DNA from: Tetracentron sinense
Taxonomy: Eukaryota > Streptophyta > Magnoliopsida > Trochodendrales > Trochodendraceae
Direction of reading: 5' to 3'
Length of the DNA: 64,000 nucleotides
Assembly (NCBI GenBank): GCA_015143295.1
Contig: CM026553.1
Coordinates: forward strand, 434,001-498,000
The notes under the pieces were generated by a model that ran no database searches, had not been told where the DNA came from, and saw only the letters and a program-made list of their open reading frames with translations. Shown one piece after another: positions 1 through 64,000 of this stretch (position 1 is its first letter; every line of letters begins with the position of its first letter). The translations under genes were made by a program, and so were the position numbers.

Positions 1-740
1 TCGAAGCTATTCAAACACAATCTCCAAAGATTGATTCCTATCCTTGACGGCTTTGGCTCATACCAGCTAACACTCACAGCGGAGTAACAATGGGGATTTG
101 AAGGTTCAACAAATCTCTAGAGAGATCTCAAGGAGTATGAAGATCAAATGAAGCAAATATGATAAGAAAAGGTTTACCTTGCTTCACTAGAGAATAAGAG
201 AGGAGAGATGAATAGATCAACCAAAAGAGTATTGATTGATCTTAAAATATGATAGAACTCTCAAAACTCTCTACTAAAAACCCTAACCTTCGAATTAGGT
301 CGTTAGACACTATATAGAATGGAAAAAAAATTTTCCCAAAAGGTAAAATTTGGATTTTGAAAGAATTATAAAGGGGAGGTCGACTGGCTATAGGGGCAGT
401 CGACCAAGTATAGGGGCGGTCGACTGGCTGAGACATAGTAGCTTACTATTTTATTAAAAAGGCAAAAACGCATACAGTCGATCGACCAACTAAGAAGTCC
501 GGTCGACCGGCTGTCAACTTTTGGCTACTATAATTGATATTTATCAATTTCTTATAGTAGACGGTCGACTGGACCCCAACCCCGGTCGACCTGGATTCAC
601 CAGAAAAGCTCAAAAAGCTCTAAGAACTTTCCAAGCCAATTTTAGGCCATTAGCTAACCATCTAGGTCTGATATAGATTTTTCTAAGCTAATTCCACCTA
701 GGTAAACATGGTATCTAGGTCTCTTACCTTCCTAGTGACA
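1..740 (-). mobile_element. LTR of an unclassified LTR retrotransposon, cut by the window edge
   Basis: Reading the minus strand, an LTR appears to begin with TGTCACTAGGAAGG at 740 and run leftwards out of the window. It has an AT-rich U3, a palindrome array at 378-589, a TATA box at 317-311 and a transcribed leader. No coding sequence belongs to it here. The start is inferred from the TGT terminus and from the resemblance of the layout to better-bounded LTRs in this window. No target duplication can be checked because the other end is missing. It could be a solo LTR or one end of a full element. Confidence 0.5.
378..589 (-). promoter_or_regulatory. Palindrome array (GGTCGACC type) in U3, with TATA box downstream
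   Basis: Seven copies of a GGTCGACYGG-like palindrome are present. The TCGA cores start at 380, 400, 420, 482, 503, 564 and 585, so within each cluster the spacing is 20 or 21 bp. On the minus strand the array lies about 60 bp upstream of a TATATAG box at 317-311. The placement matches arrays in the other LTR families here. A transcription-factor binding cluster is the simplest reading; no binding protein can be named. Confidence 0.6.
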
Positions 741-1390
741 TGAGCAAAGGATGAATGCAGGGTCTTCAGGCTTTATCTTCATTTGACTTGTTCTTCTTCG
801 AGCAGGAACACTATTCACTAACCATTGTTTTGATTATGGAATTAGCCAACACTAAATACATGACTTTTACATTCGTTATATTACATAGAGATAAATACTT
901 GTACCCGTACCTAGTCATAGTATCTCAATATCCTCTCATATATTTTTGGAAACAGATGTTAGTGCCCGTACCTAGTCATAGTACACTAACATCCTTTCAT
1001 ATTTCTTGAAAACAGATACTAGTGCTCGTACCTGGTCAAAGTACACTAGATCCTTTCATATTCTTATTAACTTATGAACTTTTTCTTCTTTTCTTATGAA
1101 CCTTTCTTATGATCTTTTTACTTATGAAACTTATGAACTTTTTCATATGATCTTTTACTTTTGAGTCTTATGAGACATCTTGATCATACATCCATACATT
1201 TGCATAGTGATTGTGAGTATTAGTCATGCCTAGAAACTTGTAAGCATCATAAGTACGTAGGAGTATCATGGTAATCATAGAGAGTAATTAAAACATGGGA
1301 CTATATCATGGAGTTGCATTTATGAAGATAACATAGCATACACATGGCTACTTAGCCTAGTTTGTAAAAACATAACTTCATGGATAAAGG
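741..1390 (-). mobile_element. Older LTR remnant with hairpin units
   Basis: On the minus strand, 885-1056 contains three units related to the hairpin arrays of the 43-58 kb LTR family. The clearest pairs arms GATGTTAGTG and CACTAACATC around a loop containing GACTAGGTACGGG. Neither LTR end could be fixed. The stretch is non-coding and is best read as a decayed internal part of a chromovirus-type LTR next to the LTR at 1-740. The hairpin similarity is direct; the family assignment is inference. Confidence 0.45.
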
Positions 1391-1406
1391 AGATTACTTA
1401 AGATAA

Positions 1407-1781
1407 ATGTACGAGTACAGAGAAGCTCTACAATTTGTAGGAACCTACCTACCAGGATATGCCTTAAATCCTTTAAGAGTTAGACCATTTGAAGTACAAA
1501 ATTTCATCGAAGATGATAGTGAGAGTATCTACTCCATTGAAGAACTCTCTAGCTAGTCCTCTAGTCAGTCAGAAGATTCAGACTCTGAACAATTTGAAGC
1601 AGAGACTCAGTTCTACAATTCTAGCTCTATCGAAGTAAACATGATCCAGATAGATAGAACCCAAGACAAGGAAAAAACTATAGAAGAAAAAGAAGATGAA
1701 GTACCAGAATCTCATAAAAAACTCCTAATGCAAAAATATACACACATACGTACAAGAAGAGGAAAAGTAGAAAAGCAATAG
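1407..1781 (+). pseudogene. Acidic protein remnant, unidentified
   Basis: An open frame of 124 codons starts at ATG 1407 and ends at TAG 1779, with one in-frame TAG at 1554. The product is rich in Glu, Asp and Ser in the middle and basic at its end. I do not recognise the family with confidence. A structural or polyprotein fragment of a retroelement, possibly an endogenous pararetrovirus, would fit the composition, but no protease, RT or zinc-knuckle motif is present. The sequence to about 2100 is AT-rich with no usable frame. Confidence 0.3.
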
Positions 1782-2099
1782 CAACCAAAGAGGAAGAAGA
1801 AGGATCTCCCCTGAATGGAGAATACCAGGTGAACCCTCAATATGGCCACCTCTCTTTCTTTTCTTTCTTTTTGATGCTAAAACCTCTATGAGGTATCTTG
1901 TAATGCGTACATGGGATCTGAGCAACCCATTGCATAAATACAAATACTTTATTCAACATCTGTTCTTCTTATTATTTTTCTTCTTAATCAGAGATTCTTC
2001 CCCAAATAGGGAAGGTAATTAACAGTCTGAGTTTACTCAGATTGGAAGGATAGTCCCCCACATTGAATTATAAACTTCATACAACAATGGAGGAAATTT

Positions 2100-2982
2100 G
2101 ATAGGCATTGACAATTTTTTGCGCTTACAGATACTGCCATATTTAGTGAGAGACTGAGTGATGATGTCTCTAGCATCAGGCAGGTAATCCAAGCTCAAGG
2201 ATCCTACATTCATCAGATTTCTACTTTATTGGATGCTCAGGCTCCAGTCATCGATGAAATGGCTTCTAGAGTCACTCAAGTAGCCATTGGGATGATGAGT
2301 ATCCGAAACCGTATATCGCATATACCTGTACCTTTGGATGTAGAGATTCTAGTGAGACCTCAGGAGAGACCCTCAGAGCATGTAATCTCCAATGATAGTA
2401 CCTCCTCTTATTCACAGGACATGTCAAAAGCAGCAACATTCAAGAAGAGAAAGAGAGAAGAACAAAAATGAAGATTGTTTTATGTTTTTCTTCTTATATT
2501 TTCTATTTGTTTTGCTAAATTGATGTAATTACCTTTTAGTTGTAATTTTTCTTGAAGTAATCCAAATTGTCTTTTTAACATTTCTGTGTCTTAAAAGTAT
2601 GAATTAGACATGTATCTTACTTTTTGATATATATGATCTTTCATTGTCTGCCTATGATATTTTTGCATTTGCACTTATTTTTATGATTACAAGAGGGAGA
2701 AAAATGAATATGACTTGTAACGCTTAAAATGAATATGTTTAAATTTTTGTGGAACTTCTCTTGGTCTTTCTCATAACTGATCTTGTTTTGACTAATGTAT
2801 TTTTGAAAACATATATCTCTTGAAATGTCCAAAATATGCAAAGAAGTTCAAATTTACTACAATTTATATGAATGCATATGTTTAGGGGGAGTCACCTCAA
2901 ATATTTTATTGAACTCACATATTGAGGGGGAGCTTTTTCCCGAGTCATTTCATTATTATGTCATCATAAAAAATGAGGAGAT
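2100..2982 (+). pseudogene. 3' end of a SIRE-like copia element (extra ORF tail, UTR, polypurine tract)
   Basis: A frame ending at 2471 encodes a polypeptide tail with a heptad-like stretch and a basic end (FKKRKREEQK). It is preceded near 2130 by an acceptor-like pyrimidine tract ending in CAG. The following UTR has two GGGGGAG tracts (2883 and 2926 regions) and then an A/G-rich tract ending at 2982, directly before an LTR starting TGTTAGCC. Repeated GGGGGAG runs before a TGTTAG LTR are typical of SIRE/Maximus elements, which often carry an extra env-like ORF after pol. The pol region lies outside or is lost. Confidence 0.5.
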
Positions 2983-4386
2983 TGTTAGCCTAAAGGTTAA
3001 AACCCTATGTACCCCTAATAATTTTGATTATGACATAATAATGCAATGAGCATTTTGGTACTAATTGTTCTACAAAGTGTGTCAATTTCATATTTAAGGA
3101 ACATTAGTCCAAAGATTCAACATGACCAAGATATGTCACCAAGTAAAAACAAGACTCGTTGATGAAAGAAAAATCAAGACAACAAGCTACAAGAGCCAAT
3201 TCCAACATGAAGATCCAAATGAAGAGCCAAGATTTCACCTATAGTCCAAGTCGGATCATGAAGTTAAAGCAGGAATCATTCAAGATCAAGACAAGAAAAC
3301 TAAAGACTCAAGAAGTTTTATTTAATCCATTTCAAGAATTTAAAACTTATGTATTAAGTCCTCAATTGGTTGGAAAGTCACAAAGCTTAAAAGCCTAGAT
3401 TGACCTTAGGAAGCCTTGACCTATTTGGAAAATATTCCAAGGCCCTAAGACATCTCAAGACTTGACCAAAAACATGATAATGGAAAGCCCAAAGGCCTAT
3501 GAATTCATTCTCATCTTAAAAGTCTTTTAAAATAAGGTATTATGTGAAAAATCAGTGCAGACATCGACGTCTGAGAAGGGAGGACCTTCAAACGTCAACA
3601 TTTGGTGTTAACAGTAGCGCAAAAAAATTTTCTGTTTTTGCAGATGTCGACGTCTTAGGCTGAAACGTCGACGTCTACATGTGGGAAACTCGTAACAGCT
3701 AGTTTTTCAACAATTGAAACCACAATAAATGCTACACCAACGGCTATAATCTTCTAAGCCCTATAAATTGAGTTCATTTATGAACAATAAACAACCACTG
3801 ATCCCCTATTGAATAATCATTGATCATATCATTCAATTCTTATCAATCACATGTTGAAAATCTTAGAAATCCCAAATTCTCCTATTTGAGCTTTTAACTC
3901 TCAATCTCTTGAGATATTTGTAGAGGTTTTATTCCAATCCAATCTAGCTCATTAAGGAGCCTTGTAACTGGATTCAAATTCAATCATCTTCATTACATTG
4001 AAGGAAATCAAGAATTTGTTCATTCTTGTCCAAGAAGTTGGAAAGCTTTGTGAAGTCAAGAGAGGGTGTTCTCTTGCATCAAAGGTGGTGTCCCAACCTG
4101 TGAAGAGATTGTAAGAGGTTTGAGCTTCACCCAGTGAAGAAGCTTGTACGAATAAAATCTTGTGAACCCTTGAAGTTGGAAGCTGAAAGGTGGAGACGTA
4201 GGCAAGTTATCGAACCACGTGAACAAACTCTCTATGTATGTATTTCTCTAACTTCTTATTATTTATCTTTGTTAATGACATTGTCTTAAATTCTTTAATT
4301 CCACAAAATAGACCAAGACAAATTTTATTGTGCCATTGACCATAATCATCCCCCCCCCCCCTCTAGGGTCCATTTACTGGGCAACA
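2983..4386 (+). mobile_element. 3' LTR of the SIRE-like copia element
   Basis: The LTR runs from TGTTAGCC at 2983 to GGGCAACA at 4386, about 1.4 kb. It contains a palindrome array at 3562-3676, a TATA box (TATAAAT) at 3762-3768 and a poly-C run near 4351-4361 close to its end. An inverted fragment with nearly the same start lies at 5186-5560. The 5' LTR is not in the window, so the target duplication cannot be tested. Confidence 0.7.
3562..3676 (+). promoter_or_regulatory. Palindrome array (GACGTCGACGTC type) in U3
   Basis: Copies of a GACGTCGACGTC-like palindrome occur with TCGA cores at 3564, 3647 and 3668 (the last two 21 bp apart), plus a decayed half near 3592. The TATA box follows 94 bp after the last core. 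GACGTC is a known bZIP C-box core, so a bZIP factor is a possible but untested ligand. Confidence 0.55.
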
Positions 4387-5185
4387 ATTCCTCTTAATAA
4401 TAATAAAAACATGATTGAACTTATAAAAAACATGGAATAACTCGTACATCACTAGAAATCAAATAGATAAACAATCAAACATATTATCATTAAAACTTAG
4501 GTAGAATCACAATGAATATTCATACCGTTACAAAGGAAACATAACCCCTAGCCCTAGCTAGAGCCTTAAGCTACCATGAGAGAAGAAGAATCTATAAAAT
4601 ATAGCCTATGGAAGATAAAGATAATTAAATCCTCCCTAAAGTTGAATCCCCCATTCTTATAGAAAACCAGAAAAATAAATCTTCAATTCCTCATTTTCAG
4701 TCCAGGATTTTAGCAGCAACTTGTGGGCTAATGTTGACCTTCCAAGCGTGTGAATTTGGGAATTCTCATTAGAGAGAGAACTATAGTGCTTGAAATCAGC
4801 TTTCCAAAACATCCAACTTTGCATCCATCCGAATTTTTAGGAGATAAATATGCCCAAAATACTGATCAGTGGTCAGATTTGATTTTCCTAAATTTCACCC
4901 AACAACTTCTTCATTTGTTGTTCTCCCTTCACACACATGCACCTTCATTCTTTTATTTACAAGGTAGTCAAAGCTCATTCATTTTCTTTTCCTATTTTAA
5001 CCCAAGTCATTAGTGAGCCCCACCTCATAATTCCTCTTTCCAATATCATTATACTTATTCTCTCTCTCTCTCTCCAAATTTGCTTCAAAATTGTCTCTAC
5101 ATCAATAAATTAAATATAAATGAGGCATGTAGAATCTTAATACACGTAAAATAATAATTTCCATGTTATGCAATGGTGAGGAAGA
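4387..5185. other. Non-coding stretch, nothing assigned
   Basis: AT-rich sequence between two SIRE-like LTR pieces. It holds a (TC)n microsatellite at 5060-5075 and no frame with recognisable protein similarity. It may be the decayed remainder of the minus-strand LTR whose 5' end is at 5560, but similarity fades left of about 5190. Confidence 0.4.
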
Positions 5186-5560
5186 ATTGTCATACTTTAC
5201 GTGTAATGAAGAGTTTGATGCAGGAAAATGCTAATAAAGTCTTGTGATTAAGAGGTATGTAACAATTCATGCTTATCATGGATATGTCTTCATGATCTTT
5301 ATTATTGTTCATTGATCCATCTTGAACTTTGGGAATGATCTTGAATTCATCTTTGTGCATGGAAGCTTTTTCTTGATGGTTCATCTTGGATATGTGGAGT
5401 CTTTTTCATACATCATGCTTTGAATATTGGGCTAATGTTCTTGTAATCTGAATTTTTCATAAACTTCATATAAAACATTAGTACCAAAATGATCATTTCA
5501 TTAATGTGTTATCATCAAAATTATTAGGGATACACAAGGTTTTAACCTTTAGGCTAACAT
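5186..5560 (-). mobile_element. SIRE-like LTR fragment, inverted
   Basis: On the minus strand, sequence starting TGTTAGCCTAAAGG at 5560 matches the first few hundred bases of the LTR at 2983. It includes the same step through TACCCCTAATAATTTTGAT-like and TTTTGGTACTAAT motifs, with divergence. The bases just upstream on the minus strand (TCAAAAAGTAAA) look like a decayed polypurine tract, so this was a 3' LTR. Only the 5' part survives. Confidence 0.6.
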
Positions 5561-5574
5561 TTACTTTTTGATTG

Positions 5575-5765
5575 AGTGGGCATGTTTACTCTATACTTTT
5601 GTCTTGTTAAGTTTTGTATAAACTTGGAATATATTATAGTCTTTATTATAAGAAATTTTCAGGTTCCGCTTTTGTGTGCCTTGTGTAATCTCATAGGATG
5701 GTTTGATATGATAAGTCACGAGCCAAAGTCTCCAAAACTTCTAAGGGAGATTTTGGGTCGCGACA
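5575..5765 (+). mobile_element. 3' terminal fragment of a chromovirus LTR
   Basis: The end GGGTCGCGACA at 5765 is the same terminus used by the Tekay-like LTRs at 25374, 32934 and 37576 (there on the minus strand). The preceding bases, including GATGGTTTGATATGATAAGTCACGAG, resemble the last part of those LTRs. The next 15 bases contain TTGGTACGAAGA, which may be a worn initiator-Met primer site. The LTR 5' part is missing. Confidence 0.55.
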
Positions 5766-6013
5766 AAGTTGGTACGAAGATGTAGAACCCGGAATCCTTG
5801 TGCACTGTGCCAATGAATAGTGTTGTGAATAGTGACAATGCCTAGGGTGTGTATAGGCGAAGGCCGCCCATGTAACTCTTTGTGTTTGGTTAATGAGAAA
5901 TGGGGACTTTCAATTTTTTCTAAGTGTATGTGAGTGAATGTGTATGATGTTAAACAAAGGGTATAAAAAAACCCTAAGTGTTGGTGAGTGGAAAAGTGGC
6001 CAAATTAGGGGCA

Positions 6014-6150
6014 GGCTGGTTGACTGCTCAGACCACCGATCGACCGGATAACGCACTAAAATCTATGGAGATTTTGGGCAAAGAGAGTGTGGGGGACCGG
6101 TCGACTGCTCAGACCACCGGTCGACCCCTAAGCCACCGATCGACCGGTTG
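6014..6150 (+). promoter_or_regulatory. Palindrome array (ACCGGTCGACCGGT type) upstream of TATA
   Basis: Palindromes related to ACCGGTCGACCGGT have TCGA or TTGA cores at 6020, 6040, 6101, 6121 and 6140, spaced 20, 61, 20 and 19 bp. A TATA box follows at 6243, about 100 bp after the last copy. The flanking phrase CTGCTCAGA(C) is repeated with the palindrome, so the unit is longer than the palindrome alone. Confidence 0.6.
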
Positions 6151-6804
6151 ACACTCCTTGACCATTTTGCCTTAGCCAACCTACTTTATGCTTTTGGGAT
6201 ATTTTGGGGGGCTTTTTAGGGATTTTAACAAACCCCTTAGCCTATAAATACCCCATTTTGTGGGGTTAGAGTTAGAAAATTCTAAGGCAGAGAAAAGGAA
6301 GAGAAAAGAGAGAGAAGAAAGAAGAGAAAGCTAGGGTTTGGGCAAGGGTCAAAAAAGTGAACTTTGATTTGTTTCTCAAGTCCATTCTTGCTTCCACAAC
6401 TATTCTAAAGTGCTAAGACTGTAGGGATTCGGTCTCGAAAGGTAGATACACTCTACTAGCTTCTTCTGCCATAATTTCTATTGGAAAACCATGATGGAGA
6501 CCCAATGTGCTTTGATGTGAACTAGTGGGGAATCCTACTAGTTTCATTGTGATAATTTTATGCATTAAACCATGAAAAGAAAAGTGATGTTGGATGAACT
6601 CAAGTGTGTTACTCTGTGTGTTTTGCCTATGCTATCATTTTGAACGAAATAGAAAAGCATGTGCCATGTGTGATGTGTTCCACTGTCTACTATGTTCACT
6701 CACAATTGCCTATGAACACGTGTATTACATGATCGAGCTTTCGTATGTGTATGTGTATCGGAAAAGCAAAGTAAAAGATGAGGAACAAATTAAGTGGTTA
6801 TTGG

Positions 6805-7080
6805 GAGGATGCTAGTGGACTTTACACCACTTTAGGGTAAGCACTAGTCATCTGATCTCAAGTAAAACTATGTGTATTGGAAGGATGCAAATGGACACTT
6901 ACCAATCTAGGTAGGGCATCGGGCATCGGATTCCAAGTAAAGATATGTGCAAAGATACCAACGGGAAGGTTGGTTAAGGATTCTAGTATGCTCAGACCGG
7001 GTACGGCTACTAGACATGCTCCATGTGTATGTGAAAGGATGCTAATGGACTCTTACCAATCTAGGTAAGGCATTAGGCAA
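6805..7080 (+). repeat. Degenerate tandem hairpins in the LTR leader
   Basis: Several inverted repeats follow one another. At 6807 arms GATGCTAGTG and CACTAGTCATC pair with one bulge. Near 7040 outer arms TAATG/CATTA enclose an inner stem CTTACC-AATCTA-GGTAAG. Near 6887 the same inner stem has a G-U type change (CTTACC/GGTAGG). The arms resemble those of the 46.8, 52.1 and 57.5 kb arrays but the loops differ, so this is a diverged member of the same kind of array. Confidence 0.5.
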
Positions 7081-7215
7081 AGTCAAGTGTAATCTCCCAT
7101 AATAAGCAATGTGCAAAGCAAGTGAAATATGTCATGCGTAAAGTAAAAGATACAAAGAAGCCACTGAAGAATGTGATTTCAGAAGAAAGAAATGAAAAGT
7201 ATATGTTTTGCCGCA

Positions 7216-8913
7216 GGCATTTAGAAGCAAGAGAGCTCTGGGGATGCATTTTAGCAAATTTTTTAGGTGTATGTTAGCAAGTTTATCTTCTTCGTTTTGC
7301 TAGGGTTTTATGGAAAACCCTAGGGCTGCCGGTGCCTTGGAGAATGGTTCTTCGTCAAGGCCGCCGGATCCACCTACCCTATCCTATGCGGATGCTGCTA
7401 GTATCTCTTCTACGGTTTCAAACTCTTCTTCTCCTAATATTCCTTTCAAAAACCAGTCTTTGCATCAAGAAGAACCAGCGATATTCTTTATGAAGGAAGA
7501 AACCTCGATCCTATCAATTCCTCACAAACTCTCTTTGGTTGCTAAATGTGCTTACGGGCGTGCCCCTCTTGAAGCAACAAAAAACTTCAAGAAAAAATCT
7601 ATAGGGGTTAGGTTATCATTTTCAGTTGGTATTCTTGATGTGAGGCATCTTCTTTTTCATTTTACTTCCAAAGAAGATTTCTTGATGGTATGGTTAAAGG
7701 AAGCAATCTACATTAATGGCTTTCTATTCAGATTTTTTAAATGGATGCCCTTGTTCGTATCAGGAATTGAACCTTTGATAGTTCCGATATGGGTAAACTT
7801 CCCAACCCTTCCTCTTCATCTTTTCAATGAGTCTGCCCTGAGTTCCATCAGAAATATCATTGGAAAAGTATTAAAGATGGATGGTGTGACTAAATCGTGG
7901 TCTCGACCTAGTGCAACAAGAGTATAGAGGTTGATATATTAAAAAAGAACCCAGAACGTTTCTGGTTGGGTATTGGAAACAATGGTTGATGGCAAGAAAT
8001 AGAATATGAGAAAAGTATCTATTCTGTCCTCTTTGCAAGAAGCTTGGGCACGATTTGGAATCATACAAAGCTAGAAAAAACGAAGTACTCAAAGAACAAT
8101 GGAGAATAAGGATCAGGACGAGGCAAATGAAAGAAATAGAAACCAAGTTTGGAAGGTTAAGAATAATGATAAAGATTCAAACAACAACCCAAAGATAATC
8201 ATAGGACAGGAAGACGTTGAAAAAAAGAAGGATTTTCAGAATCTTATGTTCGATGAAGGGTGTGCAGATCTGGAAAAAATTTGAAGCAATACTGGATTCA
8301 GGTAAGTCTGTTGAGAGAAGAAACCTTACAGAAACAAGTTTGGGAATCCCAGGTATGTTTGAATCTTCAGTTCATAAAATTACAGGTTTTTCCTCCATGA
8401 TAACAACCAAAGAAGATACTAGATCTGGCATGGCTCCATCTCCAGTATCCATTGATAATATAACTGATTATTCTGAACCAAAAATCTTTTGATTTAATAG
8501 CAATCTTCCAAATCTGGACTCTAATAACAAATCAGGTAAGGTTTCATCACCAGTATGCATTGAATACAGATCTGAAATTTCTGAACCAGAAATCAGCAGA
8601 TTAAGTAACAACCATCCAAATATGGATTCTAATGTTCAATTGAATTCGGTAGTTTCTTTGGATGCTTATCTTGAAAACTCTCCCCAGGTTTCTAATATCA
8701 ACCAAAGATCCTATTCCAAATTCAAAAAACAAAATTACAAATCCTTCTTTTCTTTCTAATTCTGAAATTAGGGGTCTTTTATTACAGGAAAAAGAATTTT
8801 TTATAAAAAAAGTTTATCAGTCCCCTCATTATCGTATGTGGAACAAGTTGATCGAAACTTTAGAAGGATATTCTCATCCTACTGAGGATGTTCATAATAT
8901 GAAATATTACAAG
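7216..8913 (+). pseudogene. LINE (L1-type) ORF1 pseudogene with DUF4283 domain
   Basis: ATG at 7310 opens 205 codons. An N-terminal Ser/Pro-rich tail (LSYADAAS) is followed by a DUF4283-like domain of plant L1 ORF1 proteins, ending PIWVNFPTLPLHLF. At about 7922 a small deletion shifts the frame, and beyond it a worn zinc-knuckle region (FCPLCKKLGHDLE) can be followed in a second frame, with a TGA and another shift. Ser/Asn-rich ORF1 tail remnants run to 8913, where the Tat LTR begins. No ORF2 (endonuclease-RT) is present in the window. ORF1 proteins bind LINE RNA; this copy cannot. Confidence 0.7.
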
Positions 8914-9812
8914 TGTAACGGATAAAATTCGTAAAATCAACTCAGTGTTGGAGGACGAGCTCGTTTTTGTCGTTTTGTTCACGAAAGTGACACGTGGACA
9001 CGAGTTGGGGTCACGTGCTTAAAATATAGGGGTCACACGTTGTCTGATGCACAACGATCCCGTTGTGTGCCTTACGACGTCTTTGTTCTCTTGCAGAACA
9101 ACGTTTCCGTTGTGGCTTTGACAACGTGCTCGTTGTCTAAAGCACAACGTGAACGTTGTGCTCTTGACAACGTCGATGTCGTTACGCGAACGACGAGTCC
9201 GTTGTCTCACCGACAACGATGTCGTGCTGTATTTTAAGGCATCTACGCCGTAACCGAGCTTGAGTCAACAACGAGACCGACTCGTAGGAGGAAGTGATCA
9301 GGAGGCGATCCATAATTCCGACAGACATGCCGAATGCGCCGTTTCGTGCCGAAAGCACTGTCTTGGCATTTAATGCTGGTCACTTCTACGTACCATCCGA
9401 TCCCGTCCGATTGGACTTATAGGAGGCTCTCACGTGTAATGCAACCGGCGGCAGATATGTCTAAGATATTTGGCAATGAGTGCAAAGACACGTGGTATGG
9501 ACACCTATGGTCATCCATGGTCATCGATGGCTATATCAACCTTGCCCTATAAAAACCCCGTGATTTTTAGTGCACAGGACACTTGTTCATTAACCCAGAT
9601 CTGAGAATACGTGTTCAGTGCATCCAGTGCCTTGCGTATTTTTCAGTGACTGTTCTAGCGTTTACTGTTCATCATCTTCTACACTTGCTGACTTTACCAT
9701 CGGAGTACAGGTCAGGGTGCCACACCCTCCGCTCCAACCTTCTACCAGTAAACCAGAGCGTGGGAGGAGCTGCTGCTGACGCGTGTCCTTCCGGTTAATT
9801 TATCCCCACACA
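8914..9812 (+). mobile_element. 5' LTR of Tat/Retand-like element 1
   Basis: The LTR runs from TGTAACGG at 8914 to CCACACA at 9812 (899 bp). It is followed four bases later by a primer site. It contains a strict 23-bp palindrome array (9028-9228) and a TATA box (TATAAAA, 9548-9554). The minus-strand LTR at 58866-59585 is a relative and shares blocks such as GAGACCGACTCG and a TTTAATG(C/T)TGGTCA phrase. The 5 bp before it are ACAAG; no matching duplication was found downstream because the 3' LTR is missing. Confidence 0.8.
9028..9228 (+). promoter_or_regulatory. 23-bp periodic inverted-repeat array, ACAACG-N4-CGTTGT
   Basis: Units of form ACAACG-N4-CGTTGT start at 9051, 9074, 9098, 9121, 9144, 9167, 9190 and 9213, with steps 23, 24, 23, 23, 23, 23 and 23. 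The right half of a further unit at 9038 is in phase. The four inner bases differ in every unit (ATCC, TCTT, TTTC, TGCT, TGAA, TCGA, AGTC, ATGT) and so do the 7-bp linkers. Pairing sometimes extends: AGCACAACG/CGTTGTGCT at 9141 and GACAACG/CGTTGTC at 9120. The TATA box is about 320 bp downstream. A phased dimer-binding cluster is likely. Confidence 0.75.
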
Positions 9813-9816
9813 AAAT

Positions 9817-9833
9817 TGGCGCCGTCTGTGGGA
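9817..9833 (+). other. Primer-binding site (tRNA-Asp-like), element 1
   Basis: TGGCGCCGTCTGTGGGA follows the LTR end by four bases. This form of primer site is common in Tat/Athila-group elements, where the first bases pair with the 3' end of a tRNA such as tRNA-Asp. The relative at 58844-58860 has TGGTGCCGTCTGTGGGA on the minus strand. Confidence 0.8.
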
Positions 9834-9871
9834 AATAATAAACGGACCCCCCTTTTTTGCTCTCTGTGATC

Positions 9872-11850
9872 ATGGCTGATCAGTCAGTAGTGTTCGGGCA
9901 TGAGGATCAAACCTCTCACGCCACTTCTTTCATACCTTTTGTCGTGCACATTCCTAGAGTCAGTCCTTCGTCTGGGCAACCAGAGAGGACCGTGCCTCCT
10001 CCTACTGAGCTCTCTGTTTCAGATCGCATCTTGGCGATGATGCAAGTGCAGCAGTCTGCTCTGGATCAAATCACCAGGCAGCAGCAGTTGATGCAGGCAA
10101 GGCTGGAGGCATTCGAGCATAGCAGGCTCGAGGTGGATGATGTGCCACTGCAGAGGCCTTCCTTGAGACGTCAGTTTGACTTCTCTTCTTCTCCTTCTGC
10201 CCTGGAGAACCGTGAAACCCGATTTGTGCTTCTTCCTACTGAAGGGGATGTAAGGCAGCCTCCGGTTCGGGCAGAGCAGAGTATTCCTTCTGATCGTGTG
10301 GATTTCAGAGAAGGGGCAGGAAGAGAAGACCTGAGAGTGGGTACTGGAGGCGCAGACACCTAGAAGACTTGGGTAACAGCCAAGGAGGTGGAGGCTTTAA
10401 TCGGTGCTCGTGTTAAGAGCATGAAGGGAGGGATTCCTGACCACTTTGCTCAGTCAGCAAAGGATAACGTTGAGAACTCTCCTTTCACGGATGCCATCAA
10501 CCAGTCCTATACTTCTTCCAAGTTCATAACTCCGATCTTCCCCATGTACACTGGAAAGACGGACCCGGAGGAGCACTTGTTTGACTTCAAACACGCGATG
10601 GCTGTTCGCAATCCGGATGATGACCTGTATTGCAAGGCTTTCCCCAACAGCCTGTCTGGGGCAGCATCGAAGTGGTTTCGGAACTTGCCTCCTGGTTCCA
10701 TCAGCAACTTCTCGGAGCTCAGGTCGGCCTTTATTGATCGCTTCATCATCAATAAGAAGAAGAAAGCAGGTGCAGATACTCTCTTCTCCTTGAGGATGAA
10801 GCCGGCCGAATCCTTGAAGGACTTCATTTCGCATTTCACCGATGAAGTCCACAACATTGACAAGGTTGACGAACCGAGCTGTATCGCTGCTTTCAAGAAT
10901 GCTATCCCCAAGCATTCCGAGCTCTACAAGTCCTTAGCTCTTGACTATCCTGTCAAGATGGACGAGTTGATGGTACGTGCCACCAAGTACAGGAGGTACG
11001 AGGAGGACGTATCCGTTGTGTCAGTGCCGAAGCCCAGAGCGAGAGTGGTGGATGTCGTGGAGAGGACACACCGATCATCGAAGAGGAAGGAGAAGAAGTA
11101 GAGGTACGAGTCTTCATCTTCTGAGGACTCGCCACCAAGGAAGCAGAGGGACAAAGTTGTGTATGTGACTCAACGGGATCAGCCGGATCGGCGCTCGTTG
11201 GAAAGAAATTTTAATCAGCAACAGAGTAGGACGGAGAGGTGTCCTAATGATCAACAGCAGGCGAAGCAGCAGTATCAGCTATGCCAAGTGCAGCCTCAAG
11301 TACAGCACGAGAGAGGCCTGCAGCCTAATGAGAGGCGATCTTTTGCAGATCAAACACCGCGCATCAATTTCACAGTCAGCCCGGCGACCATCATGAGGTC
11401 GATGGAGGATCAGCCATACTTTGAGTGGCCGGCAAGGGCGGTGCAGGATATTACATCGGGACCACGGGTGCATGAGTATTGTCACTATCACAAGTGTCGT
11501 GGTCATCTCACCAACCGATGTCGTCTTCTGAGGGAATACTTGGAGAGGCTTGTTCAGGAGGGGTACTTGGGAGAGTATCTTGCTTCTGACAACGGCGGTG
11601 CGGAGCGTACCAGGGAGCCGGTGTCCCAATCTCGTGGAGGGGAACCCGCCAATAATCCCAGTACCAGTGGAGGAGCTTCCTTGGGCACGATCAATGTCAT
11701 TTGCCGCGTGCAAACGCCGAAATCTGATGTGGAGAGGAACTTCAGGGCGAAGGCCAGGAAGCTGTCTCATGAGGCTGCAGTGTGCCAGGTGCAAGTGCCT
11801 AGCAGAAGCGTTGAGCAGGCACTCACCTTCACTGATCGCGATCTGGCAGG
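9872..11850 (+). pseudogene. gag: Tat element 1 gag (two in-frame TAG codons)
   Basis: Gag is the structural polyprotein of the virus-like particle. ATG 9872 lies 39 bp after the primer site. Residues about 215-365 are a Retrotrans_gag-like region (phrases FPMYTGKTDPEEHLFDFKHA and GAASKWFRNLPPGSI). Near 11480-11521 a knuckle-like YCHYHKCRGHLTNRC is seen with non-standard spacing (C-X4-C-X2-H-X4-C). The frame is the same as that of the rest of pol and has TAG at 10361 and 11099 but no frameshift. The matching stretch of the second Tat copy (near 41500 on the minus strand) has a sense codon where this copy has the 11099 TAG. Confidence 0.8.
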
Positions 11851-12316
11851 AGTGATCCGACCTCACTATGATGCTCTTGTTCTCACCATGAGAATAGGAG
11901 ACTTCGACATCAAGAGAGTGCTCGTAGATTCTGGGAGTGGAGCAGGCATCTTGTATCTTCATGCTTTCACTCAGATAAAGCTGGATCCTTCCGTCCTCAT
12001 CCCCGCTCAGACTCCCCTGTATGGATTTGATGGTAGCTCGATGAAGCCTGTAGGCGACGTTGTCTTGCCCATTGTGGCTGGACCCGTTGTCCTTCAGACC
12101 AGGTTTTCCGTCCTGGACGCGCCATCACCGTACAATGTCATCTTGGGTCATTAGTGGACCCATGAGATGAAGGCTGTTCCGTCCTTGTACTACCAGGTGT
12201 TGAAGTATCCAACGCAGGACGGGCCTCAGGAGATCAGAGGTGATCAGTTGGCATCGCAGAAGTGCGATTTTCCTGCTTCCGTTGTGCCTTCGTAGCAGTT
12301 ACAGGTCGCTCCCGTT
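11851..12316 (+). pseudogene. Tat element 1 aspartic protease region
   Basis: The retroviral-type aspartic protease processes Gag-Pol. The catalytic triplet is in RVLVDSGSGAGILY near 11918-11950, followed by the flap-side sequence LYGFDGSSMKPVGDV and the conserved YNVILGH. TAG follows at 12152; the second Tat copy has Trp at this place, so TGG to TAG is the likely change. A second TAG is at 12293 in the linker before RT. Frame 2 continues without an indel. Confidence 0.8.
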
Positions 12317-14368
12317 GTGGAAGAGAGCTCGGAGACATCGTTGTGCAGACCTTCCGTTGAGCCCACGAAAGCTGTCAATTTGGGAACGGAAGAAGAGCCA
12401 AAGGTGTTGCAGGTCGGGACGAGCTTGACAGCGGGGGAGGAGCTCGAGTTGCTGAACTTCCTTAGGCAGAATCTTGATGTCTTTGCATGGTCTCACAAAG
12501 ACATGACTGGCATCGATCCGAGTGTTATCTGCCATCACCTCAATGCTGATCCTGCCATCCCTCCAGTGAAGCAGAAACCTCGGAGGCTTGCTCCAGCTTA
12601 CCATGATGCAGTGAACGAAGAGATCGACAAGCTGATCCAGTTCGGGTTCATTCAGGAGGTGCAGTACCCTGATTGGATAGCCAATGTTGTGGTTGTGCCT
12701 AAGAAGAACGGGAAGGTGAGAGTCTGCATTGACTTCACTGGTGTTAATAAGGCGTGCCCCAAGGACTTTTTTCTCATGCCAAGGATAGACAGGCTCATCA
12801 ACGCCACTGCTGGCCACGAGATGTTATCCTTCATGGATGGTTATTCGGGCTATAACCAGATCCTCCTGGCGGAAGCAGATCGAGAGAAGACCACCTTCAT
12901 AACAGAGCGAGGTTTGTTCTGTTATCGGGTGATGTCTTTTGGCTTGAAGAATGCAGGTGCCACCTATCAACGTCTAATGAATCTTATGTTCGGGTCGCTC
13001 CTTGGCAAGACGGTTGAAGTGTACATCGACGATATCATCGTGAAGAGTCGAGTACGAGGTACTCTAGTGGCAGACCTTGCTGAACCTTTCTCTGTGCTGC
13101 TATCTTTCAATCTGAAGATCAACCCAGAGAAGTGCACCTTCGGAGTTACCTCAGAAAAATTTTTGGGTTATCTTATGAGTCAGCGGGGGATTGAGGCTAA
13201 TCCAGCTCAAATCCGTGCTTTGCTGGACATGCCAGAGCCTAAGTCGAAGAAGGAGATCCAGAAGCTGACAGGCCGGATTGCTGCGCTCAACCGGTTTATC
13301 TCCAAGTCATCCGATCGTTGCAAACCTCTGTTCGAGCTGCTGAGGAAGGACTCCATTTTTGCGTGGACTCCGAAGTGTTCCCGAGCTTTCCTTGCCTTGA
13401 AGGAGTATTTAGGCTCAGCTCCTATCCTTTCGGTGCCAGAGCCAGGTGAAATCTTATATCTCTATTTGTCTGTTTCAGAGCAAGCCCTCGGTTCCGTCCT
13501 GGTGAGGAGCTGTGATGGCGTGGAGAAGCCTGTCTACTTCATCAGCAAGACCTTTCTCAAGGCAGAGTACAATTATAGCAAGCTCGAGAAGGTGTGTCTG
13601 GCTCTTGTCTTTTCTGCGGAGAAGCTTCGGCCGTACTTTCATGCTCATTCTATCGTTGTCATCACAACGTATCCTTTGAAAGTCGTGCTGGGACGACCCA
13701 AGCTGGCGGGGAGGATGTCAAAGTGGGCAGTAGCTCTGAGAGAGTTCGATATCCAGTACCGGGCCAGGAGTTCAGAGAAGGGGCAAGCGATGGCGGGTTT
13801 TCTTTCTGATTTCCCTGTGGAGGAGGAGGCAGAGGACATGGTTGTTGATCTTCGGGAGCTCCCAATTGAAGTTGACAGCGGAGATGCCGTTGTGGAGGGG
13901 GCCGAGTCGTCAGAGTGGAGCGGTTGGCTATTATACGTGGACGGATCTTCCAATTTCAGTGGTTCAGGACTGGGCGTTGTGCTTATAATTCCGGAGAACA
14001 TCAAAGTGCAGAAGATGTCGCGTCTTGGGTTCACTGCCTCCAACAACGAAGCTGAGTACGAAGCCTTACTCCTTGGGTTGGAGAGTGCACGAGAGCTGCA
14101 GATCTCCACGTTGAGAGTGTTTTGTGATTCACAACTCGTGGTGAATCAGGTGAATGGTGTTTATGATTGCAAGGACGACCGGATGAAGCAGTATGCTACT
14201 CTCGTTCGTTCGTTGTGTGAAACGTTCACCGTTGTGGAGATCAGGCACACCCGAAGAGATGACAACAGGCATGCTGATGCTTTAGCGTATCTAGCTTCCA
14301 TGGTGCAGGCTGACGAGCCTAAGGCTATTCTGATGGAGTTCCAAGAGTATCCTTCGATAACTCTTTAG
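12317..14368 (+). pseudogene. pol: Tat element 1 reverse transcriptase, RNase H and second (archaeal-type) RNase H
   Basis: RT spans about 12600-13100 with VPKKNGKVRVCIDF, FMDGYSGYNQI and the catalytic YIDD at 13022-13033, so its core residues are intact. The Ty3-type RNase H follows (PVYFISKTFLKAEYNYSKLEK). A second RNase H (13915-14290) has YVDGSSN, NEAEYEALLLGLE, FCDSQLVVNQV and DDNRHADALAYLAS, carrying the D-E-D-D set. Two RNase H domains are the hallmark of the Tat lineage. The stretch is open for 683 codons and closes at TAG 14366, after which pol continues in the same frame. Neighbouring protease and integrase are in the same frame. Confidence 0.9.
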
Positions 14369-15658
14369 GCGCAGCGAGAAGTGTTCTTTGTCAATCCAGT
14401 TCCGAGCTGGATGACATGGTTGGTGGCTTATCTGAAGGACGGAGTTCTCCCTATTAGTGCGAAGGAGTCGAGGCGCATTCAGTTCAAGGCATCTCGTTAT
14501 ACCTTGGTGCAAGGAGAGTTGTTCAGGAAATCTTTTGGTGGTCCTTTGCTGAAGTGTGTTCATCCTGTAGAAGTGGAGAGAATACTTGCTGAGCTGTACG
14601 AAGGTATATGTGGCATTCATTCGGGCGGGAGAACCATTGCCCATCGAGCTCTGGGGCAAGGTTACTTCTGGCCTTACATGCAGGCTGATGCTCAGAAGTA
14701 TGTGAAGAGGTGCAGCCAGTGCCAGCGGTTTGCTCTCTTGATTCATGCTCCAGCTCAAGAGCTCAGCACTGTATCACAGCCTTGGCCGTTTGTGCGGTGG
14801 GGACTTGATATTGTAGGGCCTTTCCCTAGGGCTCCAGGGAATCTGATCTTCCTTCTAGTGGCAACTGACTACTTCTCACGGTGGATTGAAGCTGTTCCCC
14901 TTGCACGAATCAGAGAACAAGAGGTGAAGAAGTTCTTGTGGGAGCATATCATCTGCAGATTTGGCATACCGCAGTCTATCATTACTGACAACGGGAAGCA
15001 GTTCTCGGGACGTTTGATTGCCGACTTTTGCAGGGAGCTGAAGATCAAGCATATCTTCTCTTCCCCATATTATCCCCAGGGGAATGGATTGGTCAAGGCA
15101 GCCAACAAGAATATTCTCAATGCCTTGAAGAGAAGACTGGAAGATTCGAAGGGGAAGTGGACCACCGAGCTGCACAACGTTTTGTGGGGGTACAGAACGA
15201 CTCCAAGGAGCCCTACCAATGAAACTCCTTTCTCTCTAGCGTATGGCATGGAGGCTGTCATTCCTACAGAGATCAGTTTGCCTACAGTGCGTTCTTGGCA
15301 CAACAGGAAGAAGGATGGAGAGAAAGATCAGAACACAGAGCTCATGGCTATCCATCTTGATCTGCTAGAAGAGAAGCGAGAAGATGCCAGCATTCAGATG
15401 AGGAGGTATCAGCAGCGATTGAGGAAAGCCTACAACAAGAAAGTACAGCGGAGAGTGCTGCAGGTCGGTGATCTCGTCCTCCGAAGAGTGTTCCAGAACA
15501 CAAGAGAGCTTAACAAGGGCAAGTTGGGACCAAACTGGGAAGGGCCTTATATCGTAGAACGATTGGGAAGTCCTGGAGTCTGCTACTTGAAAGACTTGCA
15601 AGGTAACCTCATCTCGAAATGTTGGAACATCATGAATCTGAGGCAATTCTTTCAATAG
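14369..15658 (+). pseudogene. Tat element 1 integrase, catalytic Glu replaced by Lys
   Basis: Integrase inserts the cDNA. The N-terminal HHCC zinc domain is seen (GGICGIHSGGRTIAHRAL and RCSQCQRF). The DDE core has RWGLDIVGP and ITDNGKQF. The residue 36 after the second Asp, where the DD35E Glu belongs, is Lys in GNGLVKAANK (codon AAG at 15095-15097). A GPY-type C-terminus follows (GPNWEGPYIV), then NLRQFFQ and the natural TAG stop at 15656. No chromodomain is present, as expected for Tat. With Lys at the third catalytic position this copy should be inactive even if translated. Confidence 0.85.
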
Positions 15659-16737
15659 AATCTGTGATATGCTATTTACATGCATCGTTGTGCTTACAAG
15701 TTTTTCAGTGATCTTACATAATCATAGTGCTCATATTTCAACATGTGATTTGCAATATTATGTGCCTGCTCGTTGTCTACACTATTCTCTGTCTGGTTCA
15801 TCAGCGTAATATTGTGAATATTTTGTAAGTAATTCAAATAAAGTTTTGACTGAACAACGTACTCATAACGAACATGAGTGGCTTATATAAGGATGTCATC
15901 TGAGCAAATCTAGCAGCTTATCCTAATGACATCCTCTGAGCATGTGCTTCGGAACTGAGTTACAACGCGTTCGTCCTATGAATTTTATTTGTCAGATCGC
16001 ATTCACAGTGAACTACGCAAATGATGTATCTGGATCAGTGCTTGCTCGTAGTGCTTATTCATAAGCGATTGATCGTAGTGCTTTGCTCGTAGTGTTTGCT
16101 CGTGGTGCTTGCTCAGAGTGTTAACTCGTAGTGCTTTGCTCATAGTGAACGCTCATAGTGAACGCTCGTAGTGCTTTGCTCGTAGTGTTTGCTCGTGGTG
16201 CTTGCTCAGAGTGTTAACTCGTAGTGCTTTGCTCATAGTGAACGCTCATAGTGAACGCTCGTAGTGCTTTGCTCGTAGTGTTTGCTCGTGGTGCTTGCTC
16301 GTAGTGTTAGCTCATAGTGCTCTATTTGTAGTGCTTATTCGTTGTGCTTTGATCATAGCGCTCTACTCATAGTGTTCTGCTCGTAGTGTTTTGATCAAAA
16401 TAGTTTATTTAGTGTGCAACAGTTATAATTTTCACGAATATTCAAACATTCACATAGCGAAGTACCGCATTAACATCGGTACAGTGGACTGTGAAAAATC
16501 ATTCAACTACTCATGTTGTGTTCTTTCTTATTTCTGTGTGCATGCGTTGTACTATGCTGCGAGGTGAAAAGAAGTGCAAACATAAGAAAGAGGAGCGATC
16601 TATTCATATCAAAGGCCCATTTCTGGGCCATTACAGTGATAAACTCCCATAAGAGGGAAAAAGAAGAATTTACATCATCAAAAGAAAAAAGAGAAGCAGG
16701 AACATAAAGAAAAGCAGGAGATCAGGGGAACAGCAGG
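15659..16737 (+). other. Tat element 1 post-pol non-coding region
   Basis: Non-coding 3' region between integrase and the antisense ORF. It carries the minisatellite at 16048-16392. No promoter or frame of note is seen before 15850. Long post-integrase regions with extra ORFs and amplified tandem repeats are a feature of Retand-type Tat elements. Confidence 0.7.
16048..16392 (+). repeat. 13-bp minisatellite with 93-bp higher-order period
   Basis: The monomer is close to TTGCTCGTAGTG plus one base, 13-14 bp long. Between about 16082 and 16275 seven monomers form a 93-bp unit that is repeated almost perfectly. After that monomers drift (GTTCTGCTCGTAGTG near 16380). The variant monomers keep their order in both copies, so the second-level duplication is recent compared with the first. 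Confidence 0.8.
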
Positions 16738-17541
16738 TCAGACGAGCTCAAGATCAGCATCTATCATCGTTGCAGCAGGAGCAGGAGTAGAGGCTTCAGC
16801 AGTTGGGGCTTCCACCGGAGTAACTTCATCGGCAGCAGCAGGAAGTTCTGGAGCAGCTGGCTCGGAGGATGGCTCAGCAGGGAGGGGTGCAGGACCTTCA
16901 AGAAAGTGAGGCTGCTCGACGCCTTGCACCTCGGGCTCGTTGTCGAGCTCAATCAGTTCTTTGCTCTGAAGCTCGGAGAACGTGGTGGCATCCTCTTCAT
17001 TGTCTTCTTTCAGGCGTCCTTGTTGGCGGAGCGAGTCAAGAACCTCTTTCTCGGTCTCAGCACGATCTTCATCCAAGAGCCTGTCCAGCTGAGACTGATA
17101 GTGCTGTTGCAGTCTCAGGGTCACGGACCTCTCGGTGTCCTCTTGAGCTTTCTTGGCCTCCTCGAGCTCCTCCGCCAGTGCTGTCCTGGCTGCCTCAGTC
17201 TCCTCCAGCTGTCTGCCCAAGACTTGGGAGACATGCTCCAGTTCGCTGATGCGTACAATAGCGTTCTCTACCTCCTGCTTGGCCTTCTTTTCAGCCTCCT
17301 TTGCTGATCGTGCCTCAGCCTCAGCCTTTTCCCGTACCTTGGTGGCAGTGTTTAGCCTTACCTCAGCACAAAAAAAAAAAAAACATAAGGCACAAAGACA
17401 AGAAAAACCAGTGTCACGCCTTTACTTGAGACAGATCAAAGTCTGCTTGAGTGCTCTCTTTAACAGAGTCTGTCTCCAAACTCTCCGTCCTATCTTTCCA
17501 GTAATTAATCCGCGTCCTACAGTTGAGTTGTACTTTTATTT
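16738..17541 (-). pseudogene. Antisense ORF of the Tat element, coiled-coil protein with an intron
   Basis: On the minus strand a frame is open from 17361 to about 16738. It encodes a long Glu/Lys/Ala coiled coil (AEKKAKQEVENAIVRISELE, LGRQLEETEAARTALAEELE) followed by an acidic Pro/Ala-rich tail ending DADLELV. The product resembles the C-terminal coiled coil of plant putative gypsy-type transposon proteins (PF04195-like). A 64-nt intron is inferred at 17425-17362: donor CAA/GTAAAG, a T14 tract, acceptor GCTGAG. The upstream exon is open to about 17541 and joins in phase. Antisense extra ORFs at this site are known for Tat elements. The N-terminal exons are decayed. Confidence 0.65.
17362..17425 (-). 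other. Probable intron in the antisense ORF
   Basis: GT-AG bounded, 64 nt, with a long T tract directly before the acceptor. Both flanking exons are open and the join keeps phase (..DFDLSQ then VRLNTATK..). The size is at the low end for plant introns. Antisense transcription is not shown by sequence alone. Confidence 0.55.
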
Positions 17542-18806
17542 GGCTGTGATCACAGAGCTTCTTTCACGAGCACTTTCATTCTGCAAGGGAGTGTCTGGGG
17601 CGTGTAGCACAACGAGAAGTACGATTTCAGTCATTGAGTAAGAAGATAGGGAGGGCGAAGCTTACATGTCGGCCAACCCGACGACTGCTTTATGGTGACG
17701 GGCGTATGACGGTTCGACACAGTTGAAGTTGGCCTAGCTCTCAGCGATGTCCTGCGGGGCACCTCAATGCGCGTAAGTTAGAGCTCGTGGGGGGGGTCAG
17801 CCTTCCCGAGGCTTCTTCGCATCTATATGGGTTCACGTTCTGGTATCACCCACCCGAACCGAGAGAAGTCGGTGACGCAGCTCGCTGACGAAGGACTCAG
17901 CATACGTGCGCTGGGAGAACTCGTTGGGCCAGCTTCGCTGTTTGCGGTCGCGGGCAACGACAGCGGCGAGCAAAATATTCTTAAAGCTATTGACACAATA
18001 GTTCTAGCAAACAATTCCAAGAAAGAGAGAAAGCCGCAAAAATAAGCAAGGCAAAGAAAAGGCAAGGCCCAGCTCAGCAGTGCCAGAATTGACATCAGTG
18101 AATCGAAGATGGATCAGAGCAAAAAGCGACCCCAATAACCTCCCAGGATTGGAAAGAATCCCTCCAAGCGATGATATAACCGACGAACCATGGTTCAGTC
18201 AGCAATGCCAGAAGCAGTGTCCGCATAGCTCAAATGGTTTCAACCAACATAAGCCTTTATAGGGATGTATAGCACTTATTCAGGGAGAAGAGAAGTCCAG
18301 TCTGTTCTGCCATGGGGACCAACAACCGACGACCACGTATGGTTATGATTAGAAAAATTTGGACGGAACGCAGGTTAGGAAATAACGTCAACTTCAGCAC
18401 TCTCACCATCAAGTGATCAAACAGCAACTTACAGGCTTAAACTCCGCTGCAAAGAGAGGGGAATCCCGGCCATGATGTCTCAAATGCATGAGTTGGTACT
18501 TAATTGTCAGCTCTCAAATCGTATCGGCACCAGACCTGTTTCCGTACTAAGGAGCTAATAGTAATCAAGGCACAGTCCCTTGCCCTCTAAATCATCAATG
18601 GTATCAGAAGAGTCCCATTTAGATCCGGCCGCACTCATCGGAGTGTTGTCACCGTCTATTTCGCTTATAATTGAGGAGACAGCGACAATCAAATACAAAG
18701 GCCAAATGAAAGGGATATTAGTAAGACTCCCCTACTTATTAGTAGTCGGATTCAATGACTATATGTCGAAAGAAAGAGAGGGAAAGAAGTGACAAGTAAG
18801 CCCCCA
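17542..18806 (-). pseudogene. Decayed 5' part of the antisense ORF and Tat 3' region
   Basis: No long frame survives. Near 18632 on the minus strand a possible N-terminus (MSAAGSKWDSSDTIDDLEG) is open for 27 codons and then stops. The stretch 17640-17960 is GC-richer than its surroundings. Since the coiled-coil ORF needs an N-terminal part upstream on this strand, this region is its most likely remnant. Confidence 0.4.
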
Positions 18807-18820
18807 AGTGGGGGAAGGAA
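18807..18820 (+). other. Putative polypurine tract of Tat element 1, with no LTR after it
   Basis: AGTGGGGGAAGGAA follows GTAAGCCCCCA. Such a tract normally primes plus-strand DNA just before the 3' LTR. Here the next bases (GACTTATTAG) do not match the LTR start TGTAACGG, so the 3' LTR has been lost at or next to this point. Confidence 0.5.
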
Positions 18821-18839
18821 GACTTATTAGAGGAGGAGT

Positions 18840-19065
18840 TTTGGAGATAACTCTAAGAAATTTAGTTTGGGATCTAGGAAACCCATCTAGAGCCTAGAGC
18901 CTTCTACTGATTATTTTTTTGAATTAATGTTGTTTCATTGAAAATTTTCTTTTTGATGAATGTAATGACTCTAAATTCTATGAAAATATGAGTTTGCTGA
19001 ATTTTTTTGCCTTAGTGTTAGTATCTTCAAGATTAGTTAATTTCTATTGTGTTTGATAGGAAAAC
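18840..19065 (+). other. Chromovirus 2 untranslated leader with acceptor-like site
   Basis: Sequence between the Tat junction and the chromovirus gag ATG. It ends TTTCTATTGTGTTTGATAG/GAAAAC-ATG, a good 3' splice-site context just before the start codon. The equivalent site precedes gag in the elements at 48707, 54087 and 32594 (minus strand). The 5' LTR and primer site of this element are missing. Confidence 0.5.
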
Positions 19066-19990
19066 ATGCCGCCTAGGAGAGCCCCCAACAACACCTTAGC
19101 CAGAGCCTTTGAAGCCATAACAGCCCTTGCAAACCTGATACAACAACAACAACAGAATCTGAATAACGCTCCTGTTGTACCACCCTTAAACCAAAGAAAT
19201 AGAAACCGGTTAGGGCAATTCAAGAGATTGAGGCCGCCAACATTTTCTGGTACTACTGATCCCTTAGTAGCAGAAAAATGGATTCGAGGTATTGAGAAGA
19301 TCTTAGGGCAATGGCCTGTGTTGAGGAAAACAAGACCGAGTTAGCTGTGTTTATGTTAGAAGGGGAGGCTGAACACTGGTGGATAATAGTTGAGATAACT
19401 ATCCGAGAGAACCATAGGCCTATTCCTTGGGTAAGATTTACTGAATTATTTTATGAAAATTATTTTTCATCTGCAATGAAAAAAAGAAAAGAGATTGAAT
19501 TTCTTCAACCTCACACAAGGGAGTTTGACGGTTAGTGAGTATGAACAAAGTTCAATGAATTATCAAGGTTTGCACCACGATTGGTGGAAGATGAACAATG
19601 GAGAATAGATAAATTTGAGGAAGGCTTGAGACTGCAATCCGAGGGAAGTTAGCAGTTCAACGATTTACATCGTTTACAATATTATAGATTGGGCTTTGAA
19701 AATTGAAAGAGTCCATGAGGAATTCGAAAAGCCTAGTGATGGCAAAGGGAAGAAAACAGTCGAGAGGATTTGGGATAAGAAACCAGTCTGGAAGACTTGG
19801 GATAATAAATCATTGGGAGATTGGAATAAGAAAAGAAATTTGAAGAGAACAAGCAAGGAAATGATACTGAGAAGACGGTACCAACTTGTGGTCATTTTGG
19901 TAAAAAGGGCCACAATCTGAAAGATGTCGAGCGATTTCTAGAGCATGTTATCAGTGTGGCAAGATGGGACATGTCAAGAGGGATTGTCCA
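19066..19990 (+). pseudogene. gag: Chromovirus 2 gag
   Basis: ATG 19066 begins MPPRRAPNNTLARAFEAI, followed by a Gln-rich stretch and the gag phrase RLRPPTFSGTTDPLVAEKWI. A frameshift near 19311 moves the capsid part (ELAVFMLEGEAEHWW, FYENYFSSAMKKRKEIEFL) into another frame, and more stops follow. The zinc knuckle CYQCGKMGHVKRDC lies at about 19949-19990. Gag would coat the particle RNA; this copy is broken in several places. Confidence 0.75.
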
Positions 19991-20012
19991 GAGTTGCTAA
20001 AGAAATTGACGG

Positions 20013-20600
20013 ATGGAGGCAAATGTCGTGTCTTTGCTATTACTCAGGAAGAAGCCAAGGAATATAGGGACGTTATTGAAGGTAAGATGCTTCTTTTTTA
20101 AAATTCCTACTACAACATTAATAGACACTGGTTCTACACATTCTTTTATGTCTTCCCATTTTGCTAAAAATATTAGAATTAAGCCTAACATATTAGAGCA
20201 CATGATGTCAATTACCACACCATCTGGAATGATTTTGTGCACCAAAACCTTCTACGATCAGTGTCCTACACAAATCGACAATGTGCAAATGACTGTTTAT
20301 CTCATAGTGTTAGATATAAAAGATTTTAATCTCGTACTAGGGATGGATTGGATTTTAGAACACTATGTTGTAAGTTGATTGTAAGTCTAGGACATTAACC
20401 TTTAGGATTCCAGGCATCTTTGAGCATGTCATATGAGGAATTGAGAAGGAAAAAGATTTGTGATCTATAACACCTCAGTAGTCAAGGAATTTTTTAGATA
20501 TATTTCCTGAGGAATTACTAAGACTTGCTCTAGTTCGGGAGATTGATTTTTCGATAGACATTATTCTTGGAACAAGCTGATATAGAAAACATCTTAAGAT
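20013..20600 (+). pseudogene. Chromovirus 2 protease and start of RT
   Basis: An open frame to 20378 carries [16 protein letters not shown] (active-site DTG) and LVLGMDWILEHY, typical of chromovirus proteases. After 20378 the linker and the first RT residues are scrambled by stops and shifts. RT is cut at about 20585: the sequence goes from the region before the fingers straight to the end of the palm. Confidence 0.7.
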
Positions 20601-21860
20601 TATACTCTAGACCTTGAAGGAAATATCAATGTTCACTAAATTCTTGAAGTGCGAATTTTGGCTGGAAAATGTATCTTTCTTAGGTCACATAGTATCCAGT
20701 GATGGAATTTCAGTGGATCCATCAAAGATTAAGACAATATCGAGTGAGAAAGGCTAACTAATGATCCAAAGTTTTCTAGGACTAGCCGATTATTACAGGA
20801 GATTTGTTGATGGATTCTCTAGGTTAGCTGCCCCATTAACTAAATTAAGAAGGAAAAATGTCAAATTTGAGTGGTCACCAACAAGGGAAAAGAGTTTCCA
20901 AGAATTGAAGAGTCGATTGACCACAGCCCCGATTTTGACAATTCCCTCAGGAACAGGAGGATACGAAGTCTATTGTGATGCGTCTCAAAAAGGATTGGGT
21001 TGTGTATTGATGCAAAATGGAAGAGTGATTGCTTATGCATCTAGACAATTGAAGATTCACGAGCATAACTCCCCCACTCATGACCTTGAGTTATTAGCAG
21101 TCGTCTTTGCACTAAAGATTTGGAGACACTATTTATATGGAGAGAAGTTGATACTATTCACTGACCATAAGAGTCTGAAGTACTTATTTTCCCAAAAAGA
21201 ACTCAATATGTGTCAACGAAGATGGATGAAATTCTTAAAGGATTACGACTGTACCATCCAGTATCATCCAAGTAAAGGAAATGTCGTTGCGGATGCACTG
21301 AGTCGAAAAACAGTGGGAACATTAGCAAGTATGAGAATGGGAATGTGGAAGATGATTAAAGAACTTCAGGATTGGGATTTGAATGTTAAGGATAAAAGAT
21401 CAAAGTCAGTATTGGCTAGTATTCAGGTTCAACCTGTCTTGATACAGAAAATCAAAGAATCCCAGACTCAAGATTTGGAATTATTGTCACTTAAAGATAA
21501 AGTTGAGAAAGGTCAAGCTAAAGATTTCAAAGTTTCATATGACGGAACCCTACTATTTCGGAATCAAGTTTGTGTATCAAGTGAGCCGAAGTTGAAGAAT
21601 GAATTGTTGAGCGAAGCTCACAGGTCTCGATATGCTGTACATCCAGGGAGTACAAAGATGTACCATAATTTAAAGACAAATTATTGGTGGAATGGTAAGA
21701 AGAAAGGCTCATTAAAATTATTGATCATAAGGAGAATGTATTGAGGAACAAGACAATCTCGCTAGTAAAATTATTGTGGTAAAAGCACGGTCAAGAAGAG
21801 GCGACTTGGGAGCGCGAGACCGAGACCAAGGAGAAGTATCCCCAATTGATTGAATAATCA
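20601..21860 (+). pseudogene. pol: Chromovirus 2 RT end, RNase H and collapsed integrase
   Basis: From LKCEFWLENVSFLGHIVSSDG the RT thumb and RNase H are readable. An open frame 20761-21744 carries [51 protein letters not shown] and VVADALSRK. The integrase starts with a partial zinc domain ([17 protein letters not shown]). At about 21715 it jumps to the chromodomain end (NKTISLVKLLW, EEATWERETETKEKYPQLIE), so the DDE core of roughly 300 residues is deleted. The RT catalytic DD region is also absent. This copy depends on others for any movement. Confidence 0.8.
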
Positions 21861-21893
21861 AGTATGATTTTAAATTTTGAGGATAAAATTCCT

Positions 21894-21908
21894 ATAAGAA
21901 GGGGAGAA
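21894..21908 (+). other. Polypurine tract of chromovirus 2
   Basis: ATAAGAAGGGGAGAA directly precedes the LTR start TGTGACAAC, the expected place for the plus-strand primer. Confidence 0.75.
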
Positions 21909-21984
21909 TGTGACAACTTCTTGAGAGACTAGAAGACCCACACGCCCACTTTGGTATTCACTTGGTCCAAACCATGAGGGAATA

Positions 21985-22165
21985 GTGAGAGAGCAAGAGA
22001 GAAAAAGAGGAAAGAAAGAAGAAAGAAAGAAAGGAAAGAGAAAAAGAGGAAAGAAAGAAGAAAGAAAGAAAGGAAAAAGGAAGAGAAAAAGAAGAAGAAA
22101 GAAAGGAAAAAGGAAGAGAAAAAGAAGAAGAAAGAAAGAAAGGAAAGAAGAAAGGGATCGTGCCA
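21985..22165 (+). repeat. GA-rich purine tract
   Basis: About 180 bp of G and A only, with units such as AAAGAGGAAAGAAAGAAG and AAGGAAAAAGGAAGAG. It corresponds in position to the shorter GA-rich leaders after TATA in other LTRs here (6290, 38140 and 43545 regions), expanded by slippage. Confidence 0.8.
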
Positions 22166-22861
22166 AGCCCTACTTCGGTTTTGGTAAAAAAGTGTAAGTT
22201 ATATTCGAGGATCTCATTTTAAATAGCATTTTAGAATGAAGGTTAGTAAAAGCAAGTATTTTTATATAAGGTGAAATATGTAAGTGATATTCTATGATAT
22301 CATTCTAAATAGTAATTTAGAATGAAGATTATGATTAGATGATAATTATTCTACTATATCTATGGAAATAAATAGTATGATATTACTATATTAAAATGTT
22401 GTAAAAATAGTATAATAATACTATGATAGTATTACCTTATTATGTTTAATTGTTTGAAAATAGTATTACCTTACTATGTTTAATTATTTGGAAAATAGTA
22501 TTATCTTACTATGTTTAATTGTTGGAAAATAGTATAAGAAATACTAGAAACTAGTATAATGATACTATGATTGATTTGATAAGGATATATTGAAATTCTG
22601 GAAAAAGATAGTATAATAATACTATGGTCAAATCGTAAGATGATGTTATGTAACGTGTTAACGATAAAGAGTGATGATACTAGTACGTTACATGTTATTC
22701 ATGTATTACATTCTATGATATGGAAATAGATGTAATTGAAAATGAAGATTCTAAATTATGAAGTTATAGTTATGAGAAAAGTATAATTAAAATAATTAAA
22801 ATGAAAATCATAATGTTATGATGTATAATGTCTTAATGAGAAGGCAAGGAAAACACTTATC

Positions 22862-23430
22862 TTATAAAGGGTTTCAAAATAGAAGGGTGAGCCCCAAAAG
22901 GGAAGACCGTTCGGCAATTATCTTGAGGGGTTAAGGAAAATCTCAAGACAGATGGGTGAGCCCCAAAAGGGAATACCATTCGGCGATCATCTTGAGAGAC
23001 AAGATTAAGATAAGTTGGAAATAAAGGAAAAAGATAAAAGAAAATGAATATTTATCTTAGGTCTCAAGACAGATGGGTGAGCCCCAAAAGGGAATACCGT
23101 TCGGCAATCATCTTGAGGGGTTAAGGAAAATCCTAAGACAGATGGGTGAGCCCCAAAAGGGAATACCGTTCGGCGATCATCTTGAGAGACAAGAGTAAGA
23201 TAAGTCTGAAAAATAAATGAAAAGATAAAGGAAAAGATAAAGAATGTTTATCTTAAAAATGTCTCAAGATAGTGGCGAGGTAAAGGAAGGCCGTTCGACA
23301 ATACTTCATGAGGAGTAATGATGGCTCCGAGACAGAATGAAATACTTCATGAGGGGTCAAACTCCAAGACGGAATGAGTCTAAAGAGGTGTACCTTTCAG
23401 GGATCATCTTGAGAGGCAAAGTTAAGATAA
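22862..23430 (+). repeat. Tandem hairpin repeats in chromovirus 2 LTR
   Basis: Five units of about 50-60 bp. Outer arms CTCAAGA and TCTTGAG pair in the units near 22945 and 23063. An inner nested stem GGT-gag-CCC-caaaa-GGG-aat-ACC is shared by four units, followed by a CGTTCGGC tract. Units alternate between two linker types (GGGTTAAGGAAAAT and AGACAAG..AAGATAAG). The unit at 22872 has A in place of G in one arm and the last, near 23262, is diverged. Placement within the LTR matches hairpin arrays in the other families. Confidence 0.65.
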
Positions 23431-23888
23431 ACTGGATCCGAGTAAAAGATATTTAAAAGAAATGTTGAAAATAATATTAAAAGTTTTAATATTATATATA
23501 TTGTTATGCTTTTTCTATCTTGTTATTTAGCATGATATCCTGGAATATTCTTATTGGGCTTCATAGCTCACAGACCTTTTATGTTTCTAGATGAATACTA
23601 AAAGAACAACTTGAAAGCGACGTTCGAAGAAGGGCGGAGTTGCTTTTGATCTTGATGTTATATTTTGTTATATATTGATTTGGATGTAATTGAACTGGTT
23701 ATGTAAACCTTAACTTTAATTATGGACATGGTTATGATGGCTATTGCATATGGAAAGAGAAGAAGGGTTTAAAATTTTTAATTCCCTTGGTATTTTACGC
23801 TTTCGCATTATAAGAGAAAAATGATCTCACGGATGGATTACTCTTACATTTCTTGAGTGAAATGTTAAGTTTAAGTCGTGTCGTGACA

Positions 23889-25373
23889 TAGAAGGTGTTG
23901 CTTACACATGGTATAGTAACCTCCCCGAGGCTTCAATACAGGATTGGGGTACAATGATAACTGAATTTAGTAAATACTTCTACAACACTCAAAGAAGAGT
24001 GGGTGTTTAAGAATGAATTGAAACCAGATAGAGAGACAATGAGACTCTAACAAGGTTCATTGCCCGATGGAGAGCTTTAACCTTCTCCTGTCCTCAAAAG
24101 TTCACTCAATTGGAACTTATCCGGATGTGCCTCAATAACTTCAGGTATGATTTGTCGACTACCCTCATGGCCCAAACCTTTGTAGGTTTCGAAGATCTGT
24201 GCATAATAGCACACGACATGGAGAGTCACATAGGAAAAAGGTGAGGTAGAGGCATTGATCGCCTTAAATCTTCAACTGCCGTAGCAGTTGAAAAGAAAAA
24301 GACTACGCAGCCAGCACTAGGTGCAGGTAGATCAACCGGTCGATTAAACAATGGTAAAACACCAGTCAAAATTGGTGCTAAATCAGCACAAGGTAGAGCT
24401 AGAAAGACACAATGTCAAGATAAGTGCGACCCACCGAATAAAACATATTCATTCTCTAAAGACATTATCGAAGATTTGTTTGAAGACCTCCTCGCCAATG
24501 AACTCATCACTCTCCTTGAAAGTAGGAGGCCTCGAGAGATCAGGATGAAAGAAGATCCTAAATATTATCCTTATAATCGTATAATCAGTCACAAGATAGG
24601 TGACTGCTTTGTACTGAAGGACATCATTCAATGACTTTTGGACAATAAAGAGATTGTCATTGGTCAAGATCTCCAACAACCAGCTATATCCAATACGGCG
24701 GTGGCTTCAGAACCATTTGATAAAGATAAAACATCTTCAAGTGGCAACCTTTCTAGTGACAAACCGTCAAATAAAGAAGATTGAACTCTCTTTGAAAGCA
24801 AAGGAGTTAAGAAGAAAAAGTAGTTGACTCAAAATACCGATGCTAAAAGGCAAGCTCAGGCTACAAGGCAGGCTCAAGCCCACAGAAAAGAAGGGAAGCG
24901 CATAGCCAAGGCTGAAAAGAAGAAGAAAAGGGAAACAGTAAGGAAAACCAAGAAAAATGACCCTACCCAAGACACACTTTTAGAAAAAACTCATTAATGA
25001 CAATCACTCAGATGAATTTCATCCCACCAGGCTTTTGTTCCGACTATGACTATGATAGACTCCAGTCAACAGACTCGGGAGATGAATGCAATATCTTTTC
25101 TTACTATGTCATCGATGCGGTTCCGAATGAAGACCCTTCATGGTTGAATGTTCCGAGACAAGTGGTAGCCTACAGTCTAGAAGGACACTGGGTATTTCAA
25201 GATTGGCTAGATTAATATGAAGATATTGAACTCCCAGAAAGGAGACCATCCACGCCGGGGTGGATTCCTATAGTACTCTCAGATCTGTCTGAAGGATTTT
25301 AATCCGGAGGAAAAAGAGAGGGAGATGATGAACAAGTACAATCTGGTTCCCCTCAAGATAGACTAGGTAAGCC
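23889..25373 (+). pseudogene. gag: Ogre/Tat-like gag remnant
   Basis: After the LTR, a broken gag reads AYTWYSNLPEASIQDWGTMI and FSKYFYNTQRRVGV, then LIRMCLNNFRYDLSTTLMAQ, in shifting frames with stops. Further on, YSFSKDIIEDLFEDLLANEL and MKEDPKYYPYNRIISHKIGD match the knuckle-like region of Ogre/Tat gag proteins. A Lys/Ala-rich stretch (24820-24960) and a 72-codon frame at 24997-25215 (PPGFCSDYDYDRLQS) follow. It is the flank into which the neighbouring chromoviruses were inserted or joined. The protease is not reached. Confidence 0.65.
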
Positions 25374-25810
25374 TGAGGCCCCAAAACCCACCCTAAGAGT
25401 TAGAGTGAATCATGGACGACTCATCATGACTTGCATCACTTGCTTGACCATAACAACCTGCAACAGACCTAGAGCATACACAATAGAGGACAATAATAGC
25501 GGAAACATAAACTATAAAGCACAGCGGAAGACTTAACCAAAAACCTCTATGTGTATATACATATACATGATCCAAGTTTATACAAAAAGAAAATACACAA
25601 AAGAAAGTGTGGACAGGCCCGCCAAAATACATGAACATATATCTCTCAACTCACCCACAGCTATTCACTCAGAATCTACCACCTCTAATAATAACCCGCC
25701 ACTGGAGGTTCCTCTACAGGTTTCTCGACGTACTCTTCTTCTACCCAAGGGCCAGGAGCACAGACATCAAAGGGAGCAGCCGCTCCGCTATCACCTGCCG
25801 ACATTAGAAA

Positions 25811-25842
25811 GTACGGCTGAGCATGGAATACTCAGCGAGTAC
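25811..25842 (-). repeat. Conserved terminal LTR stem-loop
   Basis: GTACTCGCTGAGTATTCCAT-like sequence on the minus strand, with inner arms CTGAGTAT and ATGCTCAG (one mismatch) and outer GTAC/GTAC. The same element occurs in all chromovirus LTRs of the window (33370, 38003, 39373, 47452, 52829 and 58192 regions), always followed by a TATGTCGGCAGGT-like phrase or its worn form. Confidence 0.7.
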
Positions 25843-26140
25843 CAAATGCTAACCAACAGTCATAGCAAAACCATAGCAGTATAGAAAGCAGGAAGTAGTT
25901 CACATATATAAAGCAGGAACAATTTATATCATCACAAGAAAGTAAAGCAGTTTATAATCATGCTTCAATTCGTAAAAGCCGATAAAATCCTTGAAAACAT
26001 CGTGCACTAGACTTGACTTAAAACACCCTTTTCATGCTTGAAAACTTGTCTTGTCTGTCCTGTCTTGTCATATCATGTCGTTTCATGCGTGTCATGCCAT
26101 GTCATGCTTGCTTAGAAAATAAACGTGTTCATGCTACTTG

Positions 26141-26412
26141 TGAGGGAAGGGAGACCCTTCTTCCTAAATACTCATGCTTGCCATGCCATGTATCTTGCTC
26201 GCTTTGAAAATAAACTACTTGTGGGGGAAGGGAGACCCTTCTTCCTGAATGCTCATGCTTGCCATGTCATGTATCTTGCTCGCTTGAAAAATAAATTACT
26301 TGTGAAGGAAGGGAGACCCTTCTTCCTAAATGCTCATGCTTGCCATGCCATGTATCTTGCTCGCTTGGAAAATAAACTACTTGTGAGGGAAGGGAGACCC
26401 TTCTTCCTAAAT
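26141..26412 (-). repeat. Four 80-81 bp tandem repeats with GAAGGG-AGA-CCCTTC hairpin
   Basis: Units begin near 26141, 26221, 26302 and 26383. Each contains the perfect hairpin GAAGGG-AGA-CCCTTC and the phrase TGCCATGTATCTTGCTCG (one base varies). In the other LTR of the element units lie near 33701 and 33781 and, after an insertion, near 34636 and 34706. Confidence 0.75.
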
Positions 26413-27307
26413 GTATGATAGTCTTGTTCTTGCCAAAAGCGAGGTAAAACATATCGTAGGATATGTCCCACCTCTAATTCTCATTCTTGAAAACCTCGGT
26501 AAATCATGTCATGCATGTCGTGCTCGTGGAAACGTGTGCATACTTGCATTTAAATTTAAATATGACAATTGGGTAATTCAAAGTACATATAACATCAATA
26601 ATTTGAGCAAGTCAATATTCATGCAATTTAGGGAAAGCAAGGAAGCACACTATCATAGGCCCTAGTAATTTCCATAATTAATTAAGCATGTATTTCTTAA
26701 TTTACAACTCATTTTATTCACCTTGACATTTCATCAAACATGGGGTGTGTTCATTATTTATTAAACCTACATCATGCTTTTCTAGGTGGATTGATGTTCA
26801 CATCACACATGTATGTTCATTATAGATACAATGCCCTCCCCATTTCATTCATCACATCATTCACATGGCATCCATTCGCCAATATCCATCTCCATTCACA
26901 CCATTCACACATTACAACTCATTATTATAGTTATGGATGGGGGAAAACAAAGAATAGCAAAGAAAAGAGAAACTATAACTAAGAGGGTAGCACAAGGTAC
27001 CAACCTTGCCAAATGAGGGAAGAAACCCCCTTGCGAAACGTGCGTGAGTTGCTGCCCTAGCTTGGGGAAAGTGCTCCTCACGAGCTTGAACCGAGAACTT
27101 GGAGAGACACAAGCTTGAAGTGATCTAGGGTTCTTAAACCCCTTTGATTTCTTCTCCAAAGCAAACCCTAGGTTTAGAATCTCCTTCTCCTATTTATTTA
27201 GCTCTCAAAATACTCTAAGTATTGAGAATGAGCCCTAAAGCTCGGGCAAGCCTTATATGTAAAGAGTTTAACACCCAAATACCAAAAATTCCCTTAATGA
27301 AATTCTG

Positions 27308-27512
27308 CAAAAACGCGAAGACCGAGCAATCGGTGGTTATGACCAATCGATCGGTTGCCTACCGAGCGATCGGTGGATTGACCGAGCTCTTGGTTAAAAA
27401 CAAGCTCTCTGGAAAATTTTCCCATACAAAATTTTCAACCATTCGATGGCCTCCGATCGATCAGTTGTGGACCGATCGATCGCTTAAAGGATCGAGCGAT
27501 CGGTGCTCTGCA
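27308..27512 (-). promoter_or_regulatory. Palindrome array (ACCGATCGATCGGT type) upstream of TATA
   Basis: Seven units related to the 14-bp perfect palindrome ACCGATCGATCGGT. On the plus strand four stand in a row from 27320 with linkers of 7, 5 and 6 bp (about 19-21 bp steps), then three more at 27452-27512. The TATA-like box is about 50 bp further on the minus strand. The homologous array in the 5' LTR is at 35622-35812. Confidence 0.65.
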
Positions 27513-27769
27513 ATTTTCTACACTGAGACCATTTTTCACCCATTTCCACTATTCGGACCCATTCTACTTCTATTCTAACATCTTCTAAACTTGACTAGGA
27601 CCTCTTTAAAGCTTATAGGCTTTATTAAATGATTTATCTAATTAATTATAGCATTCTTGACACAATTCCATCGGATTTTCAAATTCTCATTTCATGAAAT
27701 TTGGGATTACAAGGTATCATGCCTTGGCACACATTCCTCCCCCCTTAAAAAAAATTTCGGGGTTCTACA

Positions 27770-27789
27770 TCCTCCCCCCTTAAAAAAAT
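27770..27789 (-). other. Polypurine tract of chromovirus 3
   Basis: On the minus strand, a T run then AAGGGGGGAGGA directly precedes the LTR start TGTAGAACC. Confidence 0.75.
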
Positions 27790-27867
27790 TTCATCCTCGA
27801 AATTTGGACAGGACATGCATTACAAACAAAAACAAAATCACAAGTCATATCCAAACCTATAACAAAC

Positions 27868-29127
27868 TCATTCAAACAATTCTGGGTACTTCGCTTTGAC
27901 TTCGGCTTCACGCTCCCATGTAGCTTCTTCTCGAGCATGATGTTGCCATTGCACGAGAACCAATGGAATAGACTTGTTGCGATGGACTTGATCTCTCGGA
28001 TCCAAGATATGAACCGGCCTCTCAACTAAAGTGAGATCCTCCCGTATTTCCAACGGTTCCAAGTCTATGACATGCGAAGGGTCCGTAATGTACTTCCGAA
28101 GCATAGACACATGGAAAACGTTGTGAACCGCAGCCATGTGAGGTGGAAGAGCTACCTGGTAAGCAACTTCACCAACTCGCGTGATAATCTCAAACGGGCC
28201 AACATATCGAGGACTAAGCTTGCCTCGCCTGCCAAATCTCATAACTCCTTTTCTAGGAGATATCTTCACAAAGACTTGATCCCTAACCTGGAATTCCAAG
28301 TCCCTACGGTGCGTGTCCGCATAGCTCTTTTGATGGTCTGGAGCGGCTTTCAACTGATCCCGGATGATCTTGACTATACTCGCAGTTTGCTCAATCAACT
28401 CCAGACCTAACACTTTTCTCTCTCCTACCTCATCCCAGTAGAAAGGAGACCTGCAGCTTCGCCCATACAAGGCCTCAAATGGAGCCATTTGGATGCTCGC
28501 CTGGTAGCTATTATTATAGGCTAATTCAACCAAAGGCAAGTGCTCTTCCCATCTACCTTTGAAATCCAACATAGACGCCCGAAGCATGTCTTCTATGACT
28601 TGATTTACCCTCTCAGTTTGTCCATCCGTCTGTGGATGAAAGGCGGTGCTGAAATCAAGTCGGGAACCCATAGCTTCCTGAAAAATTTTCCAGAATCTTG
28701 ACATGAGTCTTGGATCCCGATCTGACACAATACTGACTGGCACCCTATGTAGCCTAACCACTTCCTTGATGTATAGTACGACCAACTGGCTAGAATTGAA
28801 CGTGGTTTGGTAAGGCAAGAAATGCGCGGACTTTGTTAAACGATCCACCACAACCCATATAGCATCTGAGTTCCTTGCCGTTTTCGGCAAACCAATAATG
28901 AAATCCATGGATATGTGCTCCCACTTCCACTCGGGAATAGGAAGAGACTGTAATAGACCCGCCGACCTCAAGTGTTCTGCCTTCACCTGCTGGCACACCG
29001 AGCACCGTGCCATGTACTCCGTAACATCCCTCTTCATATTCCGCCACCAAAAGTGACTATTGAGGTTCCGGTACATCTTTGTACTCCCAGGATGCACTGT
29101 ATACTTTGCACGGTGTGCTTCATCCAT
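27868..29127 (-). pseudogene. Chromovirus 3 integrase with chromodomain
   Basis: An open frame of about 419 codons. The zinc domain has [17 protein letters not shown] and CSVCQQVK. The DDE core has SMDFIIGLPKT, IVSDRDPRL and GQTERVNQ, so all three catalytic residues are present. The C-terminal part has YVGPFEI and a chromodomain (RPVHILDPRDQVHRNKSIPL, QWQHHAREEATWE) ending KYPELFE and stop. The chromodomain, thought to guide insertion to certain chromatin, marks the Tekay/Del group. The reading frame starts inside the zinc domain because the linker to RNase H is shifted. By itself this is the best-preserved coding part of the window. Confidence 0.9.
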
Positions 29128-29215
29128 AATTTCTCGTCGAAGATCTGCATTGGCTGGAACACACAGCCTTCCCTTAAATGTAATAGCACCACGGATAGTG
29201 AGAGAAAAGTCTTCA

Positions 29216-29953
29216 CTACCCTTGGTAATTTCCTAATCCCGGAATGCCAACAAGTGAGCGTCCATGGCTTGATACTCTTGGGATCAAATCTATAATGTAC
29301 AACCGAACCGTGACGTTTGCCAAGACAGGACTGCAGACAGAATCATTCACACTGATGTCTAGATTTGCTAAATCTTCCAATAGCTTCCATTCCTGAACCA
29401 ACATGTGGGCCAACAAACCCGAAGGTCTTCTACTCAAAGCGTCCGCCACCACATTTGCTTTACCCGGGTGGTATTGAATGGTGTAGTCATAATCTTTTAA
29501 AACTTCCATCCAACCCCGTTGTCATAAATTTAACTCCTTTTGGGAAAAGAGATACTTGAGGCTCTTGTGATCCGTGAAGACATAGACCTCTACTCCGTAA
29601 AGGTAATGGTGCCAAATCTTGAGCACAAACACGACCGCAGCAAGTTCCAAGTCGTGCATGAGGTAATTCTTTTCATGCTCCTTTAATTGCCTTAATGCAT
29701 AGGCAATGACCTTCTTGTGTTGCATGAGTACACACCCAAGTCCAACGTGCGAGGCATCACTGTACACCTCATACCCACCATGTCCGGATAACACTGTAAG
29801 GACGGGGGCCCTAGTAAGCCTCTTCTTCTGTTCCGTGAAACTGATCTCACACTGGTCGCTCCATACAAACTTCGCATTTTTTCTGGTCAGGTAAGTGAGC
29901 GGCACTGCAAGGCCAGAGAAACCCTCTACAAATCTCCTATAGTTGCCTGCCAA
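29216..29953 (-). pseudogene. Chromovirus 3 RT thumb and RNase H
   Basis: Reads [71 protein letters not shown] and [13 protein letters not shown] at 29523-29525 lies where homologues have Arg (CGA to TGA). The Asp, Glu and Asp residues of RNase H can be placed. Directly upstream, between this part and RT, a TGA replaces the Trp of a VNWARP-like motif. Confidence 0.8.
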
Positions 29954-29988
29954 CCCAAGGAAACTGCGTATCTCTGTAACACTCTTGG

Positions 29989-31194
29989 GCCTTGCTCAAT
30001 TAACGACTGCCTCTATCTTCTTTGGATCTACCGAAATGCCTTCTGCGGATACAACGTGACCTAGGAATGCCACCTCTTCCAACCAAAACTCACACTTGCT
30101 AAGTTTGGCGTATAGCTTGTGCTCTCTCAGCATTTCCAAAGCAAGGTGAAGGTCTCGCATGTGATCTTCCCGTGTCTGGGAATACACCAAGATATTGTCA
30201 ACAAACAGGATCACGCATCGATCCAGGAATGGTCGGAACACCCGGTTTATTAAGTCCATAAAAGCTGCCGGCGTATTTGTGAGATCAAAAGGCATCACTA
30301 AGAACTCGTAGTGCCCATACGGATTCCTGAAAGCAGTTTTGGGCACATCCTCGGCCTTGATCTTCAACTGGTGGTAACCGGACCGAAGATCAATCTTAGA
30401 GAAAAATCTCACCCCCTTTAACTGGTCGAACGGGTCATCAATCCTAGGCAATGGATACCTATTCTCTATAGTGACCTTGTTCAACTGCCGGTAATCGATG
30501 TACAGCCGCATCGAGCCATCCTTCTTCTTGACAAACAAAACCGGGACACCCCATGGTGAGGCACTTGGTCGAATGAAACCAAGGCCTTGCAATTCCTCCA
30601 ACTGAGTCTTCAACTCCTTGAGTTCAATAGGGGTCATTCTATACAGAGCCCTAAAAAAAGGAGCTGTGCCTGGTGCAAGCTCGATCACAAACTCAATCTC
30701 CCTGTCTGGAGGCAATCCTGGCAACTCCTCTGGAAATACATCCAGAAATTCACGCACGACCGGAATAGTCGAAGAGTCCTTTGCCTCGGGGTTCGCTAGG
30801 CTCAATGCTGCAAAACGGGTAATATCTCTACTCCTCAACCCCCGAAAATGAAATGGCTTGCCTTCCACTGGCCTGAAGAGTACCATCTTCTTGAAGCAAG
30901 CTACATGCCCATGATGTGTTGCTAACCAATCCATTCCCAAGATGACATCGAAGTCTTGAAATCCGAGGATGATTAAATCGACCGCCAACTCGTGGCTCTC
31001 CACTTGAACCACACTGTTTCTATACACTTTATCCGCCAATACTGTCTTGCCGAGAGGAGTCGAAATGGCCAACCCCTGTTCCAACTTGCTAGGCTCGGAG
31101 GAAAAGCCTTGAGAGAAACTCGGCGATACAAATGAATGAGTAGACCCGGTGTCGATCAATACTCGAGCCAAACACTCATTGACTAGTAAGGTTC
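29989..31194 (-). pseudogene. pol: Chromovirus 3 protease and RT, with FVDN in place of the catalytic DD
   Basis: Starts at the intron acceptor (31194). Protease: [17 protein letters not shown] and [72 protein letters not shown], and the active-site strand [10 protein letters not shown]. Homologues have F(I/V)DD there, so the last catalytic Asp is Asn (codon at 30194-30196, minus strand). Such a change should abolish polymerisation. Nearby [11 protein letters not shown] also departs from the usual FGLTNAPA. The frame ends at a TGA that stands for a Trp, then continues as RNase H. Confidence 0.85.
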
Positions 31195-31336
31195 CTGAAA
31201 TTTTAGCTAGCTAAGTCAATCCATGCATCAACAGCGTATACAAACAAATACATAGATATATAACATGCCATATACGTACACAAGGAATAGGGCATAACAT
31301 GATAATCGTGGACAATGAATAACTCTAAACGCGTAC
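31195..31336 (-). other. Probable 142-nt intron between gag and protease
   Basis: On the minus strand the donor is CAAG/GTACGC (31336) and the acceptor TTTCAG/GAACC (31195), with a CTAGCTAAA-type branch region just upstream. Removing 142 nt joins VVQG to [17 protein letters not shown] in frame, which is the continuous sequence seen in intronless relatives. Unspliced, gag runs 41 codons further and stops. This could be a recent insertion that behaves as an intron or a regulated gag/pol switch. Confidence 0.7.
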
Positions 31337-32582
31337 CTTGCACCACATCATCAGATGCAAGTGCATCGCCCTCTGTCAAGGCAAAGACTCGCCCCTGGTT
31401 CACTTGGCGAAGTGGAGGTGTAGTCCGGGTAGTCTGGGATGACGCCTGGTATGATCCTACTGGGCGTGCTGGGGGCCTAATACCCTGAGACTGGCTAGGT
31501 AAATGCCGACTCGAGCAATCCCTGATCATATGGCCCTGGCGACCGCAATGATAACATCCACCCGATGCTCTTCGGTAATCTCCTGCCGGATGTCTTCGGC
31601 CGCATGAAGTGCGGGCCTCATATGTGTAAGTCGGAGGGGCTGGAGGTGTAGCGTATCTCGCCACCTGAGATGCCACTGGCTGTGGAGCTGGAAGAGCCTG
31701 AGGTCGCGGTGCCTGAGGCATGTGCGGCTGTGGAACTGGAGGCGCATAAGAAGGTCTCATCGGTGGTGCTGGCCATGTGTACTGATAAGTGCCGATACAA
31801 GCCCGCCTCTCTGGAGGTGTTGAACTACTGGCTTGGCCTCTCGCCAACTCCCTCTTCTTAGACACCGCTTCAGAATTGGCCTCAACCAATAAGGCTTTGT
31901 CTACTACCTCAGGGTAGGTAGCATCTAAAAACCGAAACCTTCTCTATGATAACTTCCTTGAGCCCTTGCTCAAACCTTCTCATCTTCATGTCCTCGGTGG
32001 CAACCATGTGAGTCGCGAAGCGTGATAGCTCCGAGAACTTAGCCTCATAAGCGGCCACAGTCATCGAACCTTGCTCTAGGTTGATGAACTCTCTTTCTTT
32101 CTTTTCCCGTGCTCCAACAGGAAAGTACTTTTTATAAAAATTATCCTTGAACTCCTCCCAAGTCCAAGGTTGACCCTGTATGGTCAAATCTCGCGTCCTC
32201 AATGCGGACAACCACCAATGGTGGGCTTCGCCCTCTAGCATGAAAACAGCCCATGCTACTTTCCCTTCCTCTGTCGGAGAGAGAACCGCAAATATCTTCT
32301 CCACCTGGAGGATCCAAGCCTTCACAGCAAGAGGGTCCACACTCCCATGGAATGATGGAGGCCTCAATCTATTGAATGCCTCAACCCCAGTTGTACGATG
32401 TACTGGAGTCGTAGGCGGTGGAGTAGGTGCCGCCGACGATGGTATAGTTTGCCGAGCCACCAGGATGGTGAGAGTCTCAGCAATAGAACCAAGACCTAAG
32501 AGAGGTCCGGCTGCTCACCCTCATCTCGAGAAGAAGATGAAGCTCTGGTATGTGGTCCACGACCCCGTGTGCCTCCTCTCAT
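31337..32582 (-). pseudogene. gag: Chromovirus 3 gag
   Basis: ATG at 32582 (minus) begins MRGGTRGRGPHTR. A single-base loss near 32497 breaks the frame, and 32460-31909 is then open with RLRPPSFHGSVDPLAVKAWI, VFMLEGEAHHWW and FYKKYFPVGAREKKEREFI. A second shift at about 31920 separates this from the Pro-rich part and the zinc knuckle CYHCGRQGHMIRDC (near 31530). An acceptor-like CTCAAG stands 12 bases before the ATG. Two small shifts and no large deletion suggest a fairly young loss of function. Confidence 0.8.
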
Positions 32583-32917
32583 GACTAAAGTCTTGAGAAC
32601 AATAGCACCACATGAGTCTATCTTGAAACCATAATTTATTACAATTCCATTTCATAATTCAACTTGTATTAAGTTTATAGTACTAGTATACATCACATCA
32701 AGTCATCAGAGTATTTACAATATTTATACTCTAGTGTCGTAGCGTCCTTAAGACTCGTACTTGGTTGAAGCAACCAATTTCACTAAGACTAAAGTTTAGT
32801 CTTACACTTGGAACAAGACTCGCTTCCAACTTATTTCCTTCATAACTTGTTTCCTGACATATGCTCTTGTCAAGCCGTGGTATAGATTCTAAGTGACCCT
32901 AAGGACCTAGAGCCTAA

Positions 32918-32929
32918 GCTCTGATACCA
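32918..32929 (-). other. Primer-binding site (initiator tRNA-Met), chromovirus 3
   Basis: On the minus strand TGGTATCAGAGC lies four bases after the LTR end GTCGCGACA. It matches the 3' end of plant initiator tRNA-Met. Confidence 0.9.
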
Positions 32930-33862
32930 CTTCTGTCGCGACCCAAAACCCACCCTAGGAGTTAGAGTGAATCTTGGACGACTCATCATGACTTGCATGA
33001 CTTGCTTGACCATAACAACCTGCAACAGACTTGGAGCATACACAATAGAGGACAATAATAGCGGAAACATAAACTATAAAGCACAGCGGAAGACAACCAA
33101 AAACGTCTATGTGTATATACATATACATGATCCAAGTTTATACAAAAAGAAAATACACAAAAGAAAGTACGGACAGGCCCGCCAAAATACATGAACATAT
33201 ATCTCTCAACTCACCCACAGCTATTCACTCAGAATCTACCACCTCTAATAATAATCCGCCACCGGAGGTTCCTCTACAGGTTCCTCGACGTACTCTTCTT
33301 CTACCCAAGGGCCAGGAGCATAGAGATCAAAGGGAGCAACCACTCCGCTATCATCTACCGACATAAGAAATACGGCTGAGCATGGAATACTCCGCGGGTA
33401 CCAAATGCTAACCAACAGTCATAGCAAAACCATAGCAGTATAGAAAGCAGGAAGCAGTTCATATATATAAAGCAGGAACAATTTCTATCATCACAAGAAA
33501 GTAAAGCAGTTTATAATCATGCTTGCATTCGTAAAAGCCGATAAAATCCTTGAAAACATCGTGCACTTGACTTGACTCAAAACACATTTTTCGTGCTTGA
33601 AAACTTGTCTTGTCTATCTTGTCTTGTCGTATCATGTCGTGTCATGCGTGTCATGCCTTGTCATGCTTGCTTGGAAAATAAACGTGTTCATGCTACTTGT
33701 GAGGGAAGGGAGACCCTTCTTCCTAAATGCTCATGCTTGCCATGCCATGTATCTTGCTCGCTTGGAAAATAAACTACTTGTGAGGGAAGGGAGACCCTTC
33801 TTCCTAAATGCTCATGCTTGCCATGTCATGTATCCTGCTCGCTTGGAAAATGAACTACTTGT

Positions 33863-34633
33863 GCTGTTTTCATTGCATCCACGAGTAGTTGTGATTCTTC
33901 ACCTTTAAATCCATTGGATTTATTTTCTCTTTATTTTTTTTTATCTTTAGCGCAATCCGTATATTCGGAATAGATCCAGCCGGATTGGGTTGGTAATGAA
34001 CTTGAGTGGGCGAGGGAAAGGGAACCGGGGGATGGATAGATAGAGAGAGAGAGAGAGAAGCGAGCCAACCATTGTGGCTCCTATCATGCTCCAAAAGAAT
34101 ATGGAGCCTTCACGTGATGAGGATGACCTGACTCAGTCTCTCATCGTTGATAAGGGAATGAATCGAGTCGTGGATGATTTCTTTGTTCCCATGACTACGG
34201 AATTGCCATCCAGAGGTCCAGAAGTGATCTTGGATAGAGCAATGGAAAGCGCTTCGCGTGATCATGTTGGCCCTGTAGCGGTCGACCCGGCATCTAGGGA
34301 ACCTCTAGACTGCCTCATGTGCAATAACTCGAACCCTAGGTTCGAGTCAACTGCCTTTTTTGATCAGAAGAGCAAGAATGGGGATTTGAATCCTAAAAAA
34401 AAAGAAAGGAAGATCGCGGCAAGTGAGCCACAGGAAGGTGACATGGTTTCGTCCTTGCTCAAAGTCCAATTGCCTAATTGGCCAAAGAAGGATAAAATTG
34501 TCGACAAGGAGCTGACCAAGTGGTCAGGATGTGCTAATGGAAGAGTGTCGCAATCGCCAAAGAAAAGAGTGTGGCACTCGTCTTTGTCTCTAAACAAGAC
34601 CTACGTGCCTGATCAGTGCGAAAAGATACGAAG
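33863..34633 (+). other. Unidentified 770-bp insertion in the LTR with a 180-codon frame
   Basis: This segment interrupts a hairpin repeat of the LTR: the repeat stops after CTACTTGTG and resumes at AAGGGAGACCC, missing a few bases, with no clear target duplication. It has a (GA)n run at 34041-34058 and an open frame from ATG 34074 (MAPIMLQKNMEPSRDEDDL) to the insert end. The frame includes a basic stretch (NPKKKERKIAA) and KVQLPNWPKKDKIVDKELTK. No domain is recognised. The composition is more GC-rich than the LTR. It may be a captured gene or LINE fragment. Confidence 0.5.
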
Positions 34634-35306
34634 GGAGACCCTTCTTCCTAAATGCTCATGCTTGCCATGCCATGTATCTTGCTCGCTTGGAAAATAAACT
34701 ACTTGTGAGGGAAGGGAGACCCTTCTTCCTAAATGCATGATAGTCTTGTTCTTGCCAAAAGCGAGGTAAAACATATCGTAGGATATGTCCCACCTCTAAT
34801 TCTCGTTCTTGAAAACCTCGGTAAATCATGTCATGCATGTCGTGCTCGTGGAAACGTGTGCATACTTGCATTTAAATTTAAATATGACAATTGGGTAATT
34901 CAAAGTACATATAACATCAATAATTTGAGCAAGTCAATATTCATGCAATTTAGGGAAAGCAACCCTAGTAATTTCCATAATTAATTAAGCATGTATTTCT
35001 TAATTTACAACTCATTTTATTCACCTTGACATTTCATCAAACATGGGGTGTGTTCATTATTTATTAAACCTACATCATGCTTTTCTACGTGGATTGATGT
35101 TCACATCACACATGTATGTTCATTATAGATACAATGCCCTCCCCATTTCATTCATCACATCATTCACACGGCATCCATTCGCCAATATCCATCTTCATTC
35201 ACACCATTCACACATTACAACTCATTATTATAGTTATGGATGGGGGAAAACAAAGAATAGCAAAGAAAAGAGAAACTATAACTAAGAGGGTAGCACAAGG
35301 TACCAA

Positions 35307-35307
35307 C
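35307..35307 (-). other. Donor-like site in the chromovirus 3 leader
   Basis: GGCAAG/GTTGGTACC on the minus strand, downstream of the TATA-like box. The matching acceptor-like CTCAAG is at about 32594, 12 bases before gag. Splicing these would remove the hairpin repeats, the end of the LTR and the primer site from the mRNA. Confidence 0.45.
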
Positions 35308-35621
35308 CTTGCCAAATGAGGGAAGAAACCCCCTTGCAAAACGTGCGTGAGTTACTGCCCTAGCTTGGGGAAAGTGCTCCTCACGAGCTTGAACCGAGAA
35401 CTTGGAGAGACACGAGCTTGAAGTGATCTAGGGCTCTTAAAACCCTTTGATTACTTCTCCAAAGCAAACCCTAGGTTTAGAATCTCCTTCTCCTCTTCCT
35501 CTAGCTCTCAAAATACTCTAAGTGTTGAGAATGAGCCCTAAAGACTCGGGCATGCCTTATATGTAAAGGGTATAACACCCAAATGCCGAAAATGCCCTTA
35601 ATGAAATTCTGTAAAAACGCG

Positions 35622-35812
35622 AAGACTGAGCGATCGGTGGTTATGACCAATCGATCGGTTGCCTACCGAGCGATCGGTGGATTGACCGAGCTCTTGGTCA
35701 AAAACAAGCTCTCTGGAAAATTTCCCCATACAAAATTTTCAACCAGTCGATAGCCTCCGATCGATCTGGTGTGGACCGATCGATCGCTTAAAGGATCGAG
35801 CGATCGGTGCTC
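35622..35812 (-). promoter_or_regulatory. Palindrome array of the 5' LTR
   Basis: Same arrangement of ACCGATCGATCGGT-like units as at 27308-27512, with a few base changes (one unit reads CCGATCGATCTGGT). The TATA-like box is near 35569-35563 on the minus strand. Confidence 0.65.
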
Positions 35813-36068
35813 TGTAATTTTCTACACTGAGACCATTTTTCACCCATTTCCACTATTTGGACCCATTCTACTTCTATTCTAACATCTTCTAAACTTGACT
35901 AGGACCTCTTTAAAGCTGATAGGCTTTATTAAATGATTTATCTAATTATAGCATTCTTGACATAATTCCATCGAATTTTCAAATTCTCATTTCATGAAAT
36001 TTGGGATTACAAGGTATCATGCCTTGGCACACATTCTAAGACATGAGAAAAAGTTCCGGGGTACTACA

Positions 36069-37575
36069 ACATCCCCTCAAAAATTGTTAATGGAATTCAA
36101 ATTCCAAAAGAAGAGGATGAATGGTCGGAAGCCGATATTAAACTTGTTCAATTCAATACCAAGGCTATAACAATCTTTATTGCGCATGGAGTCCTCAAGA
36201 ATTTAATAGAGTCTCGACTTGTGACTCGACTAAGGAAACTTGGGATAAACTCCAAATTACCTATGAGGGAACCAACCAAGTTAAAGAACAAAAAATTAGC
36301 ATATTGGTTCACAAATATGAAATGTTTAAAATGAAGCAAAATGAACCTTTTGCCTTTATGTTTGATAAATTTTCTAACATTATTAATGAGCTAAAATCTC
36401 TTGGCAAAGTTTATTCAAATGTAGAAAATGTAAGAAAAATTCTCTGATCTCTACCAAAGGAATGAGCTCCAAAGGTAACGGCCATTCAAGAAGCTAAGAA
36501 CCTCACAATTCTATCCATGGATGAGCTACTTGGATCTCTAATGACTGATGAAGTCATTATGAGGGAGAAAATGGATGAAGAGCCTATATCCAAGAAGAGT
36601 CACGCCTTGAAATCCTCCTACTATAATGAAGAAAGTGATATAGGTAGTGAAGTAGAGGAGATTGAGAAGATGACCAAGAAATTCTTGAGGTTCTTGATAC
36701 ATAAGAAGATTATCAAGAAAAGGGCCTTCATAAAAGAATTTAAAAAGAAAATCATCAAATGCAAGAATAACAAATCAAGTGATGAAGGGGAAGATGTGGT
36801 TTGTTACAAGTGCAAAAAGCCCGGTCATATTAAACCGGAGTGCCCCCCACTCTAGAAAAGATATATCTACGAGAGAAGAGCAATGAAAGCCACAACTTGG
36901 GATGACTCCGATAGAAGTTCGGATGCTACCTCAAGTGAGGAAGAAAAGGCCAATCTATGCCTCATGGTCCATGAGGATGAGGCAAACTCTTTCCAGGATA
37001 ACTCTTTGTCTATTGATGAACTTCAAGATGCATTTGATGAACTTTATGAAAATTATACAAAAATGTCATATAAAATTAAAATGCTTAAGAAAAAAAACTC
37101 TTCTTATCAAAATAAACTTGAATTTGTGTAAAATGAAGATAAATTTCTAAGAGAAGAAAATGAGACTCTTAAAAGAGAAAATTTATCAATCTCAAGTGAA
37201 AATGAATACCTACTAAATGAGAATGATAAATGAGAATGATAAATTAGTAAAAGAGAATGAGATTGTGTTAAGTGAAAAAGAAAATATGTCTAAAAAATCT
37301 CAGGTATCAACTATTGCATGCAATAAATGTGAGTCTTTAAATGCTAAAGTTGAAAACTTGACTAGCACACTATCAAAATTCTCTATAGGACAAAAAAGCT
37401 TAAATATGTTGCTAATAAATCAAAAGTGTGTGTTTAATAAGGCCGGATTAGGCTATAATGCTAATATTAAACAAAAAGATTATGAAAATTTTTTTACCCC
37501 TTGCTCTACAAAAATATTTATATTTTTGTTGGAAACAAAAGAGTTAGGCAAGTTTGGGTGCCTAAGGGAATTAGC
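36069..37575 (+). pseudogene. gag: SIRE-like copia gag remnant
   Basis: The plus strand reads PSKIVNGIQIPKEEDEWSEA and then, after a shift near 36186, NRVSTCDSTKETWDKLQITY and FDKFSNIINELKSLGKVY, the UBN2-type gag of SIRE elements. A frame at 36517-36855 continues with MDELLGSLMTDEVI and the knuckle CYKCKKPGHIKPEC. The acidic and coiled-coil gag end follows in pieces (36883-37588). Both ends are cut by chromovirus LTR sequence. The N-terminus of gag is missing and no protease, integrase or RT is here. Confidence 0.75.
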
Positions 37576-39830
37576 TGTCGCGACCTAGAACCCACCCTAG
37601 GAGTTAGAGTGAATCTTGGACGACTTATCATGACCTATATGACGTGCTTGTCAAACCATCCTGCAAAACTCTTGGAGCATATACAAAAGAAGACATAATA
37701 GTGGAAGCATATCTAATATGGCACAGCGGAAGTCAAATAAAAGCCTCTTTGTATATATACATGATCAAAGTTTTGTACAAAAGAGAAATGAAAATAAAGA
37801 AGGTTCAGACATGCCCACCAAAATACATGGGTATAAATCTCTCATGCTCACCCACACTCACTTAGAATTTATCACCTAATAATAGCCTTCTACACGAGGC
37901 TCCTAAGTAGGGACCTCCTCGATGTACTCCTCCTCCACCCATGGGCCAGGAGCACAAATGTCAAAAGGAGTAGCTGCTCTACTATCACCTGCCAACATGA
38001 GATGTACGACTGAGCATGGAATACTCTGCGGGTACGAAATACTAACCAACATTCATTAAGGGCTTTATTGTCTTTTGGGTGTTACACCCTTCCCTATAAG
38101 GGCTTGCTTGAGCTTTGGGTCCCCACACACTACAGTTAGCAACATTTTGAGAGAGAGTGAGAGAGGAGAAAGAGGGTTCTAACCTAGGGTTTCAACTTGA
38201 GAGAAATCAAGGGTTTGAGAACCCAAGATCATCCCCAAGGCTTGGATTCTTCAAATCCAAGGCAAAGCACGTGAGGAACACTTCCTCCAAGCTCGACAGC
38301 AACCCCACGCACGTTCCGAAGGGTTCTTCGTCTTTTCAAGGTCGGTACCCTATGCTACCCTCCTAGTCATGTCTTTTCCTCTTTTCTCTTTTTATGGTTT
38401 TTCCCCAAATTCAAAGCATGATAATATGTTGGGATGAATGGATGGAGATGGATGGTCGTGTATGGGCGATGGATGTCGTGTGTATGTTTGTGATGAATGA
38501 AATGGGAAGGGCATTGTACCAATAATGAACATACACGAATGTTGTGAACATTAATCCATCTAGAAAAGCATGATGTAGGCTTTAACCATAATGTACACAC
38601 CAAGTGTTTGATGAAATGCCAAGGTGAAGAATTAGTACTAGAAATGCATGTATAAATTTATTCGCTTTTTATGATGGCGTGAATATTCCTATGAGTGGAA
38701 ATGAATGCTAGTCCATGTATTGTTGAACTTCAAATATCACGTTTAATTACAAACTAAAGCATGTACACGACTTCACGAGCACGGCATGCATGACATGGTT
38801 TATCGGCGCTTTTCAAGACAAGGGTTTTATTTTCGATTCACGAACACTATGACAAGGCCAAACGTAACGGTTGGTAAGTAGAGGTAGGGCATATCTTACG
38901 ATATGTTTTGCCTCGCTTTTGACAAGAACAAGTGCATTTCATTGAAAGAGGGCGTTCTATACCACCCTCCCTCTCACGTGCATCTCATTGAAAGAGGGGT
39001 CTCCCCTCCCTCGCAAATGCATCTCATTGAAAGAGGGGGTTTCACACCACCCTCCCTCTCAAGTGCATCTCACAAGTTATATGATTCCAAGCAAGCAAGC
39101 ATGATCACAAGCAAGAATATGACATGACACGTATGGCATGATAATACAAGCACGACTCGACAAGACCAAGCAAGACAAAATATGATAAGACAAGTTTTCA
39201 AACACGAAAAGAGTATTTTAAGTCAACTCAAGCACATGAGGTTTTCAAGAGTTTTTCCGACTTTGATATGATGCAAGCATAAACTATAAATTGTTTACTT
39301 TCCTGTCAATCATATAAACTGCTTCCTGCTTTATTTCCATTATTATCTTGCTATGACTGTTGGTTAGCATTCGGTACCCGCTGAGTATTCCATGATCAGC
39401 CGTACTTTGATGTCGGCAGGTGTTAGTGGTGTGCCCGCTCCTTTTGACATATGTGCTCCCGGCCCATGGGAGGAAGAGGAGTACGTTGAGGAGGTCCCTG
39501 CTAAGGAGCCTTATGCGGAGGGCTATTATTAGGTGGTAGATTCTGGGTGAGTGTGGATGATCAGGAGAGGTTCATACCCATGTATTTTGGCGGGCATGTC
39601 CGTACTTTCTTTTGTTCAATTCATTTTTGTATAAAACTTGGATCACATGTCTATACATAGAGGTTTTGGTTAGACTTCCACTGTGCCATGTTAGTTTATG
39701 CTTCCGCTATTGTGTTCTCTATTGTATATTCTCTGTATGTTTTGCAAGATGGTTTGTCAAGCATGTCATGTAGGTCATGATAAGTCATCCAAGATTCACT
39801 AACTCCTAGGGTGGGTTTTGGGTCACGACA
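37576..39830. mobile_element. Fold-back chimera of two inverted chromovirus LTRs
   Basis: 37576-38053 is the 3' end of a Tekay-like LTR on the minus strand (starts TGTCGCGACC on the plus strand). 38054-39830 is a plus-strand LTR of the same family from just before TATA (38095-38100) to the end GGGTCACGACA. The terminal ~470 bp are therefore inverted repeats of each other. The junction has TCAT shared by both sides. The U3 with the palindrome array is lost. Each end lacks a primer site outside it, so both are outer 3' LTR ends. Flanks TTAGC and AGTGA do not match. Confidence 0.7.
38935..39072 (+). repeat. Tandem hairpin repeats in the chimeric LTR
   Basis: Three units with TGCAT(C/T)TCATTGAAAGAGGG followed by a complementary pyrimidine arm: GAGGGG-TCT-CCCCTC in the middle unit and AGAGGG...CCCTCT in the outer two. 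They sit where the GAAGGG-AGA-CCCTTC repeats sit in the LTRs at 26141 and 33701 but have different arm sequences. Confidence 0.6.
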
Positions 39831-42736
39831 AGTGAAATCAATACAAACTCAAACTTTTCCATTTTTCTTTGGTATGGCTACTATATTTACTATCCAATCT
39901 GGGTATTGAACTTCTCGAATGAACCCATGCTGGACGAGCTTGCCAATCTCTTCATTAATGGCATCATGATAAGCGAGAGCAAGTCTTTGTGGCTTTTTCT
40001 TGACCGGGAAAATGGTAGGATCAACGTTCAAGTGATGACAAATGACTTCTGAGCTATTCCCCATCATATTTTTCTGTGACCAGGTGAAGACATCAAGATT
40101 CTTCTTCAAAAATCACAATAGCTCAGCCTCTTCGTCCGCGTCAAGCTGGTCCTTATCTGTAACATCCGTGGCTCCTCGTCCTTCCCCAAGTTAACAACCT
40201 TCATGGGTTTGACAAATGGTCTATTCAATATTTCACCCGTGCTCTCTTCCTCTACTGCCCCGCACTGTAATTTGTATTTGGATACGTCGGGTGGAGTGTA
40301 GTCACACTTCTGAGATGCTAACTAATCTCCTCTGATCTCTCTTGGTCCATCCTGTGTGGGGTACTTCAGCACCTGATAATAAGATGAGGGAACATCTCTC
40401 ATCTTATGCGTCCACCACCATCCAAGAATGACATTATACAAGGATGGTGTATCGAGGACGGAGAATCATGTTGGCAAAACGATTAGTCCGGGTTCAACTA
40501 ATAGGACGATCTCTCCAAGGGGTTGCATCGAACTTCCATTAAACCCAACCAACGAGGTTTGTGCAGCAACAAGTGAATCTAGATCCAATTTCATCTAGGT
40601 GAAGGTTTGGAGATAGAGAATGTCCACCACACTCCCCAAGTCAACAAACACCCTCTTGATGTCGAAGATGTCAATTCTCATAGTGAGGACGAGGGCATCG
40701 TAATGAGACCTAACCACGGTCGTCATATCGTGGTCATAAAAAGTAAGAGCTTGTTCGATGCCTCTCTTCACTTGTTGCACTTGGCAGATTTCAGCCATAT
40801 GAGATAGCTTCCTCGTCTTCGCCCTAAAGTTCTACTCCAAGTCTACCACCGGCATCTAAGCATGGCGGATGACATTGATTGTACCCATGAGTGCTCCTCC
40901 TCATCCTCCTCCACTGGTATCTGGATTCGAAAGTTCCTCAATACGGGGCAGAGGTGGTGCTACCCTGACATGTACTGCACCAGCATTGGGAACCACGAAC
41001 TCTCCCAAATAGTTTTCCCATACTAGCCTCTCCAGGTACTCTCTCAAAATTCGACAACAATTAGTTACATGACCATGGAACTTGTGATAGTGACAGTACT
41101 CCTGTGCCCGTGGTCCCGTAGTGACGTCACGAATGGCACGTGTAGGCCATTCGAAGTAAGACTCGTTCTCCATCGACTGCATTATTATCGACGGACTGAC
41201 CGTGAAATTAACTTGATCAGTCCAGTTTTGGAAAGAACGTCTCTCCGTCGTCTAATTGCCCTGCTCTTGAGGGTTTTGATTGTACCTGGGCTGCATCTGG
41301 TTGGGTTGATAGGGACGTCTATCCAGCTGACCCTACTTCTGTTGATAATTTTCATTTGACTGAACAAGACACCGGTCTAGCCTGCTTTATTGCTCATTCT
41401 GATTCCGATATTCTTCATACGAGCGCCGATCTAGCTGATCTCGTTGACTCACATAAACAATCCTCTCTCTTGGTGCTCTCCGTGGTGACTCTTCATCATC
41501 AGAAGATTCATACCTCGGCCTCTTCCCTTTCTTTAAGGAGGATGTTCCATCTGCTCTCTTGACGGGTTCTACTCCTACTCCCTTCACCCTTGGTCGTGTT
41601 ACGACCGTAGTGTCATCTTCAAATCTCCTGAACTTAGCAGCATGGACTAGCATATCGTCTAGTTTAGTGAGATAGTCAAGACTAAGAGATTCATATATTT
41701 TAGAGTTCTTTGGCACTGTATTCTTGAATGCGGCTATACTGCTGCTGTCCTCGACTTTGTCAATATTTCGAGACTTCGTCACTGAACCGCTGAATGACGT
41801 CCCTCAGGGACTTCAATGGCTTCATTCTCAGAGCGAAGAGGGAATCCACGGCTACTTTCTTCTTCTTATTCATGATATATTGATCAATAAAAGTTGACCT
41901 TAGTCTTACCATACTTTTAATTAAGCCAGATGGCAAGTTACGGAACAAACTCGCAGTTGCTCCTGTCAAACTATTCGGGAAAGCTTTACAAAGGAGATTA
42001 TCATCAGGATTACGGAGAGCCATAGTGTGCTTGAAGTTGAACACATGGTCAACTGGGTCCGTCCTTCCATCAAACATGATAAAGATCGACGTCATGAACT
42101 TTGAGGGAGTGCATGACTGGTTGATCTGATTTGAAAAGGGAGAGGTGTCAGCATCCAACTTCGCTTACTGAGCAAACTGATCGAGAGTGCTTCCGTCAGT
42201 GCCCCCAACATGGGAATTGATCATAGCTTCCACATCTTTAGGAGTCATCCACGCCTTTTGATTCCCATAATGGGTTTGAGCATTCAGCTCTTGAGCATCA
42301 CAAACCCGTGGCTCCTCACGGGGAAACTGGGGATCCCTCGGATCATTACGAACACGTGACTCTCAAAGATCGGCACAAGCATAGGGATTTGGTGGTTCAT
42401 CATGAACATACTCCAGCTCTCATGGTTCAGTACGATCTTGATCCCGCTGTCCAGCATGAGTTTGTTGGATAGGTGGAGAACGGGGTCCGGCAGCTTCGTT
42501 AAAAGGAGAGACAAGCATGAATCTATTATCAAGATTTTCTCGCAACGGCGGTGATGTTGGTCGTGCTACTGCTCTTCGCGAGGGAGAAGACAGGAGGAGG
42601 AGTTATAGTCAAACTAGGCACTTTTAACGTGGCTCACCTCGGGGACCACTTTGGAGCAGTTCAGTATCCGACTCATACATGTCATCCTCATAAGCCTCTA
42701 GCCTTTCTTGAAATGTCTGCTGCAAGCTAGTTAGAT
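39831..42736 (-). pseudogene. Tat element 2: gag, protease and start of RT
   Basis: On the minus strand, gag is read at 42158-41760 (NQSCTPSKFMTSIFIMFDGR, RNPDDNLLCKAFPNSLTGAT) and 41780-41390. The knuckle-like CHYHKFHGHVTNCC region is at 41100-41040. Protease at 40798-40595 has FVDLGSVVDILY, with DLG where the active-site DSG belongs. The linker contains a TAG where element 1 has Gln. RT begins at 40109 (NLDVFTWSQKNMMG, NEEIGKLVQHGFIREVQYPD) and is cut at 39831 by an LTR. The 5' part is separated from this by the 15.9-kb insertion 42737-58594. Confidence 0.8.
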
Positions 42737-43350
42737 TGTAGCGCCCCGAATTTCACAAGCACTGTTCATATGAATAGGGCAGTGAATAGTGCCATGAATA
42801 GTATCTACAGCTGAATGCCTAAGGTATGGTCTTGAAAGATTCTCAACAAAAATGAGGGATTGGTTTTCAACTTTGTATGAACAATATATGTTAATGTGTA
42901 TGAAGGCCTTAGGAACGTTTTTATAGGTTATGGGTGTTGAAAATAAAAGCTGGAAAAGGTTCTAGTTGTTAAAAAGAGGGAATTCTCTACATGACCTCAA
43001 CTAGGAGAAGTATAGTTTTGTCACCTCTTATCGGAATTGAGAGATTCTTAAACCATTAGAACCGAATTGGAATCTTCTTTGAAGTTCATGTTTATCACTT
43101 TTCCATAATTTGAGTCAAAGTTAAGTCAAATGTGAGTTTTCCATCATTTTGTCTACTAAAATTGTAGACTAGTCAGCTTTACAGCCCATTCAGACCATTT
43201 GAAACTCCGAATTTGGAGTTGTACACAAAATATTTTCCCCTTCAAAAGAAGAGTTCAACGCAAATTGAATTGTCAAAACCCGATAAGCGAGTCAAAAGTT
43301 ATGGTCAAAATACTAAAACAGGGTAAAAATCAATCAGAATCCGGGGGGAG

Positions 43351-43482
43351 CTACGATCAATCGCACCTTAGTGCGATCAATCGCACATAAACTACGATCA
43401 ATTGCATACATGCGAGTTTTTTTTTGTTCTTTCAGGTCCAAGTGTGATCAATCGCACCTATAGTGCGATCAATCGCACTCGC
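43351..43482 (+). promoter_or_regulatory. Palindrome array (TGCGAT-CA-ATCGCA type), first LTR
   Basis: Five units of the inverted repeat TGCGAT-CA-ATCGCA: three in a row from 43351 at 20-22 bp steps and two more at 43444 and 43465. Several carry one-arm mutations (ACGATCAATCGCA, GATCAATTGCAT). Confidence 0.65.
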
Positions 43483-43631
43483 GCCCAGTTTGCTCTTAAA
43501 ACCGAGGATTTTGGGGATTTTGGGGGAACCTAAACCTAGAGAAGGATTGAGAGAGAAAAAGGGAAGGAAGATTGGGGATTTCTAAGAGGGGTTTTGTGGA
43601 GATCAAGGGGAGTCCAAATCAAACTTGGATT

Positions 43632-45849
43632 TGAAGGGGGATCCGGATAAAAATTTATGTGAAAACTGGATCCCCAAGATCTTAACACCATAGAAAGCAT
43701 CATAATTATCTAAGAGTTTTAGTCATATCACCTCGATGAATGCTTTTCACCAGTGAAGCTTAATCCACTCGAACCGTCAGAACTCTTTGTAGAGATTTCT
43801 CCAAAAAAATACTAGAAGCTCAATCCTTGTTTTTTCTATCCCCACGAAGCTTTAGAATCTCCTTTGGAATTATTGAAGCAAGAGGAAGAAGATGGATCAA
43901 TGGTGTAGACCTTCTATCACCAAAAATACTAAGGTTCAAAACCCTAGAAAAGCAAAACCCAATTTGCACCACCTATATAGCTCACGAAATTCCCTAGGGG
44001 TCTCCCTAGGGTCTCACGGTTTGGAGAGAGAGAGGAGAGAAGAGAAAAAATTCTGGAGAAAAGTGTTTTAAGGTCTAGGGTGTTGGGGTATTTATAGACT
44101 ATGATCCTACCCTAATCCTACTCCAACTTGATCTTGTCTAACAGGATTTATTAATTAACAATAACTCTTATTATTAATTAAATAAACTCCTACTTAATCT
44201 ATAACTACTTTAGTTATAGTAATCCTACTAATTAAAGAGTCCCCATTATAAGAGGATTCCTTAATTAAAAGGGATAAGTCAACATCCTAACTCAAAAGAG
44301 GAAACCTAGTCAAACTATGAGTCCACAAGGGGGGGCGTGAGCACTAAAAGGGCATGAGTTTTGGGGAGCTTTAAACTCCTTTTTGCAATCCAACTTTATG
44401 TCATCTTAATCCTTATTGCAATCCAACCATTGGATTTAAATTCCATAATTAAGGGAATTATATTTCAACAATTATTCAATTAAACAAATCCTAATCCAAT
44501 TAGGATTCCTCAAGTGGGCGCTCCACCCTAGGGTTTAAACCCATGGGCTTTGGCCCATATTAAAGGTCCATATTAAATGGATTTATGGATATGGGTCAAA
44601 CCCATTTCTCCTTTAATTATGTTAATTAAATAATTATCAAAATAATCCCTAGATTTAAATTAACAATTAATTTAAACCATAGATTAACTTTTAATCTATT
44701 TAATTAAATGATTAACTTTTAATCACTTAAATAATTGATTAACTTTTAATCAATTAAGGAGCTTGTATTTCTTATGTGAGCACCTCCACAGATTGCTCTG
44801 GGACATTCTTACCCTGGCTTATCCAATGTTATCTCATTGACCCTAAACGGGAATTACATCGGAATTGCAAGTGACGTGAGATATCTATGTTGCAATTGAA
44901 TCCCAGCGTATGAACATTAACCATTATGGATCCCGTCACATGAACTTTTAAATTCGATTTATCCTTCCAAATACATTATCCCTAATGGGTCTTCGAGATT
45001 AACATACTATCTAACCCATAGCCCATTGTAAATCATCCGGGTTTCCAAGACTTATGATTAAGCCATGAGAAACAATTTCTCATGAAAAACATTTTGAGAA
45101 AATCCTTTTATAAGTATAATACCTTTTAATAAAAGTATATTTCAAAACTTATTCTTTTTTCAAAATCACCTGCGCAGGATTTGAACTTAATCAATTTTCT
45201 TACCTGGAACTTGGATAATCTCTCAAATTAATGAGCATTGACTTCTTGTTTGAAATTTATCATGACTCGAAACTCTTTCTAACTGTCCAACTGTCACTCT
45301 ATTGTATTCCCTAAATTATAAAATATGTTGGTGGAATCAAAACAGTCAGATCACCGCTCAGTTATAGATGAACTCATCAGATCTAAGGATCATTGAAACC
45401 GTTCAATGTGAATGAGAGACCAACTATCTGATAGTATGTTTATGCAAGAGGTCTCTCATTGAATACAATCAGTCAGTGTACTTTTAAGCACCCATATGCT
45501 GATGTGTAGTCTCCACTACAATAGTTCGAGATAAAACTACATCTCAACTATTGAGAACATCTTAGCATTCTGACAGCCATATAAGTGAAGTGCCCAGCTT
45601 CACTCATAGCAGTGACTATATAAGGTATAAGGAACCAGAAAGTTATAAATTTCTGTGATACTCTAATCACATAACTTTCCTACAATATATCCTATGGACC
45701 TTTATCGATATCTCATATCGTATAGATCATCTCATGATCATGGTCAATTACCCATAATGAATACACAATAGATTAAGAAGAAGTATTTATTAATCAAATT
45801 AATAAGGTTCTAACAATCTAAATGACTTTTCTGGGCATCATGTCTAACA
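43632..45849 (-). mobile_element. Solo LTR, about 2.2 kb, nested in the first LTR
   Basis: Minus-strand LTR from TGTTAGACATGATGCCC (45849) to CCCCCTTCA (43632), flanked by GGATT and GGATC, a 5-bp target duplication with one change. The sister LTRs at 51060 and 56485 lack it, which confirms insertion. It has a TATA box (TATAAAT, 44096-44090) on the minus strand with a GA-rich (here CT on plus) leader after it. No coding or primer site remains, so unequal recombination removed the body. The family is copia-like from the TGTTAG terminus, but not certain. Confidence 0.8.
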
Positions 45850-45980
45850 GGATCATCCTCAAGTGGTGGTGTCTTCTTCCTCAAGCTTGGAGCATTCTCT
45901 ATAAGTGAGATCACCCTCTATCAAGTTGGGGGTTCTCCAAATCAATGGGTTTTCTTCAAGATCAAGCTTTGATCTTCAAG

Positions 45981-45981
45981 G
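45981..45981 (+). other. Donor-like site in the leader of the first LTR
   Basis: GATCTTCAAG/GTTAGTACACCC. The same site is at 51218 and 56641 in the sister LTRs. The acceptor-like TTGTTCTCAG just before gag is at 48707. Confidence 0.5.
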
Positions 45982-46762
45982 TTAGTACACCCTTACTAGC
46001 TCACTTAGTAATAACCTAGATTCCTTTCGAAATGATAATGGTCTGAGCATATGTGAACCCAAATTTCTACCTTAATGAATACACCCATGTGTTTGATGAA
46101 ATTTCGGAATGAGAAAATATGAAATAAATTACTACAAGAATCTTGAACACCACATGTTTGATAGGATGCATGAATGAGTTAAAAACCTAAGCCTAAGGAA
46201 ACATGAATAAAAGGGTTGAAGAAATGTTGCATGCAAGGTGTTTGATGTAATGTATGTGTGAAATGTGGAACAAAAGCTATGAGATATGAACTAGGGATCC
46301 TTCCCCAAAATTGAGTAAATATAGTAATATGCTTTATGTGTTTCCTAAATTTCTCATGTGTCTATAATTGTTGAAATGCTATATGTTGCTCTAAGTGTTC
46401 GAACCATGATTTAGGGATTTTCACAAATTTGAAAATTTTGCTAATATGCTTTATGTGATTCGTAAATTTTCGCATGCTTATAGAAACATAGAATGCCATA
46501 AGATGTTCCATAAATAGTTCACGTTATCACGATTGTTATGAATCGCTATACACACACACGCATGCATGAATCGAGATTTCCCTAGTACATGTAATTGAGA
46601 AACCAAGCAATGATAAGATTCTTGATTTATGAAACGAATGATAATACCGTACATCGGGACTATCAAGCGTAGGGCATACCCTTGGATATGTCAGACCTAG
46701 CTCATAAGAAAACAAGACAAGAACAAGTCAAGAAAAGAATTAAGAATTGTAAAACATGGAAG

Positions 46763-47122
46763 GATGTTAGTGTACTAAGACCAGGTATGGGCACAAACAT
46801 GTGTTCCCCAACAAGCATGAAAGGATACTAGTATACTAAGACCAGGTACGGGCACTAGTATCTGTTTCCAAGACATGATAATATTAAAGTATGCTAGTGT
46901 ACTAAGACCAGGTACAGGCACTAACTTATGTTTCCAAGACAATTATGAAAGGGTGTTAATGTACTAAGACCGGGTACGGGTATTAACATTTGTTTCCAAC
47001 AAGTATGAGAGGATACTTGTATACTAAGACCAGGTATGGGTACTAGTATCTGTCTCCAAACAAGAATAAAGAATTATGAAAGGATGTTTAGTGTACTAAG
47101 ATCAGGTACTGGCACTATCATC
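46763..47122 (+). repeat. Six tandem hairpins, first LTR
   Basis: Six units about 62-67 bp apart share the loop TACTAAGACCAGGTAC(GGG). Arms differ by unit: GATGTTAGTG, GATACTAGT, TATGCTAGTG, GTTAATG, GATACTTGTA and GATGTTTAGTG, each facing its near reverse complement. In this copy some pairs are broken (third unit CACTAACTTA), as expected of a dead, drifting copy. Confidence 0.75.
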
Positions 47123-47451
47123 TCTTTCCAAGTAAGCAAGTTAACAAGAAAACACGCATGACTCTCACAAGACAAGAACAAGACAAGATTCTAGTATGTC
47201 CGCCCATTTCATAGTTCGGGCACTAGTTAAAAACAAGACAAGAAACATGAGATGCATAAAGAACTCACGAGACGTATGAGGAAATTGAAATACGTTTTTA
47301 TTAAAGCATGAATATAATGCATGATTTAAGAGAGATGTTCAAGATTTAGATTATTATTTTGTTTTAGTTTCCACACTCTGATTTTGTATATTTATGATGA
47401 ACTGTGTCCTATATGGCATGTTAATGTTATTACTATTGTTAGCTAGTAGCT

Positions 47452-47485
47452 TGTACTCGCTGAGTATTTCGTACTCAGTCGTACA
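47452..47485 (+). repeat. Terminal LTR stem-loop
   Basis: Outer TGTAC/GTACA and inner CTGAGTAT/GTACTCAG pair around a short loop; worn compared with the copy at 58192-58225, where the inner arms pair perfectly (CTGAGTAT/ATACTCAG). Confidence 0.65.
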
Positions 47486-48237
47486 TTTTATGTCGGCTGG
47501 TTCATTCTACATGGTATCCCAGGCCATTAGATCGAGGTGGATTATGGAGGGCAAGAGCCTTCTTGGGATGTTCTTGATGATGATAGGAGTCTTGACATAT
47601 GATCTAAGGGTTGAGTGATACGGAGGGAAAGACATGTATTTTTGGGTTTATTTCTGGGGATATTGTATCACTTGATGTTGGTAACTCGAGTTAAGGATTT
47701 TATGTACCTGTCTTAATTTATCTTCAGTTATGGAAATCAATTGTACTTGGAATACAGTTAAGTTATTAAAGAAATTTTCAGTTCATTATTTAGCTTGCCT
47801 TGTATGCTCTGCAGGATGGTTGTTGTGATAAATAACAAGCCCAAATATCGCCTAACTCCTAGGGGTACTTTGGGACGTTATAGAAGTGCTATCAGAGCCT
47901 AGGTATTAGGTTCTCTAGGGTCGGTTAGGGTTCGATTCCACGATTAATACAAGGCATTAGGTTTAAGAAAAGAGTTGTATTCCAACTGTAGACTAATCAC
48001 TTAGTCTGTCTATATCAGGTTGATTTCAACCGAAGTTAGTGTCTATTTTTGCTAGGAAAACCAAAATTTTGGACAAACTCATGAATGTTTGATGCACGTT
48101 TCAAGATACAGATGCGCATTATCTGCAACATGTTCTATACTCAGTGCTCATTCCAAAGTTCTAGATACAGATGCGCGTTAATTCTGCAGCATGTTCTAGA
48201 CCCAATGCTCAATCCAAAATGATAAACATTTTTCAGA

Positions 48238-48420
48238 TCGCATAAGCATCATGCATCGCATAAGCATCTTGCATGGCATAGCATCATGCATGGCATAATC
48301 ATCGTACATGGCATAAACATCATGCATCGCATAAGCATCGTACATGGCATGCATTTCATACACATCATAAGCATCACACACATCCTACATGCATCATGTA
48401 GATCTTAGAAGCATCATACA
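48238..48420 (+). repeat. GCAT(A/C)-rich short repeat in the leader
   Basis: Irregular tandem units such as GCATAAGCATC, ATGCATGGCATA and CATCGTACATGGCAT between the primer site and gag. The homologous stretch is at 53618-53800. Unit length varies around 18-22 bp. Imperfect self-complementarity (GCATGC, ATGCAT) is common. Confidence 0.6.
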
Positions 48421-48716
48421 TGACACCAAGATTAAGAGGATTTTACTTAAATAACTCAAATCAATAAACTACTCATTAGTCTTAGTCTTAAGCCAGTTAA
48501 TGTCTTAAGTATGTAACCGGTTAATATCTTAACCGAGTGTGAGAACTTTGTGTCGTATGCTAGGAAACATTAATTGTATGCTTATACTATCTTACTGTAT
48601 GTCTCGATATATTATTATGTACCTTATAAACATTAGATGACCTTCGAAATTGGGGGTATAGATAAGTTAGTTTCCAAGTTAGGCTCATGCTTTACTATTG
48701 TTCTCAGGATTCAATC

Positions 48717-49910
48717 ATGACGTGACAATCGGGGTCGCGTTTACCATACTAGAGGAAAGGGAGGTGACACTCCGGTAGAGGACGAGCAACCTGACCTTAC
48801 ACAAGTCTTAGGATCGATAGCTGAGACCTTAGCTATGCTCGTAGCCAGGCAACCTGCCACTCCTCCTCCAAACAAAGCACAAGCAGGAATAGAGGAATTT
48901 TAGAGGACGAGACCTCCAGTATTCTATGGTGGCATAGACCTATTGGTTGCAGAAGCTTGGGTTAGACAGCTAGAGAAGTTGTTTTCCGTTTTGATGCCTA
49001 TGGAGGCGGAGAAAGTTGCATGGGTCACCTTTATGATGGAAGTTGAGGCCGATCACTGGTGGAGATCCACCATCAGAATGAGGGACTTGACTCGAGTAGG
49101 TCAAGAGTGGACTTGGGAATAGTTGCTCGATGCCTTCTACAAGAAATACTTCCCAGTAGGAGTTAGAGAGAAGAAAGAACTAGAGTTCATTACCTTAGAG
49201 CAGTGGAATATGACAGTGGCTGAGTACGAAGCCAAGTTCACCGAACTATCGAGGTTCGCTCCATATTTAATAGCCACGGAGGCAATGAAGGGGAAGAAAT
49301 TTGAGTGGGGATTGCAGGACCACATCAAAGACAGGGTCTCTACGCCGAAGTTGTGGATAAGGCCCAGTTGGCAGAAACGAATGTTGAGGAATGTTACAAG
49401 AGAAGAGAAATGTTGAGAGGCCAGTCCAGTGGCTCAACACAGCCATAGAGGAGGGCCAGAATGACCCCTACCTTTTCTCTAGACCAACGCAGATGCAGAG
49501 TCATTCCCTTGCACCTAAGGCCCCTCACCCTACTACTACGCAAGTTACTCGACAGGTGCAACCATCATCTTCTACATCTACATTCGAGTTTTGCAATTAC
49601 TGTAAGAGGAAGCACTTGGTTGGGGATTTTCGAGCTCTTACGGGAGTATGTTACCAGTGCGGTGACATGGGACACCGGATTAGAGATTGTCCAAGCCATC
49701 GGCCACGCGCTCAAACCCAGGGAACTAGACTCCCAAATCGACTGGCTACACAACAGGGGTCCTTGTAAGCTTCGAGGCCCCAGCAGCCTATACAGCCTCC
49801 ACATCAGGCTAATGAGGGCCAAGTTTTTGCTATCTCAGGGCAAGGTGCTCAAACACCTAATGATGTTGCATGAAGGCCGAGAGATAGAAATTTTGGTTTG
49901 TAAAGGATGA
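48717..49910 (+). pseudogene. gag: gag of internal region 1
   Basis: The start ATG at 48717 is followed by a 2-bp loss and a TGA. Further on the gag is clear: VFYGGIDLLVAEAWVRQLEK, DAFYKKYFPVGVREKKELEF, then a Ser/Pro-rich part and the knuckle CYQCGDMGHRIRDC at about 49650-49691. A first, weaker knuckle-like motif (CNYCKRKHLVGDF) has lost its last Cys. No protease follows. An acceptor-like site ends at 48707. Confidence 0.75.
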
Positions 49911-50788
49911 TGTAATGTTGTGTTTCAGTATGTCGCCTATGTGTATAAATGTGTTGGTTATGTTTTATGATATTTTTCACACTTGAAGGAAAAAAATTGA
50001 TTTGTTTGAATGTTGAAGCATCTCACCATTAAGCTAATGCAATTGCTAAAGGCTTCTCCTTTAGTGTTCTGGGAATTTTCTTGAAGGAATAAGTGTGGGA
50101 TAAGTATCCCCACTAATTGTACCGCAGTCCTAATTTCGACGATAAAATTTCTATAAGGGGGGAGAATGTAGTGCCCCGAATTTCACAAGCACTGTTCATG
50201 TAAATAGGCCAGTGAATAGTGTCATGAATAGTATCTACGGTTGAATGCCTAAGGTATGGTCTTGAAAGATTCTCAACGAAAATGAGGGATTTGTTTTCAA
50301 CATTGTATGAACAATATATGTTAATGTGTATGAAAGCCTTAGGAACATTTTCATCGGTTATGGGTGTCGAAATTAAAAGGTAGAAAAGGTTCTTAGTGTT
50401 AAAAAGAGGGAAGTCTCTACATTACCTCAACTAGAGAGAAGTCTAGTTTTGTCACCTCTTATCGGAATTGAGTGATTCTTGAACCCTTAGAACCATAATG
50501 GAATCCTCTTCGAGGGTCATGTTTATCACTTTTCCATAATTTAAGTCGAAGTTAAGTCATATGTGAGTTTTCCATCATTTTGTCAACAGAAATTGTAGAC
50601 TAGTCAGCTTTAGAGCACATTTAGACCATTTAAAACTATGAATTAGGAGTTGTATAAAATTCAAAAGTTATTCCTCTTCTAAATACAAGTTCAACGCAAG
50701 TTGAATCTTCAAAATTCGATAAGCTAGTCAAAAGTTATGGTCAAAATATCAAAACGGGGTGAAAATCAGTTGCAATCCGGGGGGGAAC

Positions 50789-50918
50789 TGCGATCAATCG
50801 CATATCAAGTGCGATCAATCACACATAAACTGTGATCAATCGCATACAAGCGAGTTTTTTTGGGTTCTTTCAGGTCCAAGTGCGATCAATTGAACCTATA
50901 GTGCGATCAATCGCACTC
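50789..50918 (+). promoter_or_regulatory. Palindrome array, second LTR
   Basis: Units of TGCGAT-CA-ATCGCA, five in all, with worn copies (GTGATCAATCGCAT, GCGATCAATTGAAC). Spacing within each cluster is about 20-21 bp. Confidence 0.65.
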
Positions 50919-52138
50919 GCACCAAGTTTGCTCTTAAAACCGAGGATTTTGGAGATTTTAGGGGAACCTAAACCTAGAGAAGGATTGAGAGAGGGAAAGG
51001 GAAGGAAGATTGGGGATTTCTAAGAGGAGTTTTGTGGAGATTAAGGGGAGTCCAAATCAAGCTTGAATCATCCTCTTAAGCAAGGATCTTCATCCTCAAG
51101 TGGTGGTGTCTTCTTCCTCAAACTTGGAGCATTCTCTACAAGTGAGATCACCCTCTATCAAGTTGGGGGTTCTCCAAATCGAGAGATTTTCTCCAAGATC
51201 ATGCTTTGATCTTCAAGGTTAGTACACCCTTACAAGCTTATATAGTAATAACCTATATTCCTTTTGAAATGATAATGGATTGAGCATGTGTGAACCCAAA
51301 TTTCTACCTTAAACTAATAAATTCCTAAATTATACAAGATAAACTAATTATAGAAGGATGTGTGGGATGTATGGTTGGATGAGGCGATTGGATGCCAAAT
51401 GGTTGTGGTGAATGATGGGAGATGGAAATGATGGAAGGGCATTGTACTCATAATGAATACACCCATGTGTTTGATGAAATGTTGGAATGAGAAAATATGA
51501 AATAAATGACTACAAGAATTTTGAACACCACATGTTTGATAGAATGCATGAATGAGCTGAAAACCTAAGACTAAGGAAACATGAGTAAAGGGTTGAAGAA
51601 ATGTTGCATGCAAGGTGTTTGATGTAATGTATGTGTGAAATGTGGAACAAAAGCTATGAGATATGAACTAGGGATCCTTCCCCAAAATTTAATAAATATG
51701 GTAATATGCTTTATGGGTTTCCTAAATTTCTCATGTGCCTATAATTGTTGAAATGGTATATGTGCTCTAAGTGTTTGAACCGTGATTTAGGGATTTTCTC
51801 CAATTTGAAAATTGTGCTATTATGCTTTATGTGATTCTTAAATTTTCGCATGCCTATAGAAACATAGAATGCCATATGATGTTCCGTAAATAGTTCACGT
51901 TATCACGATTGTCACGAATTGCTATACACACACACACATGCATGAATCGAGATTTCCCTAGTAAATGTAAATGAGAAACCAAGGAATGATAAGACTCTTG
52001 ATTTATGAAACGAATGATAATGCCGGACATCGGGCTGGTCAAGGGTAGGGCGTATCCTCGGATATGTCATACCTGACTCACAAGAAAACAAGACAAGAAC
52101 AAGTCAATAAAAGAATTAAGAATTGTAAACCATGGAAG

Positions 52139-52502
52139 GATGTTAGTGTACTAAATCAGGTACGGGCACTAACATCTGTTTCCCAACAAGCATGAAAGGA
52201 TACTAGTATACTAAGACCAGGTACGGTCACTAGTATCTGCTTCCTAGACATGAATAATATGAAAGTATGCTAGTGTACTAAGACCAGGTACGGGCACTAG
52301 CATATGTTTCCAAGACAAGTATGAAAGGGTGTTAATGTACTAAGACCAGGTACGGGCATTAACATTTGTTTCCAGCAAGTATGAGAGGATACTAGTATAC
52401 TAAGATCAGGTACGGGTACTAGTATCTGTCCCCAAGCAAGAATAAAGAATTATGAAATGATGTTTAGTGTACTAAGACCAGGTACAAGTACAATCATCTG
52501 TT
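52139..52502 (+). repeat. Six tandem hairpins with covarying arms, second LTR
   Basis: Best-preserved set. Arms: unit 1 GATGTTAGTG/CACTAACATC, unit 2 GATACTAGT/ACTAGTATC, unit 3 TATGCTAGTG/CACTAGCATA, unit 4 TGTTAATG/CATTAACA, unit 5 GATACTAGTA/TACTAGTATC. Unit 6 is weaker. The loop TACTAAGACCAGGTACGGG is near-constant, with an inner TAC/GTA pair. Linkers contain TGTTTCCAAG and AAGTATGAAA. Confidence 0.8.
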
Positions 52503-52828
52503 TCCAAGCAAGCAAGTTAACAAGAAAACACGCATGACTCTCACAAGACAAGAACAAGACAAGATCCTAGTATGTCCATCCATTTCATAGTTCGGTTACT
52601 AGTTAAAAACAAGACAAGATACATGAGATGCATAAAGAACTCACGAGACGCATGAGAAAATTGAAATACGTTTTGATTAAGGCATGAATATAATACATGA
52701 TTTAAGATATGATGTTCAAGATTTATATCATTATTTCGTTTTAGTTTCCGCACTCTGATTTTGTATCTTTATGATGAATTGTGTCCTGTATGACATGTTA
52801 ATGTTATTACTATTATTAGCTAGTAGCT

Positions 52829-52862
52829 TGTACTCGCTGAGAATCCCATACTCAGCCGTACA
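52829..52862 (+). repeat. Terminal LTR stem-loop, second LTR
   Basis: TGTAC-TCG-CTGAGAAT-CCC-ATACTCAG-CC-GTACA; one mismatch in the inner stem. It is followed by TTTTATGTCGGCAGGT. Confidence 0.65.
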
Positions 52863-53259
52863 TTTTATGTCGGCAGGTTCATTCCACATAGTATCCCAGG
52901 GCATTAGATCGAGGTGGATTATGGAGGGCAGGAGCCTTCTTGGGATGTTCTTGATGATGATAGGGGTCTTGACATATGACCTTAATGTTGAGTGATACAG
53001 AGGGAGAGACATGTATTTTGGGTTTTATTTATGGGGATATTGTATTACTTGATGTTGGTAACTCGAGTTAAGGATTTTATGTACCTGTCTTAGTTTATCT
53101 TCAGTTATGGAAATCAATTGTACTTGGAATACAGTTAAGTTATTAAAGAAATTTTCAGTTCATATTTAGCTTGACTTGCATGCTCTGTAGGATGGTTGTT
53201 GTGATAAGTAACGAGCCCAAATATTGCCTAACTCCTATGGGGTATTTTGGGGCATTACA

Positions 53260-55569
53260 GAAGTGGTATCAAAGGCTAGGTATTAGGTTCTCTAGGGTCG
53301 GTTAGAGTTCGATACCACAATTAATAGAAGGCATTAGGTTTAAGAAAAGAGTCGTATTCCAAGTGTAGACTAATCACTTAGTCTTTGTCTATATCAAGTT
53401 GATTTCAACCGAAGTTAGTTTCTATTTTCGCTAGAAAAATCAAAATTTTTGACAAGCTCATGGATGTTTGATGCACGTTTCTAGATACAAATACGCATTA
53501 TCTGCAGCATGTTCTAGACTCAATGCTCAGTCCAAAGTTTAAGTTACAGATGCGCGTTAATTTTGCAGCACGTTCTAGACCCAATGCTCAATCCAAAATG
53601 ATAAACATTTTTCAGATCGCATAAGCATCATGCATGGTATAAGCATCATGCATCAAATAAGCATCATGCATGGCATAAGCATCGTACATGGCATAAACAT
53701 CATACAGCGCATAAGCATTGTACATGTCATGCATTTCATACACATCATAAGCATTACACATATCCTGTATGCATCATATAGATCTTAGAAGCATCATACA
53801 TGTCACCAAGATTAAGAGGATTTTACTTAAATAACTCAAATCAATAAATTACTCATTAGTTTTAGTCTTAAGCCAGTTAATGTCTTAAGTATGTAACCGG
53901 TTAATATCTTAACCGAGTGTGAGAACTTAGTATCGTACGCTAGGAAACATTAATTGTTTGCTTATACTATCTTACTGTATGTCTCGATGTATTATTATGT
54001 ACCTTATAAACATTAGATGATCATTGAAATTGGGGGTCTAGATAAGTTGATTTCCAAGTTAGGCTCATGCTTTACTATTGTTCTTAGGATTCAATCATGA
54101 GACGTGGCAATCGGGGTCGCGGTTACTATACTATAGGAAATGGAGGTGACACTCCGGTAGAGGACAAGCAACCCAACCTTACACAAGTCTTAGGGTCGAT
54201 AACTGAGACCTTAGCTATGTTCGCAGCCAGGCAACCTGCCACTCCTCCTCCAACCAAAGCACGGGAAGGAATAGAGGCATTTCTTAGGATGTGGCACCCA
54301 GTATTCTATGGTGGCATAGACCCATTGGTTGCAGAAGCCTGGGTTAGGCAGCTAGAGAAGCTTTTCTCCATTTTGATGCCTATGGAGGTGGAGAAAGTTG
54401 CATGGGCCGCCTTTATGATGGAATGTGAGACCGATGACTGATGGAGATCCGCCATCAGAACGAGGGATTTAACTCGAGCAGGTCATGAGTGGACTTGGGA
54501 AGAGTTGCTTGATATCTTCTACAAGAAATATTTCCCAGTAGGAGTTGGAGAGAAGAAAGAACTAGAGTTCATTACCTTGGAGCAGGGGAATATGCCGCTG
54601 GCCGAGTACGAAGCCAACTTCTTCGAACTATCGAGGTTCGCCCCATATCTAATAGCCACAGAGGCAATGAAGGCCAGGAAATTTGAGAGGGGATTGCAAG
54701 CCCACATCAAAGACAGGGTCTCCATGTTCAGGTATGAGACCTACACCGAAGTTGTGGATAAGGCCCAGTTGACATAAACGAATGTTGAGGAATTCTACAA
54801 GAGGAGAGAAATGATGAGAGGCCAGTCCAGTGGCTCAACACATCCAGAGAGGAGGGCCAAAATGACTCCATACCAGTTCTTTGGATCTACGCAGGTGCAG
54901 AGCCATTCCCTTGCACCTCAAGCCCCTCGCCCTACTACTAAGCAAGTTACTCGACAGGTGCAACCAGCATCTTCTACATCTATGTTCGAGTTCTGCAGTT
55001 ACTGTAAGAGGAAGCACTTGGCTGGGGATTGTCGAGCTCTTACAGGAGCATGTTACCATTGCGGTGACACGGGACACCGGATTAGAGATTGTCCAAGCCG
55101 TCGGCCACGTGCTCAAACCCAGGGAACTAGACTCCCAAATCGACTGCCTACGCAACAGGAGTCCTTTCAAGCTTCGAGGCCCCAGTAGCCCATACAACCT
55201 CCACATCAGGCTAATGGGGGACAATTTTTTGCTATCTCAGGGGAAGGTGCTCAGACACCTAATGATGTTGAATAAAAGCCGAGAGATAGAAATTTTGGTT
55301 TGTAAAGGATGATGTAATGTTGTGTTTCGGTATGTTGCCTATGTGTATAAACGTGTTGGTTATGTTTTATGATATTTTGCACACTTGAAGGAAAAAAATT
55401 AATTTGTTTGAGTGTTTAAGCATCTCGCCATTAAGCTAATGCAACTGCTAAAGGCTTCTCCTTTAGTGTTCTGGGAATGTTCTTGAAGGAATAAGTGAGG
55501 GATAAGTAACCCCACTAATTGTACCGTAGTCCTAATTTCCAGGATGAAATTTCTGTAAGGGGGGGAGAA
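53260..55569 (+). mobile_element. Internal region 2 of the pol-less chromovirus
   Basis: Primer site TGGTATCAAAGG at 53264-53275 (initiator-Met type with a changed base), leader repeat, gag, and polypurine tract AAGGGGGGAGAA ending at 55569. The pol genes are missing at the same junction as in internal region 1, so either the two come from one deleted ancestor or one is a duplicate of the other. Confidence 0.85.
54097..55311 (+). pseudogene. gag: gag of internal region 2 (three stops, no frameshift)
   Basis: ATG 54097 begins MRRGNRGRGYYTIG, nine bases after an acceptor-like TTGTTCTTAG (54087). The frame stays the same to the end: Retrotrans_gag-like VFYGGIDPLVAEAWVRQLEK, FYKKYFPVGVGEKKELEFI, a Pro/Ser-rich part and two knuckles, CSYCKRKHLAGDC and CYHCGDTGHRIRDC (near 55054-55095). 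Stops are TGA at 54439 (a Trp in relatives), TAA at 54775 and TAG at 55186. Gag was probably the only protein of this lineage, working with proteins from full-length relatives. Confidence 0.8.
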
Positions 55570-56188
55570 TGTAGCGCCCCGAATTTCACAAGCAATGTTC
55601 AAGTGAATAGGGCAGTGAATAGTGCCATGAATAGTATCTACGGTTGAATGCCTAAGGTATGGTCTTGAAAGATTCTCAACGAAAAGGAGGGATTGGTTTT
55701 CCACTTTGTATGAAAAATATATGTTAATGTGTATGAAGGCCTTAGGAACGTTTTCATAGGTTATGGGTGTTGAAAATAAAAGGTGGAAAAGGTTCTAGGT
55801 GTTAAAAAGAGGGAAGTCTCTACATGACCTCAACTAGAGAGAAGTCCAATTTTGTCACCTCTTATCAGAATTAAGTGATTCTTAAACCATTAGAACCATA
55901 TTGGAATCCTCTTAGAGGTTTATGTTTATCACATTTCCATAATTTGAGTCAAAGTTAAGTCAAATGTGAGTTTTCCATCATTTTATCTACTAAAATTGCA
56001 GACCAGTCAGCTTTAGAGCCCATTTAGACCTTTTAAAACTCAGAATTAGGACTTGTATACAACAAAAAAGTTGTTCCCCTTCTAAATACAAGTTCAACGC
56101 AATTTTAATCATCAAAATCTGATAGGTGAGTCAAAAGTTATGATCAAAATACCAAAATGGGGTAAAAATCAGTCGGAATCCGGGGGGA

Positions 56189-56340
56189 GTTGCGATCAAT
56201 CGCATATCAAGTGTGATCAATCGCACCTTAGTGTGATCAATCGCACATAAAGTGCGATCAATCGCACCTAAAGTGTGATCAATCGCATACAGGCGAGTTT
56301 TTTTGGGTTCTTTCGGGGTCCAAGCGCGATCAATCGCACT
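56189..56340 (+). promoter_or_regulatory. Palindrome array, third LTR
   Basis: Five TGYGAT-CA-ATCGCA units in a row from 56190 with linkers of 7, 6, 7 and 7 bp (20-21 bp steps), and a sixth near 56325. It is the most regular copy in this family. GTGATC variants break one CpG in the left arm. Confidence 0.7.
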
Positions 56341-57511
56341 AGCACCCAGTTTGCTCTTAAAACCGAGGATTTTGGGGATTTTGGGGGAACCTAAACCTAG
56401 AGAAGGATTGAGAGAGAGAAAGGGAAGGAAGATTGGAGATTTCTAAGTGGGGTTTTTTGGAAATCAAGGGGAATCCAAATCAAGCTTGGATCATCTTCTT
56501 AAGCAAGGATCTTCATCCTCAAGTGGTGGTGTCTTCTTCCTCAAGCTTGGAGCATTCTCTACAAGTGATATCACCCTCTATCAAGTTGGAGGTTCTCCAA
56601 ATCAAGGGGTTTTCTTTAAGATCAAGCTTTGATCTTCAAGGTTAGTACACCCTTACTAGCTCATATAGTAATAACCTAGATTCCTTTTGAAATGATAATG
56701 GTTTGAGCATGTGTGAACCCAAATCTCTACCTTAAACTAATAAATTCCTAAATTATACAAGATAAACTAATTATAGAAGGATGTGTGGGATGTATGGTTG
56801 GATGAGGCGATTGGATGCCAAATGGTTGTGGTGAATGATGGGAGATGGAAATGATGGAAGGGCATTGTATTCATAATGAATATACCCATGTGTTTGATGA
56901 AATGTTGGAATGAGAAAATATGAAATAAATGACTACAAGAATCTTGAACACCACATGTTTGATAGAATGCATGAATGAGTTGAAAACCTAAGACTAACGA
57001 AAGATGAATAAAGGGTTGAAGAAATATTGCATGTAAGGTGTTTGATGTAATGTATGTGTGAAATGTGGAACAAAAGCTATGAGATATGAACTAGGGATCC
57101 TTCCCCAAAATTTAGTAAATATGGTAATATGCTTTATAAGTTTCCTAAATTTCTCATGTGTCTATAATTGTTGAAATGTTATATGTTGGTCTAAGTGTAT
57201 GAATCGTGATTTAGGAATTTTCTCCAATTTGAAAACGTAGAATGCCGTATGATGTTCTGTAAATAGTTCACGTTATCATGATTGTCACGAATTACTATAC
57301 ACACACACGTATGCATGAATCGAGATTTCCCTAGTATATGTAAATGAGAAACCAAGCAATGATAAGACTCTTGATTTATGAAATGAATGATAATGTCGGA
57401 CATCGGGCTGGTTAAGGGTAGGGCATATCCTCGGATATGTCATACCTGGCTCAAAAGAAAACAAAATAAGAACAAGTCAAGAAAAGAATTAAGAAATGTA
57501 AAACAGGGATG

Positions 57512-57873
57512 GATGTTAGTGTACTAAGATCAGGTACGGGCACTAACATATGTTCCTCAATAAGCATGAAAGGATACTAGTGTACTAAGACCAGGTACGG
57601 GCACTAGTATCTGTTTCCAAGACATGAATAATATGAAAGTATGCTAGTGTACTAAAACCGGGTACGGGCACTAGCATATGTTTCCAAGACAAGTATGAAA
57701 TGGTGTTAATGTACTAAGACCAGGTACGGGCATTAACATTTGTTTCTAACAAGGATGAGAGGATACTAGTATACTAAGACCAGGTACGGATACTAGTATC
57801 TGTCTCTAAGCAAGAATATAGAATTATGAAATGATGTTTAGTGTACTAAGACCAGGTACAGGCACTATCATTT
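57512..57873 (+). repeat. Six tandem hairpins, third LTR
   Basis: Same order of units as at 52139. Unit 2 here reads GATACTAGTG/CACTAGTATC, in which the closing pair is G-C where other copies have A-T or no pair, a two-sided difference that keeps the stem. Confidence 0.75.
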
Positions 57874-58191
57874 GTTTTCAAGCAAGAAAGTTAACAAAAA
57901 AACACGCATGACTCTCACAAGACAAGATCCTAGTATGTCCGTCAATTTCATAGTTCGGGTACTAGTTAAAAATAAGACAAGATACATGAGATGCATAAAG
58001 AACTCATGAGACGCATGAGGAAATTGAAATACGTTTTGATTAAAACGTGAATATAATGCATGATTTAAGATATGATGCTCAAGATTTATAATATTATTTC
58101 ATTTTAGTTTCCGCACTCCGATTTTGTATCTTTATGATGAACTGTGTCCTGTATGGCATGTTAATGTTAATACTATTGTTAGCTAATAGCT

Positions 58192-58225
58192 TGTACTCGC
58201 TGAGTATTCCATACTCAGCCGTACA
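58192..58225 (+). repeat. Terminal LTR stem-loop, third LTR
   Basis: TGTAC-TCG-CTGAGTAT-TCC-ATACTCAG-CC-GTACA, perfect in both stems: 8 bp inner and 5 bp outer. Confidence 0.7.
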
Positions 58226-58594
58226 TTTTATGTCGGCAGGTTCATTCTACATGGTATCCCAGGGCATTAGATTGAGGTAGATTATGGAGGGCAGGAGCCT
58301 TCTTGGGATGTTCTTGATGATGATAGGGGTCTTGACATATGACCTTAGGGTTGAGTGATACATAGGGAGAGACATGTATTTTGGGTTTTATTTATGGGGA
58401 TATTGTATTACTTGATGTTGGTAACTCGAGTTAAGGATTTTATGTACCTGTCTTAGTTTATCTTCAGTTATGGAAATCAATTGTACTTGGAATACAGTTA
58501 AGTTATTAAAGAAATTTTCAGTTCATAATTTAGCTTGCCTTGTATGCTCTATAGGATGGTTGTTGTGATAAGTAACAAGCCCAAGGGCGTTACA

Positions 58595-58865
58595 TAGACA
58601 AGTCAAAGTGGATTACTGTTGCTGCAACAACATCAAGATCTAACTAGTTTGAGAAACATCCCCTTCAAGAGGAGACTGCCTATAGGCAAGCTATCCAGAA
58701 GGTTGCCCAACTTCTGGTCTAGGAGTCTGCAGTATAGTTTGTATAATAGGAGTGGTTTGAGGGGTCAGATCTTCAACAAGAGGCATGGAAGTTTGATTAG
58801 CCATGATAAACAAGAAGAGCAAAAGGGGGAGTTATTTAAGAGTTCCCACAGACGGCACCAATTTT
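58595..58865 (-). pseudogene. gag: 5' start of Tat element 2 gag and primer site
   Basis: On the minus strand the primer site TGGTGCCGTCTGTGGGA is at 58860-58844 and the gag ATG at 58804 (MANQTSMPLV). After about 70 codons the frame meets the array inserted at 58594/42737. On the other side, at 42736, the sequence resumes in the part corresponding to element 1 near 10090. A TAG lies in this piece near 58694. Confidence 0.75.
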
Positions 58866-59585
58866 TGTGTGAGATTTTTCTTGAACGTCCACGCGTCACC
58901 TACTCCTTTGATTTAGGTTTACTGGTAGAAGGAAGAATGTATGAATGGAGATCTCCGGTTGTTGATGAGGTAGAAGTGAAGGGTGTGCACCTTGCAATAT
59001 ACTTTGATGCCAACGTTAGGATAGAAAGAAGATGAAGTGTAGAATCTTAATTCGAATAAGGGCAGTAGTAAAATTGTGAATTTTGTCGATCCTTATGCAC
59101 TGAGTCTCTTGGGATATTTATAGGATAAGTTTTGTATGTCTATCCATGCCCATAGATGTCCATGGATGGTCATGCTACTTGCTTTACAATCATTACCAAA
59201 TATGTCAGGCAGATCTTAAGTCTTACGTGTCACACGTGTGAGCCTACTATTTCTAAGTCGGTCTGGAGTCGAAAGCCAATTCAGATGACCAACATTAAAT
59301 GCTAAGACATTGTTTTTCACCTAACAATAGAGTAAAATAGACCACCTCCTGATTATTTCGTCCTGCGAGTCGGTCTCATTCTTGACTTAAGAACGGGTTC
59401 ATCTTGTATGTGAGTACAGATAAAATAATCATTATTCAGAGTACGGTTACTATACTCATTTTTAGGCGAAGAGCACGAGTTCATACTTATTATGAATACG
59501 GGTCTTTCATCCGTTGTCAGAACAATAAAGGTTTTGCTCGTCTTGGCAACACTTGTGTATTTTCCGAATTTTATCAATTAGAGTA
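58866..59585 (-). mobile_element. 5' LTR of Tat element 2
   Basis: On the minus strand from about 59585 (TAATTGATAAAATTCGG, aligned with the start of the LTR at 8914) to TCACACA at 58866. TATA box TATAAAT at 59122-59116. The 23-bp palindrome array of element 1 is not preserved; only isolated halves such as GACAACGG remain (about 59515). The LTR is about 180 bp shorter than that of element 1 mainly because of this. Confidence 0.75.
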
Positions 59586-59867
59586 GAGAAAAATTGTTTC
59601 CTCAACATTGCCTTGTGTTTTGTATTGTTGGGGATTGGAATTCTATTGAAATGATATTACACTTTTAGTTTTACTTGTGCTGTAATTTTAATTTTTTTGT
59701 TGGGCTCTTACTTTCCTTTCAATTAGCAAAAAAATTAGGATTAACAAAAAATTGTGGATTGTCCAAACTGGATGTTACAAATTTATAACCAAATTGAGTT
59801 AGATTAACCTTAGGGGGTTAATTCTACAATGAAGGGTGGTCTAAGAGTTGGATTGACAAGAGGACTA
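59586..59867. other. Non-coding, nothing assigned
   Basis: AT-rich sequence flanking Tat element 2. No frame, repeat or RNA gene is seen. Confidence 0.5.
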
Positions 59868-60196
59868 GGATCAAAGTCAATTGCGATTGAACTCTCCCTG
59901 AGTTCAATCACACCCACATGTCAACACATGTCCCTTTAACCCATATTAAATGTGGTTAAGATTCACTAACCCCTAGGGTTCAACAACATAACCTTGATTT
60001 TTATGAATTTTTTTTTTAAAATTACGATGGTAAATAATTTTTAACCCTTAGGGTTTATATATATATATATATTTATAATTAATAAGGTTAAATTGTTGAA
60101 CTCTAAGAATTAGAAAATCTTAATCACATTTAATTAGGTTAAAGGGAACACGTGTCGACTTGTGGGTGCGATTGAACTCGCAATTGATTGTGATCC
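59868..60196. mobile_element. MITE-like foldback element
   Basis: Two inverted arms of about 130-140 bp, roughly 80% alike, start GGATCAAAGTCAATTGCGA (left) and GGATCACAATCAATTGCGA (right, minus strand). They include TTCAATC(A/G)CACCCACA and CCCTTTAACC. The centre is AT-rich with a (TA)n run at 60058-60071. The left arm has an extra 15-18 bp duplicate forming GATTGAACTC-TCCCT-GAGTTCAATC. No clear target duplication; superfamily unknown. Confidence 0.55.
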
Positions 60197-60559
60197 GGTG
60201 TCAAAGTTAGGTCACTTGTTGATGAAGAGGAGAGATGAAAACAAGAAGCAAATGATAAAAAGGAGATAAAAGGTCTTTCAAGTCTTAGGTAGTATGCAAG
60301 TCTCTTGAGCGGCTCAACTTAGATGACTTAGGCTTGGAAGGATCGGCTCACTACTTTATGTCGTGTTTCCATATGTAATGTTTACTCCAATCTCGAGAAA
60401 GGTGAATCCAACGCTCCCACACTAGATAGTAGTTACTATTGAGTGTTTCTAATCACTTCCCCGATATAAAATACACTTTTAGGAATATCTCTGACATTTG
60501 GAAATACCCCTCTGTTTTTCTACTTTAATAATACACACCCTATTGTATAAAACAAATTA
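60197..60559. other. Non-coding, nothing assigned
   Basis: No feature supported between the MITE-like element and the Mutator-like element. Confidence 0.5.
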
Positions 60560-61786
60560 GGGAAATTACAATGACCTCCGTAGGTTTGGAGAAATTGTAA
60601 GAACATCCCCTCTTGTTTCTAAAATTATACTGTCCTTGCCTCTCTTTCCAATCGATAGTAACAGATTCCCCTTCTGTTAGTATGCCCTTACTAATATTGA
60701 TAGATTTTGATGATGTCGTGATTTAAAAATTTTAAAATACCAAAATTACCACTAACATATTTTTTAAAAAAAACCATTTGTTCTTTTCTTAACAAATACA
60801 CTTCAATATCAAGCATTGGGGTGTTAGTGACGCCATGTTGGGCACTACTCATTCACCTGAAAGATTGGGAGATTCTTAGTCTCTTCCTCTCTGACCCTAC
60901 TAAAAGCACAAGAAGTTGAAAGTAAGAGGGACAAAGAAATAGGGTTTTTGAGTTTCAAAGAGATGGGCAGCAATTGGACTGGCGATCTCCTATTGCCTGA
61001 TCGTCCAGTTATTGTGAATAGCAAACCTTCTCTGAACCATTTTCCTTGAGCCAGCTAACTGAAGCAATGATATCCTTAATAACCCCTTGCTAATCAAGAC
61101 CATTAATTAAATGTTTTGGTTATGCGACATCTAAACCAACCTTTCCCCAATACAAACCGGAAAAAATCACAAAAGGAAGCAGGTATTTCCAAGTCAATCA
61201 AGTTGTCACATCAGCAACTTGGTTTTGTCCATAACAGCATATATTTACGTTTACAACTTTCAATTCAGTTTCTTTGGCATTTCGTGATCATTAAAAAAAA
61301 AAAAAACTTGGGGATTTTTTAATAAAGTCCCAATGACTTTAAAAAAATATATAATCTGCCCCTCTTGCGCCATTGGTGAGGGTGTGGAGGAGGTTTGGGG
61401 ATCCAATCCCCCCCCGGGTGATGAGTCCTCAAGAGCTCCAATCCCCACACTAGCCACTAACCCTATTAATGTAGGTAAGTGATATCTGGAAAAAAAAAAA
61501 AAAAAACATAGAAAATAGTTTATTCATTCTTCAAATGGATCAAAGCAAAGGTTCAAAGTAATTGACCTTCTATGTTCCAGAGTTTTTATGTAGTATCGTA
61601 TTTCCCATTTCTTCACATTTCCTCTACTCATTACACATTTAGGTAGGGATAAAATTATAAAATTGTATTTTTCATTAACAGTGTCAACTTAACAGTCTGA
61701 TAGGGGAGGACAATGTAATTTCAGAAACAAAGTGGGGAGGTTCTTGCAATTTCACCAAACCTTGGGGAGGTCAATGTAATTGACCC
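60560..61786. mobile_element. Non-autonomous Mutator-like element with long terminal inverted repeats
   Basis: Left end GGGAAATTACAATGACCTCC and right end (minus strand) GGGTCAATTACATTGACCTCC continue as inverted repeats for at least 80 bp at about 80% identity (GGTTTGG, AAATTG(T/C)AAGAAC, TTGTTTCT). Flanks AACAAATTA (60551-60559) and AAAAAATTA (61787-61795) form a 9-bp target duplication with one change, the size made by Mutator-like transposases. There is no transposase frame inside. A SINE lies within it. Confidence 0.75.
61359..61506 (+). mobile_element. SINE inside the Mutator-like element
   Basis: A tRNA-like head with a B-box-like GGGGATCCAATCCCC near 61398-61412, a tail with CTATTAATGTAGGTAAGTGA, and a poly-A run at 61490-61506. 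The tail matches the SINE at 63090 (CTACTGACGTAGGTAAATGA), which has a clear target duplication. Its own duplication was not found and the 5' end is estimated by alignment. Confidence 0.55.
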
Positions 61787-61795
61787 AAAAAATTA

Positions 61796-63079
61796 ATAAG
61801 ATTATTATATATATCGTTGTTGCAATTAATTAAAAAGAAATCTATGGTATTCTAAAAAAAATATTCAGATCAATGCTCCGTATACACTTGTCTTGACATG
61901 AAGACCTAAGCCTTAAATCAAAACCTCTCAATTTGTTAGAAAAAAAAAAATTTGATAGTATTTTTTCCATAAAGTAATAAATAATTAAGTAGAAAAAGTG
62001 AAAAATATATTATTTCTTTTGATACTAAATTGCTAATTTCTTCTAAATAAACAATAGTGAACTCCATCAAACAATTGATTCACTCCCTGTAAAGGTAAAT
62101 TTCTCTATTTACACCCACAATTCGAAAACCCCCCAAAATAGGACCCCTTTTAAGATACTTATTTTTATAGGTCTCTCCACGTGTTAATGCAGAGTTATTT
62201 TTGTTTCATACGGAAATAGCCTATATGATAGAAGAGAAAAGAAAGACGAAAAAATAAGGAAGAAGAAGAAGAAGGAAAGCATGACTTTAGCTCGAAAAAA
62301 TAAAAAAAAATTACTCAGAAAAACTAGAAATCCCATTATGGCCCGTTGGACGTATTTACTCTTTTACCTGAGCTGCCCATTTATGGTGTAAACAATGGGG
62401 ATGGGGTGTCCCGCCCCAACTTAAGTTTGGGTGGGAACAACATAGGAGTCTTCCCATTAGGGGCGGGGATGGGGGCACCCCGGCCCAAAGCCACAATGTT
62501 GCCACCCCTAAAGACTAGGGAATGCCAAGGTTGAGACCTTCTCCAATAGGAGTAGGTGATGAGACCTTCAACGGATACGACATACAACAAATGAAATTTG
62601 CTTCCAAGTTTGAAACACATCAAATTTGTTAGTTTTCAAACACACGACAAATTTACTTTAAATAATTAAAATATTTGTAGGCCCTTATCTTACTAGTATA
62701 ATAAATAAATATGGGTGCTAACTACTAGAAAATCCTATGTGGCATTCCTCGTAGAGTCCTATTTTCAATTTGCTTCCACCACAATGATTCTCTAGAATTC
62801 TCAACCGACGCTTCCCAAGAGGTCCCACTTATTCAATGGATAAACCTCTTCATGTGAATAGTTTCTCTCTTAAACAACATGACTCTTCCCAAGAGTTGCC
62901 ACTATTTCAGCTAACACATGACGTGGAACCCTCAGAAAGGCACGCATTTTCATCTCCCACCGTTGTCATTAATTGGATGGTTCCTTACTCCCAATCGAAG
63001 CCCAAATGCAATGCAGCCCAACGAAACCTGGATTTTATGTTTGGAAGGTGACATAACAATATTATGATTATAAGGTGGA
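61796..63079. other. Non-coding, no gene supported
   Basis: AT-rich up to 62340, then a GC-rich patch (62395-62520) with GGGGCGGGGATGGGGGCACC. A 72-codon frame at 62836-63051 (ends LDFMFGR) has no recognised domain and no promoter or codon support. It could be a chance frame. Confidence 0.5.
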
Positions 63080-63089
63080 GTACTACATC

Positions 63090-63262
63090 CCCACATGTTG
63101 TGTGAGTAGTAGGGAGTGTGGCCTCCCAAAGGGGAGGTCTGGGGATCTAATCCCCCAGGGTAAGAGTTGTAACTACTCCACTACCCAGCTAACTGCTGAC
63201 TGGCTAACTCTACTGACGTAGGTAAATGAAATTTGGCCTTGTGGGGCCCACCAAAAAAAAAA
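63090..63262 (+). mobile_element. SINE with perfect 10-bp target duplication
   Basis: GTACTACATC occurs at 63080-63089 and again at 63263-63272 right after a poly-A run (63253-63262). The body begins CCCACATGTTGTGTGAG, has a B-box-like GGGGATCTAATCCCC (about 63141-63155) and ends GGGCCCACC before the A run. These are the marks of LINE-aided retroposition of a tRNA-derived SINE. No coding sequence. Confidence 0.8.
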
Positions 63263-63272
63263 GTACTACATC

Positions 63273-63656
63273 ATTCCTCAAAGCATTATTAGGCGACACC
63301 CTTCATCCCATTAATATGTTGGATGATTGAGTATAGAGGTCCTTACTGGTTTGGGTTGGGTTTGTGGATTCTATGCCTTCAAAATTGACCTATAGATCAT
63401 GACTATGCTTTGCATGTAAGGATATCCTAAAAATACTTATACTCTAAATTTGTTCAAATTTTGTTTAAACAATTTTTTTTTCTTAGTTCATCTTTTTAGT
63501 GTCATTTATTTTTGTTCCATGCATAGCACCGGGTGTTCACTAGTGTCAAATATGCTACTTACCCTTGGGAGATGGTCTAAGAGCGGTTAGAATGGGCTCT
63601 ATTGGTTTAATATGGCCCACACGTGCTTTTAAGGAACACACATGTATCGGACAAAA
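63273..63656. other. Non-coding, nothing assigned
   Basis: No repeat, frame or RNA gene supported between the two SINEs. Confidence 0.5.
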
Positions 63657-63667
63657 GGTCTAGACGG

Positions 63668-63837
63668 ACCAACGAAGGTTGGTCCTAGTGGAAGGGGCTC
63701 TGGTCTCTTAAGCAAGTGGTCTCAGGTTTGAGCCCTTGTGGATGCAGAAAAATTTCTTGGGAGAGGTCCCTGCTTCGGCGCCCTACCGTACCTCGGAGGA
63801 TTAGTCCTGGGCTAGGGATACCTTGAAAAAAAAAAAG
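63668..63837 (+). mobile_element. Second-type SINE with 11-bp target duplication
   Basis: GGTCTAGACGG (63657-63667) and GGTCTAGATGG (63838-63848) flank a 170-bp unit with poly-A at 63826-63836. The head has an A-box-like TAGTGGAAGGGG and a good B box GGTTTGAGCCC near 63725-63735. The tail (GGGCTAGGGATACCTTG) differs from the other two SINEs, so it is another family. Confidence 0.8.
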
Positions 63838-63870
63838 GGTCTAGATGGGATGAAATTTGACCAGGCGATA

Positions 63871-64000
63871 TGTCACGGTCTTAATTCTCCCACCCGATTA
63901 TGACCATGCGGCACTCGATAGCTTGACCCTTCAAGACCGAGTAAGCCTTTCTCGCAACATTCTTTAAGACAAGAATATCAAAGAACAAGAGAACTCGAGA
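63871..64000 (+). mobile_element. Possible LTR start, cut by the window edge
   Basis: TGTCACGGTCTTAATTCTCC at 63871 resembles LTR starts of the TGTCACGG type. The rest runs off the window, so it is not confirmed. Confidence 0.35.

Follow-up and report, generated by a model that had tools for sequence, protein, structure and literature searches.

Little is known about the signals by which plant LTR retrotransposons package their RNA; that of retroviruses, psi, usually extends from U5 to gag. The closest plant case to the hairpin arrays analysed here is that of the Sirevirus palindromes, which are likewise high-copy dyad motifs with predicted structure in plant LTRs; as described, these belong to Ty1/copia elements, have a CGG-CCG core (one element excepted), are located 5' of the TATA box and have been read as cis-regulatory (PMC2829016, PMC10760457). 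Another likeness, in which the place of the hairpins is judged from sequence, is to retroviral psi/DIS and to BARE, for which conserved packaging and dimerisation signals are reported, with several leader hairpins 5' of gag and a Gag with a zinc knuckle (PMC3735527). A structured RNA that promotes mobility has also been described in a plant LTR retrotransposon, namely the ENE of Arabidopsis Evade, a triple-helix element of the 3' UTR with U-rich internal loops (PMC12501189), and in the Triticeae there are complex LTR elements in which two elements have a common LTR (PMC1950507).

The arrays under study occur in the window, that is the whole 64,000-nt stretch of Tetracentron sinense DNA that was analysed. 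Unlike the Sirevirus palindromes, they belong to Ty3-type elements, their arms vary and covary without a CGG-CCG core, G-U is preferred among their inherited states on one strand, and TATA-like boxes lie 5' of the array in part of the copies. In respect to psi/DIS and BARE they differ in being tandem, with up to ~16 copies, and in lying within the LTR itself, and the packaging role considered below is proposed from sequence alone; in respect to the ENE, the hairpins of the main family (C) show by eye no U-rich tract, and the likeness of the Triticeae elements to the tandem element found here concerns layout only, not hairpins. The literature searched, which includes a minority of subscription papers, gave no description of tandem hairpins that covary in the LTRs of Ty3 elements. 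The two-sided, pairing-preserving changes in arrays of several related retrotransposons point to a working RNA signal rather than to idle repeats.

Host element and hairpin units

Several LTR retrotransposons are present in the window, and the array studied, c2, sits in the middle LTR of a tandem element (42737-58594) arranged as LTR-internal-LTR-internal-LTR. We refer to this element and its genome copies as family C, to another repeat with C-type units as M, to a diverged LTR as D, and to LTRs carrying unrelated hairpins at the homologous place as E; z denotes folding stability relative to shuffles. The features of the middle LTR, its surroundings and the sister arrays are the following:

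46757..47133, plus strand: array c1 (first LTR of the tandem element), whose six units are ordered as in c2
50167..53259, plus strand: LTR c2, 3093 nt, with TGTAG...TTACA ends, carrying array c2
51215..51226, plus strand: donor-like motif, AAG followed by GTTAGTAC, with counterparts in families C, D and E
52043..52076, plus strand: hairpin H0, just 5' of array c2, present in families C and E (z -3.41)
52133..52187, plus strand: unit 1, arms GATGTTAGTG/CACTAACATC, outer stem GGAA/TTTC (z -3.23)
52193..52248, plus strand: unit 2, arms GATACTAGTA/CACTAGTATC, one A-C mismatch (z -2.71)
52260..52315, plus strand: unit 3, arms TATGCTAGTG/CACTAGCATA (z -3.12)
52322..52377, plus strand: unit 4, arms GGTGTTAATG/CATTAACATT, two G-U pairs (z -0.80)
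52382..52437, plus strand: unit 5, arms GATACTAGTA/TACTAGTATC, outer stem GAGA (z -0.98)
52453..52509, plus strand: unit 6, degraded in c2 (z -0.99)
52836..52877, plus strand: CTGAG/CTCAG hairpin, then the acceptor-like motif GTCGGCAGG (52869-52877)
53264..53274, plus strand: primer-binding-site-like TGGTATCAAAG, adjoining the end of LTR c2
54442..55188, plus strand: gag fragments (Retrotrans_gag and CCHC zinc knuckle), split by in-frame stops in this copy
57506..57883, plus strand: array c3 (third LTR of the tandem element), whose six units are ordered as in c2

The LTR ends, the primer-binding-site-like sequence (which we take to be that for tRNA-Met), the duplicated flanks and the Ty3-type gag identify the host as a Ty3-type LTR retrotransposon. 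The flanks of the tandem element, TAGAT and TAGAC, agree but for one letter and resemble a target duplication that has since been altered at that letter. A domain scan places PF03732 (Retrotrans_gag, E 3.8e-11) and PF00098 (CCHC, E 1.3e-06) within 54442-55188, and Gag with its CCHC knuckle is the sole recognised protein; no pol match was obtained in three scanned frames, taken from the open frames of at least 40 aa listed in both internal regions, and the internal length of 2.3 kb fits a non-autonomous element. From repeat matches, the first LTR of the tandem element carries an insertion of ~2.2 kb (43631-45852).

The array extends over 52133-52509, where a previous sequence-only reading had placed it at 52139-52502, and the arm pairs quoted there (of the TAGTG/CACTA type, each matched by its own reverse complement) are indeed found in it. 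The C/M-type unit of ~56 nt consists of an outer stem of 4 bp, a small interior loop, a middle stem of 10 bp, a 3' bulge CGGG, an inner stem and a conserved loop. Using RNAalifold on 21 window units with no structure supplied, the stem described before was recovered together with a second, outer stem GAAA/UUUC, which covaries too: unit 1 has GGAA/UUCC, and unit 5, like one M unit, has GAGA/UCUC. The arrays c1, c2 and c3 keep an identical order of six units, as had been noticed; the count of about six matched hairpins stands as regards the number per array and less so as regards the matching, with an A-C mismatch in unit 2 of two window copies and a mismatch plus bulge in unit 6 of all three, worst in c2. 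Among other genome copies, 18 of the 22 aligned sixth-position units have all ten middle pairs.

Analysis of the 21 window units evidences two-sided changes at 7 of 18 pairs, in 30 cells. Tree-preserving permutation within the stem columns gives means of 2.2 pairs and 5.2 cells, and none of 2000 permutations reaches 7 pairs or 30 cells; when all columns are open, 7 pairs are reached once in 2000 and 30 cells never. With a simpler shuffle the number of cells is exceptional (0/500) and that of pairs mildly so (28/500), and in an R-scape-like test on the same units the best E is 0.10. Across the three window arrays, 16 of 211 stem positions are variable versus 22 of 113 in loops, bulges and other unit positions, a comparison between parts that differ in base composition. 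Folded alone, the whole of c2 exceeds shuffles in stability only mildly (z -1.86, with 4 of 100 shuffles equally stable), and units 4 to 6 are not more stable than shuffles (z as listed): the signal of the array is covariation, not raw stability.

The core of the loop has 23 matches in the window at three mismatches or fewer, against 1.87 expected. The whole window gave no Rfam match at gathering score, and the 18-base core has no exact match in viral contigs. A covariance model recovered the 21 known units and two new ones, at 6975-7026 (E 2.9e-4) and 6802-6863 (E 1e-3), plus a weak one beside them (E 0.97). The arrays outside the tandem element are:

883..1058, minus strand: array M, three C-type units in another repeat, detected by model matches
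6802..7096, plus strand: array D, in a diverged LTR, with four hairpins that are diverged too; the model gives two of them (E<=0.001) and a weak third (E 0.97), and folding only gives the fourth
26133..26420, minus strand: array E1, in a 3' LTR, units with hairpin GAAGGGTCTCCCTTC; the partner LTR has further such units, at 33693-33863 and at about 34640-34740
38931..39075, plus strand: array E2, three hairpins unrelated in sequence, at the homologous LTR position (z -3.06, -3.39, -1.44)

These four arrays and the outer stem GAAA/UUUC go beyond the sequence-only reading.

Pairing in the genome copies

A search of the genome (1.16 Gb) with the array yielded 1694 first-look candidates, of which 40 were scored and 30 extracted, three being the window's own; the 27 others include near-identical loci that are not independent (L013/L017 and L021/L030). 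From their 166 model matches the best 150 were aligned. They comprise 120 distinct rows with 2160 cells, and 98.2% of these cells hold standard pairs, versus 35.5-46.3% with slid partners; the fraction leans high, as the 16 weakest matches were left out. In these rows 229 cells are double-changed, against 71.2 when shuffled and at most 52 when slid, and the number of double-changed pairs is not above that of column shuffles (8 versus 8.2). The two-sided changes affect 8 of 18 pairs, with pair 12-42 passing through CG, UA and AU, and series of A-U, G-U and G-C are found at pairs 8-45 and 10-43. Three of the 150 rows fit no unit position, which leaves 147 hairpins (from the best 150 of 166 matches) for counts by position: at 108 unit-by-pair places the commonest state is Watson-Crick in 99, G-U in 9 and broken in none, six of the nine G-U places being inner pair 21-29. 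All ten middle-stem pairs are standard, from position 1 to 6, in 22/24, 21/27, 19/23, 22/25, 22/26 and 18/22 units. Chance hairpins are thus ruled out by the excess of core matches, the permutation tests and the pairing of the C copies.

An R-scape-like test with tree-aware nulls was carried out on 138 distinct rows, comprising the C copies and the 21 window units. The five best column pairs overall are structural pairs, and only pair 15-39 is below E 0.05 (0.03), the other double-changed pairs having E 0.5-80; the power of this pairwise test is limited by the few independent lineages. The covariation check suggested by the earlier reading is in this way borne out in part, one of 18 pairs passing singly in family C and none in family D.

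The divergence of the arms was also considered as an avoidance of mispairing between neighbours. Pairing with the own arm is 8.8-10 of 10 and cross-pairing between adjacent units 7.6-8.6, and in all 18 six-unit C arrays, which are related, adjacent cross-pairing is lower than the average over all unit orders; this is a trend only, as among these arrays c1 alone has 5% or fewer of unit orders with adjacent cross-pairing as low, and one of three M arrays is unusual (L091, 6/2000).

For family D, the search gave 647 candidates, with 40 scored; the 30 extracted, among which is the copy of the window itself, have 74-100% identity to the query. Of the 43 pairs predicted by RNAalifold, 16 show two-sided changes; with four of the 43 dropped, the analysis covers 39 pairs, in which 95.5% of cells are paired and 15 pairs are double-changed, in 114 cells. 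Tree-preserving permutation nulls have means of 6.6 pairs and 16.0 cells, none of 1000 matching the observed values, and slid versions give 2-10 cells. Among ten same-branch double changes, seven are common to at least six copies and five are transversional; UA/AU and CG/AU changes occur in this family. Three adjacent pairs of D4 were altered on nearby branches, and one block replacement could account for them. No pair reaches E<0.05 in the R-scape-like test, and D3 and D4 folded alone are no better than shuffles (z -0.15 and -1.16). The larger C and D alignments covary, in agreement with the selection on base pairing that had been claimed, and very probably selection keeps the pairing while the letters of the arms drift, partly via G-U intermediates. 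Cytosine deamination in both arms was rejected as the full cause in view of the transversional double changes in D and of pair 12-42 in C (CG/UA/AU).

Array D precedes an ORF with DUF4283, and its reading as a LINE 5' UTR was discarded, given that the homology of 28 of 29 relatives ends near 7200 and that LTR-like ends adjoin. Within 5622-7200, an LTR-like 3' end abuts an LTR-like 5' start near 5766-5783, and the DUF4283 ORF is at 7310-7927.

Long arrays occur in relatives of family M, whose search gave 1706 first-look candidates, possibly overlapping with the 1694 of C. The relatives L091, L092 and L093 have 16 (one partial), 13 and 9 hairpin matches, among which a few unit types return about every third unit, as if the arrays grew by blocks. 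After dropping two antisense rows of 40, 95.1% of 667 cells are paired; double-changed cells amount to 46 versus 17.0 shuffled (0/2000), with a shuffle that ignores relatedness, and double-changed pairs (5 versus 4.7, 1195/2000) are not unusual. Two of the three M units in the window are not clearly better folded than shuffles. Having C-type hairpins, M is not independent of C in origin.

The E arrays lie between hairpin H0 on the 5' side and the CTGAG/CTCAG hairpin with GTCGGCAGG on the 3' side, and by these shared flanks the C, E1 and E2 arrays are at a homologous place in the LTR, that of D corresponding by order only. The 30 E loci, one being the window's own, have by eye about three to five hairpins each. 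The E2 hairpins are of the type GAGGGGTCTCCCCTC and similar, two of the three folding better than shuffles, and the six E1 hairpins folded (z -0.45 to -1.43) do not surpass shuffles in stability. Of 62 sources, 59 contain H0, which folds well in examples from three families (z -3.4 to -6.1); its stem is kept in most rows via G-U pairs and arm changes, and is altered in c1 and in three other C copies (L006, L019, L027). The CTGAG/CTCAG hairpin (52836-52866) has relatives at 39370-39406 and, on the minus strand, at 25807-25843, and is kept across otherwise dissimilar C and E LTRs.

Selected strand and place in the transcript

Read on the antisense strand, a G-U pair of the sense RNA becomes an A-C mismatch, and the two states can be compared between inherited and private changes. 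In families C and D together, the non-Watson-Crick states present in at least three copies are 29 G-U and 2 A-C, versus 20:22 for private ones (Fisher 3e-5, tree-free). When G-U-majority pairs are removed (four D pairs and six C entries, taken out by hand), the contrast is 19:2 versus 20:22 (9e-4), and counted on trees it is 23:2 on internal branches versus 58:44 at tips (9e-4), the parsimony trees breaking ties by alphabet and hence giving some apparent A-C ancestors. A possible bias in the contrast comes from pairs having been selected with G-U allowed. Private changes would mostly postdate insertion and reflect the mutation spectrum, and shared ones would have gone through active elements; the excess of shared G-U over A-C therefore speaks for selection acting on the sense RNA and against causes at the DNA level, and such selection is likely, as DNA-only causes do not predict a G-U bias. 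Inherited changes reveal what worked and private ones mutation alone, and their G-U:A-C contrast is a simple and general test of sense-RNA selection in repeats, for which families of 647 to 2356 first-look candidates in one genome are a ready-made mutational record of RNA structure. The difference in folding energy between strands was rejected as proof of the sense strand: in four other LTR pieces the sense strand folds better in 20-26 of 27 as well, and the E regions are reversed, being sense-better in only 1 of 30.

TATA-like boxes, taken as exact matches of the CTATAAA/TTATAAAT type, stand 5' of the array at ~1.07-1.14 kb in 8 of the 27 C loci, at ~0.25-0.29 kb in six C loci and at ~0.50-0.58 kb in 10 of the 30 D loci; these are raw counts, with no chance control. 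Taken with the G-U bias, these boxes in part of the copies lend the transcribed LTR assumed in the sequence-only reading a support that is indirect. Placed 3' of the predicted transcription start and 5' of the primer-binding site, the array is probably part of the 5' leader. Donor-like AAG followed by GTNRRTA occurs 5' of the array in 19 of 27 C loci, 27 of 30 E loci and 19 of 30 D loci, against 1-3% after letter shuffling, and an acceptor-like motif 3' of it in 13/27 C, 20/30 E and 9/30 D, against 9-11%, in related copies which are not independent; both are present together in 8 C, 18 E and 6 D loci (32 of 87). The array may lie within an intron of the leader. Against this, introns are described as generally absent from plant LTR elements (PMC12786077).

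Function of the arrays

Our best explanation, to which as a whole we give a probability of about one half, is that in related Ty3-type plant retrotransposons the arrays act as a structured RNA domain of the LTR transcripts, on their sense strand. Since bulge and loop are common to the units and the arms are not, each unit resembles a repeated site for protein binding or for kissing; and because Gag with a CCHC knuckle is the sole recognised protein, the most likely role of the hairpins, held at somewhat less than even odds, is that of a multivalent Gag-binding signal for packaging or dimerisation. Lying between donor-like and acceptor-like motifs, the array would perhaps be carried only by unspliced RNA. 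A more elaborate version, which we hold as rather doubtful, is that of a self-diversifying packaging array in a leader intron: each hairpin would offer the same bulge and loop to Gag, differing arms in neighbours would let each unit fold on itself, the number of units would grow and shrink with the lineage, only unspliced genomic RNA would retain the array, and Ty3 lineages would have replaced the hairpins wholesale (C/M/D versus E) while keeping place and design.

After packaging, which is our first choice, we would place translation control and splicing or export. The region 51050-53259 has 98 ATGs, 12 of them inside the array, and cap scanning to gag through such an ATG-rich leader is implausible, so that the hairpins might promote shunting or entry at an internal site, or mask the ATGs that precede gag; leader structures and shunting are described for plant pararetroviruses (PMC5902531). 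These arrays, however, are many small tandem hairpins and not one long leader hairpin, and with unit numbers from 3 to ~16 such a role appears unlikely. To a similar degree we doubt an element acting on splicing, nuclear export or stability, by which hairpins in a leader intron would govern its retention, or would transport or stabilise the RNA. The donor-like and acceptor-like motifs flanking the array in three families agree with it, as do the structured export elements of mouse IAP/musD (PMC12786077) and the stabilising ENE of Arabidopsis Evade (PMC12501189), whereas the joint presence of both motifs in only the 32 of 87 loci and the general absence of introns from plant LTR elements mentioned above argue against it.

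Maintenance at the DNA level would imply no RNA role, the arms being kept by template switching or quasi-palindrome correction during replication or reverse transcription, or by selection of dyad protein sites. Template switching is indeed able to produce compensatory changes within hairpins (PMC8794818), short palindromes such as ACTAGT are present in some arms, and the neighbouring pairs of D4 changed on nearby branches resemble a block copy. However, G-T and A-C mismatches are handled equally by DNA mechanisms, which does not fit shared states of 29:2 beside private ones of 20:22; the A-U, G-U and G-C series at single pairs and the changed pairs on both sides of a kept interior loop also speak against such maintenance, and a fixed protein site does not favour arms that differ between units. 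We consider it quite improbable, and gene conversion between DNA arms without transcription, which had been named as a possible refutation of the RNA reading, is disfavoured by the inherited states being G-U and not A-C and by the changed pairs flanking the kept interior loop. Least probable are structures facing the host, that is hairpins that feed or dodge small-RNA silencing: stems of ~10 bp are short for a Dicer substrate, and silencing alone gives a transposing element no reason to keep pairing. The proposal follows that made for Sirevirus LTR palindromes, at whose clusters an excess of small RNAs is reported (PMC10760457, citing Bousios 2016).

Other repeated motifs were observed in the window. 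An 18-nt tandem repeat, GCATAAGCATCATGCATG, is found a few hundred bases past the primer-binding site in both internal regions of the tandem element (48240-48350 and 53619-53718), and tandem near-palindromes, TGCGATCAATCGCA, are present in its LTRs 5' of the donor-like motif (50789-50915, 56194-56287 and 43351-43406). Palindromes of the GGTCGACC type lie near 378-430 and 6096-6148, and in another Ty3 element ~26 copies of a 13-nt repeat, AGTGCTTGCTCGT, occupy 16037-16393, shortly 3' of an integrase ORF.
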